From Thermoleophilum album (GTDB lineage: Bacteria > Actinomycetota > Thermoleophilia > Solirubrobacterales > Thermoleophilaceae): DNA of 64,000 nucleotides. The translations under genes and the position numbers were made by a program. This document shows positions 1 through 64,000 of this stretch, piece after piece. The notes below the pieces were generated by a model that was not told the origin of the DNA, did no database searches, and worked only from the letters and a program-made list of their open reading frames with translations. How positions within the stretch are numbered: the stretch's first letter is position 1; each line of letters opens with the position of its first letter. The stretch lies in the NCBI RefSeq assembly GCF_900108055.1, contig NZ_FNWJ01000001.1, positions 124,001 to 188,000 on the forward strand, written 5' to 3'.

Positions 1-68
1 CCATGACATCGGCTTCGCCTGCCATGCCCACCGCCTCGCCGACGGACGTCGAAGACGGGGTGCTATGA
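1..68 (+). CDS. 3' end of an upstream gene (partial)
   Basis: An open frame runs in from the window edge and ends with TGA at 66-68. It overlaps the ATG of the next gene in the ATGA arrangement seen repeatedly in this window. Only about 21 residues are visible and they show no recognisable domain. An ABC-2 polysaccharide exporter permease is often next to its ATPase gene, so the ATPase is one candidate, but nothing in these residues shows it. The overlap is the only support. Confidence 0.35.
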   Translation, partial: MTSASPAMPTASPTDVEDGVL

Positions 69-1006
69 GCGAACTCAGCGACACACCCTTGACGGAGACA
101 AAGGAAGCGGTAGTCCGCACCGACTGCTCGCAAAACGGCGAGCGCAGTGCTCGCGATGGCCACGCAGCGCGTCCTCCACTAGCACTGCGTGACGTCAACG
201 GCCCCTCAGCACTGAGCGGCGGCTGGCGTCGTGCTCTTCAGCTTCTGTGGTTGCTGTCGGTGCACGACTTCAAGAAGGCCTACTTCGGCACGGTTCTCGG
301 CTACGTCTGGTCGGTGATGCGGCCGCTGCTTCTCTTCTCCGTTCTGGTGGCCGTCTTCACGCAGGTGTTCAGGGCCGGTTCGGGCGTTCCCCACTATCCG
401 GTGATCCTGCTCCTGAACATCGTGTTGTTCACGTTCTTCTCGGAGGCCACGACCGCGGCCGTCGGCTCGATCGTCGCTCAGGAGTCTGTCGTTCGGAAAA
501 CTGAGTTTCCGCGTGCGGTGATCCCGATCGCCGTGGTCCTGACGAGCCTTTTCAACCTCGGTCTGAACCTCATCGTGGTGTTCATCTTCATGCTCGCCTG
601 GGGACTCGAACCGCGCCTCCAGTGGCTCGGCCTGATCCCGATCGTGATCGCCCTGTTCTGGCTTACCGCGGCGGTGGCGATGATCCTCGCCTCGCTCTAC
701 CCGCGCTTCCGCGATACGGCGATCATCTGGTCGGTGCTGAGCACCGTGCTTTTCTACGGCAGCCCGGTCCTGTATCCGGCCGAGATCGTGCCCAGGCCAC
801 TATCGCACTTCGTTCAGGCGAACCCGTTCGCGCCCTTGCTCGAGTACGCGCGCGTGTGGCTGATCGACCCCAGCGCACCGACCCCGCCCGAACTGGCCGG
901 CGGCACCGCCTGGCTCGTAATCCCGTTCGCCTGTTTCCTGGGCATCGGGGCACTCGCGATCTGGATCATGAACCGCGAAGCGCCCCGAATCGCCGAGCGC
1001 CTCTAG
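65..1006 (+). CDS. ABC-2 type polysaccharide export permease (Wzm/TagG-like)
   Basis: This 313-residue inner-membrane protein has a polar N-terminal extension of about 60 residues and then six hydrophobic segments. The first membrane-proximal stretch contains HDFKKAYFGTVLGYVW, typical of the ABC-2 family that exports O-antigen, teichoic acid or capsule chains. A later segment with FYGSPVLYP matches the conserved region before the last helices. In this family the permease pairs with an ATPase (Wzt/TagH) to flip a finished lipid-linked glycan; no ATPase gene lies in the window, so it is probably upstream. The start overlaps the preceding stop by 4 bases. The methyltransferase and double glycosyltransferase on the opposite strand are plausible partners in making the exported chain. 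Confidence 0.88.
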   Translation: MSELSDTPLTETKEAVVRTDCSQNGERSARDGHAARPPLALRDVNGPSALSGGWRRALQLLWLLSVHDFKKAYFGTVLGYVWSVMRPLLLFSVLVAVFTQVFRAGSGVPHYPVILLLNIVLFTFFSEATTAAVGSIVAQESVVRKTEFPRAVIPIAVVLTSLFNLGLNLIVVFIFMLAWGLEPRLQWLGLIPIVIALFWLTAAVAMILASLYPRFRDTAIIWSVLSTVLFYGSPVLYPAEIVPRPLSHFVQANPFAPLLEYARVWLIDPSAPTPPELAGGTAWLVIPFACFLGIGALAIWIMNREAPRIAERL

Positions 1007-1034
1007 AGGCTGCGTCGGCACGCAACACTGGAGC

Positions 1035-2354
1035 TCAACGTACGTGTCGGAGCACCAGACTCGCGGCCCGGCGCAGCCGCCGGGTGATTCTCCGGCCCAG
1101 CGCGCCTTCGTATTTCTGGCAACGCTGCTCGAGCTCGCCCAGCCGCTCGCGCAGACCAGTCAACTCAGCGTTCAGGGCGTGAGTTCGCTCGCGCATCCCC
1201 GCGAGCTCGGCCTGCGCACTCTCGAGACTCAAGGTCAGCTCCGCTTCACGCGCCGTCGGTATCCGCGGGGTGGGGGCCAGCTCGAGGCCGTAGCGTGGGT
1301 TCACCACGCCCTGGAGCTCACCGAGCTGCTCCACCGCGTCCTCGAGAGGCAGGTCCGGCGGGCGCACCGGCTCCCGCCCGGGGCCGCTCCCTTTGCGCCA
1401 ACGAACGCAAGTCCAGTCGACCCACTCGATGCGATCCTCGATCCCCCGCGCGGCTCGGAACTCCTCGACCGCGGCGCGGCACTCCTCGACCCAGCCGTAG
1501 TCGTCGATGATCACGAAGCCTCCCTCCACCAAGTCGTCGTAGAGGGCTTCTAGTCCCGTGCGCGTCGCCGTGTAAGTGTCACCGTCGAGGCGTATAAGCG
1601 CCCAGCGGCGCGAGCCCTTTAGCCGCGGAAGTGTCTCTTCGAAGAAACCCTCGATGAACTCGAAGCCTTCCGTGTAGCCGAAGCGAGCGAAGTTCTCGCG
1701 CACTTCCGCTGCGGAGACCGCGAGGTATTCGATCTCGCGGAGCATTCCTTCGAGCCCAGCGCTGCGACCAGCGGATGGTTCGCCCTTATCCCGCCTGAAC
1801 CCCTTGAACGAATCGGCGACCACGACCACTCGATCACCCTCGATGCCATGGGCAGCAAGCGCCGCACGCATGAACAACGCCGCACCGCCTCGCCACACCC
1901 CGGCTTCGATGAGATCTCCGGGCACTCGTTCATTCGCGATCGTCTCGATGCACCGGTCGAGATCGTCGAGACGCATCAGCCCTCCCATCGAGATCCCGTT
2001 GTACGGCCAGTCCATGCCGATAGCTCGGATCTGTTTGAGCTCGCCCCGCAACTCGCGACTAAGAACGCCGCCATCTGGCGTCGGCAGAACGGTCAGCGTC
2101 GTCGGTCCGATCAAGTCGCAGATGGTGAGTTTCAGCAGGTCCAGGTAGGCGCGGCGTAGGCTCGCGGGATCACCAGCCGCTGGGGTGGACGCGAGCGGAC
2201 GTGTGCAGCGCAGTCTCGCAAGCGCGTCGATCACGCGCCGCGCATGGCGGTCGGCGACCGCTCGCGGCGGTGCGCCGCCAGCCGCGCCGACAGCTTTAGT
2301 TGTGCTCTCCGCTCCCTGCCGCCCCGAATCGGATCCCGCGCGCCCTTTCATCAT
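1035..2354 (-). CDS. TylF/MycF-type O-methyltransferase with C-terminal coiled coil
   Basis: The 439-residue protein contains a macrocin-O-methyltransferase (TylF) domain at about residues 90-330. The SAM-binding loop DLIEAGVWRGG lies near residue 146, VADSFKGF follows, and the metal-binding acidic pair LDGDTYTAT and IDDYG lies near residues 255 and 281. After a short linker, about 50 residues rich in Leu/Glu/Arg heptads form a likely coiled coil (about 370-420), then a basic amphipathic tail. The ATG at 2354 overlaps the upstream stop, and a second ATG at 2351 has better spacing from a strong Shine-Dalgarno site. The domain would methylate a sugar hydroxyl. The coiled coil and exporter context suggest a WbdD-like capping role, which is an inference. 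The gene is convergent with the permease gene. Confidence 0.88.
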   Translation of the reverse strand: MMKGRAGSDSGRQGAESTTKAVGAAGGAPPRAVADRHARRVIDALARLRCTRPLASTPAAGDPASLRRAYLDLLKLTICDLIGPTTLTVLPTPDGGVLSRELRGELKQIRAIGMDWPYNGISMGGLMRLDDLDRCIETIANERVPGDLIEAGVWRGGAALFMRAALAAHGIEGDRVVVVADSFKGFRRDKGEPSAGRSAGLEGMLREIEYLAVSAAEVRENFARFGYTEGFEFIEGFFEETLPRLKGSRRWALIRLDGDTYTATRTGLEALYDDLVEGGFVIIDDYGWVEECRAAVEEFRAARGIEDRIEWVDWTCVRWRKGSGPGREPVRPPDLPLEDAVEQLGELQGVVNPRYGLELAPTPRIPTAREAELTLSLESAQAELAGMRERTHALNAELTGLRERLGELEQRCQKYEGALGRRITRRLRRAASLVLRHVR

Positions 2355-5170
2355 CGAACCTCCTTGCCGACGCCCATCGCGGACTGCACGGCGGGGACTG
2401 CGCGCACGCCTTTAGCTTCGCTCGTCGATTGCCCTCCGAGCTCGCGTTCCAACTCGAGGATCTGGGCGACCACGGCGTCGGAGAAAGCTTCCTTGCGTCC
2501 TCGCGGCCAGCTCACAGCAAGCGCGCCCGCGACCCGTGACCGCGTGTCTTCGACCCGCCGGCACGCCACCGCAATCGCCTGGGCGAGGGCGTCCGGCCGC
2601 GCGTCGGCGGCCATCAGGTTGGGCGAGATCGCGTGCAGGCGCTCTGCCGTCTTGGTCTCGAACGTGTTGGTCACAACGACCATCCCGGAGGCTGCCATTT
2701 CGATCGGCACGAGACTCGGGTGAGGTGTGTACATGAGCGCCAAACCGAGATCGTGCTCACGCAGCACTTGAGCGTAGGAGCGCTGGTCGCAACGCATCCC
2801 GACTCGCAGCTCGACGCCGCGGGCGATCTCGATCGACCGTTCGCCCTCAACCGACCCGATCCCGTGTAACTGCCAGGACCCCTCGTCGAAGGCGCCCCGC
2901 CGAGCTGCCTCGACGAGGGCGAGCACACCGAGCTCGTACATGTTCCGCGCGGCGTGCGCCTCCGGACGGGCATAGAAGAGCAGACGCCGCTCGCGCCGCG
3001 CGGCAAGTTCGCGCTGGGTTGGCGGGGTGACTGGGGTGATCGGGTTGCAAAAAGCGAGCGAGCGCCGCTCCCCTGCAGCGTCACCAGCGGCGAAAACTCC
3101 AATCCGACGCTCGCGAAACCAATCCCGGAGAAACTCGGTCGAGAAGAGAGCGGCGTGAGGAAGCTCATAGGAGGCGGCAGCGAGCGCTGCGTGGCTGCCC
3201 ATCGGGAAGGTGAACGGCTCGTACTCCTGGATCAGGTACAGAAACCCCTGGCCCTCGCGGCCGAGTTCGCGCAGAGCGGCATGGGCTACGTGCGCCGTCC
3301 ACCAGGTGGTTGCGACGAAGCCGTCGCGCGGCGACACGCGCAGGGCCTCGCTCTCCCGACCGAAGGCGAATTCAACGCGCTCGTCGATGCCCTCGAGCCC
3401 TGGGTACGAAGCGAGCCTGCCACGCCAATCGCCGGGCAACGGTGGCTGCGGATCGACCGTGACGACCCGCACCCTCCGTCCGTGCTCGGCGAGCGTCAGC
3501 GCTAGCGCGAACTTCGTCAGGTAGCCACCGAACAGGTGCTTGAGATCGACGTGGGGAATCAGCAGGTTCAACCGCTCCGGCTCACCATCGGACACCGCTA
3601 GTTCGAGCGGGGCGATCTTCGCTGCTAGGGCACCGACCGCTGGGTCGCGGAGCTCACGTCGCCCAGGCTGCTGAACGAGGCGTGCGGGCGGGGCGGCGTC
3701 GATACGGCGAATCGGACGCGGCCGCTCGCTGGCGCCAGGCACGAGAGCGGCGAATCGCCGCCAAAGTAGCGCCAGCGCGAGCCCCAACTCGGCAGCGAGC
3801 GTGCGCGGACGTCCGAGCAGCTCGCGCGCCGCACGCAGCCAGAGTCGCAGCCAAGCGAAGGACGACCGCTCCGCCCGCGCCAGCAGCTGCAAGGCCCGCC
3901 GGTCGCGCAGCGAGAGCTTGCGTCCAAGCCGCTGCTCGAGGATCGCGGCCAACGTCATCAGGCGGCAACAGTCGACGAAGTAGGTGAGTCGCCAACGGTG
4001 AAGACGTTGGCGCGGGTCCTCGCGGAGGCGGCGCAGGCGCGCGCCCAGAGAGGGCATGTCGTTGGCGCGATCGTGCCCGAGCACCGCCGCGCCGTGCTGG
4101 ACGTAGTCGGAGAGCGCCTCCGGCAGGTAGGCGACCCCGCGCCGCACCCGCGCCACCAGCGCCAGCCAGTGGTCGTGGAAGTGGGCGAACTGACGCGGTG
4201 GAAACGGCAGCGCGACATCGAGCAAGTCGCGGCGGAAAAGCGAGGCAGCACCCGTCACGCAGTTGGCGAACAGCAAAGCGGCCAGGTCTCGATGATCGTT
4301 GTCGCGCACGCTCCAATAGGTCGCGGCTAGCTCGCGACCCTGTTCGTCGACGATCCGTTGATCGCTGTAGACAAGGTCGTTGTTGCCGATCGCCGCCAGC
4401 AGCCGTTCGAGCTTGTCTGGCTGCCAGCGGTCGTCCTGATCGGCCAAAGCCACGAACTGCGCCTCGCGGGGAACCAGGCGCAGCGCGCGCTCGAAGTTGC
4501 GATAGAAGCGCAAACGCTCCGGCGAAACGCTGAGGTGGAAGCGCGGATCGTCGGCGATCAGCTGCTCGATAACGCGCCGGCGCGCCGGACTCGAGCGATC
4601 GTCGCTGATCACGCAAACCCAGCGCCGGTATGTCTGTGCGCGCAGCGACTCGATCTGTTTGCGCAAGAGCTCAGGAGGCGGTTCGTAAGTCGCCATCGCG
4701 ATCGCCACCAGCGGAGCGTCGCCCGTCTCCCCGACGTAGTCGCCGAGGTTCGCCCACTCCGACAGCGGCAGCGGCGTCGCGAGCGGGGTGCCTACCGCGA
4801 CCGTGGCCAGCCGGGCCGTCGCACTCCGCCGGTCGGCGGCTCTCGCGGCGATCGCGATCTCGACCTTCTCGCCCGGCGCGCGTGGACCGATGCGGGCGAT
4901 TCCCCAGAACCCGCTGCGATACGAGTAGGGCTCATCGGGGTGTTGGTCGAGGACGTCGCGCCGCGGCGCGCGAAACGCGAGCAGGGGCTGCGGCTGCCCG
5001 TCGACGAGCAGGTGGAGACCGGTCAGGCGCGCTTCGCGCGCGAAGCACCAACCGCCTACGAACAAGGCGGTACCGGCACCCACCTCGACCTCGTCCGGAA
5101 GCGGCCAGTCGAGCCCGCAGCGGAGCGTCAGGCCGCCGGTCTCGAGCGTTGGACGCCCTCCGCGGCTCAC
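2351..5170 (-). CDS. Bifunctional glycosyltransferase: GT2 plus WsaF-like domain
   Basis: The protein has about 939 residues. An N-terminal region of about 130 residues (beta-rich, no firm assignment) is followed by a GT2 domain at about 150-380. This starts at LVAIATYEPP-type residues (LVAIAMATYEPP), has the metal-binding region ALADQDDRWQPDKL, and resembles rhamnosyltransferases. The C-terminal half (about 540-900) resembles the WsaF rhamnosyltransferase family: NLLIPHVDLKHLFGGY, then LIQEYEPFTFPMG and a GT-B nucleotide-sugar half. The GTG at 5170 forms a GTGA overlap with the upstream stop and is preferred over TTG at 5185. Two transferases in one chain suggest alternating addition of two sugars, perhaps rhamnose. 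It is co-transcribed with the TylF-like gene. Confidence 0.85.
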   Translation of the reverse strand: MSRGGRPTLETGGLTLRCGLDWPLPDEVEVGAGTALFVGGWCFAREARLTGLHLLVDGQPQPLLAFRAPRRDVLDQHPDEPYSYRSGFWGIARIGPRAPGEKVEIAIAARAADRRSATARLATVAVGTPLATPLPLSEWANLGDYVGETGDAPLVAIAMATYEPPPELLRKQIESLRAQTYRRWVCVISDDRSSPARRRVIEQLIADDPRFHLSVSPERLRFYRNFERALRLVPREAQFVALADQDDRWQPDKLERLLAAIGNNDLVYSDQRIVDEQGRELAATYWSVRDNDHRDLAALLFANCVTGAASLFRRDLLDVALPFPPRQFAHFHDHWLALVARVRRGVAYLPEALSDYVQHGAAVLGHDRANDMPSLGARLRRLREDPRQRLHRWRLTYFVDCCRLMTLAAILEQRLGRKLSLRDRRALQLLARAERSSFAWLRLWLRAARELLGRPRTLAAELGLALALLWRRFAALVPGASERPRPIRRIDAAPPARLVQQPGRRELRDPAVGALAAKIAPLELAVSDGEPERLNLLIPHVDLKHLFGGYLTKFALALTLAEHGRRVRVVTVDPQPPLPGDWRGRLASYPGLEGIDERVEFAFGRESEALRVSPRDGFVATTWWTAHVAHAALRELGREGQGFLYLIQEYEPFTFPMGSHAALAAASYELPHAALFSTEFLRDWFRERRIGVFAAGDAAGERRSLAFCNPITPVTPPTQRELAARRERRLLFYARPEAHAARNMYELGVLALVEAARRGAFDEGSWQLHGIGSVEGERSIEIARGVELRVGMRCDQRSYAQVLREHDLGLALMYTPHPSLVPIEMAASGMVVVTNTFETKTAERLHAISPNLMAADARPDALAQAIAVACRRVEDTRSRVAGALAVSWPRGRKEAFSDAVVAQILELERELGGQSTSEAKGVRAVPAVQSAMGVGKEVR
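2359..2365 (-). promoter_or_regulatory. Shine-Dalgarno site of the TylF-like gene
   Basis: AAGGAGG on the minus strand lies 4 bases before the ATG at 2354 and 7 bases before the ATG at 2351. It sits inside the last codons of the upstream glycosyltransferase gene. It shows that internal operon genes here use standard ribosome binding, unlike the leaderless-looking starts elsewhere. Confidence 0.6.
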
Positions 5171-5676
5171 CGCAGAGTGCGCCAAGCGTAGGGGTCCGCG
5201 CGGCGCAACGCTCGCATCAGCTCGGGAACACGACGCGGTGCCACACCGCGTGCCACGAACACCAGCGCGACCAGCGCCTCGACGTTGTAGGGCTCGTCAC
5301 GCACCACCGCATCGAGCAGTCGGTAGGCGGTGCGAGGACGCCTTTCAAGAACCGCGAGCACCGCGCGCGTGATTTCCGGCGAACGGTCAAGCAGCAGACG
5401 GGATGCCGTGCGCGCATCCGCCGACGCGCGACGCAACGAAGCAGCGGTAGCCGGGGCTTGCCCGCGACTGATCGCGTTTACGGTCGCTTCCGCGGAGCGC
5501 TCGTCGCGCACCCCGATGAGGCCGCCTCCGAGGGCGCCGGCGACACCGAGGGCAACAGCCACAGCGAGTGCCCGGACGGCGAGCGACGGCCCGCACCGGG
5601 GCTGTGGTCGCCCGTCGGACGCGGAGGGTCCACAGGGATCGCGGTCTAGCGCGGTGGGGGCCGCCGAGCTTGGCAT
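5167..5676 (-). CDS. Small membrane-anchored protein with helical-repeat-like domain, unknown function
   Basis: The protein has about 169 residues from the ATG at 5676; a second ATG at 5718 would add 14. A short Pro/Arg-rich N-terminus is followed by one hydrophobic segment (VRALAVAVALGVAGALGGG), then a periplasmic or extracytoplasmic helical part. That part contains LLDRSPEITRAVLAVLERRP and YNVEALVALVFVARG, whose spacing resembles a pair of TPR-like helices. It matches no family I can name. The stop overlaps the GTG of the following glycosyltransferase, so it is probably the first gene of a three-gene minus-strand operon and may act as a scaffold for it. The longer open frame back to about 6000 is antisense to the ligase gene and is not supported. 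Confidence 0.6.
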   Translation of the reverse strand: MPSSAAPTALDRDPCGPSASDGRPQPRCGPSLAVRALAVAVALGVAGALGGGLIGVRDERSAEATVNAISRGQAPATAASLRRASADARTASRLLLDRSPEITRAVLAVLERRPRTAYRLLDAVVRDEPYNVEALVALVFVARGVAPRRVPELMRALRRADPYAWRTLR

Positions 5677-5741
5677 CGCAGCGAGTCTAAGCGCCTCTCC
5701 CAGCCCGGGGAAAGTCATGCGACCAGACGCTCCGCGCCCTT

Positions 5742-5747
5742 TAGGCT
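5742..5747 (+). promoter_or_regulatory. -10 box (TAGGCT) of a leaderless-looking start
   Basis: TAGGCT fits the actinobacterial TANNNT -10 pattern and ends exactly 6 bases before the GTG at 5754, so transcription would begin at or next to the start codon. No clear -35 element is visible. The same geometry recurs at 13313, 20188, 37112, 45809 and 49565. Confidence 0.5.
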
Positions 5748-5753
5748 GGCGGC

Positions 5754-7298
5754 GTGACGCGCCTCGCCCCATTCGTCGCCGCGATTGTCGCCTACGCCGC
5801 TGCGATCGGGCTGGCTTTCTTCTCCGGTGGCTTCTTCGATGACGCGCGGCTGGTCGCGGGCATCGTCGTCTGGTTGACGGTCGCCTTCGTGATGGCCTTC
5901 GGCGAGCGCCCGCTGCCGCGCTCGCGGACAGCGTGGCTGGCGATCGGCGCGCTCGCAGCTCTGGCCGCATGGACACTAATCTCGCTCGCTTGGGCACCAC
6001 TCGCTGGACGCGTCGAGGACGACGCCCAGCGACTCGCTCTCTATCTGGGGTTCTCGCTGCTCGCGTTGTTCGCCTGCTCTGACGCGCGCTCGCGGCGTTG
6101 GCTCGAGCCGCTGCTGCTAGCGGGACTGGTCGCCATTTGTCTGGAGGGCCTCAGCGAGCGCCTGCTCCCGAGTCTCTTCCAGCTCGATCGCAGCCAAACC
6201 GCGGCTGGGCGTCTCGAACAGCCGCTGACCTACTGGAACGGCATGGGCATGGTCGCCGCTTGGGCATGGCTGCTCGGCGCGCGCATCGCCGGCGACGGCA
6301 CGCGCTCGCATCCGCTGCGGGCCGTCGCCGCCGCCTCCACGCCGCTCACCGGGCTCGCCCTCTACCTCACGTTCTCGCGGGCGGGCATCGCAGCGGCCGC
6401 CGCCGGTGCGGTAGTGCTGCTGGCGTTCGCACCCAACGGTCGTCAGCAGCTCCGAGCGCTCGCCGCTGCGGTCGCCGCCGCGACCCTCGCGAGTCTCCTC
6501 GCCAACGAGCTGCCGACGGTGCGCTCGGCTACGCCCGGCATGGTCGGGGACCCGGGTGACGGAGCACTAATGCTGGGGGCTTTGCTGGCGCTCGGCGGCG
6601 CAACCGCTCTGATTGGCGTTTCCCCGAGGTCGACGGGAGCATCGGAGCGTCTGCGCCTACCGGTCGGCCGAGGGGTAGCGGTGCTGGCCGGTACCGGCCT
6701 CGCGCTCACCGCCGCAGCCGTGGCCGTGGCCCTCTCCGACGTCAGGCCCACCGCTCAGTCGCCGGTACGCGGCGCCAACCCCCAGCGCCTGGGCTCGATC
6801 GACACGAACCGTTACACGTACTGGCGCGTCGCCGTCGAAATGGCGGCGCGCGAACCCGTGCGGGGTGAAGGATCCGGCAGCTTCGCCGCCGTCTGGCGCG
6901 CTCGGGACAACCGCCCGGACCGCGCATCCGACGCGCACTCGCTGTATCTGGAGACGCTTGCGGAGCTCGGGATCGTCGGTTTCGCTGCGCTCGCGAGCTT
7001 CATCGGCGCGCTACTACTCGGCGGCGCGGGTGCGTTGCGCAGACACCCGGCGGTTGCGGTCGGCCCGACCGCCTTGCTGGTGGCCTGGTTGGTGCACGCC
7101 GCGGTCGATTGGGACTGGGAGATGCCGGCGGCGACCCTCCCCGCCCTGTTCGCCGGCTGCGCACTCTTGGGTTGGTGTCCCGAGGAGCGCGCGCTGTCCG
7201 CAAATCGGCAACTGATGGACGCAAGCTACGACGACGCGACTAGCCAGCCACGAAGCCCGCGAGCGGTCTCCCCGGCCGCCACCGCACCGGATCGCTGA
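5754..7298 (+). CDS. O-antigen ligase/polymerase family membrane protein (Wzy_C)
   Basis: The 514-residue polytopic protein has about 11-12 hydrophobic segments. The Wzy_C signature lies at about 345-430: NRYTYWRVAVEMAAREP, GEGSGSF and, after a periplasmic loop, DAHSLYLETLAELGIVG. The His in that last motif is the conserved one of WaaL/Wzy-type enzymes. Such enzymes join lipid-linked glycans to an acceptor or to one another at the outer face of the membrane. The GTG start sits 6 bases behind a TAGGCT box. The C-terminal 40 residues are polar and cytoplasmic. Ligase and polymerase cannot be told apart from sequence here; a second family member lies at 24848-26323. Confidence 0.85.
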   Translation: MTRLAPFVAAIVAYAAAIGLAFFSGGFFDDARLVAGIVVWLTVAFVMAFGERPLPRSRTAWLAIGALAALAAWTLISLAWAPLAGRVEDDAQRLALYLGFSLLALFACSDARSRRWLEPLLLAGLVAICLEGLSERLLPSLFQLDRSQTAAGRLEQPLTYWNGMGMVAAWAWLLGARIAGDGTRSHPLRAVAAASTPLTGLALYLTFSRAGIAAAAAGAVVLLAFAPNGRQQLRALAAAVAAATLASLLANELPTVRSATPGMVGDPGDGALMLGALLALGGATALIGVSPRSTGASERLRLPVGRGVAVLAGTGLALTAAAVAVALSDVRPTAQSPVRGANPQRLGSIDTNRYTYWRVAVEMAAREPVRGEGSGSFAAVWRARDNRPDRASDAHSLYLETLAELGIVGFAALASFIGALLLGGAGALRRHPAVAVGPTALLVAWLVHAAVDWDWEMPAATLPALFAGCALLGWCPEERALSANRQLMDASYDDATSQPRSPRAVSPAATAPDR

Positions 7299-7330
7299 CT
7301 GAGTCGCTTAGCCCGAACGGCGGGATGTGG

Positions 7331-7351
7331 TACGAATGAGGACGTGCCCCC
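7331..7351 (+). promoter_or_regulatory. Shared start-region motif: TACGAAT box plus GTGCCCCCA
   Basis: TACGAAT at 7331-7337 is followed after 6 bases by the GTG at 7344 and a run of five C at 7347-7351. The ten bases TACGAATGAG recur exactly upstream of the sugar-phosphate transferase at 21599. The GTGCCCCCA string recurs at 13325 and 28996. This looks like a -10 box and initially transcribed region of a leaderless mRNA. Confidence 0.5.
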
Positions 7352-7868
7352 AACTTCGGAGTTTTCGCTTCGCCTTCCCAGGCGCCGCCTGACAGCTCTG
7401 GCCGTGCTTGCAGCGGTGCTTGCCGTTGCGGCACAATCTCCCGTCACCTGGGCGCAAAGCGCCGGCGACGAGCAGTACGCCGACCCCTTCCAGCAGGCCC
7501 CCCAGAAACCCGCGAAGAAGCCGGCCCGGCCCAACGCGTCGCGGCCGCAAGTCGGCGGGCAGCGCGTCACGGGCGGAGTCGGAGGCAGCGGCACCAGCGG
7601 GCGGCAGACGGCGAGCCCGGTCGCACGCTCGACGCCGCCGGTGGCCGGAACGGTCGGCACCGGCGCGGCCGGCAGCTCAGGGAGCGCTGGTTCACGCGGC
7701 AGCGCCGGCGCTGGCCACGCAGCTGCGCCCGTTAACTCGCACACGCAAGGCAAGCGTGAGCTGGCACGCACCGGCTCGCCGGTGTTGCCGATCGCGCTCA
7801 GCGGGATCGGCGCGCTGGCGCTAGGTCTCTCGCTGCTTCGCGGCCTCAGGGTGCGCCGCCAGCCGTAG
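7344..7868 (+). CDS. Secreted protein with C-terminal LAxTG sortase signal
   Basis: This 174-residue protein has a signal peptide (basic PRRRL, hydrophobic LAVLAAVLAVAAQ, likely cleavage near TWAQS). The mature part is low-complexity, rich in Gly/Ser/Ala/Pro/Thr with GSAGSRGSAGAG-like runs. The C-terminus has LARTG at about residue 140, a hydrophobic stretch and the basic tail RGLRVRRQP. That three-part tail is a cell-wall sorting signal of the LAxTG type used by class E sortases of high-GC actinobacteria. No sortase gene is in the window. The protein has no catalytic domain and may be a wall-anchored stalk or matrix protein. The start is the GTG of a leaderless-looking promoter, and the gene is followed 16 bases later by glycosyltransferase genes. 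Confidence 0.75.
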   Translation: MPPTSEFSLRLPRRRLTALAVLAAVLAVAAQSPVTWAQSAGDEQYADPFQQAPQKPAKKPARPNASRPQVGGQRVTGGVGGSGTSGRQTASPVARSTPPVAGTVGTGAAGSSGSAGSRGSAGAGHAAAPVNSHTQGKRELARTGSPVLPIALSGIGALALGLSLLRGLRVRRQP

Positions 7869-7884
7869 GCGGGCGCGAAGCCCG

Positions 7885-8970
7885 GTGGTCGTAGGTATCG
7901 ACGGGCGGAGCCTTCGCGGCGGCCCGCGGGCGCGGGGGGTCGCCCGCTACCTCGCGCTCACTCTGGAAGCCCTCGCCTCGTGCCGCGACGCCGCCCCGCT
8001 TGCGCTGCGCTTGCTCTCGTTCGGACCGCCCGACCGCCGCCTACCAAAGGAAGTCGAAGTGATCGCAGCGCGTGCCCCCTCCCAGCTGCTCTTCGGACTT
8101 GCCGCGCTTTCGGGACGGCCCCAACTCGACCGCCTCCTCGGCCGCCCCGACGTGGTCTGGCTGCCCGCGGTAGCACCGGTCGCGCTCGATCGTAAGGCGC
8201 GCCTGGTGTTGACGGTCCACGACCTGAGCTTCGAACTTGCGCCTCGCGACTACAACGCCTACGAGCGGCTGTGGCACCGCTTGGCCCGACCGGCGCGTCT
8301 GGCCCGCCGCGCGCGAACCGTAATCGTGCCCTCCCAGCGCACACGGCAGCTGCTACTCGAGCGTTGGCGGTTGCCCACCGAGCGCGTCCGCGTGATACGC
8401 CCCGGGCCAGGGCGCTCACCCCGCACTAAGCGCGTGCCCCCGCCTCCCGGACTCGAGCCGCGCGGTTACGTGCTGGCGGTTGGCGCGCTCGAACCGCGCA
8501 AGCGGCCGGATCTGCTGCTCGCGGCCTTCCAGGCAGCGCAAAAGCGGGGGCTGCGGGCCCGCCTCGTCTTCGCCGGCGACGGCCCGCTGCGTACGCGACT
8601 CGGCGGCGAGGGAGTGGTGCTGCTCGGGCGGGTCGACGACGACGAGCTCGACGCGCTCTACGCCCACGCCCTCTGCCTTGCCTGCCCATCGCGGGACGAG
8701 GGTTTCGGCTTCACGCCGCTGGAGGCCGCAAGCTTCGGGACCCCCGCGGTCGTCAGCGACCTCGAGGTTTTCCGCGAGACGCTCGAAGGAGCGGCGTTGC
8801 GTTTCACCCCCGGAGATCCGCAGGCACTCGCGGACTGCCTGCTCGAACTGGAGCGCAACGAACCACTCCGCCGCGAACTCGGTGCGCGCGCCGCCCTTGC
8901 GGCCTCCGCGCTCTCCTGGGAGCGCAGCGCCCGGGAGCTGGCGAACGTGCTGCGGGAGGCGGCGTCGTGA
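7885..8970 (+). CDS. GT4 family glycosyltransferase
   Basis: The 361-residue protein has a GT-B fold with a glycosyltransferase group 1 domain at about 185-345. Visible motifs are YVLAVGALEPRKRPDLLL, LVFAGDGPLRTRL and the nucleotide-sugar-binding SRDEGFGFTPLEAASFGTP with the conserved E-x7-E spacing. The N-terminal half begins VGIDGRSLRGGPRARGVARY, an acceptor-side glycine loop. It probably transfers a sugar (often mannose or rhamnose) from a nucleotide donor to the growing lipid-linked chain on the cytoplasmic face. The GTG start is 16 bases after the previous gene. The stop forms a GTGA overlap with the next gene, so the two are translationally coupled. Confidence 0.9.
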   Translation: MVVGIDGRSLRGGPRARGVARYLALTLEALASCRDAAPLALRLLSFGPPDRRLPKEVEVIAARAPSQLLFGLAALSGRPQLDRLLGRPDVVWLPAVAPVALDRKARLVLTVHDLSFELAPRDYNAYERLWHRLARPARLARRARTVIVPSQRTRQLLLERWRLPTERVRVIRPGPGRSPRTKRVPPPPGLEPRGYVLAVGALEPRKRPDLLLAAFQAAQKRGLRARLVFAGDGPLRTRLGGEGVVLLGRVDDDELDALYAHALCLACPSRDEGFGFTPLEAASFGTPAVVSDLEVFRETLEGAALRFTPGDPQALADCLLELERNEPLRRELGARAALAASALSWERSARELANVLREAAS

Positions 8971-9929
8971 GCACGGTCGCAGACGATCGGTTCGCGCTCG
9001 TCACCGTCATCCACAACTCGGCGCCCGAGCTCGCACGCTTGCTGGACTCGATCGACCGCCACCTGCACCCGCGTCCGCGCGTGATCGTCGTCGACGACGG
9101 CTCCAGCGACGACGGCGCCGAACTGGCCGTGACACGCGGCTGCGAAGTGCTCAGGCAAGAGCGCGCCCGCGGCTTCGGTGCCGCCTGTAACGCGGGCGTC
9201 GCCGCGGTTTCGGAGCCGGTAACCGTCTTGATCAACCCCGACTGCGAGCTACGCGACGATGGTCTGCGCCGACTGGCGCACGCCGCCATCGAAAGGCACG
9301 CGCTGGTCGCCCCCCGCCTGTTGCACCAGGATGGCCACATCCAAGACTCCGCGCACCCGCTGCCGGGCGGCGCGGCGGTGCTCACTGGCGCGTTCTTGCC
9401 GCACCGCGTCTTGCCCGCCCGCGTACGCAGCTGGATCGAGCCGTACCGGACCACCCGGGAGCGGCGCGTCGGTTGGGCGATCGCGGCTTGCATCGCCGCA
9501 CCCACCGAACTCCTGCGCGCGCTCGGCCCTTTCGATCCGCAGGGCTTTCTGTTCTACGAGGATCTCGAGCTGTGCCTGCGGGCGGCGGCGCGTGGCTATC
9601 CGACGTGGCTGCTCTCCCAGATCGAGGTGGTGCACACAGGCGGCACCAGCGTCGAGCGCGCGCTAGGTGCCGAAGTTCCGCTGCTCAAGGCGCTGCGGCG
9701 ACGGGAGGTCGTACGCCGCAACCTGGGTCGGCGGCGCCTTGTCATCGACGACCTCTCGGAGCTCGCCACTTACGGCCTGCGGCTCGCTGCGCGGACGCTC
9801 CTGAGGCGTGATGCGACTCGCGACCGCCGTCACCTGCACGCCCACCTCGCGGCGATCCGCGCCGCCCGCGGGCGCGGCGCGGGAGCCACGACCAGCCGCG
9901 CAGCCGCCGGCGACGCGGCCGGGAGCTAG
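8967..9929 (+). CDS. GT2 family glycosyltransferase (rhamnosyltransferase-like)
   Basis: The 320-residue protein has an N-terminal GT-A fold. It starts ALVTVIHNSAPELARLLDSI, has the donor-binding DDGSSDDG near residue 45, VLINPDCELRDDG as the DxD-like metal site, and FDPQGFLFYEDLELCLRA as the acceptor-side ED motif. This layout is that of WbbL-type rhamnosyltransferases. The C-terminal 80 residues are Arg/Ala-rich helices, possibly membrane-associated. The GTG start overlaps the preceding stop (GTGA). The gene belongs to a run of four glycosyltransferase genes read in one direction. Confidence 0.88.
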   Translation: MSTVADDRFALVTVIHNSAPELARLLDSIDRHLHPRPRVIVVDDGSSDDGAELAVTRGCEVLRQERARGFGAACNAGVAAVSEPVTVLINPDCELRDDGLRRLAHAAIERHALVAPRLLHQDGHIQDSAHPLPGGAAVLTGAFLPHRVLPARVRSWIEPYRTTRERRVGWAIAACIAAPTELLRALGPFDPQGFLFYEDLELCLRAAARGYPTWLLSQIEVVHTGGTSVERALGAEVPLLKALRRREVVRRNLGRRRLVIDDLSELATYGLRLAARTLLRRDATRDRRHLHAHLAAIRAARGRGAGATTSRAAAGDAAGS

Positions 9930-9933
9930 GACC

Positions 9934-12051
9934 GTGAGAAGAGACCGTCGCGCAGTCGGCAAGGTCGTAATCAACGCCAGAGCGGCGGCGCGGCTGCACG
10001 TCGGCGGCGTCGAGCGTGTCGCCTCGGAGATGGCGAGCCGCCTGCCGAGGTTGCGACCCGAGCGCTACCGAGTCCTGCAGCCGCCCGCGTCGTGGGCTCA
10101 CCGGCGCGGGCACCTTTGGGAACAGCTCTACCTCCCGCTGGCGGCCGGACCTGGCGCGCTGATCTACTGCCCGGCGAACCTGGCGCCGGTGGTCTCGCGA
10201 CGCAACGTGCTGGTCGTCCACGACCTAGCACCGCTGCGTCACCCCGATTGGTACTCCTCGGTTTACTCCGCCTATCAGCGCGTGATGCTGCCGCTGCTCG
10301 CGCGGCGCGCTCTGCACGTCGTTACGCCGTCCGAGTTTTCGCGCCGCGAGCTGATCGAAGAACTCGGCTTGCGACCCGACCGCATCACCGTCGTCCCAAA
10401 CGGCGTCGACGAGCGTTTTGGCCCGCACGCCCGCGACCCCGCGGTACGCGCGCAGTTCGGTCTGGAGCGTCCGTTCGTGCTAGTCGTCGGGACACGGATC
10501 GCGCGCAAAAACTTGGGGGCGCTGGAGCTCTCCGCAGAGCGCCTGCGGGCGCTCGGGGTCGACCTCGTAGCAGCGGGCTCCGGGCGGCATTACATGCGTC
10601 CCGGTCGGATCCCAGCGATCCGAGCGCTCGGCTACGTCGACGATCGCTACCTCCCCGCGCTCTATGCGGAGGCCGCCGCGTTTGTGCTGCCGTCGCTCTA
10701 CGAAGGCTTCGGCATCCCCATCTTGGAGGCCATGGCAAGCGGCACACCGGTCGTCTGCTCGAACCGCTCGGCGTTGCCCGAAACTTGCGGCGACGCGGCA
10801 CTGCTCGTCGACCCAACGGACGCCGAGCAGCTCGCTGATGGCTTGCTGCGGGTCTTGACCGACGAGGATCTGCGCGCCACGCTCGTGCGGCGCGGACTTG
10901 CTCGCGCGCGCCAGTTCAGTTGGGAGCGCGCCGCGCGCCTGACCGACGCACTGATCGACGGCCTGCTGGCCGAGGCACTCCCGGCACCGGCATCGCCGGC
11001 CGTGCGGTCGACGCCTGGGAGCCCGCGCGAGGGTCGGGCTGGCCTGCGGCCCGACCTGCTGTCGGTGGTGGTGATCAACTGCAACCGCCGCGACCTTCTT
11101 GAGCGCTGTCTCGCATCGCTGGTCGAGGCTTGCCGGCGCACCCCGATCGCAACCGAGCTGGTGGTGGTCGACAACGGCTCCAGGGACGGCTCGCGCGAGC
11201 TCGTCCGCAGCCGCTTTCCCAGCGCGAAGCTGCTCGAGCTGGAGCGTAACGAGGGCTTCGCCGGCGGCATGGCTCACGCACTCGCCGCGGTCGAAGGCGA
11301 GTGGGTTGCGGTTTTCAACAACGACACGACGGTAGCGCCGGACGCGCTTCGCCTGATGCTCGAAGCCGCCCGCTCAGCGCCCGACGTCGGGGCGGTCGCG
11401 GCGCAGATGCGCTTCGCCGACCGGCCTGGCTTAGTCAACTCGGCAGGCATGGAGATGGATCGCCTGGGCGTCGCCGAAGACCGCCTGGTCGGGCGCCCGA
11501 TCGACGACCCGGAGGTCGCACGACCGGCCGAGGTTTTCGGCGCTACGGGAGGCGCGGCGCTCTTCCGTCGTCGCATGCTCGAGGAGGTCGGCGGCTTCGA
11601 CCCGAGCTACTTCGCGTTCTTCGAAGACGCAGACCTCGCTTGGCGTGCACGCGCCCGCGGTTGGCGTGCGCTCTACGAGCCGCGGGCGGTGGTGATTCAT
11701 CACCACTCCGCCACCGCGCGCCACGGTTCTCCGCAGAAGCTCTACCTGGTGGGGCGCAACCGCGTGCGCACGCTCGCCAAGAACGCGCCGGCGTCGCTTT
11801 TGCTGCGGAGCCTGCCCGGCATCCTCCTCTACGACCTCTCCTACGTGGCCTACGCCGCGATCGTCCTGCGTTCGCTCGCACCGCTGCGCGGACGCCTCGC
11901 GGGTCTACGCGAGTGGCGCCGCTATCGGCGTGCCGGAGCGCCCTACCGGGGGCGCGTGCGGCTCCGCCGCCCGCTCGGCATCCGCCGTGCTCTTGAACGC
12001 CACCACACCTGGCAGCGCGAACCTGGTCGACCAGTGGTGCACCGTGGCTGA
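9934..12051 (+). CDS. Fused glycosyltransferase: GT4 N-terminal half, GT2 C-terminal half
   Basis: The protein has about 705 residues from a GTG 4 bases after the previous stop. Residues 1-350 form a GT4 enzyme: HVGGVERVASEMASRLP acceptor loop, VVGTRIARKNLGALELS, and PSLYEGFGIPILEAMASGTP. A Pro/Ala/Ser linker (about 350-370) leads to a GT2 domain with LSVVVINCNRRDLLERCL, VVVDNGSRDGSRELV, AVFNNDTTVAPDA (DxD-like) and FFEDADLAWRARARGW. The C-terminal 100 residues include one hydrophobic segment near LLRSLPGILLYDLSYVAY. A longer reading frame from 9808 would overlap the previous gene and is rejected. The fusion implies two consecutive sugar additions by one protein. Confidence 0.87.
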   Translation: MRRDRRAVGKVVINARAAARLHVGGVERVASEMASRLPRLRPERYRVLQPPASWAHRRGHLWEQLYLPLAAGPGALIYCPANLAPVVSRRNVLVVHDLAPLRHPDWYSSVYSAYQRVMLPLLARRALHVVTPSEFSRRELIEELGLRPDRITVVPNGVDERFGPHARDPAVRAQFGLERPFVLVVGTRIARKNLGALELSAERLRALGVDLVAAGSGRHYMRPGRIPAIRALGYVDDRYLPALYAEAAAFVLPSLYEGFGIPILEAMASGTPVVCSNRSALPETCGDAALLVDPTDAEQLADGLLRVLTDEDLRATLVRRGLARARQFSWERAARLTDALIDGLLAEALPAPASPAVRSTPGSPREGRAGLRPDLLSVVVINCNRRDLLERCLASLVEACRRTPIATELVVVDNGSRDGSRELVRSRFPSAKLLELERNEGFAGGMAHALAAVEGEWVAVFNNDTTVAPDALRLMLEAARSAPDVGAVAAQMRFADRPGLVNSAGMEMDRLGVAEDRLVGRPIDDPEVARPAEVFGATGGAALFRRRMLEEVGGFDPSYFAFFEDADLAWRARARGWRALYEPRAVVIHHHSATARHGSPQKLYLVGRNRVRTLAKNAPASLLLRSLPGILLYDLSYVAYAAIVLRSLAPLRGRLAGLREWRRYRRAGAPYRGRVRLRRPLGIRRALERHHTWQREPGRPVVHRG

Positions 12052-13231
12052 GGGACTGCGCAGACTGCTCGACGAGCGCACCACTGAGGGCGCGCCCGCG
12101 GCTGAACCGGCGCCGCTGCGCGTGCGCGCAGCGATCGTGCACGACTGGTTCCAAGGGTTCCACGGTGCGGAACGCACGGTGTGGGAGATGCTGCCCCTCT
12201 TCGAGCCGGACCCCCACGTCTTCACCTTCCACGCCGCGCGCGAGCTGCTGCCACCGCGCCTAGCGGCGGCGATCGTCCGCGAGTCGCGACTGGCACGGCT
12301 GCCGGGACTTCGCCAACGCGGTCACAACCCCGGTCGCTGGCGCTGGCTGCTGCCCTACATGCCGGTGTTTTTCGAGCGCCTCGACCTGCGCGGTTACGAG
12401 GTAGTCGTGAGCTCGTCCCACGCCTGCGCAGCCGGGGTGCGCACGCCGCCGGAGACCTTCCACCTCTGCTACTGCCACACGCCGATGCGCTACGTCTGGC
12501 TGCCCGAGTCTGACGACCGGCGCCAGCGTGGGCTGACAGCTCTCGGGCTCGCGTTAGCGGGTCGCGCGCTGCGCCGTTGGGACCTCCGCGCATCGCGCCG
12601 TCCCGACCTCTACGTCGCCAATTCGCGGGCCGTGGCGGAGCGCATTCGTCGTTTCTACGGCCGCGACGCAGAGGTCGTGCCGCCACCGGTCGCGGTCGAG
12701 CAATTCCGTGCCGACAGAGAGCGCGAACGCGATCACTTCGTTTGGGTCCACCGTCTAGTTCCCTACAAGCGGCCGCTGGAAGTCGCAGAAGCGTTCGCGG
12801 GCCTCCCGGAGCTGCGCCTGACGATGGTCGGTATCGGGCCGCTGGAGCGCGAACTGCGAAAGCGGCTGCCGCCGAACGTCCAGCTTCTCGGCTGGCTTGA
12901 GCGACGAGAACTGGTGGAGCTGCTAGCGCGAGCCGGCGGATTCGTCCACGTGGGCGAGGAGGACTTCGGGATTTCGATGGTCGAGGCACTGGCGAGCGGA
13001 ACACCGGTGGTCGGCCTGGCGCGCGGCGGCGCCCTCGACATCGTGCGACCCGGGGTGGACGGGGTGCTCGTCGAGCCGCCCGCCACTGCCCAGCGGATCC
13101 GAGCGGCCGTCGTCGAGGTCGCCTCGCGGCACTGGGATGCAGCCGCCCTGCGACGTCGCGCCGAGGAGTTTTCGACCGCCCGCTTCCGAGCTCGCTTGGC
13201 CGCGCTGATCGCGCGGGCTTTGGAGCGTTGA
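12044..13231 (+). CDS. GT4 family glycosyltransferase
   Basis: The protein has about 395 residues from the GTG at 12044, which overlaps the upstream stop by 8 bases. The N-terminal half has AAIVHDWFQGFHGAERTVWE and CYCHTPMRYVW, typical of mannosyltransferase-like GT4 proteins of polysaccharide loci. The C-terminal half has FVWVHRLVPYKRPLEVAEAF, LTMVGIGPLERELRKRLP and EEDFGISMVEALASGTPVVGL, the donor-binding region. The frame is open upstream to 11930, but that part is antisense-like residue content inside the previous gene. It ends the four-gene glycosyltransferase run; a GC-rich hairpin follows. Confidence 0.88.
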   Translation: MAEGLRRLLDERTTEGAPAAEPAPLRVRAAIVHDWFQGFHGAERTVWEMLPLFEPDPHVFTFHAARELLPPRLAAAIVRESRLARLPGLRQRGHNPGRWRWLLPYMPVFFERLDLRGYEVVVSSSHACAAGVRTPPETFHLCYCHTPMRYVWLPESDDRRQRGLTALGLALAGRALRRWDLRASRRPDLYVANSRAVAERIRRFYGRDAEVVPPPVAVEQFRADRERERDHFVWVHRLVPYKRPLEVAEAFAGLPELRLTMVGIGPLERELRKRLPPNVQLLGWLERRELVELLARAGGFVHVGEEDFGISMVEALASGTPVVGLARGGALDIVRPGVDGVLVEPPATAQRIRAAVVEVASRHWDAAALRRRAEEFSTARFRARLAALIARALER

Positions 13232-13281
13232 GCGGACCGTGAGAGCGACGAAACGCTGCGGCCGTCAGCTCGCATGAGGAT

Positions 13282-13300
13282 CGGCCGCTAGCTGCGGCCG
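13282..13300 (+). terminator. GC-rich hairpin between operons (possible terminator)
   Basis: CGGCCGC and GCGGCCG form a perfect 7-base-pair stem with the loop TAGCT. It lies 50 bases after the glycosyltransferase stop and 12 bases before the next -10 box. There is no T-run, so intrinsic termination is uncertain; an operator role is the alternative. Confidence 0.35.
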
Positions 13301-13312
13301 CCCAGGCACCGT

Positions 13313-13332
13313 TAGCATCGACCCGTGCCCCC
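13313..13332 (+). promoter_or_regulatory. Shared start-region motif: TAGCAT box plus GTGCCCCCA
   Basis: TAGCAT at 13313-13318 is followed by 6 bases and the GTG at 13325, then five C at 13328-13332. Spacing and C-tract match 7331-7351. The geometry implies a leaderless mRNA. Confidence 0.5.
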
Positions 13333-13873
13333 ACCTCGCGCGACGCACAGGCGTCCCGCTGCCATCGGCCGCCTCGGAGTGTTAGTCGCAGCGCTGGTCG
13401 CCTTGACCAGCGGGTGCGGCCGCGGCGAAGCCGACCTGGCCCGCGAGCTCGCCGCGTCGCGGGGACGCGACGTCGTGCTGCTGCGACGCAGCGAGCTAGC
13501 GGCCTTTCCCAAGGATTCGCCCGAGCACTCGGCCCTCGCGTTCTGGCGAGCGTTGCAGCTCGGTGACGCAGCGAGCGCCTGGTCGTACGTCGCTCCCCAG
13601 GCGCGCACTTCGGTTGCACGACGAGTGGTGCGCGTGCTGGCCGGAGCTCCGGCCGCCAAGTTGGCGCTCGCGATGCCGCGCGCTGAGACCCACAGCCGAC
13701 GCGCGCTGCTGCGCTTCGAGCTCGCCGTCGGCCATCCGACCCCCGGAGCACGTGCGATCGGCGGCGAGCGTTGGGCGCAACCCTCGCCATTGGCGTTGGT
13801 GATGCGCAGAAGCCGAGGCCGCTGGCTGATCGCCGGTGTGCGGCTGTCCTCGCCGCAGCGCCCGCACCGATGA
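13325..13873 (+). CDS. Putative lipoprotein, unknown function
   Basis: The 182-residue protein starts with a GTG and has a lipoprotein signal: basic THRRPAA, a hydrophobic stretch and the lipobox LTSGC, so the mature protein would begin at a Cys near residue 31. The rest contains SALAFWRALQLGDAASAWSYV and a later RGRWLIAGVRL strand. That is the layout of a small NTF2-like or periplasmic fold in which an AFW..L..GD helix precedes a curved sheet. The next gene has the same layout (ALDWWSRLQRGDVAGVLRL), so the two are probably paralogues. The gene is coupled to the next by an ATGA overlap and upstream of the Wzx-Wzy fusion. The role is unknown; assisting export or polymerisation outside the membrane is a guess. 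Confidence 0.7.
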   Translation: MPPPRATHRRPAAIGRLGVLVAALVALTSGCGRGEADLARELAASRGRDVVLLRRSELAAFPKDSPEHSALAFWRALQLGDAASAWSYVAPQARTSVARRVVRVLAGAPAAKLALAMPRAETHSRRALLRFELAVGHPTPGARAIGGERWAQPSPLALVMRRSRGRWLIAGVRLSSPQRPHR

Positions 13874-14412
13874 GCGTCACGCAGCCCAAGGGAGAGCACC
13901 GCACAGGGACCGGCCGCCGCCTTCTGGCGATCGCGCTGGCAGCCCTCACCGGTGCTGCGCTGGCGGGAATTTCCGGGCGACCGCCCAGTGTGTTCGAGCG
14001 CCAAGGAGCCGCTGACCGCTACGAGCGTGCCGCGCTCGACTGGTGGTCGCGCCTGCAACGGGGTGACGTGGCAGGCGTCCTCAGGCTCACCCCCAGCCAA
14101 GACCGCGCGGCCCTACCCCGCAAGCGGTTGGTGAGCGCGCTCGCCGGCGCGCTCGGCGACAGACTGCGGGCGACGCGGGCGACGGTCGTCGCTTCGGAGC
14201 GCTCCGGGGCGGCGCGCCGGGTGATCCTTCGCCTAGACACGCGCCCGCACGGCCAGCCGGTGACGGCGACCGAGACCTGGGTGCTCGGTGTGCGCGTAGG
14301 CGGCCCTGCGGGCGCGCTGCGAGTCGCCGCGACCTCGTGGCTACGCAAGGAACTCGGGCTCGACCCGCTCGCGCCCGCAGACGCTGCCGCTCGGCGTGCG
14401 GAGGCCAGGTGA
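13870..14412 (+). CDS. Exported or membrane-anchored protein related to the preceding lipoprotein
   Basis: The protein has about 180 residues from the ATG at 13870, which overlaps the previous stop (ATGA). The N-terminal hydrophobic segment LLAIALAALTGAALAGISG has no Cys lipobox, so it is an anchor or cleavable signal. The following ALDWWSRLQRGDVAGVLRLTPSQ matches the FWRALQLGDAASAWSYVAPQ region of the preceding protein, and a C-terminal strand-rich part resembles its sheet. It was probably made by tandem duplication followed by divergence. The frame open to 13771 lies inside the previous gene. It is coupled to the Wzx-Wzy gene by a GTGA overlap, so the three are one operon. Function unknown. 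Confidence 0.68.
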   Translation: MSVTQPKGEHRTGTGRRLLAIALAALTGAALAGISGRPPSVFERQGAADRYERAALDWWSRLQRGDVAGVLRLTPSQDRAALPRKRLVSALAGALGDRLRATRATVVASERSGAARRVILRLDTRPHGQPVTATETWVLGVRVGGPAGALRVAATSWLRKELGLDPLAPADAAARRAEAR

Positions 14413-17297
14413 GCGCGCGTCCCCAGGCAACCGCACTGGCATCGATCGGCCTGCTGCTGCCGCGCACCGCGACGCGTCGCGGCGGCGTCTACTTCTTGAC
14501 GCGCGCAGCAAACGGCGCGTTGGCCCTCGCTCATGTCTGGGCGGTCGGGCACGCGCTTGGCAGCGAGCAAGCTGGGCACTTCTTCATGCTTTGGACGAGC
14601 GCTTGGCTTTTGAGCGTCGCGGTCCGCTTCGGAAGCGACGGTGTGGTGGCCCGGGCGCTTGCCGAAGCGGACGCTGCACGCCGCCCGCCCGCCTCGTTGG
14701 GCGGTGTGCTGATCGTCGGGCTCGCGGTCGCCGCGCTCCTCTTCTGGCCCCTCACTTCACTAGTGGGAGCGCCCGACTCGCCTGCAGCGCTCGCCGCGCT
14801 CGCCGTGCTGGCGGTCGCCTGGGCGGGAACCGGCTTTTTCGCGAGCGTGCTCAAAGCGCGCGCTCGCGCCGATCTCGCGGGCTGGGTCCAGAACGTCGTG
14901 TGGTCGCTGCCGCCGACCCTGGTCGCGCTCCTCGCGTCGCCTCTCGCGATCGACAGCCTGCTCGGCCTTGCCGCGGCGACCGCCGCTGCTGCGCTGCTCG
15001 CGCTGCTTGCTGCTGCGGCGATCACCGCTCGTTCGTTGGGCGCGAACCTCGCGCTGCTACTCGTCGACCCGCGGCGCGAGCGGGTGGCTGTGCGCCGCGA
15101 CGAAATCGGGGCGGCGGTGCTGACCACGCTGGCCGAGGTCTACGTCTGGCTGCCGGTGCTGATCGGCGCGGTAGTCGGTGTATCGGGTGCCGCTGCCGCC
15201 GGCCTGTTCGCAGCCACGCGCATCGCCGGCGTTTTTAGCTGGGGCTACCAGGCGGTGGTCGCGACGCTCGTCCCCTCCCTGGCCGCCTCGGTGGCACGTT
15301 GCGATCCCCGTCGCGCGCGCCGCTTGATCGCGCAAGGAGCGTTAGGCGGTCTGATCGTGACGCTGCCGATCTGCTTAGTCGGAGCGGTCGCGGCGGGTCC
15401 CATCCTCGCTGTTTTCAGCAGCGACTACGCGCCGTGGCGAACGACGCTCATGCTCTTGATCGCGGCACGCCTGCTCGACGCCGCGGCGGGACCGCAAGGC
15501 GAGTTGATTCTGGTCGGGCGCAAGACTTGGGTCGGGGCGACGGCACTGGCAAGCTCGTGCGCGATCGGCACGGCGACGGCGCTGCTCACGCACAGCCTGC
15601 TGGGCGAGCAGGCGATCGGTCTCGGGGCGTTCGCAGCTTTCGCTTTCGCGAACGTCTCGCAGATGCTTTACGTCAGGCGTTGGGTAGGCAACTGGCGCCT
15701 CGCGGTCGAGAGCTCGCGCTCCGGCAGCGGCGTCGCTTCCGCAACGGGGGATCCCACAACGGGCGATCCCGCAATGGAGGCTCGCGCAACGGGCGCTGCC
15801 GCACACCGTGCTTTACGGCGCGCCCCCGAGCTGGCTGCGGCGCTGGCACTCGGGTTCCTCACGGCGTCGGTCGCGAGGCCGCCGCGCGACGCCGGCGGGG
15901 TGCTGCTGTGCGCAGCGATGGTGCTGCTGCTCGTCGGCTCTTCGCTGCTTTTGGCTGCCCGGTGTTTCGGCTTGCGCGATGCTTTGCTCTCCCCGCTGGG
16001 AGTTGCGGCCTTGATGGTCGCCTTGGTCTTTGCGTTGCGACCGGCGGCGCTGGCGCTGGCACCAAGCGACGCCGCCTATCCGCTTTTGTGGCTCGGCTTC
16101 GACTTCGCCGAACTCGGCCGTACAGCTGCCCTCGGAACGCTCGCTTTCTTCGGTTTCGGGGTCGCCTTCGCTGGTTCGTGGCTGGCGCTCAGGGAACGCG
16201 GCGGTGCCGCTGGCGGTGGTGGGGGCGGCGGCGAGGGCGCGCGCGGGGCGCTGTCTCGGCCCGCGAACGACGCCGCCACAGGTCCGCCGCTTAGCGAACG
16301 GAGGCTCGTCGGAGCGCTCGGCGGAGCGCTTGCAGTGGGTACGGCGCTGTGGGCCATCTTGTTCTTCCGGAACGGAGGCTTCGCGGCCCTGCTCGACGAT
16401 CCAAGCCGGCTGCATTTGAACCAGTTCGGCGGCGGCCACTACGTCTTCGGGTTCGCGCTTTGCCTTGGCGCGACGCTGGTCGCTGTACAGGCCTGGCGCG
16501 AACGGCCGACGCCGCGCAGGTTGCTGCTCGTGGGCACGGCCAGCGCCGTCGCGCTGGCCGCGAGCGTCGCCTTGCAGACCCGTGGACAGCTGCTCGCCAC
16601 CGGCGTCGCGGCGCTCGCCCTCGTCGCCTCGCGGGGCACGATCACGCGCTCCCGTGCGCTCCCGCTGGCACTCGCCGGGGTTTTGCTGCTCGCCGGGTTT
16701 GCCTGGATGCGCAGCGTGCGCGAGCTCGCCCAAACGTTGCCTCTGCGCGAGGCTGTCGCTCAGTCGCTGCACGGCAACCCCCTGCTGGACGCCACCCGCG
16801 ACTTCGTCGAGTTCGATCACCTCGTCGTGCTCGAACAGCTCGTTCCGAGCGAGCTGCGACGGCTCGGTGGTCGATCGCTCGCGCAAGCGCCCCTCGCGTT
16901 CCTGCCCCGCCGCCTTTACCCGGAGAAGCCTTTGCCCATCGACTTCGAATTGGCGCGGGCGACGATGGGTACTTCGGCCCGCGCCGGGACACCATTCACG
17001 CTCGCTGGCGAGCTCTACTGGAACTTCGGTTGGCCGGCCGCCTGCACGCTGCTGGTCGCGGTCGGCGCGCTTGGCGGGGCCGGCTGGGGGCTGCTTCGCC
17101 GCCGCCACGGCAGACGCCCAGAGCTGGTACGCGCGATCGCCTTCGGCTACTCGTATCTGCTGCTGACGCGCCCGCTCGGCGCGATGCTGTTGACCACCGG
17201 ACTCGCTGTCGCGGCCGCCTGGATCGTCGTGACCGCCGCCGAGCGCGGCGTCCGCCCCAAGACTCTGTGGAGGATGAGGTCCAGTCCCCGCGCTTGA
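14409..17297 (+). CDS. Wzx-Wzy fusion: polysaccharide flippase joined to O-antigen polymerase
   Basis: The protein has about 962 residues from a GTG overlapping the previous stop. Residues 1-435 form a MATE/MurJ-like flippase with about 12 helices, including YFLTRAANGALALAHVWAVG, LFAATRIAGVFSWGYQAVVA and DAAAGPQGELILVGR. Residues 445-464 are a linker encoded by a 15-base tandem repeat. Residues 470-962 carry about 12 more helices, a Gly-rich cytoplasmic loop near 600, and the periplasmic polymerase signature FLPRRLYPEKPLPIDFELA, then TPFTLAGELYWNFGWPA. The flippase would turn lipid-linked repeat units outward and the polymerase would join them. These activities are usually on separate proteins. 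The last 151 bases overlap the convergent glycosyltransferase gene. Confidence 0.8.
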   Translation: MSARPQATALASIGLLLPRTATRRGGVYFLTRAANGALALAHVWAVGHALGSEQAGHFFMLWTSAWLLSVAVRFGSDGVVARALAEADAARRPPASLGGVLIVGLAVAALLFWPLTSLVGAPDSPAALAALAVLAVAWAGTGFFASVLKARARADLAGWVQNVVWSLPPTLVALLASPLAIDSLLGLAAATAAAALLALLAAAAITARSLGANLALLLVDPRRERVAVRRDEIGAAVLTTLAEVYVWLPVLIGAVVGVSGAAAAGLFAATRIAGVFSWGYQAVVATLVPSLAASVARCDPRRARRLIAQGALGGLIVTLPICLVGAVAAGPILAVFSSDYAPWRTTLMLLIAARLLDAAAGPQGELILVGRKTWVGATALASSCAIGTATALLTHSLLGEQAIGLGAFAAFAFANVSQMLYVRRWVGNWRLAVESSRSGSGVASATGDPTTGDPAMEARATGAAAHRALRRAPELAAALALGFLTASVARPPRDAGGVLLCAAMVLLLVGSSLLLAARCFGLRDALLSPLGVAALMVALVFALRPAALALAPSDAAYPLLWLGFDFAELGRTAALGTLAFFGFGVAFAGSWLALRERGGAAGGGGGGGEGARGALSRPANDAATGPPLSERRLVGALGGALAVGTALWAILFFRNGGFAALLDDPSRLHLNQFGGGHYVFGFALCLGATLVAVQAWRERPTPRRLLLVGTASAVALAASVALQTRGQLLATGVAALALVASRGTITRSRALPLALAGVLLLAGFAWMRSVRELAQTLPLREAVAQSLHGNPLLDATRDFVEFDHLVVLEQLVPSELRRLGGRSLAQAPLAFLPRRLYPEKPLPIDFELARATMGTSARAGTPFTLAGELYWNFGWPAACTLLVAVGALGGAGWGLLRRRHGRRPELVRAIAFGYSYLLLTRPLGAMLLTTGLAVAAAWIVVTAAERGVRPKTLWRMRSSPRA
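15741..15800 (+). repeat. Four 15-base degenerate tandem repeats in the Wzx-Wzy linker
   Basis: Units start at 15741, 15756, 15771 and 15786 and read close to GCAACGGGCGATCCC. They encode ATGDP, TTGDP, AMEAR and ATGAA, so the frame is kept. They sit exactly between the flippase and polymerase parts. Confidence 0.8.
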
Positions 17298-18406
17298 CGT
17301 TCGAGACCGAACAAGCGGCGTTGGCGCTCGCGCCCAGCGAGCGCGAGCCGACGCCGCTCCCGCGGATCGCGCACCAGCAGCGCCGCCGCTTGCGCCAGCG
17401 CCGCGACGTTGCCGGCCGGTACCAGCACGCCCGCCCCTCCGTCGAGCTGCTCGGGCACGCCGCCGACCGCGAACGCGACCGTCGCGACGCCGCTAGCCAT
17501 CGCTTCGAGCACCACCAGTGGGCAGGCATCGGCCCGCGACGGCACCACCAGCACGTCGATCTCCGCTAGTTCGCGTAGCGACCAGCGGTCATCGGCATCG
17601 GGCGGCGGTACGCGACAGTCGATACCTCGGCGGGACGCCAACGCGAGCGTCTGTTCCCCCCACTCGCGCCAGCGTCCAGCGGCGGCCCGTCCGACCAGCC
17701 GCGCACTGAAGGCGTCGTCGCCGAGTTGCGCGCGTAGGCGTTCGACGACCGCGATGAAGAGGTCGGCGCCCTTGACCGGACAAACGGTCCCGACGTACCC
17801 GACCACCGGACGTCGGCTCCGGGCACTCGAGCGGCGCCGTGACAGTGGTGGCTCGGGGACGCCCGGGTAGAGCACGTCGGCGTCGACCCCTAAGCGCCGC
17901 AAGCGCGCGCGCGCGGCCAACGAGGGAACCAGTCGTAGCTCCGCAAGACGCGCGAGTTGTGCTGCCAAGAGCGCCTTGGGCGAACGGTCGAGCAATTCGT
18001 GAACGTGCAGGACGGTGCGTGGCCGCTGGCCGCCCGCCGCCACCGACGCGAGCAGCTCGGGGGTAGTCAGCACCGTGTTGAACAACAGCAGGTCAGGGCT
18101 TTCGCGGCGCAACCACGCGCTCCATTCGGCGAGGTACGCGGGCACGCCGAGACTTCTCCGCCAGACACCGGGAGGCTCGAGCATTCCCGCCAGGCTGAAG
18201 GCGTGTGGGCGGTGTTGCAGGCAAGCGGGAATGCCGAGACGTTCGAGCACCGACAACACCGGCCCCTCTTGCGGAACCCAGGCGCGTAGCTCCCAACGCT
18301 CAGCGAGCTGCGGCGCCATGCGCAAAAGCGAAACGGTTGCGCCACCGAGCTCACCCTCGTGCAACACGAGCCCGAGCCGTGGTCGGACTTGATCGGAGGC
18401 GAACAA
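17147..18406 (-). CDS. GT4 family glycosyltransferase
   Basis: The 419-residue protein starts LGLVLHEGELGGATVSLLRM, an acceptor-side glycine loop. It carries VVGYVGTVCPVKGADLFIAV and PSRADACPLVVLEAMASGVATVAF in the C-terminal donor-binding half (about 200-385). TTG at 18406 is the longest start; a GTG a few codons later is possible. The last 35 or so residues (after RVLGRTPRSA) are unlike the family and are encoded antisense to the final helix of the Wzx-Wzy protein. They may be a tail created by loss of the original stop. The gene stands alone on the minus strand within the plus-strand part of the locus. Confidence 0.85.
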   Translation of the reverse strand: MFASDQVRPRLGLVLHEGELGGATVSLLRMAPQLAERWELRAWVPQEGPVLSVLERLGIPACLQHRPHAFSLAGMLEPPGVWRRSLGVPAYLAEWSAWLRRESPDLLLFNTVLTTPELLASVAAGGQRPRTVLHVHELLDRSPKALLAAQLARLAELRLVPSLAARARLRRLGVDADVLYPGVPEPPLSRRRSSARSRRPVVGYVGTVCPVKGADLFIAVVERLRAQLGDDAFSARLVGRAAAGRWREWGEQTLALASRRGIDCRVPPPDADDRWSLRELAEIDVLVVPSRADACPLVVLEAMASGVATVAFAVGGVPEQLDGGAGVLVPAGNVAALAQAAALLVRDPRERRRLALAGRERQRRLFGLERQARGLDLILHRVLGRTPRSAAVTTIQAAATASPVVNSIAPSGRVSSRYE

Positions 18407-18559
18407 CTTGTGTGGGGTACCGGGAGCGCAGGGCGGCTATTCGCCGCTCGCCGACACCGTACCGCCGCCGCACAAAAAGCGCCACCGCTTTTGACGCCTG
18501 GGGCTGTGCTCGACAGATGTCAGATGTCCGCCGGGCTGGAAACGAGGCGGCGGCTGAGT

Positions 18560-18595
18560 TAAGTTCGCTACGACCCCACCGTGGAATCTGCCCCC
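18560..18595 (+). promoter_or_regulatory. Promoter with C-tract leader of the first sugar-phosphate transferase
   Basis: TAAGTT at 18560-18565, 7 bases, then CCCCACC and the GTG at 18581; a second C-tract (CCCCCAC) lies at 18591. The string TTA(A/G)GTTCGCT is shared with the promoter at 20188. Layout matches that at 21577, which drives the second transferase of this type. Confidence 0.5.
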
Positions 18596-20152
18596 ACAGT
18601 CCCGCGGGTGCGCGAGGCGCCGCGTGCGCGTGTAGCCCCTCTGTCCACGCGGCTCGAGGCCCGACAGCCGGTCGCTGCCCAAAAGGATGCTCGGCGGCGC
18701 CTTTTGCTGTTCGCCGCCGACGTGCTGGTGTTCCTGCTTGCGGTCGCCGCAGCCACACTCGTCGAGGGCACGACGGATCCGCTCTGGTCGCTTTGGCTTG
18801 CTCCGCTGTGGGCGCTCGTCGCGAAGCTCGAAGGGCTCTACGACGCCGACCATCCGCGCATTTGGCACCGCACGAGCGACGAGGCGTCGAAGATCTTTCA
18901 CTGGGTGACGGTCTCGAGCGCGGCGACCCTCTTCGTGCTGCGCGGCCTGCCCGAACAAACGATCCGGCTCGAGAGCGCACTGACCCTTTACTTCGTCGCG
19001 CTCGGCGCGGCTTTCCCCATGCGCGCTGCGGCCCGCGGACTGTGGCGTCGCCTGGTGGCACCCGAGCGGACCCTCGTGATCGGAGACGGTGAGCTTGCGC
19101 GCAGCGTCGGTCGCAAGCTGACGCTCGAGCCGCACCACAACGTGGAAGTGATCGGTCGCGTGCGTCGCGTCGCCAACGATGCGGCGCTCATCGCTACCCG
19201 TGACGACGCCGAAGCGACGAGCCGCGCCCCGGTCGCGCTCGGCGCCAAACGCAACGGCCGCCATGCCGCTTCGGCCGCCGATCGTGATCCCCTGTGGGGA
19301 AGCGTGCTGATCGACGACCTTTCGGTCGACGACCTCCGTCAGTTGATTCGCCACTTCGAACTCGAGCGGATCGTCTTGGCCGCTCCGGAGCTCGACGAGC
19401 AGACGCTCGCGCGCGTGCTCGCCGCATGCCGCCAGAGCGGCTGCAAGCTGAGCGTGGTGCCGCCGATGCCGGCGATGCTCGGAACGGCCGTCGAGCTCAC
19501 ACACATCGCGGAGCTGCCGTTGATCGAGTACGCCACTTGGCCAACGCCGCCTTCGACGATCGCTCTCAAGCGCGCCATCGACGTAATCGTCGGCGGCCTG
19601 CTGCTGGTGCTGGTGGCGCCGCTGATGGCGCTGATCGCGGTGGCGATCCGACTCGACTCGCGCGGTCCGGCGCTGTTCCGACAGCCCCGCGCAGGCAAGG
19701 ACGGCAAGCCGTTCACGATGCTCAAGTTCCGGACGATGTGTGTCGACGCCGAGCGGCGGCTGTGCGAGCTGCTCAACGTCGACGAGCTCGAGGAACCGGT
19801 CTTCAAAATCCCCAACGATCCCCGGGTCACCCGCGTGGGACGCATCCTGCGGCGACTCTCACTGGACGAGCTGCCGCAGTTGATCAACGTGGTGCGCGGC
19901 GACATGAGCCTCGTCGGACCACGACCCGAGGAAACCTGGCTCGTCGATCGCTATGCGGAGCACGAACGCTTACGCCTGCTGATGAGACCTGGACTGACTG
20001 GGCCGATGCAGGTGCACGGTCGCGGCGACTTGAGCTTCCAGGAGCGCTTGGCGGTGGAGCGGGAGTACGTCGAGAACTACACCCTGCGCAAGGACTTCCA
20101 GATCCTTCTGCGCACCTTCTCGGCGATCGTTCGCGGCGGTGGTGCCTACTAG
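18581..20152 (+). CDS. Polyprenyl-phosphate sugar-1-phosphate transferase (WbaP/WcaJ-like)
   Basis: This 523-residue protein has four N-terminal hydrophobic segments (about 40-150), a Rossmann-like CoA_binding_3 domain (about 150-310, with LVIGDGELARSVGRKL), a fifth re-entrant helix (AIDVIVGGLLLVLVAPLMAL) and the catalytic bacterial sugar transferase domain to the C-terminus. Catalytic motifs visible are FRQPRAGKDGKPFTMLKFRTM, RLSLDELPQLINVVRGDMS and LVGPRPEE. It starts repeat-unit synthesis by moving a sugar-1-phosphate (often glucose or galactose) from a nucleotide donor to undecaprenyl phosphate. It belongs with the Wzx/Wzy route. A second member of the family lies 1.4 kb downstream. Confidence 0.93.
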   Translation: MESAPTVPRVREAPRARVAPLSTRLEARQPVAAQKDARRRLLLFAADVLVFLLAVAAATLVEGTTDPLWSLWLAPLWALVAKLEGLYDADHPRIWHRTSDEASKIFHWVTVSSAATLFVLRGLPEQTIRLESALTLYFVALGAAFPMRAAARGLWRRLVAPERTLVIGDGELARSVGRKLTLEPHHNVEVIGRVRRVANDAALIATRDDAEATSRAPVALGAKRNGRHAASAADRDPLWGSVLIDDLSVDDLRQLIRHFELERIVLAAPELDEQTLARVLAACRQSGCKLSVVPPMPAMLGTAVELTHIAELPLIEYATWPTPPSTIALKRAIDVIVGGLLLVLVAPLMALIAVAIRLDSRGPALFRQPRAGKDGKPFTMLKFRTMCVDAERRLCELLNVDELEEPVFKIPNDPRVTRVGRILRRLSLDELPQLINVVRGDMSLVGPRPEETWLVDRYAEHERLRLLMRPGLTGPMQVHGRGDLSFQERLAVEREYVENYTLRKDFQILLRTFSAIVRGGGAY

Positions 20153-20169
20153 CGAGGCAGCAGCCAGCG

Positions 20170-20184
20170 CGACCGCCGCGGTCG
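20170..20184 (+). terminator. Hairpin just upstream of the next promoter
   Basis: CGACCG and CGGTCG form a 6-base-pair stem with loop CCG, 17 bases after the transferase stop and 3 bases before the TAGGTT box. Without a T-run it may be either a weak terminator or an operator covering the promoter. Confidence 0.3.
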
Positions 20185-20187
20185 TGT

Positions 20188-20208
20188 TAGGTTCGCTTTT
20201 ATGCCCCC
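20188..20208 (+). promoter_or_regulatory. Shared start-region motif: TAGGTT box plus ATGCCCCC
   Basis: TAGGTT at 20188-20193, 7 bases, then the ATG at 20201 directly followed by five C. This gives a leaderless mRNA. The sequence TTAGGTTCGCT nearly repeats that at 18559. Confidence 0.55.
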
Positions 20209-21466
20209 GCTAGCGTCCCCCTCACCCTCCCAATCCCCGTCGAACCCACGTATCCGACGCATCTCACGGGTGCTACAGCGCCCGCCCCGCCTGCTCGTGC
20301 TGGGCACCTTGATCGGCGGTCTGCTCGCTACGGGCTTGGCCGCGCCCGCCGTAGCGGCAAAACGCAGGGTCCCCTTCGGGTTTTTGGGCAGCGTGGTACC
20401 GCCGGAGATGTTCTCGGTTCCGGAGTCGGTGCTCGACCGTCAGTTCGCGCTAATGGCGCGTTCGGGTGTGGAGTCGGTGCGCCTTACCTTCGATTGGGGC
20501 TCGCTGGAGCCGACCCCGGGCAGCTACTCGCTGACCGAGGTCGACAAGCTCGTACGCAGCGCAAGTCGCTCCCGGCTACAGATCATCCTCAACGTTTCCG
20601 GCACGCCGTGCTGGGCTTCGAGCGCCCCGCTCGATCCCGAGTGCCGGCGGTTCCCGCCGAGCGACGCTAATCGCGTGCGCTTCGCCGCCTTGATGACGCT
20701 CTTGGTGCGCCGCTATGGCAGCAACGGCGAGTTTTGGCGAGAGAACCGTGCGGTGCCGCGCAATCCGATCACGCTGTGGCAGATCTGGAACGAGCAGACA
20801 GCGCCTTGGCACTGGCAGGAATCCCCGTGGGCACCGGGGTACGCGCGCCTGCTGCGCGCGACCTATCCGCAGATCAAAAGCGTCGACCGCCGGGCTCGCG
20901 TGATCGCCGGCTCGCTGGTCGCTTATGGCCGCTCGTACAACCCTTGGGACGCCGTCCGTGACCTCTACCGCGCCGGCGCGCGGCAGTACTTCGACGCGAT
21001 CTCGGTGCATCCGTTTACCAACGATCCGCGCTCCGTCGCCAAGACCGCCTGGCAGACCACAGAGATCCTGCGGCGCGTGCGCCAACGCATGGACCAGGCT
21101 GGCGATCGCAAAAAGCCGCTGCTTGTGACCGAGATCACCTGGCCGGCCGGCAAGGGTAAGGTGCCGCGGCAGGCCCGTTTCTACATGGAGGTCACGCCAC
21201 GCCAGCAAGCAGAGCGCATGCGGGCCGCCTTCCTCCGGCTGGCCGCGTGGCGTAAGCGGCTCCGCCTCACTCATGTTCAGTGGTACACGTGGGCCACCGC
21301 TTACGACCCGGTCGGTCCCGCGACCGTGATGCTGTTCCGCTACTCGGGTCTCACACAGATGCGCGGAACGAGCTTCAAGCCGATGCCGATCTTGGGCACC
21401 TACCGGTCGCTCGCCGCGCAACTCGAGGGCTGCCGCAAGGGCGACGACGCGCGGCGCTGTCGCTGA
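20201..21466 (+). CDS. Exported glycoside-hydrolase-like protein (GH39/GH5 clan A type)
   Basis: The 421-residue protein has an N-terminal basic segment and signal helix (LLVLGTLIGGLLATGLAAPAVAA). A predicted TIM-barrel domain starts at RVPFGFLGSVVPPEMF. LMARSGVESVRLTFDW and ITLWQIWNEQ (acid/base Glu near residue 196) are followed by LLVTEITWPAGKG (nucleophile Glu near 310), as expected for retaining clan A hydrolases such as PslG. The substrate is unknown; the context suggests cleavage or trimming of the polysaccharide made by this locus. Three related proteins lie at 27543, 30335 and 31647. It lies between the two sugar-phosphate transferase genes and has its own promoter motif. Confidence 0.75.
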   Translation: MPPLASPSPSQSPSNPRIRRISRVLQRPPRLLVLGTLIGGLLATGLAAPAVAAKRRVPFGFLGSVVPPEMFSVPESVLDRQFALMARSGVESVRLTFDWGSLEPTPGSYSLTEVDKLVRSASRSRLQIILNVSGTPCWASSAPLDPECRRFPPSDANRVRFAALMTLLVRRYGSNGEFWRENRAVPRNPITLWQIWNEQTAPWHWQESPWAPGYARLLRATYPQIKSVDRRARVIAGSLVAYGRSYNPWDAVRDLYRAGARQYFDAISVHPFTNDPRSVAKTAWQTTEILRRVRQRMDQAGDRKKPLLVTEITWPAGKGKVPRQARFYMEVTPRQQAERMRAAFLRLAAWRKRLRLTHVQWYTWATAYDPVGPATVMLFRYSGLTQMRGTSFKPMPILGTYRSLAAQLEGCRKGDDARRCR

Positions 21467-21576
21467 CCGCAGCGACCGCCGCTTCGGCACGCTCGCCCGG
21501 GCGCTTAGCGCTCGCAGCGCGCGCAAGGAAGCTCGAAAAAACGCCTAGAGGACTGGAATCAGGCCACTAGCTGCGT

Positions 21577-21598
21577 TACGAATGAGAGCGCCCCCACC
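21577..21598 (+). promoter_or_regulatory. Promoter with C-tract leader of the second sugar-phosphate transferase
   Basis: TACGAAT at 21577-21583, 7 bases, then CCCCCACC directly before the ATG at 21599. Here the C-tract lies outside the coding sequence, which shows that the conserved element is a nucleotide signal and not just a shared protein start. Confidence 0.55.
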
Positions 21599-23056
21599 AT
21601 GACCGACGCGACCCGCACCCGCAGTCGGGAACGGCACAAGCTCGCCCCCGGTTATCCGGCGCTCGGCCAGCCGCCTCTGCGCCGTGCGCTCGCGCGAACC
21701 TCCTTCTATCGCCGGCTGCTGCTCGTCGTCGGGGATGTCGCTGCCGTGCTGATCTGGGTCGGCCTGCTAGCGAGCGTGACCGGCCGCGCACCGACGTTGC
21801 CGGTCTGGTTCGCCGGCGCGGGGCTGGTCCCGTTGGTCGCGAAGCTCGCGGGTCTCTACGCCCGCGAACCGCTTGTGCTCAACCACGCGACGCTCGACGA
21901 GGTGCCGCGGATCGCCGCCGTCGCGGCCGTGGTGGTGCTGGCGCTGGGCGCGTCGCTCGGCGTGTCATCGGGGGCCCCGGGGCTCGCGGCGGGGGCGGCC
22001 CTCGTCGCCAGCGTCGCCGTCGCGCGCTTGGCCGTGCGGCGCGCCGGGCGCGCCTTGACGGCTCCTGAGCGGGTGCTCGTCGTGGGCGACGGACCCGCCT
22101 ACGCGCTGTTGAAACGCAAGGTGAACGGGGATCCACGACTGAACGTCGCTTTGGTCGGCCGACTCGGGCGGGAGTCCGAGCCGCGCGCGATCGCGGATCG
22201 CCGGCTAGGCGCACCCAATGACCTCGAAGCGGTGGCGCTGACGCGACACATCGACCGCGTCGTTTTGGCTCCGGGTGAGTTAGCTGCCGGCGAGCTCGAC
22301 GATCTTCTGCGCCGCGCACACGCGCTCGGCGTACGGATTTCGCTACTTGCGCCGGTTCCCGCCGCGGCCGGCAGCGCAGCGGTCACCGACGATCTCGGCG
22401 GTCAGGTCCTCATCGGTTTGCGCGAGTTCGGGATCGGGCCGTGCGGGCGTGTTGCCAAGCGCCTGTTTGACGTAGCCCTGGCCGGCGCGCTCCTGATCCT
22501 GCTGGCGCCCCTCATGGGACTGATCGCGCTGGCTATCAAGTGCAGCTCGCGCGGGCCCGTGCTGTTCCGACAGATCCGCGTCGGCAAAGACGGCAGGCGA
22601 TTCGAGATCTTCAAGTTCCGCACGATGTTCGAAGGAGCTGATGAGCTCAAGCCTCTGTTGAGCGCCCTCAACCAGGCTGCGCCGCTCTTCAAGATCGCCA
22701 ACGATCCGCGGACCACTCCGGTCGGGCGGCTGCTCCGGCGTTACTCGCTCGACGAGCTGCCGCAACTTTTCAACGTCCTGCGCGGCGAAATGAGCTTGGT
22801 TGGTCCGCGTCCCTTGATCTGCGAAGAGGACCGCCTCTTCAACGGCTGGCAACGCAGTCGCTATGCGGTCGCCCCGGGCATCACTGGGCCCTGGCAGATC
22901 CTCGGCTCAAGCCGCGTGCCGCTGAGCGACATGGTCGCGATCGATTACCTGTACTGCGCGAACTGGTCGCTCTGGCAGGACCTGAAGATCTTGCTGCGCA
23001 CGCTTCGCTACGTGCTGAGCCGGCAAAGCGGCGAGCACATCGGCACTCGCCGCTGA
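21599..23056 (+). CDS. Polyprenyl-phosphate sugar-1-phosphate transferase (second copy)
   Basis: The 485-residue protein has the same architecture as the protein at 18581: N-terminal helices, a CoA_binding_3 region with VLVVGDGPAYALLKRKV, the re-entrant helix LFDVALAGALLILLAPLMGL, and the catalytic domain. The domain has FRQIRVGKDGRRFEIFKFRTM, RYSLDELPQLFNVLRGEMS and LVGPRPLI. The C-terminal part (AVAPGITGPWQILGSSRVPL) is typical of the group. Divergence from the first copy suggests another sugar donor, so the locus may start two different glycans. Its last bases are duplicated in the intergenic DNA that follows. Confidence 0.93.
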   Translation: MTDATRTRSRERHKLAPGYPALGQPPLRRALARTSFYRRLLLVVGDVAAVLIWVGLLASVTGRAPTLPVWFAGAGLVPLVAKLAGLYAREPLVLNHATLDEVPRIAAVAAVVVLALGASLGVSSGAPGLAAGAALVASVAVARLAVRRAGRALTAPERVLVVGDGPAYALLKRKVNGDPRLNVALVGRLGRESEPRAIADRRLGAPNDLEAVALTRHIDRVVLAPGELAAGELDDLLRRAHALGVRISLLAPVPAAAGSAAVTDDLGGQVLIGLREFGIGPCGRVAKRLFDVALAGALLILLAPLMGLIALAIKCSSRGPVLFRQIRVGKDGRRFEIFKFRTMFEGADELKPLLSALNQAAPLFKIANDPRTTPVGRLLRRYSLDELPQLFNVLRGEMSLVGPRPLICEEDRLFNGWQRSRYAVAPGITGPWQILGSSRVPLSDMVAIDYLYCANWSLWQDLKILLRTLRYVLSRQSGEHIGTRR

Positions 23057-23221
23057 CCGCCGTCGCAGGTCGATCGGCACCGGCCGCTGACCGCCGTCGC
23101 AGGTTCCGTCAGTGGTCGCGTAGGCCGGGCGCGAGCGTCGAGTAAGGACTGCGGTTTGCGGTCGCGGGTTCCGGCGGCGCGCCGCGGTTATGTCAGCGGT
23201 CGCGCAGGCCGGGCGCGAGCG
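23041..23221. repeat. Duplicated gene ends in a convergent intergenic region
   Basis: The 30 bases 23041-23070, covering the stop of the plus-strand transferase, recur at 23075-23104 with 28 of 30 matches. The 30 bases 23192-23221, covering the stop of the minus-strand Wzz/kinase gene, recur at 23108-23137 with 28 of 30 matches. A third motif (GTCGC[A/G]GGTTCC) is also repeated. The 136-base gap is thus built largely from copies of both flanking gene ends. Confidence 0.8.
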
Positions 23222-24773
23222 GGCCGCCGGGCGTCCGGCTTCGCCGCAGCGGCGGCGTGCCCTCGGACTCCTCGTCGGCCGAGGCCAGGGTGATCGGCTG
23301 CAGCGAGTAGCCGCCGCTGATCGAGCCCCCGTTGGCCACGACGCCGAACACCGGGACGCGCAGTGCTTGGAGCTGACCGGTGAAACGCGCGGCGTCGGCG
23401 AGACGCGTCTCGCCGAGCCTCGCGACCGCGACAACGCCGTCGATTCCGCGCACGACCGCCACCGCGTCGGCATAGTGACCAAGCGGCGGCGTGTCGATGA
23501 CGATCAGGTCGTGACTGCCACGGATCACGTCCAGTACCGGCCCGATCGCCGACGACTGCAGCAGACTCCAGGGATCCGGAGGCGATCCGCCAGCGGTGAT
23601 CACGTGCAGGCTCCCGCGCCGCTCGTCGAGGCCTTCCAATGACAACGGCGCGACCTGCAGCACGTCGAGCGGCGATGCCTGGCCGCGCAGAACCTGCAGC
23701 AGGCCCGGGGCGGCGTGCAACCCGTGACGACGGGCCAGCACCGGTCGCCGCAGATCAGCCTCGACGACCGCAACCCGCAGACCTGAGCGCGCGGCCGCAG
23801 CCGCCAAATGCCAGGCGACGGTGCTGCGCCCCTCGTCGCGCCCTTGCGAGCAGATCGCCAGCGCCGATAGCGGACGTCCGTTGGTGAAGCGCAGGTTGGC
23901 GTCGAGGACCCGGAACGCCTCCGCCAACTCGGGGTCGAGCAGACCCAGCGGGCCTTCCCGGTTCAATCGACGCGAGAAGGGCAAGGTCGTCAACACGGGC
24001 GCTCCGAAAGCCGCCACCACGTCCTCGCTGCGACGCAGCCGTCGGTCCGTTTGCTCGCGCACGAGCGCCAGCCCGCTACCCAGCACCGCCCCGAAGATCA
24101 AGCCGAGCAACACCGTCTGGATCGGGTCGCCGGCCTTGCCGGTCGGCACGTAGCCGCGCTGGATCAGGCGCGGCACAGCGTTGTCGCCGGAAGCGAGCAG
24201 CTCCAGGCGCTCCAGGTAGCTGGACAGGCGCTGCACCGCTGCCGTCGTGCGTCGGCGCGCCGCTTGGCGCAACTCCGCTCTCACCAAGCGCGCCAGCCGC
24301 AGCGCGGCGCGCCGCTCAGCAGCGCCCGCGAGCTCTTGTGCGCTGCGTGCGTAGAGGTTGGCGAGCAGCGCCGCCCGCTCGGGTCGGCGCGCGCGGGCGA
24401 CGATTGTCACCACGTCGCTGTCGCGACCACCGGTTACGCGGACGTCGGCGAGCACATCCTCGGTCGTCGCCGCGATTCCGCGCCGCCGCAGTGCAGCAGC
24501 CGTGTTCTCGGCGACGTCACGCGACTCGACGAGCTGCTCAAAATCCCGCGCCAGCTTGTCGACGTCGGGCGAGGTGGGAGCCAGCCCGTAAGCGTTCTGC
24601 TCCGGTCCGATGGTCTGCCGAAAGAGCAGCTTGGCCGTCGACTCGTAGTAGTCGCGATTGGCGATTGCGAACACCGCTGCAGCTATCCCAACGAGCAAGC
24701 TGACCACGAACACCAGTGGCCAGCGGCGGCGCAGCACGTCGAGCAATGGGGGCGTCTCGATCGTCGATGACAC
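23193..24773 (-). CDS. Wzz-type chain-length protein fused to BY-kinase-like ATPase
   Basis: The protein has about 526 residues from the GTG at 24773. A Wzz domain (about 1-250) has two flanking helices (WPLVFVVSLLVGIAAAVFA and VLLGLIFGAVLGSGLAL). A cytoplasmic P-loop domain (about 290-490) has ICSQGRDEGRST in the Walker A place, VAVVEADLRRP as Walker A' and DLIVIDTPPLGHYADA as Walker B. Active BY-kinases usually have GKS/T; here the Lys is Arg, and the C-terminal tail has one Tyr instead of a Tyr cluster. It probably controls chain length and assembly with Wzy. The 58 extra residues of the longest frame lack an organised signal and are left out. A C-tract stands before the GTG. Confidence 0.82.
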   Translation of the reverse strand: MSSTIETPPLLDVLRRRWPLVFVVSLLVGIAAAVFAIANRDYYESTAKLLFRQTIGPEQNAYGLAPTSPDVDKLARDFEQLVESRDVAENTAAALRRRGIAATTEDVLADVRVTGGRDSDVVTIVARARRPERAALLANLYARSAQELAGAAERRAALRLARLVRAELRQAARRRTTAAVQRLSSYLERLELLASGDNAVPRLIQRGYVPTGKAGDPIQTVLLGLIFGAVLGSGLALVREQTDRRLRRSEDVVAAFGAPVLTTLPFSRRLNREGPLGLLDPELAEAFRVLDANLRFTNGRPLSALAICSQGRDEGRSTVAWHLAAAAARSGLRVAVVEADLRRPVLARRHGLHAAPGLLQVLRGQASPLDVLQVAPLSLEGLDERRGSLHVITAGGSPPDPWSLLQSSAIGPVLDVIRGSHDLIVIDTPPLGHYADAVAVVRGIDGVVAVARLGETRLADAARFTGQLQALRVPVFGVVANGGSISGGYSLQPITLASADEESEGTPPLRRSRTPGGPLAPGLRDR

Positions 24774-24847
24774 GGGGGCTACCGTCCGATTAGTCGCTAA
24801 CGGAGGGGCTATCGCTTCCTTGCGGGTATCCGCAAGCGCAATCCAAA

Positions 24848-26323
24848 CTAGCGCAGCCTCGATCCGTCGGCCAGCGTCCGCCGGTCGACCGTGGCGGCGC
24901 GCGCAAGGCGACGGTCGACACCGCCCACAGGTGACCCGAGCGCCCACCCGAGCAGCAAGCCGAGAATCACCCCGTGCACGCCGTAGAAGGTGTCCTGAGC
25001 GGTGAGCTGCACCAGGTAGTAGGCAAGAAGCGCGAACGCCCAGGCCCGCAGTTCGCCCTCGTCTTCGCGCAACAGGCGGCTAGCGCGACCGGCGGCCGCC
25101 GCGAGGACCATCGCCACCAGACCGAAGCCGATCGGACCGAGTTGGTAGAGCAGCGACAGATAGCCGTTGTCGGGAGCGCGCAGAGGCGTTTCCCCACGCA
25201 GACGCGAGGGCTCGCCGGCGCTCCCGACGCCGTGGCCGAGGGGCTTCGTCAGCGACGCTGGCAACTGCTCGACCAGGGTTTGCCGACGCTCGTTCACCGA
25301 GCGGTCGCTGCTCGCCGCGCTGATCGTGTGCACCCGCGCGACGACCTCGCGGGCGGCTGGGCTGACCGGGGAGAGCAGCGCGGTCACCGCGACAGCCGTG
25401 ATTGCGAAACCCGCGACCGCCGGCAACGCCCGGCCGCGCGTGGCAACCACGAACGCGAGCGCCCCGGCGATCAACGCCAGCCACGCCGACCGCACGTAGG
25501 TGAGCGCGAGCGCGACCCCGCAGAGCGCCGCGAAGGCCAGCGCGAAAGTTGGGCGTCGCCGCAAAACGAGGGCTGCCAACAGGCCGAAGGCAAGGAGCGG
25601 CGCCAGCGTCCCAGGACTGTTGAGGGTCGAAAAGACGCGCAGCGCCCCCTCTCGCTCGACGATGATGCTCCAAAAGCCGCTGAAGTCGAGCCACGCCTGA
25701 TCCCAGCGCGGTAACCCGGCGATCCGCTGCCACAGCGCATAAAGGGCGATCAGCGGTACCAGCACCAGGACCGCTCGGAAGAGCACGCGGATCGGTTCGT
25801 CGCGCGGCAACGTCGCGCCCAGCAGGAGACCCCCACCGAGACCCGACACGTAGGCACCAAAGGCGAACATCGCTGGCAGCGGCGCCTCGGCGAACCCCAG
25901 CGGCAGGCCGATCGCGAAAGCCACCCCGATGGCCGTCGCCGCGAGCAGTCCGGGACGCGGTATCCGCGCCCTCGTGAGTTCGATCAAGGCCGCCCCCGCG
26001 GTCGCCACGAAGGGAAGCAGCGAGAGCGGATCGTTGGCCAGCTGAACCGTCGTGTAGCCGAGCACGCGGCGGACGCCGGGCACCACGAACCACAGCGCGA
26101 GCAGCGCGAACAAGCCGCGCCGTCGGTCGCTCGCGTAGACGGCGAGGACGGCCACCAGCAGCGCGATTGCGCAGGCCACCTGCGGGTACAGCGGCGTTGC
26201 GAATGCCACGACCAGTGCCAGGGGGAGCGCGACCAGCAAAAGAAATCGGGGCGTCGACCGGTCTAGCCGAGCCGGCTCGAGCGCGACCGGAGCGCTCAGG
26301 CGCGATGCGCGAGATCCCGCCAT
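24848..26323 (-). CDS. O-antigen ligase/polymerase family membrane protein (second copy)
   Basis: The protein has about 491 residues from the ATG at 26323, which has GGAGGAGCT just before it and overlaps the upstream glycosyltransferase gene by 28 bases. It has about 11 hydrophobic segments. The large periplasmic loop is followed by LGHGVGSAGEP and APDNGYLSLLYQLGPIGFGL, the Wzy_C-type signature (the usual H/D-N-x-Y-L element is DNGYL). It may be a polymerase or ligase for the second glycan. The frame open to 26584 runs through the previous gene and is not used. It lies in a minus-strand operon with a GT4 gene. Confidence 0.8.
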   Translation of the reverse strand: MAGSRASRLSAPVALEPARLDRSTPRFLLLVALPLALVVAFATPLYPQVACAIALLVAVLAVYASDRRRGLFALLALWFVVPGVRRVLGYTTVQLANDPLSLLPFVATAGAALIELTRARIPRPGLLAATAIGVAFAIGLPLGFAEAPLPAMFAFGAYVSGLGGGLLLGATLPRDEPIRVLFRAVLVLVPLIALYALWQRIAGLPRWDQAWLDFSGFWSIIVEREGALRVFSTLNSPGTLAPLLAFGLLAALVLRRRPTFALAFAALCGVALALTYVRSAWLALIAGALAFVVATRGRALPAVAGFAITAVAVTALLSPVSPAAREVVARVHTISAASSDRSVNERRQTLVEQLPASLTKPLGHGVGSAGEPSRLRGETPLRAPDNGYLSLLYQLGPIGFGLVAMVLAAAAGRASRLLREDEGELRAWAFALLAYYLVQLTAQDTFYGVHGVILGLLLGWALGSPVGGVDRRLARAATVDRRTLADGSRLR

Positions 26324-27471
26324 AGCTCCTCCATCGCAAGCGCTGCCCGCATCCGGTCGAAGCGGCTCGCCGCCGCGCGCGCGCTCCGTCCCATCGCTTC
26401 CAGCCGCTCGCGGTCTCGCAGCAGTTCCGCCGCCGCCGCGCTCCACAGCTCCGGCCGGCAGGGAGGCAGCAGCCGCCCGTGTTCGCCGTCGGCGATCAAC
26501 TCGGGGCCGGCACCTCGTTCGGAAACCAGCGGCGGTGTCCCGCAGGCCATGCTTTCCACGGTAACCAGGCCAAACGGCTCGCACCAGGAGGGCACGAGCG
26601 TCAGGTCGGCGGCGGTCAGGATTGCCGGGACGTCGTTGCGCGCGCCGGCGAAGACCACCCTGTCGACGACCCCGAGCTGGGCGACGAGGCGCCGCAGCTG
26701 GCGCTCGTAGGCGCGGTTGTCGAAGGCCACCGCTGGCCCCGAGAACGCCACCTCGCCGACCAGCACGAGCTTCGCATCGAAGCCCTCGGCGACCAACCCC
26801 GCCAAACAGCGAATCGCCAGATCCTGACCCTTCCAGGGGGTGATCTGAGCGATCTGGACGAGCAGCGCCACCGAGGCATCGGCGCCGAACTCATCGCGAA
26901 CCCGGCGGGCCCCCGTAGGGTCGGGTCGGAAGCGCTCGAGATCGATGCCGTTGTGGAGATGGACGAGGCGCGCACGACCGCGGGAGCGCCCAAGTGCGGC
27001 TTGCAAGCGCTCGCGGGTGTCGCGCGACACCGCGCAGATCGCGTCGGCGCCGCGCGCCAGCAAGCGAGCCACCAGGCGTCCCGAGAGGTTCGCGGGAAAG
27101 TGCTCGTGGGCACGCACCACCAGCGGCGTGCGATGCCTGCGGCACCACGGGATCGCCGAGAAAGCGGCGCGCGGCGTGTTGGCGTAAACGAGATGCGGAC
27201 GAAACCGCTTGGCGATCCGCGCCAACCGCGAGGCCGCTGGCGCGAACGGGACGAGCGATCGGGGGGTCCGCAGCGGATGCAGGCGGAAGCTCAGTTCGAA
27301 GGCCGGCAGCGCGGATCGCGGGATACCACGTTCGTCGAGCGCCCTTGCGAGCGGGCCGTCGGGCACTAGCACCAACAGCTCGTGCCGCTCTGCCGCACAC
27401 TCCAGCAGGTCGAGCAGAGCTCGTTCGGCTCCACTCATCGCCGCCGTGTGGTTGACGAAGAGAACGCGCAA
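26296..27471 (-). CDS. GT4 family glycosyltransferase
   Basis: The 391-residue protein starts at the TTG at 27471 with VLFVNHTAAMSGAERALLDL, the GT-B acceptor loop with SGAE. The donor half contains VQIAQITPWKGQDLAIR, NDVPAILTAADLTLVPSW and CEPFGLVTVESMACGTPPLV. It is predicted to be cytoplasmic and to act on the lipid-linked glycan. It is the first gene of a two-gene operon with the ligase-like gene. An inverted repeat stands directly before the start codon. Confidence 0.87.
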   Translation of the reverse strand: MRVLFVNHTAAMSGAERALLDLLECAAERHELLVLVPDGPLARALDERGIPRSALPAFELSFRLHPLRTPRSLVPFAPAASRLARIAKRFRPHLVYANTPRAAFSAIPWCRRHRTPLVVRAHEHFPANLSGRLVARLLARGADAICAVSRDTRERLQAALGRSRGRARLVHLHNGIDLERFRPDPTGARRVRDEFGADASVALLVQIAQITPWKGQDLAIRCLAGLVAEGFDAKLVLVGEVAFSGPAVAFDNRAYERQLRRLVAQLGVVDRVVFAGARNDVPAILTAADLTLVPSWCEPFGLVTVESMACGTPPLVSERGAGPELIADGEHGRLLPPCRPELWSAAAAELLRDRERLEAMGRSARAAASRFDRMRAALAMEELWRDLAHRA

Positions 27472-27474
27472 GGT

Positions 27475-27489
27475 TCGACTCGAAGTCGA
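27475..27489. promoter_or_regulatory. Inverted repeat before the TTG start at 27471
   Basis: TCGACT and AGTCGA are perfect 6-base arms around CGA, 3 bases before the start codon. A TTTAGTGG stretch just upstream on the minus strand could be the -10 region, so the repeat would lie in the initially transcribed DNA, as an operator or a small 5' hairpin. Confidence 0.35.
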
Positions 27490-27542
27490 CCACTAAACCT
27501 TGCCGCCGCGGGGGCTCCACCGCGACAGGGGGCGAAACCACC

Positions 27543-28874
27543 TTACTGCGCACCCCGATTGGCCGCTACGACCACCAGGCGCGGCGAACCGTCGAGCGCA
27601 ATGCGCAGAGTGCCGGCCTCGAAGCGAGGCGGTCGACCGACAGCACCACTGGTGGGGTCGACAACCGACAGCGGCTTGCCACCGTCGAGCGCCAGCCGCA
27701 CGCGGAGCACGGGCACGTCGAGACGGCGTTGTCGCAACGGATCCCACAGCGGATCGGTGCGCCAGAGGGCCACCACGGCGCGCCCGTCGCTACGTCGAAG
27801 GAGCAGGCTGCGGACCGTCGGTGGTGCGAAAACGTTGGCGCTAATGCTGGCTGAACGCGCGCGACCTTCTTCGCTCCGCGCCGTGCGCACTGTTCGCAGC
27901 AGGTTCCGCACCGCAGCGAACGCGGGCTTCGGTGTTAGGTCGTAGCGTAAAAGCCCGTAGTGGCGCTCCGCGTCGCGCCCCGCGGGGTCGGGTAGCTCGT
28001 CGACCAGCTCGTACAGGTAGGTGCGCTCGATTCCGTCCTTGAAGAACTCGAGCAGCATCCCCGGCACGTAGGCGGCGGCAACGTCCTCGGGCAGGCCGGG
28101 CTGCGAGGACCGCGCACCGAGGGCGTTGTGGAAGCCCGCTTCGGTCGCCCACACCCGCGTTGGCGAGCCGCACACTGGGCGCAGGCGCGCGATCTCGAGG
28201 GCGACCCGCGCTGGGTTCGCGGGCAAACCGCCGGGATACGGATGAGCGTTGCAGACGTCGAACCAGTCGGCCAGGAAGCCGGCCGATGCTGGCCCGTCCC
28301 AACTTCCGAACGAGGGCCCGACGAACGGCAAGGCACGGAGCTCCGGACGCCCGTCGATCAGCTCCCGCAGGCGCCGCGTGTAGACGCGCAGGCGCTGCTC
28401 CCAGCCCTTTGCGCCATCGAAGTGGTCGAGTTCGTTCGGCGCTTCGAGGGCTGCGGCCGCGCCCCGCAGCTCCGTTGCCACCGCCGCCACTAGCTGCTCC
28501 GCGCTACCGCCGGCAAACCCCGGTGCGCCCAGCGCGAACAAGAAACGCAGACCGTTTCGACGGGCGCGTTCGATCGCCGACAGGTAGCGCCGGTTCCAAT
28601 CGCGCCAGCTCGCTGCGGGATTGGCGTAAGCGTCGTCGCGGAGGTTGCGAACGCCGAGTTCGCGGAGCCGCTCCACTAGCTCGGGCCAGCGCGCGTAGGC
28701 GGTGTCGAAGTAGGCGACGTGCGTGACCACCCCCACCGAGTCGAGGAACCGCTCGGCACTTGCCACCTGCACCCGCGCCGCCGAGCTCGGATCGGCGAGC
28801 GCCAGCGAGAGGCTCAAGGCCAGGAGCAACACGGAAACTCCGCTCGCAAGCGCACGCCACGGCGATCCTCCCAC
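27543..28874 (-). CDS. Exported glycoside-hydrolase-like protein with C-terminal beta domain
   Basis: This 443-residue protein has a signal peptide (ASGVSVLLLALSLSLALADPSSAA). The catalytic-type barrel (about 40-330) has LRELGVRNLRDDAYANP, ALEAPNELDHF with the likely acid/base Glu near residue 145, and VWATEAGFHNALG with the likely nucleophile near 246. The C-terminal 100 residues look like the beta-sandwich seen after GH39 or GH30 barrels (VVALWRTDPLWDP, LRIALDGSPRLVVVAANR). It is the most divergent of the four hydrolase-like proteins of the locus. GTG at 28874 is the start used; no clear Shine-Dalgarno site is visible. It diverges from the second flippase gene. Confidence 0.7.
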   Translation of the reverse strand: MGGSPWRALASGVSVLLLALSLSLALADPSSAARVQVASAERFLDSVGVVTHVAYFDTAYARWPELVERLRELGVRNLRDDAYANPAASWRDWNRRYLSAIERARRNGLRFLFALGAPGFAGGSAEQLVAAVATELRGAAAALEAPNELDHFDGAKGWEQRLRVYTRRLRELIDGRPELRALPFVGPSFGSWDGPASAGFLADWFDVCNAHPYPGGLPANPARVALEIARLRPVCGSPTRVWATEAGFHNALGARSSQPGLPEDVAAAYVPGMLLEFFKDGIERTYLYELVDELPDPAGRDAERHYGLLRYDLTPKPAFAAVRNLLRTVRTARSEEGRARSASISANVFAPPTVRSLLLRRSDGRAVVALWRTDPLWDPLRQRRLDVPVLRVRLALDGGKPLSVVDPTSGAVGRPPRFEAGTLRIALDGSPRLVVVAANRGAQ

Positions 28875-28980
28875 GTCGAGAAGGTCGGCCTGCGGCCGCT
28901 CGAACTGCGCTCGCCAGGCGCGGGCTGGACGTTCCGACGAGCCCGCTCTCTCCTCGCTCGCCGCCAGTGAAGAGCTGTCT

Positions 28981-29003
28981 TAGGGTTTCGGCGGAGTGCC
29001 CCC
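28981..29003 (+). promoter_or_regulatory. Shared start-region motif: TAGGGT box plus GTGCCCCCAC
   Basis: TAGGGT at 28981-28986 is followed 9 bases later by the GTG at 28996 and five C at 28999-29003. GTGCCCCCACC is identical to the start at 13325. Confidence 0.5.
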
Positions 29004-30351
29004 ACCCGCCTTTCCTACACCCCGAACCGCGGGCGGCGGTTTGCTTCGGCGCCGCCTGGTGCGCGCCGGCGCGATCACCTACACGTGCTCGGCGCTCTCG
29101 CTTTCGGCCAACCTGATCACCGGCATTCTCGCGGCCCGTTTGCTCGGGCCGGAGGGCCGCGGCATCGTCATCGCTCTCGCCTCCGGCGTGCAGCTCTGCG
29201 GGTTCCTGTTCGCCGCTGGCGTCGCCCAGAGCCTGTCGTACTACGCGGCACGGGAACCGCAGCGGACGCCGCAACTGGTGGCCGGCTGGCTGGTGATGCT
29301 GCTGCCGCTATCAGCACTCGCCGTCGTCGTGACCGAGCTTTTGGTGCCCGTGATCTTCGCCAGCGAGAGCCAAGCGATCGCGATCGGACGCTGGTTTGCA
29401 CTAGCCGCGGTGCTCGTGATCGGACTCGAGCTGGTCTACGGGATCCTGCTCGGTCGACACGACTACGTCGGCTTCAACCTGGTGCGCGTTGGGCAGCCGG
29501 CGCTGACGGCCCTCGGCTACCTGGCGTTGTGGCGCCTCGAGCGGCTCTCGGTAGCGGGAGCGCTCGCCTCCCTGGCCGTCGCGACCGCACTCGTCGTTGC
29601 GTTCGGGCTAACGCGCGGGCTGCGCGGAACACGACTGGCCCGGCCGGACGTCGCGGTCGCCGCTCGCTCTCTTTGGTACGGGGTACGCGCCCAGGGCTCG
29701 ACGGTCGCCGCGAACCTGAGCGCGCGCCTCGACGTCGCCGTGTTGCCCGCCTTCGTGAGCGCCGCAGCAGTCGGGCTCTACTCGGTCGCTACCAACGTCT
29801 CCCTGATCGTCTACCAGGTGGCGAGCACCTTCGCTGCGGTCGTGTTGCCGGCCGCCGCCGCCGATCAAGCTGGTCGCGCACGGGCGAAAGTGGTGCTCTC
29901 GGCCTGGGCGACGCTGTCGGTGTGCGGTTTGGCTGCGCTGGCGCTTGCGATCGTTGGCGAACCGCTGCTCGGTCTCGTCTACGGCGACGCCTTCCGACCG
30001 GCGATCGAACCCTTGCGACTACTGCTTCCGGGCGCCGTGCTGTTCGCCGTCGCCTCGATCGTGGCGTCAGGACTTGGCGCCGAGGGGCGGCCGTTCGCGG
30101 CGACGCTCGCACACGTCCTGGGAGCGATCGTCATGGCTGTCGGTCTCGCCCTGTTCGCGCCCAGCGGCGGAACCACGGCGGCGGCCCTCGTCTCGACAGC
30201 CTCCTACGCGACCGTGTTTTCCGTTGTGTTGTGGTGGTATGCGCGGGTTACCGCACTGCCGGCGGCCGAGCTGGTACCGACACCACGGCGCCTGCGCGCA
30301 CGCCTGCGGGCACTGACCACGCTGCCAGCTGGCACTAGCGGGAGACGTTAG
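28996..30351 (+). CDS. Polysaccharide flippase (Wzx/MOP family), second copy
   Basis: The 451-residue membrane protein has about 12-14 hydrophobic segments. It begins with a short polar region, then RAGAITYTCSALSLSANLITGILAARLLGPEGRG, the conserved first helix and loop of RfbX-like proteins (residues quoted in parts: ANLITGILAARLLGPEGRG). A later helix has LSARLDVAVLPAFVSAAAVGLYSVA, with its core DVAVLPAFVSAAAVGLYSV. It would carry lipid-linked repeat units across the membrane. It is a separate protein, unlike the flippase module fused at 14409. The last 17 bases overlap the convergent hydrolase gene. Confidence 0.87.
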   Translation: MPPPAFPTPRTAGGGLLRRRLVRAGAITYTCSALSLSANLITGILAARLLGPEGRGIVIALASGVQLCGFLFAAGVAQSLSYYAAREPQRTPQLVAGWLVMLLPLSALAVVVTELLVPVIFASESQAIAIGRWFALAAVLVIGLELVYGILLGRHDYVGFNLVRVGQPALTALGYLALWRLERLSVAGALASLAVATALVVAFGLTRGLRGTRLARPDVAVAARSLWYGVRAQGSTVAANLSARLDVAVLPAFVSAAAVGLYSVATNVSLIVYQVASTFAAVVLPAAAADQAGRARAKVVLSAWATLSVCGLAALALAIVGEPLLGLVYGDAFRPAIEPLRLLLPGAVLFAVASIVASGLGAEGRPFAATLAHVLGAIVMAVGLALFAPSGGTTAAALVSTASYATVFSVVLWWYARVTALPAAELVPTPRRLRARLRALTTLPAGTSGRR

Positions 30352-31543
30352 GTCGACGCGGACGCGGTAGCGGGACACACGACCCGTCGCTGCGACGGGC
30401 GCAGCCGGCCAGCGCGCGCGCTACCGCCACGTACGCCCGGAAGGCCGGTTTGCGCACGAAGCGGCGGCGCCCGTTCCAGGCGAGCAGCCCCGTGTAGTCG
30501 AAGATGTTCTGACGATCCCGGTAGCGCGTGATCCACGAGTACCAGTACACCCGTCGCACGCCGATACGGCGGTCACGAACAGCTCGGACGAGCAAGCGAT
30601 GCACGACTAGCAGCCGCTTGACGACGCCGCGGTCGTCGGTCACGACCTCGCGGGCGTAGCGCGGGACACGGGCGCGCCCCTTGGCCGCCGGCCAGCCGAC
30701 CTCGGTAGCCCACAGCCCCTTGCGACCGTCGCCATGGCGACGCATGACCGCTCGGAAGAGGCGCAAGGCGCGCACCACGTTGGCCGGTTTGCCGGTGTAC
30801 GTCTGCACCGCGCCGACGTCGAACAGCCCCCGCACTCCCGCGTCGTAGAGCGCGCTGAGCTGGTTCCAGGAGTCGTTGGTCAGTCCTGCCAACACCACAC
30901 GCGCCGAGCGATCGGCACCGTGCACGGCCGCGCTGGCGGCGCGCAAGAGAGCCACGTAACCGTTCGGAAACGCGTAACGGCGGAACTCACGACGGTCGGG
31001 AACCGTCCATTGGTAGGGCAGATGTGGCTCGTTCCAGATCTGCCAGTAGCGCAGCGGCACGTACGGCAGCTCGCGGTGCTCGCGCCAAAAGCTGCCGCGC
31101 GGACCGTAGCGGCGCACGAGCGCCGCCACGAAATCCGCGTACGTTTGAGGGTCCTTCGGCGGCGCGGCGACGGTGTCGGCGATACGTGCCCAGCGCGGCG
31201 CGTACATCACGATCGGCACGAGCTCGATGCGCGTCCGGGCAGCCCGCGCCACCACCCGATCGAGCGCAGTGAAATCGATCGGCCCGTCCGCTTCGGGCTG
31301 GGCGAGCGACCAGTTGAAGACGAGGCGCGCAGTCTCCACACCAGCGCGACTCATCAGGTTCCAGGCGGCGTCTTGAGTCGGTTGAGGGGCGGCCTCGATG
31401 CCGTCGCCCCAAAACATCCCGAGGAACCGCGGTGGCACCTGCCTTGCGGCCCCCGCGGTCGCGGCCGTTGCCGCCGTAACGAGCAGCAGCAGCGCGCCGA
31501 CCGCGGCAACCCGCATCGCTTGCTTAATTGCGAACACGCGCAT
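30335..31543 (-). CDS. Exported glycoside-hydrolase-like protein (GH39/GH5 clan A type)
   Basis: The 402-residue protein has a signal helix (VAAVGALLLLVTAATAATAGAA) and then QVPPRFLGMFWGDGI, which aligns with the start of the barrel in the two related proteins. LMSRAGVETARLVFNWSLAQ, RYWQIWNEPHLPYQW (acid/base Glu near 172) and LWATEVGWPAAKGRARVPR (nucleophile Glu near 279) follow. Near the C-terminus VYWYSWITRYRDRQNIFDYTGL is shared with its neighbour, with core YSWITRYRDRQNIFDYTGL. The ATG at 31543 has AGGG just before it. It is the downstream partner of 31647-32840, in a tandem pair. Confidence 0.75.
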   Translation of the reverse strand: MRVFAIKQAMRVAAVGALLLLVTAATAATAGAARQVPPRFLGMFWGDGIEAAPQPTQDAAWNLMSRAGVETARLVFNWSLAQPEADGPIDFTALDRVVARAARTRIELVPIVMYAPRWARIADTVAAPPKDPQTYADFVAALVRRYGPRGSFWREHRELPYVPLRYWQIWNEPHLPYQWTVPDRREFRRYAFPNGYVALLRAASAAVHGADRSARVVLAGLTNDSWNQLSALYDAGVRGLFDVGAVQTYTGKPANVVRALRLFRAVMRRHGDGRKGLWATEVGWPAAKGRARVPRYAREVVTDDRGVVKRLLVVHRLLVRAVRDRRIGVRRVYWYSWITRYRDRQNIFDYTGLLAWNGRRRFVRKPAFRAYVAVARALAGCARRSDGSCVPLPRPRRPNVSR

Positions 31544-31646
31544 CCCTGCTCACCGCTGTCGAGATCGTGCACACCCTGCGCTGACGCCCCCGCTGCTCCC
31601 TAACTAACACCGGCAGCGGCCCGCCGATGCGCCGCGCCCGTGAGCG

Positions 31647-32840
31647 CTAAAGCCTACGGCCAGTCAGCTCCCGTGCAACCGTACGGTAGGCAGCGAGCGC
31701 CGGCATCGGCTCGAAGCGCCAATCCGGCTCGATCCGCAAAAGGCCGCTGTAGTCGAAGATCCAATCGGGCGCTCGGTAGGCACTCGACCACTCGTACCAG
31801 TACACGCGGCCGAGGCGGATCTGGGGATCGCGCACCGCCCGGGCGGCAAGCCGGTAGAGCTCGCGCAGCTGCTTGGCCATGCCGCTGTCGGTGGTCACAA
31901 ACGGACTCTGCCCGCGCGGGTAACGAGCCCGCCCGCGTGCTGCGGGCCACGAGGTTTCGGTGATCCAGAGCGCACGCCGGGAATCGCGGTAGCGACGCAT
32001 CGTCGCCCGCATGTTCTCGAGCACCACCAGCAGGTTCTTGGGTTTACCGGTGAACGTCTGGCTAGCGACGACGTCGAAGCAGCCCCGCCCGCCGGCGCGG
32101 TAAATCTGCGCGAGGTATCGCCAAGCGTCCTCGGTCAGTCCGGCGAGCACCACGGTCGCCCCGCGGTCGGCGCGCTTGATCGCCTTGTAGGCGCCGCACA
32201 GAACCCGCACGTAACCCTGCGGAAAGCGCTGGCGCGACGCTTCCGGGTCGGATCGCGCTACGTCCCAGTTGTTGCGGTAGTGCGGCTCGTTCCAGATCTG
32301 CCACTGCCGCACAGGGCGTCGCGGCAACTCCGGATGTTCGCTCCAGAAGCTGCCCTTCGGGCCGTAGCGCGCGATCAGTTGTCGCATGAAGGCCGCAAGC
32401 GTGGAGGGATCACGGGGCGGCGCGCTTGGTCGCGTGGTGAGCCGCGCCCACGTCGGCGCCGGGTAGATCACAGCCAAGAGGTCGAGGCCGTTGACGGCCG
32501 CGCGCGCGACGACCGCGTCGATCCGTGTCCAGTCCGCGGGCGCTTCGCGCCACGGCTGCGCCTCGGCCCAGTTGAAAACGGTGCGCACGCTCTCGACTCC
32601 GGACCTCGCCATCAACCGCCACTGCTCGTCCTGCAAGGTGGGCGGCGCATCGATCGCCGTGTTTCCCCAATAGACGCCCATGAAGTGCGGTGGGACACGC
32701 CGCCCGGCCGCCCACGCTGAGGCCGCTGCGCTGGCCGCGAGCGCCAACACCGCTACCGCCGTGCCGGCTACCCGCAGCCAGCGCCGGCCTACGCAGGCGC
32801 GAATAAGCGTCGGTCGAAGATGGGGCTGGGGGCTGTGCAT
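31647..32840 (-). CDS. Exported glycoside-hydrolase-like protein (GH39/GH5 clan A type)
   Basis: The 397-residue protein has an Arg-rich N-terminus and signal helix (VAGTAVAVLALAASAAASAWAA), then RVPPHFMGVYWGNTAID. LMARSGVESVRTVFNWAEAQ, RQWQIWNEPHYRNNW (acid/base Glu near 184) and LWITETSWPAARGRARYPRG (nucleophile Glu near 293) follow, then VYWYEWSSAYRAPDWIFDYSG near the end (core WSSAYRAPDWIFDYSG). It is closely related to the 30335 gene, about 100 bases downstream, so the pair looks like a tandem duplication. ATG at 32840 is preceded by CCCCACG and, further up, a TAAAAA stretch that could be the -10 box. The substrate is not known. Confidence 0.75.
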   Translation of the reverse strand: MHSPQPHLRPTLIRACVGRRWLRVAGTAVAVLALAASAAASAWAAGRRVPPHFMGVYWGNTAIDAPPTLQDEQWRLMARSGVESVRTVFNWAEAQPWREAPADWTRIDAVVARAAVNGLDLLAVIYPAPTWARLTTRPSAPPRDPSTLAAFMRQLIARYGPKGSFWSEHPELPRRPVRQWQIWNEPHYRNNWDVARSDPEASRQRFPQGYVRVLCGAYKAIKRADRGATVVLAGLTEDAWRYLAQIYRAGGRGCFDVVASQTFTGKPKNLLVVLENMRATMRRYRDSRRALWITETSWPAARGRARYPRGQSPFVTTDSGMAKQLRELYRLAARAVRDPQIRLGRVYWYEWSSAYRAPDWIFDYSGLLRIEPDWRFEPMPALAAYRTVARELTGRRL

Positions 32841-32894
32841 CCGTGCTCGTGGGGCTCTCGAGCTCTTTTTTACCAGCGCGCCGGGGGCGCTAGC

Positions 32895-33827
32895 TCAGTT
32901 GGGAATGAAGTAGAAGGGGTTCGGATACTTGAAGGAGCGGTCCGCGTGACCCCCGGCGAGATCGGACACTTGGTCGCCGACGTTGGCGAGGATGTCGAAC
33001 CCTTGGCGCTCGAGCTCGGCCCGCACGCCGGACTTGAACTTCGCGGTCGGTTCGTTCATCGGCTTGTAGAAGGCGCCGTCCCAGTTCGAGTAGCCAACGC
33101 GCCGGAGGTTGTCCTCCCGAACTTGCTTGAGCTCAGGCGGGGTGCCCGTCACAAAGAACACCGCCAGTCCTGCGCTCTTGGCGTAGCGGAACAGCTCGAG
33201 AGTCGGTTGGATCGCTTCACCCCCGAGCAGCGCGCCCTGGGCGACCCCGAGCTGGGAGAAGCCCGTCGCTTCCAGATAGCGATAGTTGGAAAGGCTCGTT
33301 TCGTCGATGTCGAGCACCAGCGCCGGACGCCCCGACAACCCGCGCGGGCGCAACAAGCGCAGGCGGCACGAGCGCACCCGCCGATAGAGGCGCTCACCGG
33401 TGCGCGGGTGACGCACGGATGTCGCGACGTAGCGCGTCGAGCACTCGCGGTCGGTGCGCGCCGGTCGGCGCGCCTCCGCCAGGCGCGCGGCTATGTAGTC
33501 GCGTGCCGCCCGCGCCACCGAAGCGAGGTCTTGCTCGTAGCGTCCCGAATCGTGATAGTCACGCAGGCGCGGCAGGAACTCCGCGGGGGCCGCCCCGAAG
33601 GTGCCCGTCGCCGGCAGCACCGGTAAACCGAGTGCCGTCGGGCGCTCCCCAAAGATCGTCGTGCCACCGAGCTCATAGGGCACCACCTCGGCAGCGGCGC
33701 GGGCCGGCGCGACGACGCCCGCCAGCGCAACCGCCAGCATCGCGGTCGCCAGGTAGGTCACCAAGGAAAAACGCCTGCCAGCTTGCATTTCGCGACCCCC
33801 GCAGAGCTTGCCGTGCCCGACCATCAT
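32895..33827 (-). CDS. HAD superfamily class IIIB acid phosphatase-like protein, exported
   Basis: The protein has about 310 residues from the ATG at 33827, which overlaps the upstream stop by 4 bases. An ATG at 33788 (MQAGRRFSL) would give a shorter signal peptide. After the signal (LVTYLATAMLAVALAGVVAPARA) the protein has LVLDIDETSLSNYRYL, the DxDxT nucleophile motif of HAD enzymes, VFFVTGTPPELKQVREDNL (motif II Thr) and DILANVGDQVSDLAGGHADR (motif IV, core NVGDQVSDL). This is the class B/IIIB secreted acid phosphatase family (PF03767), which removes phosphate from organic phosphoesters. It is the second gene of an operon with the PF04185 enzyme. A longer frame to 34328 is antisense-overlapping and rejected. 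Confidence 0.85.
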   Translation of the reverse strand: MMVGHGKLCGGREMQAGRRFSLVTYLATAMLAVALAGVVAPARAAAEVVPYELGGTTIFGERPTALGLPVLPATGTFGAAPAEFLPRLRDYHDSGRYEQDLASVARAARDYIAARLAEARRPARTDRECSTRYVATSVRHPRTGERLYRRVRSCRLRLLRPRGLSGRPALVLDIDETSLSNYRYLEATGFSQLGVAQGALLGGEAIQPTLELFRYAKSAGLAVFFVTGTPPELKQVREDNLRRVGYSNWDGAFYKPMNEPTAKFKSGVRAELERQGFDILANVGDQVSDLAGGHADRSFKYPNPFYFIPN

Positions 33828-35335
33828 CGCGCCCTTCCCAAAGACGCGCGTAAGCGGTCCTGGAGCTTCGTCGGCTCGCGGAAGATGTCGCTCGGCCGCG
33901 CCGGCCGGTAGTCGAAACCGACACGCTCGAGCCAGCCGGAGCGAACCAGATCCATCACCGGGTGATGCTGCTCGGCGCCGCTCGGCAACGCCGTCGCAAC
34001 GGCGCACGGGCGCGAAACGACTTGCGGCGGGTCGGGCAACGCCGGCGGCTCTAGCCGTGGACGATGTCGCCAGTCGAAGGCGTGCGCGATGTTGCGCGCC
34101 TTCGCGTCGCGCACGGTCAGCGGCTTGAGACCGAAGCGGTACTCGATCATCTTGAGGATCGACTCGAAGCCGTAGACGTCGTGCGCGACGTGTCCGCGAC
34201 GCACCCACGGCGAGATCACAACCGCCGGAATCCGGATCCCCATCTGCCCGAAGTCCTGTGCCGGATCCGCCGAAGCGCGCGCATCCGGTACCCGCGGCGG
34301 CGCTACGTGATCGAAGAAGCCGCCCCACTCGTCGTAGACGATGAACAGCGCCCCGCGCCGCCAGTGCGGCGAGGAAATGAACGCGTGAACGACGTCAGCC
34401 ATGAACGCTTGACCGGTTCGCACGTCGCCGTGTGGATGCTCGTCGCCGGAGATACCCGGCTCCTCGCCGACCGCTCCCCCGAAGTTCGGATCGACGAACG
34501 ACACGCGTGGCAGGGTGCCGCTCGCGCAACGGGCGTAGTACTCCGCGATCGGGGCCGAAATCGCCAATCCGCGGGCGCCCCAGAGCGCCGTCACGGGCAC
34601 GTCGGAGTAGAAGTAGCGGTGCGAGACGCCGGCGCGCTCGAGCGCGTACCAAATCGTCGTCTCCCACGGGAAACCGGTCGGGTAGCCGGCTTGCGGCGGG
34701 ATGCTGTTGTCCTTCAGCCCATAGGACTGGGCGGCATGCATGTACTCGCGGTTCGGGAAGGTGGGACCGAGCAGCGAGCAGAAGAAGCGGTCGAACACGG
34801 TGAACGCCTTCGCCGCGTCATGGATGAAGCCGAGCTCGCCCTCCCGGTAGTAGGAGATCGCGAACACGTCGTTCTCACCGGAGCGCAGGAAGCCGTCCAT
34901 GCGCCCGCCATTGACCTGGACACGACCGCCGTCCCAGGAGTGATCGGGATCCGGGTGACCGCAACCTTGCCAGTCCGGGGCGAGCGGTCGCGTCGGTACG
35001 AGCCGTCCCTCGCGGTCGGGGTATAGGAGACCCGCCTGCCGCCCATCGGCTTTCGGAAGCCAGCCGAGATAGTGGTCGAAGGAGCGGTTCTCCATCATCA
35101 AAACGACGAACGTGTCGACCGGCATGTTCCGCGGGGAGGGCAATCCTCTACGGCGCTCTCGCCGCGCGGCTTCGGCGATCAGTTGATCAGGCGAAAGCGT
35201 TAGCGCCGCCGAGGCCGCGACACCAGCGGCTACCGCAGTCCTCGCGAGAAACTCCCGGCGCCGCAAGTACTCCTGCGGCTGCTCCGCGAACAGCTGCTCG
35301 TCGCGCTCGTTGCGCGGACGCTCGTACTTATCCAC
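33824..35335 (-). CDS. Phosphoesterase family protein (PF04185; phospholipase C/AcpA-like), Tat-exported
   Basis: The 503-residue protein has a Tat signal with RRREFLARTAVAAGVAAS (twin Arg before a hydrophobic core). The phosphoesterase domain starts with FVVLMMENRSFDHYLGWLP, where Glu-Asn binds metal and Ser/Thr-region residues are used for catalysis in this family. Later elements include GCGHPDPDHSWDGG, SLLGPTFPNREYMHAA, HPHGDVRTGQAF, FIVYDEWGGFFDHVAPP and GIRIPAVVISPWVRRG. Members act as phospholipase C or acid phosphatase outside the cell. GTG at 35335 has AGGGGGTG in the leader, and a TACAAT -10 box lies about 70 bases upstream. It heads a two-gene operon. Confidence 0.88.
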   Translation of the reverse strand: MDKYERPRNERDEQLFAEQPQEYLRRREFLARTAVAAGVAASAALTLSPDQLIAEAARRERRRGLPSPRNMPVDTFVVLMMENRSFDHYLGWLPKADGRQAGLLYPDREGRLVPTRPLAPDWQGCGHPDPDHSWDGGRVQVNGGRMDGFLRSGENDVFAISYYREGELGFIHDAAKAFTVFDRFFCSLLGPTFPNREYMHAAQSYGLKDNSIPPQAGYPTGFPWETTIWYALERAGVSHRYFYSDVPVTALWGARGLAISAPIAEYYARCASGTLPRVSFVDPNFGGAVGEEPGISGDEHPHGDVRTGQAFMADVVHAFISSPHWRRGALFIVYDEWGGFFDHVAPPRVPDARASADPAQDFGQMGIRIPAVVISPWVRRGHVAHDVYGFESILKMIEYRFGLKPLTVRDAKARNIAHAFDWRHRPRLEPPALPDPPQVVSRPCAVATALPSGAEQHHPVMDLVRSGWLERVGFDYRPARPSDIFREPTKLQDRLRASLGRAR

Positions 35336-35405
35336 GCTTCACCCCCTGCCCTTCGCTGCCGATCCTCGTCTGCGCGACCGCATGTTGAAAGGACCGGCAC
35401 GGGCG

Positions 35406-35411
35406 ATTGTA
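35406..35411 (-). promoter_or_regulatory. -10 box TACAAT for the phosphoesterase/acid phosphatase operon
   Basis: TACAAT on the minus strand matches TANNNT and gives a leader of roughly 65 bases before the GTG at 35335. No convincing -35 element was found. This leadered promoter contrasts with the leaderless ones. Confidence 0.4.
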
Positions 35412-35470
35412 AACGCGCCGTTGCCGCGCTAGTGGAGGTCACGCGAGGCGCCGCGAGTTAGCCGCGGCGA

Positions 35471-37105
35471 TCACCGGCGCACAACGAACGGTCCGCAGGG
35501 CTTGCCGTCCTCCTCCCGTAGCGGCCGACCGCGGTCGTCCTTCGGCACGATCCGCAACTCGCGCGCACCGACCGACACTTCGCCGTAGGAGAAGCGATCG
35601 ATCACCGAGCAGCGCATGCCGACGCCGTTCGGCGGTGGCGGCTCGAAGAACACGTCATCGACAAGTCGCCCCGCATTCGGGCGACCGACTGCGGTGTCGA
35701 TCTCGAGGCCGAAGTTGGCGGTCGCCGCCGGCCCGACCGTCACCTCCAGCAAGCCGCTCGGTTGCGGACCACCGGACTCAAGCGTGCGATACCGGACATC
35801 GCCGGCCAACACCGCATGGACGTCGGTGGTGATCACAACCGTTCCCGGCACGCGCGCTATCTCCCGCAGCAATGCGCGCCGCTCGGCCTCATAACCCTCC
35901 CAGCGGTCGTAAGGAAGCGCGTAGAACTGCTGCATCGGGACCTCGTTGACGATCACCTTGAAGCGCGCGGTCGAGCGACGTAGGTCGCGCAGGAACTGCT
36001 CGCGCTGAGCGCGACCGAGCATCGTGCGCTGGGGCGAGCGAATGGTGTCAAGACAACGCTGCGCGACCGGCGCGGCGAGCGACGGAACGAGCGCCGCGAA
36101 CAGCGCTCGCTTGTCGGCGGGCGCCGTCGGCGCGAGGTCGGGTGCGCCCGTTTGCGGGTTGTCGCAAACGCCACCGGCCGACGCCTTCGCCGAGCGGAAC
36201 GAGCGCTCGTCGAGGAAGAACAACTCGAGGTTGCGCCCCCACCGCACCGACCGGTAGATGCCGAGCCGGCGCGAGTAAGCGACGGGAGCGTAATCGCGGA
36301 ACGCCCGCAGCCCCCGTTGGTAGAGCAGGCGACCGTCGATCTGCACACCGTTGGAGAAGGAGCGTTCGAAGGGCGAGAAGTCGTTGACGAACTCGTGGTC
36401 GTCCCAGTGCGAGAAAAGCGCCGCGGTCGCGCGTAGACGCCGGAGCGGCGCCTGCGCCAGGTTGCGCCGGTACTTAGCCCACTTCTGCGCGACGGTGAGC
36501 GCGATCGGCCGCAGCGCACCGGGCACTTCGCTGTCCGAGTAGATCGTGTCGCCGAGCGCGATGTTGAAGTCGTTGCGCTCCCGCGCCATCGCCGAGAAGA
36601 TGCGTAAGTCGTTCCAGTAAGGCCGTGTCTGGCCGGGCGTAGCGGTGGCGTCGAAGTCGCCGGTCCAGGCGAAACGCACGGTCTTCGCAGCAGCGCGCGA
36701 CGGCGCAGTCACGAAGGTGCCGAGGGGGCTCCGCGAGCGACCCGCGCGAAAGCGGTACCAGTAGCGAGTACCGGGATTAAGTCCGCGCACGGTCACCTGA
36801 GCGGTGAAGTCGTGGGCCGAAGTGGCGCGCACCAGGCGGATGCGTCGCGCGCGGCGTAGGGCACGATCACGAGCCACGACGAGCTCGAGCAAAGCTTGGC
36901 GATCGACACGCGTCCACAGCGTTACGCGATCGGTCCGCGGCTCGCCGGCTGCGACGCCCGCCGTGAAGCGAGCGGCGTCGACCGCTGTCAACGCGGCCGG
37001 GCGCGCACCGCTACCGCCCGCCAGCGCGAAACCCGCTGGGACGACAACCGCCCCGCTTGCGAGCAGACTGGCCAACAGCACTGAAGGGCGGCGGTCTCGA
37101 GTCAT
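35471..37105 (-). CDS. PhoD-like alkaline phosphatase, exported
   Basis: The 544-residue protein has a signal region (RRPSVLLASLLASGAVVVPAGFALAG). A Fn3-like N-terminal domain (about 45-140, with GLNPGTRYWYRFRAG) precedes the catalytic domain: VRFAWTGDFDATATPGQ, NIALGDTIYSDSEVPG, LFSHWDDHEFVNDFSP, FKVIVNEVPMQQFYALPYD and VVITTDVHAVLAGDVRY. The Asp and His residues in these motifs match the metal ligands of PhoD-type phosphodiesterases/alkaline phosphatases. It probably releases phosphate from phosphodiesters outside the membrane. ATG at 37105 lies 6 bases behind a TAGCGT box. It diverges from the TetR gene across about 70 bases. Confidence 0.87.
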   Translation of the reverse strand: MTRDRRPSVLLASLLASGAVVVPAGFALAGGSGARPAALTAVDAARFTAGVAAGEPRTDRVTLWTRVDRQALLELVVARDRALRRARRIRLVRATSAHDFTAQVTVRGLNPGTRYWYRFRAGRSRSPLGTFVTAPSRAAAKTVRFAWTGDFDATATPGQTRPYWNDLRIFSAMARERNDFNIALGDTIYSDSEVPGALRPIALTVAQKWAKYRRNLAQAPLRRLRATAALFSHWDDHEFVNDFSPFERSFSNGVQIDGRLLYQRGLRAFRDYAPVAYSRRLGIYRSVRWGRNLELFFLDERSFRSAKASAGGVCDNPQTGAPDLAPTAPADKRALFAALVPSLAAPVAQRCLDTIRSPQRTMLGRAQREQFLRDLRRSTARFKVIVNEVPMQQFYALPYDRWEGYEAERRALLREIARVPGTVVITTDVHAVLAGDVRYRTLESGGPQPSGLLEVTVGPAATANFGLEIDTAVGRPNAGRLVDDVFFEPPPPNGVGMRCSVIDRFSYGEVSVGARELRIVPKDDRGRPLREEDGKPCGPFVVRR

Positions 37106-37111
37106 GGGCCG

Positions 37112-37117
37112 ACGCTA
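37112..37117 (-). promoter_or_regulatory. -10 box (TAGCGT) of the PhoD-like gene
   Basis: TAGCGT on the minus strand is 6 bases before the ATG at 37105, so the mRNA would be leaderless. The TetR-type palindrome lies 30 bases further upstream, close to the -35 region for this promoter. Confidence 0.45.
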
Positions 37118-37146
37118 ACGCTCGACGCGGCGACTTGCAAGAAGTG

Positions 37147-37162
37147 GTGAACCGTGGTTCAC
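37147..37162. promoter_or_regulatory. TetR-type operator palindrome
   Basis: GTGAACC-GT-GGTTCAC is a perfect 7-2-7 inverted repeat, the size and symmetry bound by TetR dimers. It lies 13 bases before the GTG of the TetR gene and between it and the divergent PhoD-like gene, so it could control the regulator, its downstream dehydrogenase, and possibly phoD. Confidence 0.7.
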
Positions 37163-37175
37163 TTTCTGCCTGCCC

Positions 37176-37856
37176 GTGGCGTACCGACGAACCGCCCAGG
37201 ACCGAAAGCGTGCCGCCCGCACCCGCGAGCGAATCCTCCAAGCAGCGTTGGAACTGGTGCGTGCGGGCGGCTTCGCTGCAGCCCACGTGCGTGCCGTAGC
37301 GGCCCGCGCCGGCGTCTCGGTCGGCAGCGTCTACAGACACTTCGGGTCGAAGGGCGGGCTCCTCGAAGAGGTCTTCAGGGTGGCTTCCGAACGAGAGCTT
37401 TCGGTGATGACCGAAACGGCACGGGCGCACGCCGAGGCGCCGGTACGGGAGCGGCTTGCCGCCTGCGGGGAGGCGTTCGCCCGGCGCGCCCTGGCAGCTC
37501 CGCGCCTCGCCTACGCCCTGATCGCCGAGCCGGCGGGACCGGAGGTCGATGCTGCGCGCCTGGAGCTCCGGCGCGGCTACCGCGACGTGCTCGCGACGGC
37601 GCTGCGCGAAGCGGTCGCGCGGGAAGAACTCGAGCCGCACGATTGCGAAGTCCTCGCCGCCGCCCTGGTCGGTGCGATGGCCGAGGCGTTGGTGGGACCG
37701 CTCGCCCGCGAGACGGTGCGGGCGTCGGGACGAGAAGCGCTGGTCGCAGCGCTAGTCGGCATCTGGGTACGCGCCCTGCCCCTGCGCCGCGAGCGCCGAT
37801 GCCAACAGCCAGCGGCCGCCGGCTCGCCAAAGAGCGCGGCGCCGACGAAGACTTAG
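37176..37856 (+). CDS. TetR family transcriptional regulator
   Basis: The 226-residue protein has an N-terminal helix-turn-helix at about 15-62: RERILQAALELVRAGGFAAA, AVAARAGVSVGSVYRHFGSK and LLEEVFR are typical TetR_N elements. The C-terminal ligand domain (about 80-205) is Ala/Arg/Glu-rich and helical. It belongs near regulators of fatty-acid or acyl-CoA metabolism by context, because an acyl-CoA dehydrogenase gene follows 19 bases later. GTG at 37176 is used. A perfect palindrome just upstream is its likely autoregulatory site. The ligand may be an acyl-CoA, which is an inference. Confidence 0.9.
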   Translation: MAYRRTAQDRKRAARTRERILQAALELVRAGGFAAAHVRAVAARAGVSVGSVYRHFGSKGGLLEEVFRVASERELSVMTETARAHAEAPVRERLAACGEAFARRALAAPRLAYALIAEPAGPEVDAARLELRRGYRDVLATALREAVAREELEPHDCEVLAAALVGAMAEALVGPLARETVRASGREALVAALVGIWVRALPLRRERRCQQPAAAGSPKSAAPTKT

Positions 37857-37875
37857 ACCATCGAGGTACGGGCAA

Positions 37876-39540
37876 ATGGGTACAGAAACGACGACGCTAG
37901 GAACGACCCGCGCGAGCGCACCACAGGCGCCTGCGGAGCGGGCCGCAGGCCGCGCGTTGCGGGACACTCACGAGGTCACCAATCAGCCGCCGCCGCTACG
38001 TCCCTACAACTCCTACTCGGCGGATCCGGCGCTGCGCGAGGCGGTGGCGCGGGAGGGCGCTAGTTGGGCGCAGGCAGCGCTCGAGGAGTGCGGTGCGCTG
38101 GCCGGTTCGGTCGAGGCCTGGGAGCACGCGGAGCGAGCGGAGCGCAACGAGCCCCGGCTCGTCACCCACGACCGCTACGGCCACCGCATCGACCGCGTCG
38201 AGTGCGATCCCTCCTGGCACTGGCTGCTGCGCGAGGCGATTGAACGCGGAATGGCAGGCATGCCTTGGCGAGAGCAGCGGCCTGGCGCGCACGTGGCGCG
38301 CGCGGCGCTGTTTTTCCTCTGGACTCAGGTCAGCTCCGGCGTCATGTGCCCCGTGTCGATGACCTACGCCGCGGTGCCAGCGCTCCGGGTCGAGCCGCAA
38401 CTGGCCGAGCGCTGGGTGCCGTTGCTTACGGCCTGCGACTACGAACGTGGCGCGCTGTGCGGAATGGCGATGACCGAGAAGCAGGGTGGATCCGACGTGC
38501 GTGCGAACACCACCCGCGCGCTACCAGTGGGCGATGGCAGCTGGGAGCTGTGGGGCCACAAGTGGTTCTGCTCGTACCCGCCGTGCGACATCTTCCTTAC
38601 GCTCGCTCACACCGAGCGCGGGCTCACTTGCTTTTTGTTCGAGAGCGACGACCCGGGCTTTCGACTCGTGCGCCTCAAGGACAAGCTTGGTACGCGCTCG
38701 CTGCCCTCCGCCGAAGTCGAGTACTGGGGCGTGCGGGCGCAGATGGTCGGCGCCGAAGGCGAAGGTGTGAAGACGATCATCCGGATGGTCAACCACACGC
38801 GCCTCGACTGCATGATCGGCTCGGCGGGCGGGATGCGCGCCGGCCTCGTCGAAGCCCTGCACCACGCCCGCCATCGGCGAACCTTCGGGCGGCGGCTGGT
38901 CGATTGGCCAGCGATGCAGAACGTGCTCGCCGACCTCGCGATTGAGTCGGAAGCGGCGACCATTGCAACGCTGCGGGTCGCTCGCGCTTACGACGAGGAA
39001 GACGCGCCGCTGCGGCGCTTCGCGACCGCCGTCATGAAGTACTGGATCTGCAAGCGGGCGCCGATCCACGCCGCCGAAGCGCTCGAATGTCTCGGCGGCA
39101 ACGGCTACGTCGAGGAGTCCGGAATGCCCCGTCTCTACCGCGACGCCCCGATCAACTCGATCTGGGAGGGATCCGGCAACGTCGCGGCGCTCGACGTGCT
39201 GCGCGCAATGAGCAAGGAACCGGCCGGGCTCGAGGCTTTCCTCGAGGAGTGCGAGCGTGCGCGCGGCGCCGACCAGCGTCTCGACCGGCACCTCGCGGGC
39301 CTGCGCGGGCACCTCGCGCGCTTGGCGCGAGGCGAGCTCGACGCTCAATGGGCGGCGCGCCGCACCGTCGAGGACCTGGCACTGGCGTTCCAAGCGTCGC
39401 TGCTCGTTCGACACGCACCCGCAGCGGTCGCCGACGCCTTCTGCGCCGGGCGTCTCAGCGACGAGCGCGGACGCGTGCTCGGCGTGCTGCCCGCTGGTGT
39501 GGACGCGGCGGCGATAATCGAGCGCGCCTACCCCACATGA
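37876..39540 (+). CDS. Acyl-CoA dehydrogenase, AidB-like
   Basis: This 554-residue protein has the layout of AidB-type dehydrogenases. An N-terminal adaptive region of about 130 residues is followed by the acyl-CoA dehydrogenase core: GVMCPVSMTYAAVPALR, CGMAMTEKQGGSDVRANTT, WELWGHKWFCSYPPCD, ALECLGGNGYVEESGMPRLY and RDAPINSIWEGSGNVAALDV. The WEGSGN motif and C-terminal helical extension match AidB rather than short-chain enzymes. The flavoprotein may oxidise an acyl-CoA (isovaleryl-CoA-like) or play the protective role proposed for AidB. ATG at 37876. The stop overlaps the next gene (ATGA), so they are co-transcribed. Confidence 0.9.
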   Translation: MGTETTTLGTTRASAPQAPAERAAGRALRDTHEVTNQPPPLRPYNSYSADPALREAVAREGASWAQAALEECGALAGSVEAWEHAERAERNEPRLVTHDRYGHRIDRVECDPSWHWLLREAIERGMAGMPWREQRPGAHVARAALFFLWTQVSSGVMCPVSMTYAAVPALRVEPQLAERWVPLLTACDYERGALCGMAMTEKQGGSDVRANTTRALPVGDGSWELWGHKWFCSYPPCDIFLTLAHTERGLTCFLFESDDPGFRLVRLKDKLGTRSLPSAEVEYWGVRAQMVGAEGEGVKTIIRMVNHTRLDCMIGSAGGMRAGLVEALHHARHRRTFGRRLVDWPAMQNVLADLAIESEAATIATLRVARAYDEEDAPLRRFATAVMKYWICKRAPIHAAEALECLGGNGYVEESGMPRLYRDAPINSIWEGSGNVAALDVLRAMSKEPAGLEAFLEECERARGADQRLDRHLAGLRGHLARLARGELDAQWAARRTVEDLALAFQASLLVRHAPAAVADAFCAGRLSDERGRVLGVLPAGVDAAAIIERAYPT

Positions 39541-40658
39541 AGCAGCACCGCTATCGATTCACGCCTGTGCCGTGGGCGGCCGTGTTGCTCGCCTGCGGAT
39601 TGATCGTCGCCGCCGGCGTCGCGGCCCGCAGCGAGCGCGCCAGCGCGGCCAAGCCACCGCGCCTAACCGTGATGACCCGCAACATCTACCTCGGCGGAAA
39701 CATCGCGCGTCCCATTCCGGCGCGCACGCCACAGGAGTTCGAGGAGCGCGCGACCGAGCTGTGGCAGATGGTGCAACGTACGAACTTCCCGGCGCGCGCC
39801 GTGCTGCTCGCAAAAGAGATCGAACGCACTAAGCCTGACGTGATCGGCCTCCAGGAGGTTGCACTCTGGCGCCGGGGGCCCACCGGCGTCAAGGACGGTT
39901 CGGCAACACCGGCGACCCAGGTGGTCTACGACTTCCTCGCCTCGCTACAGCGGCAGCTCGCTCGCCGAGGATTGCGCTACCGCGTCGGCGCGGTCCAGCG
40001 CGAGGCCGACATCGAGGCACCGCTCAGCCTCGGCTACGACGTGCGCTTGACAATGCGCGACGTCGTGCTCGTGCGTCGCGAGCGCGGCCTTAGGGTGCTG
40101 CGCAAGTTCGGTCGTAACTACCGCGCGGTGTTGCGCGTGCCGACGGTGGTCGGCGAGTTCGCATCACGCCGCGGCTACGCGGGTGTCGATCTGTCGGTCG
40201 ACGGCCGCCGCGTCCGCTTTGTCAACACTCACCTCGAAGCGTTTTTAGAGCAAACCCGCGTCGCGCAAGCTGAGGAGCTGACGGCCGCGGGCGGTCCGCT
40301 GCGCACGCCTTTGCCGGTGATCCTGGTCGGCGACCTCAACTCCGATCCTCGCGGCGAAAACCCGGCGGCGTACGGGGTACTTCGCCGCTTCGGCCTGCTC
40401 GACACCTGGGTCCTGCGGCACGGCTCCAAGCCGGCCAACTCGTGCTGCTTGGCGCGCGAGGACCTCACCGACCCGACACCAGCGGCCTTCGATCACCACA
40501 TCGACCACATCCTGGTGAAGCCGCGGATGCGTGTGTTGCAACAGATCGTCGTGGGTACCGATCCCCGCAACCGCACGCGCAGTGGCCTCTGGCCGTCCGA
40601 CCACGGCGGTCACGTGGCAACCCTGGAGCTGCCGCCGCGGTCGGCCGTCCGGCGCTAG
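39537..40658 (+). CDS. Endonuclease/exonuclease/phosphatase (EEP) family protein, exported
   Basis: The protein has about 373 residues from the ATG at 39537, which overlaps the previous stop. A signal helix (WAAVLLACGLIVAAGVAA) is followed by the EEP fold: RLTVMTRNIYLGGNI, KPDVIGLQEVALW (metal-binding Glu), RFVNTHLEAF, VILVGDLNSDPRGE (catalytic Asp-Leu-Asn) and HHIDHILVKP with SDHGGHVATLEL (final Asp-His pair). All key residues of the DNase I-like superfamily are present. Substrates in this family include nucleic acid, sphingomyelin and inositol phosphates, so the role of this one is open. The longer frame from 39087 lies inside the dehydrogenase gene. It is convergent with crtB, overlapping by 4 bases. 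Confidence 0.85.
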   Translation: MKQHRYRFTPVPWAAVLLACGLIVAAGVAARSERASAAKPPRLTVMTRNIYLGGNIARPIPARTPQEFEERATELWQMVQRTNFPARAVLLAKEIERTKPDVIGLQEVALWRRGPTGVKDGSATPATQVVYDFLASLQRQLARRGLRYRVGAVQREADIEAPLSLGYDVRLTMRDVVLVRRERGLRVLRKFGRNYRAVLRVPTVVGEFASRRGYAGVDLSVDGRRVRFVNTHLEAFLEQTRVAQAEELTAAGGPLRTPLPVILVGDLNSDPRGENPAAYGVLRRFGLLDTWVLRHGSKPANSCCLAREDLTDPTPAAFDHHIDHILVKPRMRVLQQIVVGTDPRNRTRSGLWPSDHGGHVATLELPPRSAVRR

Positions 40659-41668
40659 CGCGGCATTCGCCCGGAGTTAGCGGCACGTCCGCTCGGCGCC
40701 GAACGCGGGGCTCGCCGGCGCGCGTTCACGAGCGCAAGGCGCGCGAGATCGAGCGCCGCGCGGACCGTGCAGGTCGCCTTCGTGAGCCGCGAAGTGCGCG
40801 CCCGACCGTGCGCGAACCCGCCTCGCTCGATCTCGTCGGCGATCGCCAGGTAGGCGCGCGCGGCGCTCGCAACCGCTAGCCGGCCCCTGCGCAGCTGCGG
40901 TATTCCTGCGTAACCGATCGCGAACAGCGCCCGGGCTCTCGCCAGGCGTGGCGCGAGCAGCGCACGGCGGGCGGCCGGGTCGTGGCGCGCTTGCGGCGTG
41001 AGCCGCGCCGCGCCCAGATAGTCGCGGCCGCGAGCGAGATCTTCGTCGAGGTCGCGCACGATGTTTACGAGCTGCAACGCCGAGCCGAGCGCCGCAGCGC
41101 GCGCCAAGGCGTATGGGGGCGCGCCCAAGATGTGCGCCACCAGGATGCCCACCGAACCGGCGACTCGCACGCAGTAGCGGTCGAGCTGCGATTCGTCCTG
41201 CGGGAACTCGCGCCTCAGGTCGCACTCCATACCGTCCAGGAACAAGGCGAGCGCAGCGACCGGCAGCGGCCGCTCGGCGGCGACCGCCTCGAGCGCATGG
41301 GTCTCGGGAGTGGTGGGCGGTGAGCCGGCCAGCCAGGCACGGGCGCGAGCGAGGCGCACGCTCGCCGCGGGGTCGCGCTCGTCGACGATGTCGTCGAGCG
41401 TGCGCAGAGCGAAGTAGAGGAGCCGCACCAGATCTCGCTCCGGCTGGGGCAGCAGCCGTGCACCGAGCGAGAACGTGCGGGAGGCGCGAGCGATCGTCCG
41501 TTTGGCGACGCGCGCGAGCTGCTCGCGCGCCGCACCGGGCTCGTGACCGCGGGTCGCGCCGCGCAGCGTTCGGCGGGCGCCGAGCGGGTGGTGCCGCCCG
41601 CGCCGGCGCGCGTCGCCAGCCCGCAAGCTGCGCCACCGGCCTTCCACGGCCTCGGCAACCTGGGTCAC
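40655..41668 (-). CDS. crtB: Phytoene/squalene synthase family protein
   Basis: The 337-residue protein has an N-terminal Arg/Gly-rich extension of about 50 residues, then the trans-isoprenyl diphosphate synthase head-to-head fold. Substrate-binding motifs are RTLDDIVDE (first Asp-rich motif, about residue 85) and LVNIVRDLDEDLARGRDYL (second Asp-rich motif, about residue 200). ASRTFSLGARLLP is the usual early motif. It condenses two geranylgeranyl diphosphates into phytoene if it is CrtB, as expected from the adjacent crtI. GTG at 41668 overlaps the crtI stop (GTGA), so the two form one operon. It is cytoplasmic or membrane-peripheral. Confidence 0.88.
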   Translation of the reverse strand: MTQVAEAVEGRWRSLRAGDARRRGRHHPLGARRTLRGATRGHEPGAAREQLARVAKRTIARASRTFSLGARLLPQPERDLVRLLYFALRTLDDIVDERDPAASVRLARARAWLAGSPPTTPETHALEAVAAERPLPVAALALFLDGMECDLRREFPQDESQLDRYCVRVAGSVGILVAHILGAPPYALARAAALGSALQLVNIVRDLDEDLARGRDYLGAARLTPQARHDPAARRALLAPRLARARALFAIGYAGIPQLRRGRLAVASAARAYLAIADEIERGGFAHGRARTSRLTKATCTVRAALDLARLALVNARRRAPRSAPSGRAANSGRMPR

Positions 41669-43284
41669 CGCGCAGCTCCTCTCGCCCTTATTGCCTGCGC
41701 ACCTTGGGCGCGCAACAAGCCGCTGCGCTCGAGGTCGTCAAGCAGCAGGCGCGCGGTCAGCCGCGCACCGAGCAAAACCCCCGGGATACCCGCACCGGGA
41801 TGCGCGCCCGCGCCGACGTGGTAGAGGCCGGGCACTCGCCGCTCGCGGTTGTGGCGCCTGAACCAGCCGGAACCGAAGATCGTCGGCTCGATCGCGAAGG
41901 CGTTGCCGGCGAACGCTTCGTAGCGGTCGCGGAAGTCGAGCGGCGTGAAGAGCTCCTCGACCTCAAGCCACTCGCGCAGGTCCGCAAGCCCGGTGATGCG
42001 TTCGAGCGCGTGCAGTACTTCTTCGCGCAGACCAGCTGCCGCACCCTGAACGCCGGCCGCGCGATCGAGGTTCGGCACCGGCACGAGAACGGTCACCGCA
42101 TCGCCGCCCGGCGGCGCGACCGAAGGGTCGCTGCGCGCGGGCGCGTGCACGTACATCGAGATCGGCGGACGGGAGACCGCCGCTGCCCCCTCCGCGGGGC
42201 CGGCCCGGCGCCCGCCGGTGCCCACCGTCGCCCAGCGCACGAACGGGCGCATCGGCCCGCCGACCCACAGGTGGTGGTGGAAGAGCCGCGGCAGGCGCCG
42301 CGCGAAACCGAAGTAGAAAAGCACGCAGGACATCGAGGGCCGGGCGAGCGAGCGGCGGCAGAGGCGACGCTCGCGACGCCCGAGCGTTCGGTCGACCGCG
42401 AACGGATCACCGTTCCACACCACCGCGTCGCAGGCGATGCGGCCGCCCCCATCGAGTTCCACGGCGCGCACCGCCCCGCTCGAGCCGCGTACGATGCGCG
42501 CGCAGCGCGCACCGAACTCGATCTCGAGCGGCGCTGCCAGCGTCCCCACGAGACCCCAGACGCCGCCGTCGGGGTACCACCCCCCGCTCTCCAGCTGGAG
42601 CGGTACCAAGCCGCCGTAGACGGCTGGCACACGGAACGGATCACCGCCGATGAACAGCGGGTGGAAGGCGAACGCTTCGCGTAGCTGCCGATCGCCGACG
42701 TGCTGCTTGACGAGCGACCACAGCGGCAGCGCACCGCCCAGGCGGAGCAAGCGTGGCAACAGTGCCAGCTGGTCGCCGAGTCGCTCGAAGGGGCGATCGG
42801 CGACCTCGAGTAGCAGTCGATAGAGGGGTTCCAGCCGGTCGAGCAAGCGCTCGGCGCCGGCGACCTCGTGCGGCCAGCCCCTTTCGATCTCCGCAAGCAG
42901 GCGATCGCGACCGCGCGGAAAGACGAGGCGACTGCCGTCCTCCCACTCGATCGTGTAAAGCGGGTCGACCGGCCGCATCCCGAGCGCATCCGGGTCGATT
43001 CCGCCGGCGACCAGCGTCTCGCGGATCAGCTCGGGCATCGTCACGAGCGTCGGCCCGGTGTCCCAGCGGTAGTCGCCGCGCCGGGCGATGCCGGCGCGGC
43101 CACCGGGGCGGTCGAGCCTCTCGACGACCGTCACCTCGCAACCCGCCTGCTGCAGGCGCAGGGCGACGGCGAGTCCGCCCAAACCGGCGCCCACCACGAC
43201 CACCCGCGGCGGCCTGCGCGAGCCGACCGGCGAGCGCCCGGTCCCACCGACGACTCCGTGCCTGCGCAGCAGCCGTGCCCCCAC
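41665..43284 (-). CDS. crtI: Phytoene desaturase (CrtI family)
   Basis: The 539-residue flavoprotein has an N-terminal FAD-binding Rossmann motif VVVVGAGLGGLAVALRLQQA followed by VTVVERLDRPGGRAG. The middle part has DTGPTLVTMPELI and the carotenoid-type substrate region. The C-terminal signature PGLYHVGAGAHPGAGIPGVLL is the conserved FAD-closing motif of CrtI/CrtN enzymes. It dehydrogenates phytoene toward coloured carotenoids at the membrane. GTG at 43284 is used; its first 25 residues are variable. It overlaps crtB by 4 bases and lies 66 bases from the ABC1-kinase gene upstream, probably in one transcript. Confidence 0.92.
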   Translation of the reverse strand: MGARLLRRHGVVGGTGRSPVGSRRPPRVVVVGAGLGGLAVALRLQQAGCEVTVVERLDRPGGRAGIARRGDYRWDTGPTLVTMPELIRETLVAGGIDPDALGMRPVDPLYTIEWEDGSRLVFPRGRDRLLAEIERGWPHEVAGAERLLDRLEPLYRLLLEVADRPFERLGDQLALLPRLLRLGGALPLWSLVKQHVGDRQLREAFAFHPLFIGGDPFRVPAVYGGLVPLQLESGGWYPDGGVWGLVGTLAAPLEIEFGARCARIVRGSSGAVRAVELDGGGRIACDAVVWNGDPFAVDRTLGRRERRLCRRSLARPSMSCVLFYFGFARRLPRLFHHHLWVGGPMRPFVRWATVGTGGRRAGPAEGAAAVSRPPISMYVHAPARSDPSVAPPGGDAVTVLVPVPNLDRAAGVQGAAAGLREEVLHALERITGLADLREWLEVEELFTPLDFRDRYEAFAGNAFAIEPTIFGSGWFRRHNRERRVPGLYHVGAGAHPGAGIPGVLLGARLTARLLLDDLERSGLLRAQGAQAIRARGAAR

Positions 43285-43350
43285 GCCCTGACTACGCGCC
43301 CGCGCGGGCGGAGGTTCAGCGACCTCGCGGCTTCCCTGCTTCGAGCGACC

Positions 43351-44322
43351 CTAGGCGGACGCCGCAGCTGCTCGCGAGCGACCGCCGTGCCGGCTCCAGA
43401 ACTGGGCGTCGGCGCGACCCAACTCGTCGACGGGATCGCCGTCGAGCACGTATTCCGCGACGATGCCGCCCCAGTCGGCGGCCGCCCGCAGGTCCCCCAG
43501 GACGCTCAACAGCAGCCCCTCCATGCGCCGCATCAAGAGCGACGCCGGCGGCACCGTCTGGCGGCGCATCTGCGCGAAAAACGGCGACCGCGGCGAGCCG
43601 CCCTCCTCCAGAACCGTCATCACGAACCGCGGGTCGAGACGGCGCCGTCCCCGTTCGAACATCCAACCAGCCGCCGCGCGCACCTGTGCAAGCAGCAGTT
43701 CGGCATCGAAACTGGCCGGATCGGGGAGGTAGCCAAGCTCTGCCATCGCCCGCTTGACACCCTCCGCATCGCCGGCGATCGCCGCGCCTGCGAGCGACTT
43801 CTCGCGTTCGAGGTGGTCCTTGGGGATCGTCCGCACCAGTCCGAAGTCGAGGAACGCGACGCGGCCGTCCGGAAGCCGCAGGTAGTTGCCCGGATGGGGA
43901 TCGCCGAGGCACAGGCGCAGGTGCGCGAGGTTGGCGAAGAAGAAACGCGCCACGATCGCACCGAAGCGATCGCGCTGGGCGGCCGGAAGCTTGCGCACAC
44001 GCTCGAAACCGAGACCCTCCACCAGCTCCGTGACCAGCACGCGACGGCTCGACAGGTCCTGGAACACGCCCGGCACCACCGCGAAGGGATGTCCCCGCCA
44101 GGCCCGCCAAACGCGGCGCTGGTTCTGCGCCTCGAGCTCGTAGTCGAGCTCTTCGCCAATGCGTTCGCGGATCTCGCGCAGCACAGCACGGACGTCGAGA
44201 CCCGGCGCGATCCGGCGCACCAGCGGGGCAAACAGGCCGAGGTTGCGCAAATCGGCCTCGACCGCCTCGGCGACACCCGGGTACTGGACCTTGACGGCGA
44301 CAGCCTGCCCGTCGTGGGTCAC
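43351..44322 (-). CDS. UbiB/AarF/ABC1-type atypical kinase, N-terminally truncated
   Basis: The 323-residue protein starts at GTG 44322, just before the kinase Lys motif AVAVKVQYPGV. It has the conserved IGEELDYELEAQNQRRV, LVTELVEGLGF, CLGDPHPGNYLRLPDGRV (catalytic Asp/Asn) and FLDFGLVRTIP (metal Asp), with a typical C-terminal part. The family's N-terminal extension with the KxGQ motif is absent. The in-frame sequence upstream codes for the Ala-rich loop ELAAASIGRAHRAV without an ATG/GTG/TTG start and then meets a stop near 44426. No other frame upstream encodes KxGQ. The gene is either a 5'-deleted remnant or a shortened kinase. Its family assists quinone or isoprenoid-lipid metabolism, which fits the carotenoid neighbours. 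Confidence 0.65.
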   Translation of the reverse strand: MTHDGQAVAVKVQYPGVAEAVEADLRNLGLFAPLVRRIAPGLDVRAVLREIRERIGEELDYELEAQNQRRVWRAWRGHPFAVVPGVFQDLSSRRVLVTELVEGLGFERVRKLPAAQRDRFGAIVARFFFANLAHLRLCLGDPHPGNYLRLPDGRVAFLDFGLVRTIPKDHLEREKSLAGAAIAGDAEGVKRAMAELGYLPDPASFDAELLLAQVRAAAGWMFERGRRRLDPRFVMTVLEEGGSPRSPFFAQMRRQTVPPASLLMRRMEGLLLSVLGDLRAAADWGGIVAEYVLDGDPVDELGRADAQFWSRHGGRSRAAAASA

Positions 44323-44509
44323 CGCGCGGTGCGCCCGGCCAATCGAGGCAGCCGCAAGCTCTGGCGCGCGATCGTGCCGCCCAGCGCAGCGCCACGGCGC
44401 AAGCGGCCGGATGGGGGCGCTTCACCCGGTTCCTTCATCCATCGATCAATACGCCGCGCGCGCAGCAACCGTGCACCGAGTAGGTGCGCTCTGCGTACCA
44501 ACAAACGAG

Positions 44510-45510
44510 ATGGCAGACGGCGACCTCGAGACCCGCGGCGAACAACAAGCCACACCCGCCGAACGTCCCCGCGTCGGCATTTCGGCATGCTTGCTCGGGG
44601 AACGCGTGCGATACGACGGCGTGCCGCTGCGCGACCGCTTCGTAAATGAGGTGCTCGGGCGGTTCGTCGAGTACGTGCCGGTCTGCCCCGAAGTGGAGCT
44701 TGGCCTCGGTGTGCCGCGCGAGACGATCCGACTGGTGCGCGACGAACGCCAGCGCACGCGGCTGATCGCTCCGCGCAGCGGGCGCGATCTCACCGAGCCG
44801 ATGCGACGCTTGGCAGCGGCCATCTGCGAGCGCTTGGCAGCACTCCAGGTCGACGGCTTCGTGGTCAAGAAGAACTCGCCGACGTGCGGGCTTTACCGCG
44901 TGCGTCTCTACACACCTGAGGGGCAGCTCGCCGGGCGGCTTGGTACCGGCGTCTTCGCCGAAGTCCTCAGGGAGCGCTTGCCGCTGCTTCCGGTCGAGGA
45001 AGAGGGCCGGCTCAACGATCCGGTGTTGCGCGAGACGTTCGTCGCCCAGGTCTACGCGCACGCGCGACTGCGTGAGTTCTTCGCTGGCCCCTGGACGCTT
45101 CGCGATCTCGTGAGCCTGCACGCACGCGAGAAGATCTTCCTCCACGCACACGATCCCGCTAGGGCAAGGGAGTTGGGCCGGTTGGTGGCGCGGGCGGCGG
45201 AGCTGCCGAGGCAGGAGGTGGAGTCTCGCTATCGACGCCTCCACGCCGAAGCGCTCCGTCGCCCCGCCACTCGCGGCCGCAACGCCGACGCGATGTTCCA
45301 CTTGCTCGGCCACCTGTCGCCCGCGGTGGACCGACTCGATCGGATCGAGCTGCTCGACGCGATCGCCGACTATCGGGCCGGCATCGTGCCGCTCGAGTAC
45401 CGCTCGCTCTGCTGCGCCACCACTTGCGCCGACACGGCACCGACTGGGCGCGTGAGCAGGTCTACCTCGAGCCGTTCCCCCGCGAACTCGGGCTGCATTC
45501 GCGAATCTGA
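44510..45510 (+). CDS. DUF523-DUF1722 (YbgA-type) protein with a frameshift near its 3' end
   Basis: The first 295 residues from the ATG at 44510 read normally. DUF523 has GISACLLGERVRYDG, VPVCPEVELGLGVPR and VKKNSPTCGLYRV with the conserved Cys residues. A DUF1722 domain follows (LREFFAGPWTLRDLVSLHAREK, quoted core WTLRDLVSLHAREK, and ADAMFHLLGHLSP). At about 45395 the family-like sequence moves one frame: the next frame reads VPLALLRHHLRRH, then VYLEPFPRELGLHSRI, and stops at 45510. One missing base restores the whole protein at about 333 residues. Without it the frame runs to 45754, wholly across csoR. It is either a real mutation, a sequencing error, or recoding. The function of the family is not settled. 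Confidence 0.82.
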
Positions 45511-45517
45511 GATTCCG

Positions 45518-45802
45518 CTAACCGCGCTTGAGCAGGCGCGCGACCGCCGCCATCATCTCCGTTGTGCGCTCGTCGGCGTCGCCCGGCCCTTTGCCGCCGA
45601 CCACGCAGTGGCGAGCATGCTCATCGAGCAGCGAAAGCGCGACCCGATCGAGAGCGGCTTGGACGGCTGCGATCTGGGTCAGCACGTCGATGCAGTAACG
45701 CTCTTCCTCCACCATCCGTTGGATGCCTCGCACCTGGCCTTCGATGCGTCGTAGCCGTCCGAGGATCCGTTGCTTGTCCTCGCTGTAAGCAGGTTTCGTC
45801 AT
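45518..45802 (-). CDS. csoR: CsoR-type copper-sensing repressor
   Basis: The 94-residue protein from the ATG at 45802 belongs to the DUF156/CsoR-RcnR family. Its all-helical sequence has IEGQVRGIQRMVEEERYC, with Cys37, then LLDEHARHC with His62 and Cys66. These match the Cu(I)-binding Cys-His-Cys set of CsoR, so it should sense copper and leave DNA when loaded. The divergent neighbour is a copper ATPase, and the shared intergenic DNA holds a palindrome of CsoR type. A longer N-terminus from 45856 would cover that operator and is unlikely. The stop lies 8 bases from the restored stop of the convergent DUF523 gene. Confidence 0.92.
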   Translation of the reverse strand: MTKPAYSEDKQRILGRLRRIEGQVRGIQRMVEEERYCIDVLTQIAAVQAALDRVALSLLDEHARHCVVGGKGPGDADERTTEMMAAVARLLKRG

Positions 45803-45808
45803 CGCTGC

Positions 45809-45829
45809 TAGGATACCCCCGATGGGTAT
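45809..45829. promoter_or_regulatory. Overlapping csoR/copA promoters and CsoR operator
   Basis: TAGGAT (45809-45814) is a plus-strand -10 box 7 bases before the ATG of copA. ATACCC-CCGAT-GGGTAT (45813-45829) is a perfect 6-base inverted repeat of the TACCC...GGGTA kind bound by CsoR, and it covers the copA start codon. The minus strand reads TATCCT at the same place, a possible -10 box for csoR. Bound CsoR would therefore block both promoters. Confidence 0.65.
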
Positions 45830-48203
45830 GGGAGAGCACACCGACGAGGGCACCACTTCGGCTCACGTCGATCTCGCGCTCGAAGGGCTTCATTGCGCCT
45901 CGTGCGTGGCGCGCGTCGAACGCGCGCTCGCGCAGGTCGAAGGGGTGCGCGACGCGCGGGTGAACCTCGCGAGCGGCAAGGCGCGCGTAGAGCTCGCGGG
46001 AACCGACGCCGCCGCACACATCCCCGAGCTGGTCGAGGCGGTGCGCTCGGCGGGCTACGACGCCCGGCCGCTCACCGCCCATCCCGCGGGGAAACCGCCC
46101 CCGGGGGAGACGACACACACGCACGACGCTCACGCCGCCGGCTCACCGTCCGGTGCGCACCACGCGCACGATCACGGTTCCGCGAGCGCTCTCGGACGCC
46201 GCGCTGTGATCGCTGTGGCGCTAGCGCTCCCGGTGCTCGTGGTCTCGATGACGCCGGCCCTACAGTTCCGCTACTGGCAGTGGCTGGCGTTGGCGTTCGC
46301 CACTCCGGTCGTTTGGTGGTCGGCGTGGCCGATCCACAAGGCGGCGCTGCGAGCAGCACGCCACGGCGCGGCGAATATGGACACGCTGATCTCGCTAGGC
46401 GTGCTCGCTTCTTGGAGCTACTCGGTCGCCGCCGTGCTGTTCGGTAAAGCCGGTGAACCCGGTATGCACATGCACTTCGAGCTCCTGCCGCGAAGGTCGG
46501 GGGCGGGAGAAGAGGTGTACTTCGAGATCGCCGCAGTGGTCGCCGCGGCGACCATCGCCGGCCGCTGGGTCGAAGCTCGCGCGCGGGCGGCGGCCGGCAG
46601 CGCGGTGCGCAAACTGCTCGACCTCGCGCCGGCCGAGGCGACAGTTATCGGTGACGACGGCGAAGAGCGGCGCATACCCGCCGCGGAGCTCGCTGTCGGG
46701 CAGCTTTTCGTTGTCCGACCGGGGGAACGGATCGCTACCGACGGCGTCGTCGAAAGCGGGGAGGCGGCGGTCGACCTTTCGCTCGTAACCGGCGAGTCGG
46801 TGCCGGTCCCGGTCGCGCCCGGCGACCAGGTGGTTGCCGGCGCGATCGCGCTCGATGGGCGCCTCGTAGTGCGCGCGACACGGGTCGGCGACGAGACGAC
46901 GTTGGCGCGCATCGCGCGTCTCGTCGAGGAGGCACAAACGGGCAAGGCGCGGGTCGAGCGGATCGCCGACCGAATCGCCGGCGTCTTCGTGCCAGCGGTG
47001 TTGGTGCTGGCCGCGATCACCTTCGTGGCCTGGCTGGCCAGCGGCGAGTCTTTCGCCTTCGCGCTGACGGCGGCGGTGGCGGTGCTGGTCGTCGCTTGCC
47101 CTTGCGCACTCGGTCTCGCCACACCAACCGCCGTCGTCGCCGCGACCGGCCGCGGGGCAGAGCTCGGAATCCTGATCAAAGGACCGGAGGTTCTCGAGCG
47201 CGCGCACGACCTCCGGCGCGTGCTGCTCGACAAAACCGGCACGGTGACACGCGGCGAGATGCAGCTGGTCTCGCTGACGGCGTTCAACGGCTTCGACGAG
47301 GAGCGGGCACTGGCGCTGGCTGGTGCGCTCGAGCAACCCTCGGAGCATCCGATCGCGCGCGCGATCGCGGACGCTGCGCGCGAGCGTGTGGGGAAGTTGC
47401 CGCCGCTTTCTGACTTCCGCGCACTGCCGGGTCGGGGCGTGGAGGGGCGCAGCGGCGACCACCGACTGATCGTGGCTCGCCCGTCGCTGCTCAGCGAACG
47501 GGGGGTGGTCGTTCCAGAGCCGGTGCGACGGGTCGTCGCGGAGGAAGCGGAACGCGGGCGAACGGCGGTCGTTCTGGCCGTGGACGGTCGCGCCGTCGCC
47601 GTGTTCGCGGTGTCTGACGAACCACGGCCGGAGGCAGGGGCAGCCGTCGCCGAGCTGCGCGAGCAGGGACTCGAGCCGGTGCTCTTGACTGGCGACGAGG
47701 AACGCGTGGCGCGCGCGGTGGCCCGGCGCGTAGGCATTGAAGCGGTAATCGCCGGCGTGCTCCCGGAGCAAAAAGCAGCGGTCGTCGAGCAGCTCAAAGC
47801 TCAGGGCGTGCGTGTGGCAATGGTCGGTGACGGCATCAACGACGCGGCGGCGCTGGCGAGCGCGGACATCGGCATTGCGCTGGGCAGCGGCACCGACGTG
47901 GCGATCGAGGCTTCGGACATCACGATCCTTGGCCACGATTTGCGCCTGGTCCCTCGCGCGATCGCCCTGGCTCGCGCCGCGCTGCGGACGATCCGCCAGA
48001 ACCTCGGCTGGGCGTTCGTCTACAACATCGTGGCGCTGCCGGTGGCGGCACTCGGGCTTCTGAACCCCGCTATCGCCGGCGTGGCGATGGCGCTTTCAAG
48101 CATCTCGGTGGTCGCCAACTCGCTGCGGCTGCGTCGCTTCGGCGCGTCGCCCCTTGGTTCTCCAAGCGCGCCACCGAGCAATACCCCGAGCGCGCCGGCC
48201 TAG
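45822..48203 (+). CDS. copA: Copper-translocating P1B-type ATPase (CopA)
   Basis: This 793-residue pump has an N-terminal heavy-metal domain with LHCASCVARVE (CxxC Cys25/28), followed by a His-rich linker at about 96-119 (THTHDAHAAGSPSGAHHAHD). The membrane part has eight predicted helices, including the Cu(I) motif ACPCALGLATP with Cys426 and Cys428. Catalytic motifs are LDKTGTVT (phosphorylated Asp near 470), EHPIARAI (HP locus) and MVGDGINDAAALASADIGIA (hinge). It exports Cu(I) from the cytoplasm. ATG at 45822 lies inside the CsoR operator, giving a leaderless mRNA. A second in-frame ATG at 45828 is possible. The His-rich linker is longer than usual and may collect or buffer metal. Confidence 0.95.
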   Translation: MGMGEHTDEGTTSAHVDLALEGLHCASCVARVERALAQVEGVRDARVNLASGKARVELAGTDAAAHIPELVEAVRSAGYDARPLTAHPAGKPPPGETTHTHDAHAAGSPSGAHHAHDHGSASALGRRAVIAVALALPVLVVSMTPALQFRYWQWLALAFATPVVWWSAWPIHKAALRAARHGAANMDTLISLGVLASWSYSVAAVLFGKAGEPGMHMHFELLPRRSGAGEEVYFEIAAVVAAATIAGRWVEARARAAAGSAVRKLLDLAPAEATVIGDDGEERRIPAAELAVGQLFVVRPGERIATDGVVESGEAAVDLSLVTGESVPVPVAPGDQVVAGAIALDGRLVVRATRVGDETTLARIARLVEEAQTGKARVERIADRIAGVFVPAVLVLAAITFVAWLASGESFAFALTAAVAVLVVACPCALGLATPTAVVAATGRGAELGILIKGPEVLERAHDLRRVLLDKTGTVTRGEMQLVSLTAFNGFDEERALALAGALEQPSEHPIARAIADAARERVGKLPPLSDFRALPGRGVEGRSGDHRLIVARPSLLSERGVVVPEPVRRVVAEEAERGRTAVVLAVDGRAVAVFAVSDEPRPEAGAAVAELREQGLEPVLLTGDEERVARAVARRVGIEAVIAGVLPEQKAAVVEQLKAQGVRVAMVGDGINDAAALASADIGIALGSGTDVAIEASDITILGHDLRLVPRAIALARAALRTIRQNLGWAFVYNIVALPVAALGLLNPAIAGVAMALSSISVVANSLRLRRFGASPLGSPSAPPSNTPSAPA

Positions 48204-48228
48204 CTCTGCCTGCTCGCGCTCGTTGCGT

Positions 48229-48234
48229 TAGCTT
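48229..48234 (+). promoter_or_regulatory. -10 box (TAGCTT) of the class II aldolase gene
   Basis: TAGCTT sits 22 bases before the ATG at 48257 and overlaps the possible TTG start at 48233. This makes the ATG the better start and implies a short leader of about 15 bases. Confidence 0.4.
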
Positions 48235-48256
48235 GCAGGCGCTTCCCGAGCGAACA

Positions 48257-48919
48257 ATGACGCGTACACGCAACCCCGCAGACCCCCTGCTCACTCTCCG
48301 CCATGCGGTCGCGGAGGCCTCGCGCACGCTGGCGCGGGACGGTCTCGTGACCCGAACGCAGGGCAACGTCAGCGCGCGTCAAGACCAGCTCGTGGCAATT
48401 ACCCCGGGCGGTGCGAGCCTCGGCGAGCTACGCGCCGGACAGGTGACGATCGTCGACCTCGACGGCAAGCCGGTTGCCGGGCGCCTCGAGCCGTCCTCCG
48501 AGTTGCCGCTCCATCTCGCCCTCTACCGCGACCACGAGATCGGCGCGGTCGTCCACACCCACTCGCCTGCGGCGACCGCGGTCGCGTGCGTGGTTGAGGG
48601 CGAACTGCCTTGCATTCACTACGAGATGGCGCTCCTCGGAGGCTCGGTGAGGGTCGCTCCCTACCGCCGGTTCGGCAGCGCGGAGTTGGCTGAAGTTGCG
48701 AGTGCCGCGCTGCGCGACCGTCGTGCGGCGCTGCTCGCCAACCACGGTGCGATCGCGGTCGGCGCAACGTTGGAGGAGGCCGCCGCTACCGCGCGCATGT
48801 TGGAGTGGCTGTGCCAGGTTTTCCTGCTGGCGAGCGCTGCGGGCTCGCCACGGGCACTCGACGCCCAGGCGTTGGCCGAGGTGCGCAGCGAGTTCGCGCG
48901 CCGGGGCTACGTGAGCTGA
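48257..48919 (+). CDS. Class II aldolase/adducin family protein
   Basis: The protein has about 220 residues from the ATG at 48257. GLVTRTQGNVSARQ, PSSELPLHLALYR, VVHTHSPAATAVACV (two His zinc ligands) and ALLANHGAIAVGATLEEA (third His) give the zinc-binding set of L-fuculose- or ribulose-phosphate aldolases/epimerases. It would split or epimerise a phosphorylated sugar; the substrate cannot be read from the sequence. The family also includes methylthioribulose-phosphate dehydratase, so the assignment is at family level. It is convergent with the YceH gene, overlapping by 13 bases. Confidence 0.88.
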   Translation: MTRTRNPADPLLTLRHAVAEASRTLARDGLVTRTQGNVSARQDQLVAITPGGASLGELRAGQVTIVDLDGKPVAGRLEPSSELPLHLALYRDHEIGAVVHTHSPAATAVACVVEGELPCIHYEMALLGGSVRVAPYRRFGSAELAEVASAALRDRRAALLANHGAIAVGATLEEAAATARMLEWLCQVFLLASAAGSPRALDAQALAEVRSEFARRGYVS

Positions 48920-49557
48920 TCGGCGGAGCGGCCGAGCGCCCGCTCCAGCGCTGCCACACGCCGCTCGAGTTCGGCGACTCGCTCGGCCAGCTGCGAGGCC
49001 GCTGCCGGGTCAGGAGCAGGCGACTCGGTTCGAGGGTCGGGCTCCGCCCCCGCAGTGCTTGCGGCCGCAGCCGCACCGCCGAGTAGCTGGACGTAGCGGC
49101 GTCCGCGCTCACCCGGTCGCCTTGGCAGTTGGGCGACCAGGCCGCGCTGCGCAAGCGCGTCGAGGCAAGCCTCGACCTCCTCTACGGAGGCGAACTTGTG
49201 CATCCGCTCACAGCGTTGGCGAACCTCGGCTGCGGTCTGTGCGCCGCGCAACATCAGAACAGCAAGCACCGCGAGGTCTTCAGAACTAAGCGCTAGCGCT
49301 TCGTCGAGCCGGTGGCGGTACTTCATCGCGCGACTGCCAGCCCAGCTCGCATTGCGCACCCACCCCCGGTGAATCAACCGCTCGAGCGCCTGGCGCACGG
49401 TCGCCTCGTCGTACTGGACGACGGGGTCGCGGTTGGTCGTTTGGTTGCAGGCGTTGCGCAGGGCGTTCAAGGTGAGCGGGTACTGATCGGGCGTCGTCCG
49501 CTGCTTCTCGATCAAGCAGCCGAGTACACGGATTTCCTCGGGGGTTGCTTGGTGCAC
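48907..49557 (-). CDS. YceH-like (DUF480/UPF0502) protein with coiled-coil tail
   Basis: The 216-residue protein has two winged-helix-like units. It begins EEIRVLGCLIEKQRTTPDQYPLTLNALRNACNQTTNRDPV, quoted here in parts: VLGCLIEKQRTTPDQYPL and LRNACNQTTNRDPVV. MLRGAQTAAEVRQRC and LVAQLPRRPGERGRRYVQL follow. The C-terminal 45 residues are an Ala/Pro/Glu linker and a heptad-rich coiled coil (LAERVAELERRVAALERALG). The family's function is uncertain; DNA binding is suggested by fold. GTG at 49557 lies 7 bases behind a TACCCT box, so the mRNA may be leaderless. It shares the intergenic DNA with the permease stop. Confidence 0.87.
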   Translation of the reverse strand: MHQATPEEIRVLGCLIEKQRTTPDQYPLTLNALRNACNQTTNRDPVVQYDEATVRQALERLIHRGWVRNASWAGSRAMKYRHRLDEALALSSEDLAVLAVLMLRGAQTAAEVRQRCERMHKFASVEEVEACLDALAQRGLVAQLPRRPGERGRRYVQLLGGAAAAASTAGAEPDPRTESPAPDPAAASQLAERVAELERRVAALERALGRSADQLT

Positions 49558-49564
49558 GCGGCGC

Positions 49565-49570
49565 AGGGTA
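49565..49570 (-). promoter_or_regulatory. -10 box (TACCCT) of the YceH-like gene
   Basis: TACCCT on the minus strand is 7 bases before the GTG at 49557, matching the leaderless layout seen at 20188 and 45809. Confidence 0.4.
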
Positions 49571-49582
49571 AAGGGAGAATCC

Positions 49583-51496
49583 TCAGGCGACGCGCCCGAC
49601 CGCTCCGCCGGGTGCCCTGCTCTTGACTTCGCGCCGCTTGCGGGGGTCCCACTCGATCAGTACGCGGCACGGGCGCTCCCGCAACAGCCGCTGACCGGTA
49701 GGCCCGAGCGGCCCCTCGCCGGGCGGAGCGTGGGTGGTGTCGAGGTAGATCACTTGGCTGCGGCGGCGCCGCGCTTCCTCGATGATCGCGCGCCCCGGGT
49801 CGCGGGTTTTGACCAACGCCGTCTCGACACGCAGTCCGAGCTGCCTGCCCCGCACGCGCGCCGCGTCGAGCAGCTCTTCGGCTTTCGCTTCGAGCTCCGG
49901 AAGGTGCGCGTCGAGCGGGTACTGCGATGGCACGCGCAGCACGTAGATCGCGACGACGCGTGCTTCGTCGCGTGCCAGTCGCGCGGCCTTGACGAGCGCG
50001 TCGGCGCTGAGGTCCTCGCCGAGGATCGGAACCAGGATGGTTTGGTAGGCGACTTCCTTGAACTCCGGTGGCGGCGCGGGTCGCTCGACGCGCACCACCG
50101 CCGAGGCTGGAACACCGATCCGCCGTCGGTATACGACGTAGCCGAGGGTCCCGACCAGGAGCCAGGGGATACCGATCAGCCGCGCCTCGGGATGCAGCAC
50201 TACCACCGACAACCAGGCGGCGAACGTGCCGAGGCCGCCTATGACCGCGCCCAGCGACAGCTCGCGACCACCGACGCACACGTTCCAGGGCGCCTTCACC
50301 GGACGCTCGAGTTCGGGACGCTGGATGCGCAGCGCGATCAGCGATACGTGAGCGACGGTGAACGAAATCAGGGCACCGAAGGCGTAGAGGTTTCCGAGCA
50401 GGTCGACGCGGCCGGGCAAGACGAGCAGCGCCGCCGCGACGGAGAAGCTGACGATCGCAACCCACGGCGTCCCGTAGCGCCGATGGACCCGTGAAAACAC
50501 GCTCGGCAGCTGACGGTGCTCGGCGAGCGACCAAGTTAGCCGCGAAATGCCGATGAGACCGGCGTTGGTCGCGATCACGAGGATCACCGCGGCGAGCGCG
50601 CCGACGTAGTAGGAGCCACCGTTTTGGATGAAATCGGGCAACGGCAACGCTTGCACCACGCCCAGCAGCGGGTCGTCGCGGTAGCGGGTCCCAAGCAGCG
50701 TTTCGTAGCCGCCGCTGGCGGACGGCTCGACCGGCAGCGCGAGAACGCCCAACGTCGACATCCCCGCGTAGATGCCGAGCACTGCGAGCAGCACTAGGTT
50801 GACCGCGCGGCCGACGTCGCGTTCCGGGTTGCGCGCCTCTTCGGCCATGTTCGAGACGGTTTCGATGCCGGTGAAGGCGAGCATCGCGATCGAAAGCGCG
50901 AACACCAGCTCTCCCCACGTCGGGGCGACACCAAGCTGCACCTGACCGACCAGACGCGCCGGATCGAACACCAGCGCGAGCCCCACGATCACGAGCAGCA
51001 ACTGGGTCGCGAGGTCGAGCACCGCCAGGGCGATGTTGAGACCCGCCGACTCGCGAAGCCCGCGCACGTTGAGCGCCGCGAGCCCCGCGATCACCGCGAG
51101 TCCTCCCAGGACGTCGTAGGGCCCGTGGCTCAGCGCTGGCACGAAGGGCCCAAGGTAGTGGGCTACCGAGAAGGCGCTGATCGCGACCGTCAAGACGTAG
51201 TCGAGGCACAGCGCCCAGCCGGCGACGAAGGAGGCGACGCTGCCGAACGCATAACGCGCGAAGGCCGACGCCCCACCGGCCTCTGGGTAGATCGCCGCGC
51301 ACTCCGCGTAGCTCCTCGCAGTGAGCGCAAACAGGCCCCCGGCCAGCATGAAGACGACCGGGGTGAGCCCCAACGCGTGGGCGGCTACGAGGCCGAGCGC
51401 GTAGTAGATCGAAGAACCGACGTTGCCGTAGGCGGTGGCGAAGAGACCGCCGACACCGACTGTGCGTCGCAGCCCGCGCTGAACCGGTCTAGCCAT
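49583..51496 (-). CDS. APC-family amino acid/polyamine permease with C-terminal USP domain
   Basis: This 637-residue protein has about 12 membrane helices in residues 1-440. The first, VGVGGLFATAYGNVGSSIYYALG, carries the Gly-rich unwound-helix motif of APC transporters (core AYGNVGSSIYYAL). IAMLAFTGIETVSNMAEEARNP contains the conserved GxE motif. The C-terminal 180 residues form a universal-stress-protein domain (YQTILVPILGEDLSADALV, AKAARLARDEARVVAIYVL, core ARVVAIYVLRVPSQYP) that often binds ATP or AMP. The substrate may be an amino acid or cation and cannot be told. It lies 110 bases downstream of the response regulator gene in the same direction, so the two-component system may control it. 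Confidence 0.88.
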   Translation of the reverse strand: MARPVQRGLRRTVGVGGLFATAYGNVGSSIYYALGLVAAHALGLTPVVFMLAGGLFALTARSYAECAAIYPEAGGASAFARYAFGSVASFVAGWALCLDYVLTVAISAFSVAHYLGPFVPALSHGPYDVLGGLAVIAGLAALNVRGLRESAGLNIALAVLDLATQLLLVIVGLALVFDPARLVGQVQLGVAPTWGELVFALSIAMLAFTGIETVSNMAEEARNPERDVGRAVNLVLLAVLGIYAGMSTLGVLALPVEPSASGGYETLLGTRYRDDPLLGVVQALPLPDFIQNGGSYYVGALAAVILVIATNAGLIGISRLTWSLAEHRQLPSVFSRVHRRYGTPWVAIVSFSVAAALLVLPGRVDLLGNLYAFGALISFTVAHVSLIALRIQRPELERPVKAPWNVCVGGRELSLGAVIGGLGTFAAWLSVVVLHPEARLIGIPWLLVGTLGYVVYRRRIGVPASAVVRVERPAPPPEFKEVAYQTILVPILGEDLSADALVKAARLARDEARVVAIYVLRVPSQYPLDAHLPELEAKAEELLDAARVRGRQLGLRVETALVKTRDPGRAIIEEARRRRSQVIYLDTTHAPPGEGPLGPTGQRLLRERPCRVLIEWDPRKRREVKSRAPGGAVGRVA

Positions 51497-51537
51497 CGCT
51501 CACGACCGCGGTGATGGTGCCCTTTCACAGCTTGCGA

Positions 51538-51578
51538 ACGGTTAACGGAACACCGGTTAGCCGTAACGATCGTGTTAC
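51538..51578. promoter_or_regulatory. Repeat-rich control region upstream of the APC-USP gene
   Basis: GGTTAACGG and CCGGTTAGCC form direct half-sites about 18 bases apart, and GTAAC-GATCGT-GTTAC (51563-51578) is an inverted repeat. On the minus strand GTTAACCGTTCGC resembles the promoter start sequences elsewhere. This is a candidate binding site for the adjacent OmpR-type regulator. Confidence 0.35.
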
Positions 51579-51606
51579 AGAGGCGCCTTGCGCGGCCGCG
51601 GGAGGG

Positions 51607-52314
51607 TCAGTCGATCCCCAAGCGATAGCCGAGACCCGGCTCGTTGACCACGACGCGTGGGCGCTGGGGATCCTCTTCTAATTTCGCGCGCAGCCGCGCG
51701 ATGTGGACACGCAGCAGGTGACCTTGCTCGCGACTGCGCGCACCCCAGATCGCACGCAGCAGATCCTCGTGCAGAACTAGCGCTCCGGGTACGCGCGCGA
51801 GCTCCTCGATCAGCCGCCACTCGGTGCGCGTTAGGTGCACGAGGCGCCCGTGTTTGAGTAGCCGGTGACGGCCGAGGTCAATCTCGACCGGCCCCACGCT
51901 GACGACCCGCTCGGGCTCGGGCAAAGCACGTCGCAGCACAGCGTTCAGACGAGCGACCAGTTCGGCACTAGAGAAAGGCTTGGTCACGTAGTCGTCGGCG
52001 CCGCGCTGGAGCGCCTCCACCTTCTCACGCTCCGCATCGAGCCCGGACAAGACGACGATCGGTCGGTCACAGATCCGTCTGAGCTCCGAGCACAGCGCAG
52101 GCCCTCGCCGATCGGGCAGCATCAGATCGAGGAGCACCAGGTCGGGCGGGCGGGCCGCGCACTCCGCCAGCGCTCCCTCGGCGTCGCCAACCGCACGCAC
52201 CGCAAAGCCGGCGTTGCCGAGGATTACGGCGAGCGCCCGGCGCAGGTGCGGCTCGTCGTCGACCACCAGGACCTCCCGTCGAAGCTCGCCGTCAGACCGT
52301 GGGTCGCCCATCAC
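51607..52314 (-). CDS. OmpR/KdpE-type response regulator
   Basis: The 235-residue protein has a receiver domain (about 14-130) with EVLVVDDEPHLRRALAVIL, phosphoacceptor Asp63 in LVLLDLMLPDRRG, the switch Ser in VVLSGLDAE and YVTKPFSSAELVAR. The winged-helix DNA-binding domain follows (about 140-235) with LTRTEWRLIEELARVPG and VHIARLRAKLEEDPQRPR, ending GLGYRLGID. It is closest in layout to KdpE. ATG at 52314 overlaps the histidine-kinase stop by 23 bases, so the pair is co-translated. Confidence 0.92.
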   Translation of the reverse strand: MMGDPRSDGELRREVLVVDDEPHLRRALAVILGNAGFAVRAVGDAEGALAECAARPPDLVLLDLMLPDRRGPALCSELRRICDRPIVVLSGLDAEREKVEALQRGADDYVTKPFSSAELVARLNAVLRRALPEPERVVSVGPVEIDLGRHRLLKHGRLVHLTRTEWRLIEELARVPGALVLHEDLLRAIWGARSREQGHLLRVHIARLRAKLEEDPQRPRVVVNEPGLGYRLGID

Positions 52315-53665
52315 CGGCGGGAACGTAGTGGTCGGTGCGTCCGCTAGTACCGGTCGTCAACTGCTTGCTTACATGACGCTGACTGTCGGGCACGACTTGC
52401 GGTTCGCGCGCGGCGATCGGCAACAGCAGCCTGAAGGTCGCGCCGCGGGTAGCGCTGCGCCGACGCGCGACCGAAGAGCGCGTTTGTTGCGGCCCCACTG
52501 GGCGCTCTCGGGCGCACGAGGAGGCAAGCCACAGGCGACCGCCGTTCGCTTCCACGAGCGACTTGGCGACGGCCAGCCCGAGGCCCGATCCGCCACGGCG
52601 TGGACCTTGCACGAAGGGCTCAAAGATCGCTCTTCGCAGCTGTTTGGGAACGCCCGGCCCGCGATCGCTGAAAGCGACAACCACGCCCGCTGGTCCGCTG
52701 GTCACCCGCACGTCGACACGCTCCTCCGGCGGTGATACCCGCAGCGCGTTGTCCAGCAGGTTGCGCACGGCGTGCCGGATATGCCCCGGATCGCACAGGC
52801 AGAGCGGAATCGGCGGCGTGACCTCGAGCGTTACACGGTTCGCTTGCTCAGGACCGAGCTCACCGATCACGCTCGACAGCAGGTCCTCGATCGAGCACGC
52901 TCGTACGCGTACCGGTAGGCGCCCGGCATCGTTGCGCGCGAGGTCCAGCAAATCTTCGACGATGCGCTGCAGTCGGCGACTCTCAGCGTCGAGCGCGGCG
53001 ACCAGTTCTCGCACTTCACCGGATGCCTGCTGGTGGGTGTAACTGAGTGCCTCTGCGCACGCCCGAATCGCCGCCAGCGGGCTGCGGAGCTCGTGACTGG
53101 CGGCCTGCAGCAGCGCGGTTCTCAGCACCCCTTCGCGCTTTTGCCGATCGGCGTCGGCGAGTACGCGCCGGGTCTGGTCTTGCTCGCGGCAGAGATCGAC
53201 GAGCGGACCGAGCAGCGCAAGCAAGGGCTCCATCTGGTCGCTAGAAACCGTTCGGGGCAAGACCAGCCACGCTCTTCCGCGCTCGCAAGGGAGGCTTCTG
53301 ACGAGGCCGTCCGGAGCGCTCGGCGGCGAGTTCGAAAGCGAGAGTCGAAACCCGTCGCTCGGCGACTCGCCGGTACCGAACTCGTCATTGAGCGCCCGCT
53401 CGATCGCGGCCAAGCGAGAGCGCAAATCTTCGGCGCCGACCTTTGAGCCGGCGAGGCAGGCGACCAAGCGGGCCGCCCGCTCACCCCCAAGCGAATCCGG
53501 TGCTCGATCGCCGATGGGGCGGGCCGCCCTCCCTCGGCGGTGCAACCGGCCGCGCAACAGGCAACCTGCGAGTAGCGGAACGCCGATTAGAGAGAGGCTC
53601 ATTAGGCCGGTCGCTGCCGGATGGTGGATCGGCGAGAGGGAAAGCGCCGACCCGAACAGCAGCAC
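52292..53665 (-). CDS. Sensor histidine kinase
   Basis: The 457-residue protein has one N-terminal hydrophobic segment (TGLMSLSLIGVPLLAGCLL) and a middle region of about 120 residues without a clear domain, possibly GAF-like. The kinase core has the H-box ASHELRSPLAAIRACAEAL (His near 190), RRLQRIVEDLLDLARNDAGR, the N-box IRHAVRNLLDNALRV, and the Gly-rich FSDRGPGVPKQ and GGSGLGLAVAKSLVEANGG boxes. It lacks the KdpD and USP domains of KdpD. GTG at 53665 is 11 bases after the atpC stop, so the gene may be read from the ATP synthase transcript. Confidence 0.9.
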   Translation of the reverse strand: MLLFGSALSLSPIHHPAATGLMSLSLIGVPLLAGCLLRGRLHRRGRAARPIGDRAPDSLGGERAARLVACLAGSKVGAEDLRSRLAAIERALNDEFGTGESPSDGFRLSLSNSPPSAPDGLVRSLPCERGRAWLVLPRTVSSDQMEPLLALLGPLVDLCREQDQTRRVLADADRQKREGVLRTALLQAASHELRSPLAAIRACAEALSYTHQQASGEVRELVAALDAESRRLQRIVEDLLDLARNDAGRLPVRVRACSIEDLLSSVIGELGPEQANRVTLEVTPPIPLCLCDPGHIRHAVRNLLDNALRVSPPEERVDVRVTSGPAGVVVAFSDRGPGVPKQLRRAIFEPFVQGPRRGGSGLGLAVAKSLVEANGGRLWLASSCARERPVGPQQTRSSVARRRSATRGATFRLLLPIAAREPQVVPDSQRHVSKQLTTGTSGRTDHYVPAGDGRPTV

Positions 53666-53676
53666 CGCCCGGCTCG

Positions 53677-54090
53677 TCAGGCCTCCTTGGCGACCTCGAG
53701 GAACACCTCGAGGCGCTCGACGGCACGGCGCGCCCGCGCGTGCTCTTCACTACCAGGCTCAGCCCGCTCGAGCCGCGCTCGCGCCTCGCGTAGTCGCCCC
53801 TCGAGCGTGGCCCGGTCGAGCTCGTCCGGGCGGTGCGCTTCCTCGACCAGGATCAACGCCTCGCCATCGGCGACCTGCAAGTAGCCCTCGGCTTGCGCGA
53901 ACCGCTCGATCTCGTTCTCGCTGCGATACAGGCGCAGCTCCGTTGGCTCGAGGATCGCGAGCAATGGCTGGTGGCGGGCGAGGATGCCGACGACACCGCT
54001 GGCGGTTCGTGTCGAGACCATCTCGACGTCACCCGCGAATTTCTCACCCTCGGGAGTGAGAACACGCGCCGGGAACTTCCTGTGCGCCAT
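53677..54090 (-). CDS. atpC: ATP synthase epsilon subunit
   Basis: The 137-residue protein has the N-terminal beta-barrel (FPARVLTPEGEKFAGDVEMV and GVVGILARHQPLLAIL) and the C-terminal helical hairpin rich in Arg/Glu/Ala. It is part of the F1 central stalk and couples rotation to, and restrains, ATP hydrolysis. ATG at 54090. The C-terminal hairpin is complete, so an inhibitory extended form is possible. It is the last atp gene; the histidine kinase gene follows after 11 bases. Confidence 0.95.
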   Translation of the reverse strand: MAHRKFPARVLTPEGEKFAGDVEMVSTRTASGVVGILARHQPLLAILEPTELRLYRSENEIERFAQAEGYLQVADGEALILVEEAHRPDELDRATLEGRLREARARLERAEPGSEEHARARRAVERLEVFLEVAKEA

Positions 54091-54129
54091 CGCCTGTTAC
54101 CTCACCCGCTCCGCGTCTGTCTGAAGGGC

Positions 54130-56587
<2,458 letters not shown>

Positions 56588-56628
56588 CGTTGTGGGTCAG
56601 AGCGTGCTCTGGTTGGGGCTCACGGTGC

Positions 56629-58269
<1,641 letters not shown>

Positions 58270-58286
58270 CGGTCGAAAGTCCCCTC

Positions 58287-58820
58287 CTAGGCGGCCGTGG
58301 CCACCTCTCGCTTCAGTCTTTCCAAACGGTTACGCACACTCGCGTCGAGTACGACGTTGCCGACGCGCACCACCAAGCCGCCGATCAGCTCCGGATCGAC
58401 GCGCGTGTCGATGCGCACGCGACGTCCGGTCTGCTGGTCGATCCGCCGACCGATCTCCGACACGAGTCGCTCGTCTAGCTCGATCGGCGCCGCGACTTGG
58501 ACGTCGAGAATTCCGTGGTGCTCCGCCCACAAGCGCTCGAACTCCCGCCGGATGCGTTCCAAGAGCGGGAATCGGTGACGCTCGGCGAGCAGCTCGAGAA
58601 AACGCAGTAGCCGCTCGTCGGCGCCCTTGATGACTTTGCGCACGCCGGCCCGCTTCTCGTCCCGCGAGAAGTAGGGCGAGTTGAAGAAGAGCCTCAACTC
58701 GCGACTCTCCCGCAGGGCTTGCGTGACCGCGTCCAGCTCGCTGCGGACGCGGTCGAGCACACCGGCGTCGCGCGCCGACTCGAAGAGCGCTCGGGCGTAG
58801 TTGCGGGCGAGTTCCTCCAC
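58287..58820 (-). CDS. atpH: ATP synthase delta subunit
   Basis: The 177-residue peripheral-stalk protein has the N-terminal helical domain [20 protein letters not shown] and [20 protein letters not shown]. The C-terminal part [33 protein letters not shown], quoted core [20 protein letters not shown], is the family signature. It joins F1 to the b subunits. GTG at 58820 lies 8 bases after the atpF stop. It is of standard length. Confidence 0.96.
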
Positions 58821-58828
58821 GCGCCTCC

Positions 58829-59425
58829 TCAGCGACCGTTACCGCCAGCAGCGGTCCGCTCGGGAGCGAGCGCACTGAAGTCGAGCTCGCGCAGCGCCTC
58901 TTCGATCATCCGCTTGTGGTCGTCGGGAGTTAGCGACCGGCGGGTGATGCGCTCGGTTACCTCGACCGTCAGCTCGGCGACTTCGCGACGGATCTGGTCG
59001 AGCGCCCGCCGCGTCTCTGCCTCGATGTCGCGGCGTGCCGCCTCGACGAGTTCCTCGCGCTGCTTGCGACCCTCCTCGCGAGCACGGTTGAGCTCTTCCT
59101 CGGCTGCCCGTTGGGCGCGCGCGAGAATGTCCTCGGCTTGCTCCCGCGCCTCGCGCAGCCGCGCCCGGTACTCCTCGACGAGCGCGTCGGCCTCACGCTT
59201 CGCGCGTTCCGCTCGTTCGATCGACTCCTCGATCTCGCGACGCCGTCGATCGAGGGCGGCAGCAATCTGCGGGAAGGCGTAGCGGTTGAGCAACCAGAGC
59301 GTGACCGCGAACGCCACGAGCGTCCAGATCATCAGCCCGAGGCTGGGCGAGATCAGGAAGCTTGAGTCGCCACCGCCTTCGGCGGCGATAACCACGGTCT
59401 GGCCGATGTCGATGAGCGCGCTCAC
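58829..59425 (-). CDS. atpF: ATP synthase b subunit
   Basis: The 198-residue protein has one N-terminal helix (LGLMIWTLVAFAVTLWLLNRYAFP) that anchors it in the membrane, followed by a long Glu/Arg/Ala helix of about 120 residues forming the stator dimer (RAEREADALVEEYRAR-like). The C-terminal part binds delta. GTG at 59425. About 20 residues precede the helix. It lies 4 bases after atpE. Confidence 0.95.
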   Translation of the reverse strand: MSALIDIGQTVVIAAEGGGDSSFLISPSLGLMIWTLVAFAVTLWLLNRYAFPQIAAALDRRRREIEESIERAERAKREADALVEEYRARLREAREQAEDILARAQRAAEEELNRAREEGRKQREELVEAARRDIEAETRRALDQIRREVAELTVEVTERITRRSLTPDDHKRMIEEALRELDFSALAPERTAAGGNGR

Positions 59426-59429
59426 CCGA

Positions 59430-59690
59430 TCACAGGAAGAACGCGATGAGACCGAAGATCGCGGCGTAGAAGACGACCGCCTCGATCAGCGCGAACGCCA
59501 GCCACTGGATGCTGGTGATCTCCTGGCGCAGTTCCGGCTGGCGCGCGACCGCCTCGATCACCCGGCCGAACATGATGCCCAGACCGATACCGACGCCGAG
59601 CGAGCCGAGGCCCGCGCCGACGCCGAGCGCGATCGACTTGAGCCCGGAGTCACTTACGGCGGCGATCGGAAGTAAGAGGTCGGCGAGCAA
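59430..59690 (-). CDS. atpE: ATP synthase c subunit
   Basis: The 86-residue hairpin protein has a Gly-rich first helix (LGVGAGLGSLGVGIGLGIMF), polar loop ARQPELR, and a second helix with the ion-carrying Glu70 in FALIEAVVFYAAIFGLIAFF. The residues around Glu70 are those of a proton-type ring rather than a sodium motif. The start is TTG at 59690, unusual for such a highly expressed protein, but AAAGGAGG lies 5 bases upstream. It lies between atpB and atpF. Confidence 0.96.
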   Translation of the reverse strand: MLADLLLPIAAVSDSGLKSIALGVGAGLGSLGVGIGLGIMFGRVIEAVARQPELRQEITSIQWLAFALIEAVVFYAAIFGLIAFFL

Positions 59691-59702
59691 GCTGTCCTCC
59701 TT

Positions 59703-60614
59703 TCAGTGAGCTTCGGCGGTTGCCTCGCCGAAGTAGATGGACGTGAGCGTGGCGAAGATGAACGCCTGGAGCGTCGCCACAAGGACGACCTCGAAGACGA
59801 AGAAGAAGATCGCGAGCGGCAGCGTCACCCAAGCGATCGCGGCGACTCCCAGGAGCACCGCGAGCCCTCCGGCCATGAACAGGATCATCAGGTGGCCAGC
59901 GAGCATGTTCGCGAACAGTCGTACCGAGAGCGAGATCAGCCGCACGGAGTGCGAGATCAGCTCGATCGCGAACATCATCGGACGCATCGCGCGTGGCGTG
60001 CCGGCCGGAATCCACGAGGCGAGGTAGGCGCGCAGACCCTTCTCGCGGACGCCCTCCAGGTGGTAGGAGAGCCAGACGACCGCGGCCAGCACCAAGGGCA
60101 CCGAGAGGTTGGCGGTAGCAGCGTAGATCGCAAATGCGGGGAACTCGATCCCGAAGACGTTGACCGTCGCGTGCGTGTTGATCGGGAGGGGGAGGTAGCC
60201 GATCAGGTTCGAGACCCAGATGAAGAAGAAGAGCGCCCCGACGAACGGGAACCAGCGGGCAGCGAGTTCGGGCGACATGTTTTGGCGGGCGATCGTGTTG
60301 TACGTGAGGTCGTAGAGCATCTCGACCGCCGCCTGTACGCGGTTCGGGCGAGCCTGCATGCGCCGCGCAATCCAGATCATGAAGGCCGCGGTCAGCATGC
60401 AAGAGACGATGAGGTAGAAGACCGCCTTGTTGATGCTGAGGTCGAGCGGGCCGATCTTGATCGGCACCCAAGGGTCGAGGCGAAATTCGTCGACCGGTTT
60501 GAAAGCCTCGTTCTTCCCCTCCGAGGGGAAGGCCACGAGCAGCAGAATCGTTACCGTCAGGTAGAGGACGATCCCGAGCGTTACCCGCGCACGGACACTC
60601 AACCCGGAGAGCAT
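59703..60614 (-). CDS. atpB: ATP synthase a subunit
   Basis: The 303-residue membrane protein has six or so helices. The essential Arg is in RLISLSVRLFANMLAGHLM, and FFFIWVSNLIGYLPLP is the conserved helix. It provides the two half-channels for ions against the c ring. About 60 residues precede the channel part (EGKNEAFKPVDEFRLDPWVP). ATG at 60614 overlaps the stop of the preceding membrane gene by one base (TGATG). Confidence 0.95.
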   Translation of the reverse strand: MLSGLSVRARVTLGIVLYLTVTILLLVAFPSEGKNEAFKPVDEFRLDPWVPIKIGPLDLSINKAVFYLIVSCMLTAAFMIWIARRMQARPNRVQAAVEMLYDLTYNTIARQNMSPELAARWFPFVGALFFFIWVSNLIGYLPLPINTHATVNVFGIEFPAFAIYAATANLSVPLVLAAVVWLSYHLEGVREKGLRAYLASWIPAGTPRAMRPMMFAIELISHSVRLISLSVRLFANMLAGHLMILFMAGGLAVLLGVAAIAWVTLPLAIFFFVFEVVLVATLQAFIFATLTSIYFGEATAEAH

Positions 60615-61000
60615 CAGGCGTCCCCTCCTTTGAGCCCTTTCATCCGCCGCGGCAGTTCGACGGCTAAACGCGCCTGCAGCGCCAGCGCCACCAGTACCGC
60701 GGCGGTCAGCCCGGACTGACGGTCAACGACGCCGGCACCGAGCAGCGCGAACGCGACCATCCAGGCACGCAGCAAGAGACCAGCCGCGAGGATCCCGAGG
60801 CCGGCTTGCGCGCGTCGGAGCGCTCGCGCCCGATGTTCGACGAGCGCCGCAACAGCTCGCTGGAGGCACCACACGGTGGTCGCGACGACGATGCCGAGCA
60901 GCGGTGCGGCCACCAGCGTGGCGGCCAGCAGGGCAGCGACCGCCAACACCGCAAGATCGAGAAGCGGCAGGAACCGTGCCGTCCCGGCCGCCCTCCACAC
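60614..61000 (-). CDS. Small membrane protein of the atp operon (AtpI-like position)
   Basis: The protein has about 128 residues from GTG 61000, 1 base after the AtpZ-like stop. GTG 61051 is the longest start but overlaps that gene by 50 bases. Four predicted helices (LAVLAVAALLAATLVAAPLL, VVATTVWCLQRAV, AQAGLGILAAGLLLRAWMVA and SGLTAAVLVALALQARLAV) resemble the AtpI/UncI size and place in the operon. Sequence similarity to AtpI is not obvious. It could help c-ring assembly or ion supply to the ATP synthase. Confidence 0.7.
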   Translation of the reverse strand: MWRAAGTARFLPLLDLAVLAVAALLAATLVAAPLLGIVVATTVWCLQRAVAALVEHRARALRRAQAGLGILAAGLLLRAWMVAFALLGAGVVDRQSGLTAAVLVALALQARLAVELPRRMKGLKGGDA

Positions 61001-61001
61001 C

Positions 61002-61193
61002 TCAGAGGTCCTTAAAGCGTGCGCGGACAACGACGAACCCGACGACTCCACCGGCGAACAGCCCGACCAGACCGAGCAGGACAGGAACTCCTACAAGCGC
61101 CCCGGCTGCGGCGCCCAACCCCGCGCACAGCAGCATCGTCGCCACCAGCGTGAGGCCGGCCCCGGCAGGGTTGACGGGGGACGGCTCGGTCAT
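61002..61193 (-). CDS. AtpZ-like small membrane protein, first gene of the atp operon
   Basis: The 63-residue protein from the ATG at 61193 has two hydrophobic segments: GLTLVATMLLCAGLGAAAGA and VLLGLVGLFAGGVVGFVVV, with a basic end ARFKDL. That is the layout of AtpZ-type proteins (putative F1Fo ATPase assembly or Mg/Ca-linked factors) often at the head of atp operons. The N-terminus is short and polar, TEPSPVNPAGA. A longer frame from 61283 has an Arg/Pro-rich leader that is not typical. The gene is near the start of the transcript, with 129 bases of leader DNA to the next gene upstream. Confidence 0.72.
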   Translation of the reverse strand: MTEPSPVNPAGAGLTLVATMLLCAGLGAAAGALVGVPVLLGLVGLFAGGVVGFVVVRARFKDL

Positions 61194-61295
61194 CTTTGCT
61201 GTACCCGTTTTCCATCTACGGAGGATCGAACGTGGTGCACCGGGGCGCGGGCGCCTTGGCTTGCTCCCGCCCGGGTGCGCCACCTTGCGGCCTGA

Positions 61296-61301
61296 AAGCT
61301 A
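61296..61301 (-). promoter_or_regulatory. Candidate -10 box (TAGCTT) of the atp operon
   Basis: TAGCTT on the minus strand lies about 100 bases before the AtpZ-like ATG, in the only gap between the upstream GGDEF gene and the operon (61194-61322). No clear -35 element. The rest of the gap shows no gene or obvious terminator. Confidence 0.25.
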
Positions 61302-61322
61302 CCGAACTCTCGAACTTTGTGA

Positions 61323-62492
61323 CTACTTTGTAACAGGAGGCGCGGGCGGTAGCTCCGCTGCCAGCTTCGTGCGGTCGCGACCCGCTTGCTTCGCAGCGTA
61401 GAGCGCACGATCGGCCGCACGCAAAAGGTCACGCCGGTTGTCGGTATCGGTCGGCAAGCAGGCAACACCGAAGCTGATCGTCAGCCCAGGGGGAACCGCC
61501 GCCGCGCTGGTGACCCCTCGCCTGATCCGCTCCGCAACCACCAGCGCGCCGGCGGCATCGGCCTCCGGCAACACCAGCGCGAACTCGTCGCCCCCGAAGC
61601 GCGCGCCCACATCGATCCTGCGTTTCAGATGCCAAATCGCCCGTGCGATGGCAACCAGAGCGGCATCGCCGGCGTCGTGGCCGGCGGCGTCGTTGAGGCC
61701 TTTGAGACCGTCGACGTCACCGAAGACCACGCTCAGCGGGCGACCGCTGCGTCGCGAACGTTCCACTTCGCGGTCGAGCACCGCGTCGAAGCCACGGCGG
61801 TTGAGGAGACCGGTAAGCGGGTCTGTGTGGGCGGCGCCCGACAGCCGCTCGGTGAGCGTGACCGCGCGCTCCCGTAAGGCACCGACCAGAAAGCCGGCAA
61901 CCGCGGCAGTGCCGACGGTCACGAGCCAGCGCTGAGCTTCGCTGCCGCCCCTGCCGACGCCCCCGCCAACGGCAAGTGCCAAGGCCGCAGCGTAGGCGCC
62001 GGCGGCGACCGACAAAACGAGTAGCGCTAGCCGCCGCCTCAGCAGCAGGAAAGCAGAGACCGCAACCCATACGAAAAAGAGCCCGTAAGCACTCGCGGCC
62101 TGATCGTTGGCGACCGCCATCGCCACCAAAAGGCAGCCGAACAGGAGGCTCGCGAGCGTCACCCAGGTTGGGCGGCTGCGGCGGCCGAGCTGCCACAGAT
62201 AGCCGCTGGCCGCGATCGCCGCAAGCGCCAGCCCCACAAGCACTGCCAGGCGCGCGTGGGGATTGCGCGGTAGCGCCAGCGACAGGAGGCCGAGAACGCC
62301 GCCAGCCAGGAACAGGAGCGCCAGCATCCGCAGGCCAGTGCCGCTGGGATCGAGCAACACCGGGCGCAGATCATCGAGTGGGTTATCAGGGCGCGGGGCG
62401 AGCGCTTGCTGAGTCTCTGCGCGCCTCGGATCAAGCGCCTCGCGCCCGCGCGCCAAGGCGCCGCGGCCGGGTCGGTTTGCGCGTGTCATCAC
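61323..62492 (-). CDS. Diguanylate cyclase (GGDEF domain) with membrane region
   Basis: The 389-residue protein has about 30 polar N-terminal residues, six predicted helices (about 50-200), then a GGDEF domain: TDPLTGLLNRRGFDAVLDRE, VVFGDVDGLKGLNDAAGHDA and ARFGGDEFALVLPEADA. The RRID just before the GGDEF loop is in the place of the RxxD inhibitory site. It should make c-di-GMP from two GTP. GTG at 62492 and the in-frame ATG at 62489 both overlap the preceding stop. It is co-transcribed with the next GGDEF-HD-GYP gene. Confidence 0.9.
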   Translation of the reverse strand: MMTRANRPGRGALARGREALDPRRAETQQALAPRPDNPLDDLRPVLLDPSGTGLRMLALLFLAGGVLGLLSLALPRNPHARLAVLVGLALAAIAASGYLWQLGRRSRPTWVTLASLLFGCLLVAMAVANDQAASAYGLFFVWVAVSAFLLLRRRLALLVLSVAAGAYAAALALAVGGGVGRGGSEAQRWLVTVGTAAVAGFLVGALRERAVTLTERLSGAAHTDPLTGLLNRRGFDAVLDREVERSRRSGRPLSVVFGDVDGLKGLNDAAGHDAGDAALVAIARAIWHLKRRIDVGARFGGDEFALVLPEADAAGALVVAERIRRGVTSAAAVPPGLTISFGVACLPTDTDNRRDLLRAADRALYAAKQAGRDRTKLAAELPPAPPVTK

Positions 62493-64000
62493 GCAAGCGC
62501 CCGCAGAAGCGCCTCAACGACACGGCGGTCGAAACGCGATCCGGCCGCGGCACGCAGCTCGGCGGCAGCCTCGTCGTGGCTCATCGCGGGGCGGTAGGGG
62601 CGGTCACTGGTCATCGCCTCGTAGGCATCGGCCACCGCGATGATCCGTGCTTCCAGCGGCACCTCGTCACCGTGCAGCCCGAGCGGATAGCCGGTGCCGT
62701 CGAGATGCTCGTGGTGCGCGCGTACCCAGGCGCCGAGCTCACGCTGTTCGCTGACCTCCAGCATCCGCGCCCCGACGACCGGATGCGTGCGCACGAACTC
62801 CCACTCTTCATCGCTCAACGGACCGGCCTTTTGCTCGACCGAGTCGGGTAGCGCGATCGTGCCGACGTCGTGGAGCAGTGCCGCGAGCCGCACCTGTTCG
62901 ACCCGCTGTGCCGGCAGTCCCAGCTCGCGTGCTGTGAGCTCGGCGAACCGTGCAACTCGCCGGCAATGGCTCGCGCTGCCCGATCCCAAGCGGTCGACCG
63001 CCTCGGCAAGGTCGACCAGCGCCGCCAGCTCGACCGTCGCCCGCTCCTCCCCGCTGCGTTCCGCGGTCCGCGCCGTTTCGAGTTCCGCGCTCGAGATCAC
63101 CACGCGGTTGCGCCCCAGACGCTTCGCCGCGTACATCGCCTGGTCGGCAGCGGCGAGGAGCGCTTCGAGCGTTTCTCCGTGGACCGGATGCACCGACGCG
63201 CCGATGCTCACCGCCACCGGTCCGTATTGGTGCCTCGCAAAGTGTCGCTCGACCGCCTCGCGCAACCGCTCGGCCAGCTGGTAAGCGCCGTGCTCGTCGC
63301 AGTCGGGCGCGAGCAGCGCGAACTCCTCGCCACCGTGGCGGGCGGCAAGGTCGAACGCGCGCTTCGACCGTTCGATCACTTGGGCGATCTCGCTCAGTAC
63401 CTCGTCGCCGGCACGATGCCCGAAGCGGTCGTTGATGCGCTTGAAGCGATCGACATCGATCACGAGGACCGCCAGCGGCCGCTCGCTGCGCCGCGCACGT
63501 TCGAGCTCGACGTCGAAAACCTCTGCCAGCGCGCGCCGGGTGGCAAGACCGGTCAAGGGGTCCTTGCCGGCTGCCTCATTGAGGCGGCGTACGAGCCCGG
63601 CGACGTAATAGCGAGCCACTGAGACGAGCAAGCCCGCCCCGACCAGACTGGTCGTCGTGGCAAGCCACGCGTTCGCCGGGATCTCTCCCCGCTGCGCCAG
63701 CAGAACGCCGCCGTAGGCGGTCGCGATCAGCGCGACGTGGAGCAGCGCCAGCCGACCGGAGAAGAACAGGAAGGCGGCGACCGCTACCCAGGTGTAGGCG
63801 AGCGTTCCGTAGCCGCGCTCGGCACCCCAACCGACCACCGTGAGGGTCGCTAGGACCGTCGCCAGGATTACCGCGAGATGGGCGCGCAAGGGCGTCAAGC
63901 GCGCTTCCGATAACCACAGCGCCGCGCCGAGCGCGGCTGCGCCCGCCGCCGAAACCAAAAGCAGCGAGCGGTGCGCCGGGTGCTCGCCCGGTAAGAGCGC
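62489..64000 (-). CDS. GGDEF and HD-GYP domain protein, c-di-GMP turnover (5' end outside the window)
   Basis: The frame is open to the window edge with no stop, so the protein begins beyond 64000; an internal TTG at 63958 is not needed. The visible 503 residues have several helices, then a GGDEF domain with DPLTGLATRRALAEVFDVEL, LVIDVDRFKRINDRFGH and ARHGGEEFALLAPDCDE (GGEEF, with RAFD before it as possible RxxD). The HD-GYP domain has LAALLHDVGTIALPDS and AHHEHLDGTGYPLGLHGDEV (quoted core HHEHLDGTGYPLG). It can both make and break c-di-GMP, or one half may be regulatory. It overlaps the next gene by 4 bases. Confidence 0.9.
   Translation of the reverse strand, partial: ALLPGEHPAHRSLLLVSAAGAAALGAALWLSEARLTPLRAHLAVILATVLATLTVVGWGAERGYGTLAYTWVAVAAFLFFSGRLALLHVALIATAYGGVLLAQRGEIPANAWLATTTSLVGAGLLVSVARYYVAGLVRRLNEAAGKDPLTGLATRRALAEVFDVELERARRSERPLAVLVIDVDRFKRINDRFGHRAGDEVLSEIAQVIERSKRAFDLAARHGGEEFALLAPDCDEHGAYQLAERLREAVERHFARHQYGPVAVSIGASVHPVHGETLEALLAAADQAMYAAKRLGRNRVVISSAELETARTAERSGEERATVELAALVDLAEAVDRLGSGSASHCRRVARFAELTARELGLPAQRVEQVRLAALLHDVGTIALPDSVEQKAGPLSDEEWEFVRTHPVVGARMLEVSEQRELGAWVRAHHEHLDGTGYPLGLHGDEVPLEARIIAVADAYEAMTSDRPYRPAMSHDEAAAELRAAAGSRFDRRVVEALLRALA

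What the first reader, a model, noticed from the sequence alone, without database searches (positions are those of the whole stretch)
20201..32840. Four exported glycoside-hydrolase-like paralogues in one polysaccharide locus
Seen: proteins at 20201, 27543, 30335 and 31647 each have a signal peptide, a clan A-like barrel, an acid/base Glu in NE[QPL] and a nucleophile Glu in TE[ITVA]. Three share an opening of the form (R/Q)VP-aromatic/P-FLG and the same C-terminal pattern. Known: polysaccharide loci often contain one such enzyme, for example PslG (GH39). Four suggests several glycans, several cut sites, or use of the fold for synthesis control. All catalytic Glu are kept, so none looks like a dead copy.
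Basis: partly seen in the sequence, partly recalled or inferred. Interest (0 to 1): 0.62.

Follow-up and report, generated by a model that had tools for sequence, protein, structure and literature searches.

The report
Four PslG-like enzymes beside sugar-polymer genes
A hot-spring-type actinobacterium carries four exported sugar-cutting enzymes, all related to the known biofilm enzyme PslG, inside the gene block that builds its outer sugar polymers; this extends a known kind of partnership and is not a new kind of system.

Summary
The four ORFs are real, have N-terminal export signals and carry both Glu motifs. P1 (20201), P3 (30335) and P4 (31647) are true paralogues: P3/P4 are 51% identical and P1/P4 33%. 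P2 (27543) has no usable pairwise similarity to them and joins only by profile (hhalign 97%, E 3e-11), so it is a separate subfamily. By profile and by predicted fold, PslG of Pseudomonas aeruginosa (GH39) is the best or joint-best solved relative of both groups (profile E 5.6e-30 and 1.7e-9; Z 32 and 30). The Glu pair sits at the ends of strands beta-4 and beta-7, as in clan GH-A. P2 spans PslG's full length; P4's model covers only the barrel. The set is ancient, not strain-specific: all four lie in the same gene order in a congener at 57-72% identity. Relatives carry 0-8 copies, often in tandem and ten-fold enriched near EPS-initiating transferases. The locus has two initiating transferases and two flippase/polymerase sets, so 'several glycans' is credible but unproven; two paralogous hydrolases cutting one polymer at different sites is already documented (GimA/GimB, Actinoplanes). 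P3/P4 adjoin three phosphatases rather than synthesis genes. Known kind, unusual copy number.

The parts
20201..21466 (+). P1: exported PslG-like glycoside hydrolase, 421 aa; acid/base E198 (codon 20792-20794), nucleophile E311 (codon 21131-21133); lies between the two initiating sugar-phosphate transferases
   Evidence: ortholog 72% identical and syntenic in a congener
27543..28874 (-). P2: exported full-length PslG-like glycoside hydrolase (barrel plus C-terminal beta domain), 443 aa; acid/base E148 (28431-28433), nucleophile E245 (28140-28142); first gene of a minus-strand run with GT4, Wzy, Wzz
30335..31543 (-). P3: exported PslG-like glycoside hydrolase, barrel only by length, 402 aa; acid/base E172 (31028-31030), nucleophile E281 (30701-30703)
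31647..32840 (-). P4: exported barrel-only PslG-like glycoside hydrolase, 397 aa; acid/base E185 (32286-32288), nucleophile E295 (31956-31958); tandem sister of P3
18581..20152 (+). initiating sugar-phosphate transferase 1 (PF02397, TIGR03025)
21599..23056 (+). initiating sugar-phosphate transferase 2 (PF02397, TIGR03025)
23193..24947 (-). Wzz chain-length / tyrosine-autokinase-like protein
24848..26584 (-). Wzy-type polymerase/ligase (PF04932)
26296..27471 (-). GT4 glycosyltransferase
28996..30351 (+). Wzx-type flippase (PF01943)
14337..17297 (+). flippase-like N-half and polymerase-like C-half in one frame (assignment by eye; no confident Pfam hit; two separate ORFs in the congener)
5754..12051 (+). 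second Wzy_C protein (5754-7298) followed by GT4/GT2 glycosyltransferases (7885-12051)
32895..37105 (-). three phosphatase genes (acid phosphatase PF03767, phosphoesterase PF04185, PhoD PF09423) directly upstream of P4-P3 on the same strand

Best explanation
The four genes encode exported, PslG-like (GH39-type, clan GH-A) retaining endo-glycosidases that act outside the membrane on the polysaccharides made by this same locus. The locus encodes two initiating transferases and two flippase/polymerase sets, so probably two polymers. P1 (between the two transferases) and P2 (heading the GT4-Wzy-Wzz run and facing Wzx) most likely trim or release growing chains at the membrane as PslG does, setting chain length and output. 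P3 and P4, a tandem pair older than the genus, most likely cut the finished polymer at different linkages for remodelling or turnover. Shown here: family relationship, intact catalytic pair in the right place on a predicted barrel, export signal, conserved gene order, enrichment beside EPS genes in relatives. Inferred: retaining endo activity, substrate, and the division of labour.
For: PslG is the top solved relative by profile of both groups and the top or joint-top by structure (Foldseek E 1.6e-16 and 5e-21; VIA Z 32.1 and 30.3; for P4 another GH39, 5jvk, ties at 32.0). Both Glu align with PslG's catalytic pair in the P1/P3/P4 profile (residues E165/E276 per PMC11912335) and lie at the ends of strands 4 and 7 in both models. 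The whole block from the first GT to the phosphatases is collinear in a congener with all four orthologs. 25 of 80 relatives' copies lie within 15 kb of a PF02397 gene against about 3% expected. All four detectable full-length members in this genome sit in this locus. In P. aeruginosa, PslG hydrolytic activity is needed for normal Psl output (PMC6813494). In Actinoplanes, two paralogous hydrolases cut one Wzx/Wzy-type matrix polymer at different positions (PMC12691653, PMC13390465).
Against: No substrate or activity data. P1, P3 and P4 lack PslG's C-terminal beta domain (P4 by model; P1 and P3 by length). P3/P4 follow three phosphatase genes rather than synthesis genes. About two thirds of relatives' copies have no PF02397 gene detected within 15 kb, although many of those contigs are short. 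GH copy number does not significantly track the number of initiating transferases (Spearman 0.29, p 0.07).
Confidence: 0.66

Rival explanations
1. P3 and P4 (perhaps P1) are nutrient-scavenging hydrolases that digest outside glycans and merely lie next to the EPS genes; P3/P4 belong to an exported-hydrolase unit with the three phosphatases.
For: P4-P3 follow PhoD, phosphoesterase and acid phosphatase genes on one strand, and the arrangement is kept in the congener. Many relatives' copies are not near a PF02397 gene.
Against: Ten-fold enrichment near initiating transferases in relatives. Tandem copies sit next to transferases in other genera (L055, L058, L060, L062). Best relative is PslG rather than a plant-polymer enzyme.
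Confidence: 0.17
2. The enzymes act as transglycosylases that join or anchor chains instead of cutting them.
For: Clan GH-A retaining enzymes can transglycosylate (general knowledge). The locus shows two Wzy_C (polymerase/ligase) proteins, but how the polymer is anchored in this actinobacterium is not evident.
Against: No sequence sign tested here separates this from hydrolysis; PslG itself hydrolyses.
Confidence: 0.1
3. Redundant copies of one enzyme: P3 and P4 have the same specificity and are kept for dosage.
For: P3/P4 are 51% identical and adjacent. Group-fixed differences are not enriched in the active-site strands (7 of 31 against 67 of about 350 positions, counted).
Against: Both kept separately since before the genus split, with 31 group-fixed differences, among them S260/V, F263/Y, S297/G and E350/S on strands 6-8.
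Confidence: 0.2

Closest known systems
PslG of Pseudomonas aeruginosa (GH39; PDB 5bx9, 4zn2, 9g17)
   Same: Best or joint-best profile and fold match of both subfamilies; same clan-A Glu pair; exported; encoded within a Wzx/Wzy-type polysaccharide cluster. P2 matches its full length.
   Different: 21-22% identity in structural alignment. P4 (and by length P1, P3) lacks the C-terminal beta domain. Four genes instead of one, in an actinobacterium, with two polymer pathways.
GimA/GimB of Actinoplanes missouriensis (GH5 by the authors)
   Same: Paralogous exported clan-A hydrolases, gimB adjacent to a Wzx/Wzy-type cluster in an actinomycete; 2-4 copies in species that have them; cut the same matrix polymer at different sites (PMC12691653, PMC13390465).
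   Different: Assigned to GH5 with a galactose-binding-like domain; used for sporangium opening. The proteins here match PF00150 only weakly or not at all.
GH39 beta-xylosidases and 5jvk
   Same: GH39 fold and catalytic arrangement (5jvk Z 32.0; xylosidase profile E about 1e-10).
   Different: Xylosidases score 19 orders of magnitude weaker than PslG by profile; their domain make-up differs.
GH42 / GH5 / GH53 (Pfam)
   Same: Partial hits, mostly to part of the barrel, in some members.
   Different: Only part of the profile, mostly at or below cut-off; no whole-length match for the window proteins.

Membership tests
PslG-type GH39 | Whole-barrel sequence-profile match better than to other GH families | tested here: met
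   P1/P3/P4 profile against PslG E 5.6e-30, next GH39 about 6e-11; P2-type profile 1.7e-9 with only 5jvk (GH39) besides, match mainly over the C-terminal half of the barrel
PslG-type GH39 | Acid/base Glu after strand 4 (NE) and nucleophile Glu at the end of strand 7 | tested here: met
   Invariant in alignments; positions match predicted strands in the P4 and P2 models; PslG pair aligned for P1/P3/P4
PslG-type GH39 | C-terminal beta domain after the barrel | tested here: inconclusive
   P2 aligns over PslG 32-442 (pLDDT 76); P4 aligns only over 39-361 and ends after the barrel; P1 and P3 too short but not modelled
PslG-type GH39 | Encoded within a Wzx/Wzy-type polysaccharide cluster | tested here: met
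PslG-type GH39 | Retaining endo-beta-glycosidase activity | not testable with these tools
   needs purified enzyme and polymer
GH39 as defined by Pfam PF01229 | Score over the curated cut-off | tested here: inconclusive
   No hit for P1-P4; weak hits in 4 of 29 relatives. PslG itself is placed in GH39 by CAZy (PMC11912335)
GH42 | Whole-domain match to PF02449 | tested here: inconclusive
   P1 over cut-off (28.4 against 21) but only profile 6-78 of 376; P3 below cut-off; P2 and P4 no hit
GH5 (GimA/GimB type) | Match to PF00150 over cut-off | tested here: not met
   P1 19.8 bits against 23.5; others none

The most novel reading that the evidence does not exclude
In Solirubrobacterales and relatives, lineage-specific expansion of barrel-only PslG-like enzymes provides a matched set of cutters, one per linkage or per polymer, that is an obligatory part of making or releasing EPS in an actinobacterium, so that the enzyme set reflects polymer structure.
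Probability: 0.17. Interest if true: 0.55.

Novelty: new member of a known kind. Interest (0 to 1): 0.36.

Why it matters
Why polysaccharide-building operons carry a polymer-cutting enzyme is an open question stated in the PslG literature (PMC9075953). A locus with four such enzymes and two polymer pathways, kept through the genus, gives natural test material: matched enzymes of different subfamily and domain make-up against the strain's own polymers. Pfam and NCBIfam miss P2 and P4 entirely, so this subfamily would go unannotated.

Tried and rejected
Pairwise sequence search of P4 against solved structures found nothing real; only the profile did. Direct P2-P4 BLASTP fails, so 'four paralogues' by simple similarity was rejected and replaced by profile evidence. 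GH copy number against number of initiating transferases: no significant correlation. Enrichment of P3/P4 fixed differences in active-site strands: none by simple count. Promoter scan found no sigma-70-like site, and terminator-like sites were fewer than chance, so transcription units are inferred from gene order only. The 12225-13949 ORF was considered as a fifth enzyme and rejected: Arg/Ala-rich antisense frame with no family hit. Literature searches for PslG homologs and for Solirubrobacterales EPS hydrolases returned no papers in the library held.

Full report
What was checked. The window is G000:C1:124001-188000 of a 2.2 Mb, 95.6% complete genome. The nearest named relative is Bacterium HR41 (HRbin41), whose contig carries orthologs of P3 and P4; other matches are Solirubrobacterales/Thermoleophilia assemblies. 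The four ORFs exist as stated, and the two Glu motifs and an N-terminal hydrophobic stretch are present in each.

Relationship of the four. P3 and P4 are 51% identical and P1 and P4 33%. P2 shows no significant pairwise match to P4 (E 0.16), but iterated profile searches started from each of the four converge to the same set of 87 non-redundant ORFs, and a profile-profile comparison of the two subfamilies gives 97% probability, E 3e-11. So they are one broad family in two subfamilies: P1/P3/P4 and P2. The Glu pair is invariant in 29 and 12 aligned members respectively.

What family. Single-sequence Pfam and NCBIfam searches give little: P1 has partial GH42 and GH5 hits, P3 a sub-threshold GH42 hit, P2 and P4 nothing. 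Profiles find PslG of P. aeruginosa as best solved relative of P1/P3/P4 (E 5.6e-30, both catalytic Glu aligned; next are GH39 beta-xylosidases at about 6e-11) and of P2 (E 1.7e-9). AlphaFold models (P4 mean pLDDT 93.3, P2 75.8) put E185/E295 of P4 and E148/E245 of P2 at the ends of barrel strands 4 and 7, the clan GH-A signature. Foldseek ranks PslG first for both; VIA-align gives Z 32.1 (rmsd 2.5, 305 residues) for P4, where another GH39 (5jvk, Z 32.0) ties, and Z 30.3 (rmsd 3.6, 361 residues) for P2. P2 covers PslG 32-442, including its C-terminal beta domain; P4 covers only 39-361 and ends after the barrel.

Anatomy of the locus. P1 lies 48 bp after one initiating sugar-phosphate transferase (18581-20152) and before a second (21599-23056). 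P2 heads a minus-strand run with GT4, a Wzy-type protein and a Wzz/autokinase, opposite a Wzx flippase. Upstream lie another Wzy_C protein, several glycosyltransferases and an ORF that looks by eye like a flippase joined to a polymerase. Thus there are two transferases and two flippase/polymerase sets, consistent with two polymers. P3 and P4 lie at the far edge, downstream on the same strand of PhoD, phosphoesterase and acid phosphatase genes. Transcription units are inferred from spacing; the promoter scan is uninformative.

Conservation. In a congener (G001), the block from the glycosyltransferases to the phosphatases and beyond is collinear, with orthologs of all four enzymes at 57-72% amino-acid identity and codon-position differences typical of purifying selection. 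The tree places P3 and P4 as sister clades that each hold all three congeners, so their duplication predates the genus; P1 and P2 belong to older separate lineages. In 61 genomes (own plus 60 relatives) 42 have P4-type members, 0-8 per genome, often in tandem; P2-type members occur in 8. In a phylum-wide sample the P1/P3/P4 profile hits 27 of 149 genomes, with most of the sampled members of this class positive. Of the 80 best-scoring copies, 25 lie within 15 kb of a PF02397 transferase, against roughly 3% expected; this is a lower bound because contigs are short and the PF02397 list was cut. Clusters of such enzymes beside transferases or glycosyltransferases recur in other genera.

How it probably works. 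PslG is a retaining endo-beta-glucosidase (PMC11912335). Its hydrolytic activity is needed for normal Psl production and it associates with the inner membrane (PMC6813494); loss alters Psl placement and cell chaining (PMC9075953). In Actinoplanes, paralogous hydrolases GimA and GimB cut the same Wzx/Wzy-type matrix polymer at different positions, and species with homologs carry two to four copies (PMC12691653, PMC13390465). By analogy, P1 and P2 most likely trim or release chains of the two polymers at the membrane, and P3/P4 remodel the finished polymer. The family, fold, catalytic pair and context are shown by sequence and prediction; activity, substrate and division of labour are inference. 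P3 and P4 carry 31 group-fixed differences, including S260/V, F263/Y, S297/G and E350/S on strands 6-8, but these are not enriched in active-site strands, so different specificity is plausible and unproven.

Verdict. It is a new multi-copy example of a known partnership (PslG-like hydrolase with a Wzx/Wzy locus), with an under-annotated barrel-only subfamily expanded in this actinobacterial order.

Noticed in passing
14337-17297 +: A 986-residue ORF reads like a flippase joined in frame to a polymerase-like membrane protein; in the congener the two halves are separate overlapping ORFs. Could be a real fusion or a lost stop; no confident Pfam hit for either half.
   Followed up: partly
32895-37105 -: Three consecutive phosphatase genes (acid phosphatase, PF04185 phosphoesterase, PhoD) directly upstream of P4-P3, kept in the congener.
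   Followed up: partly
G000:C2:276679-276921 +: A weak C-terminal match to the P2-type profile with an in-frame TAG, possibly a decayed relative elsewhere in the genome.
   Followed up: no
L055 (G038), L060 (G016), L070 (G010): Tandem runs of three to five PslG-like enzymes, as large as or larger than the set in the window.
   Followed up: partly
1035-5185 -: TylF-type methyltransferase next to a large protein with GT2 and WsaF-like domains at the other edge of the polysaccharide block.
   Followed up: no
40655-43284 -: Squalene/phytoene synthase next to an FAD-dependent amine oxidase/desaturase-type protein, probably a carotenoid or squalene pair.
   Followed up: no
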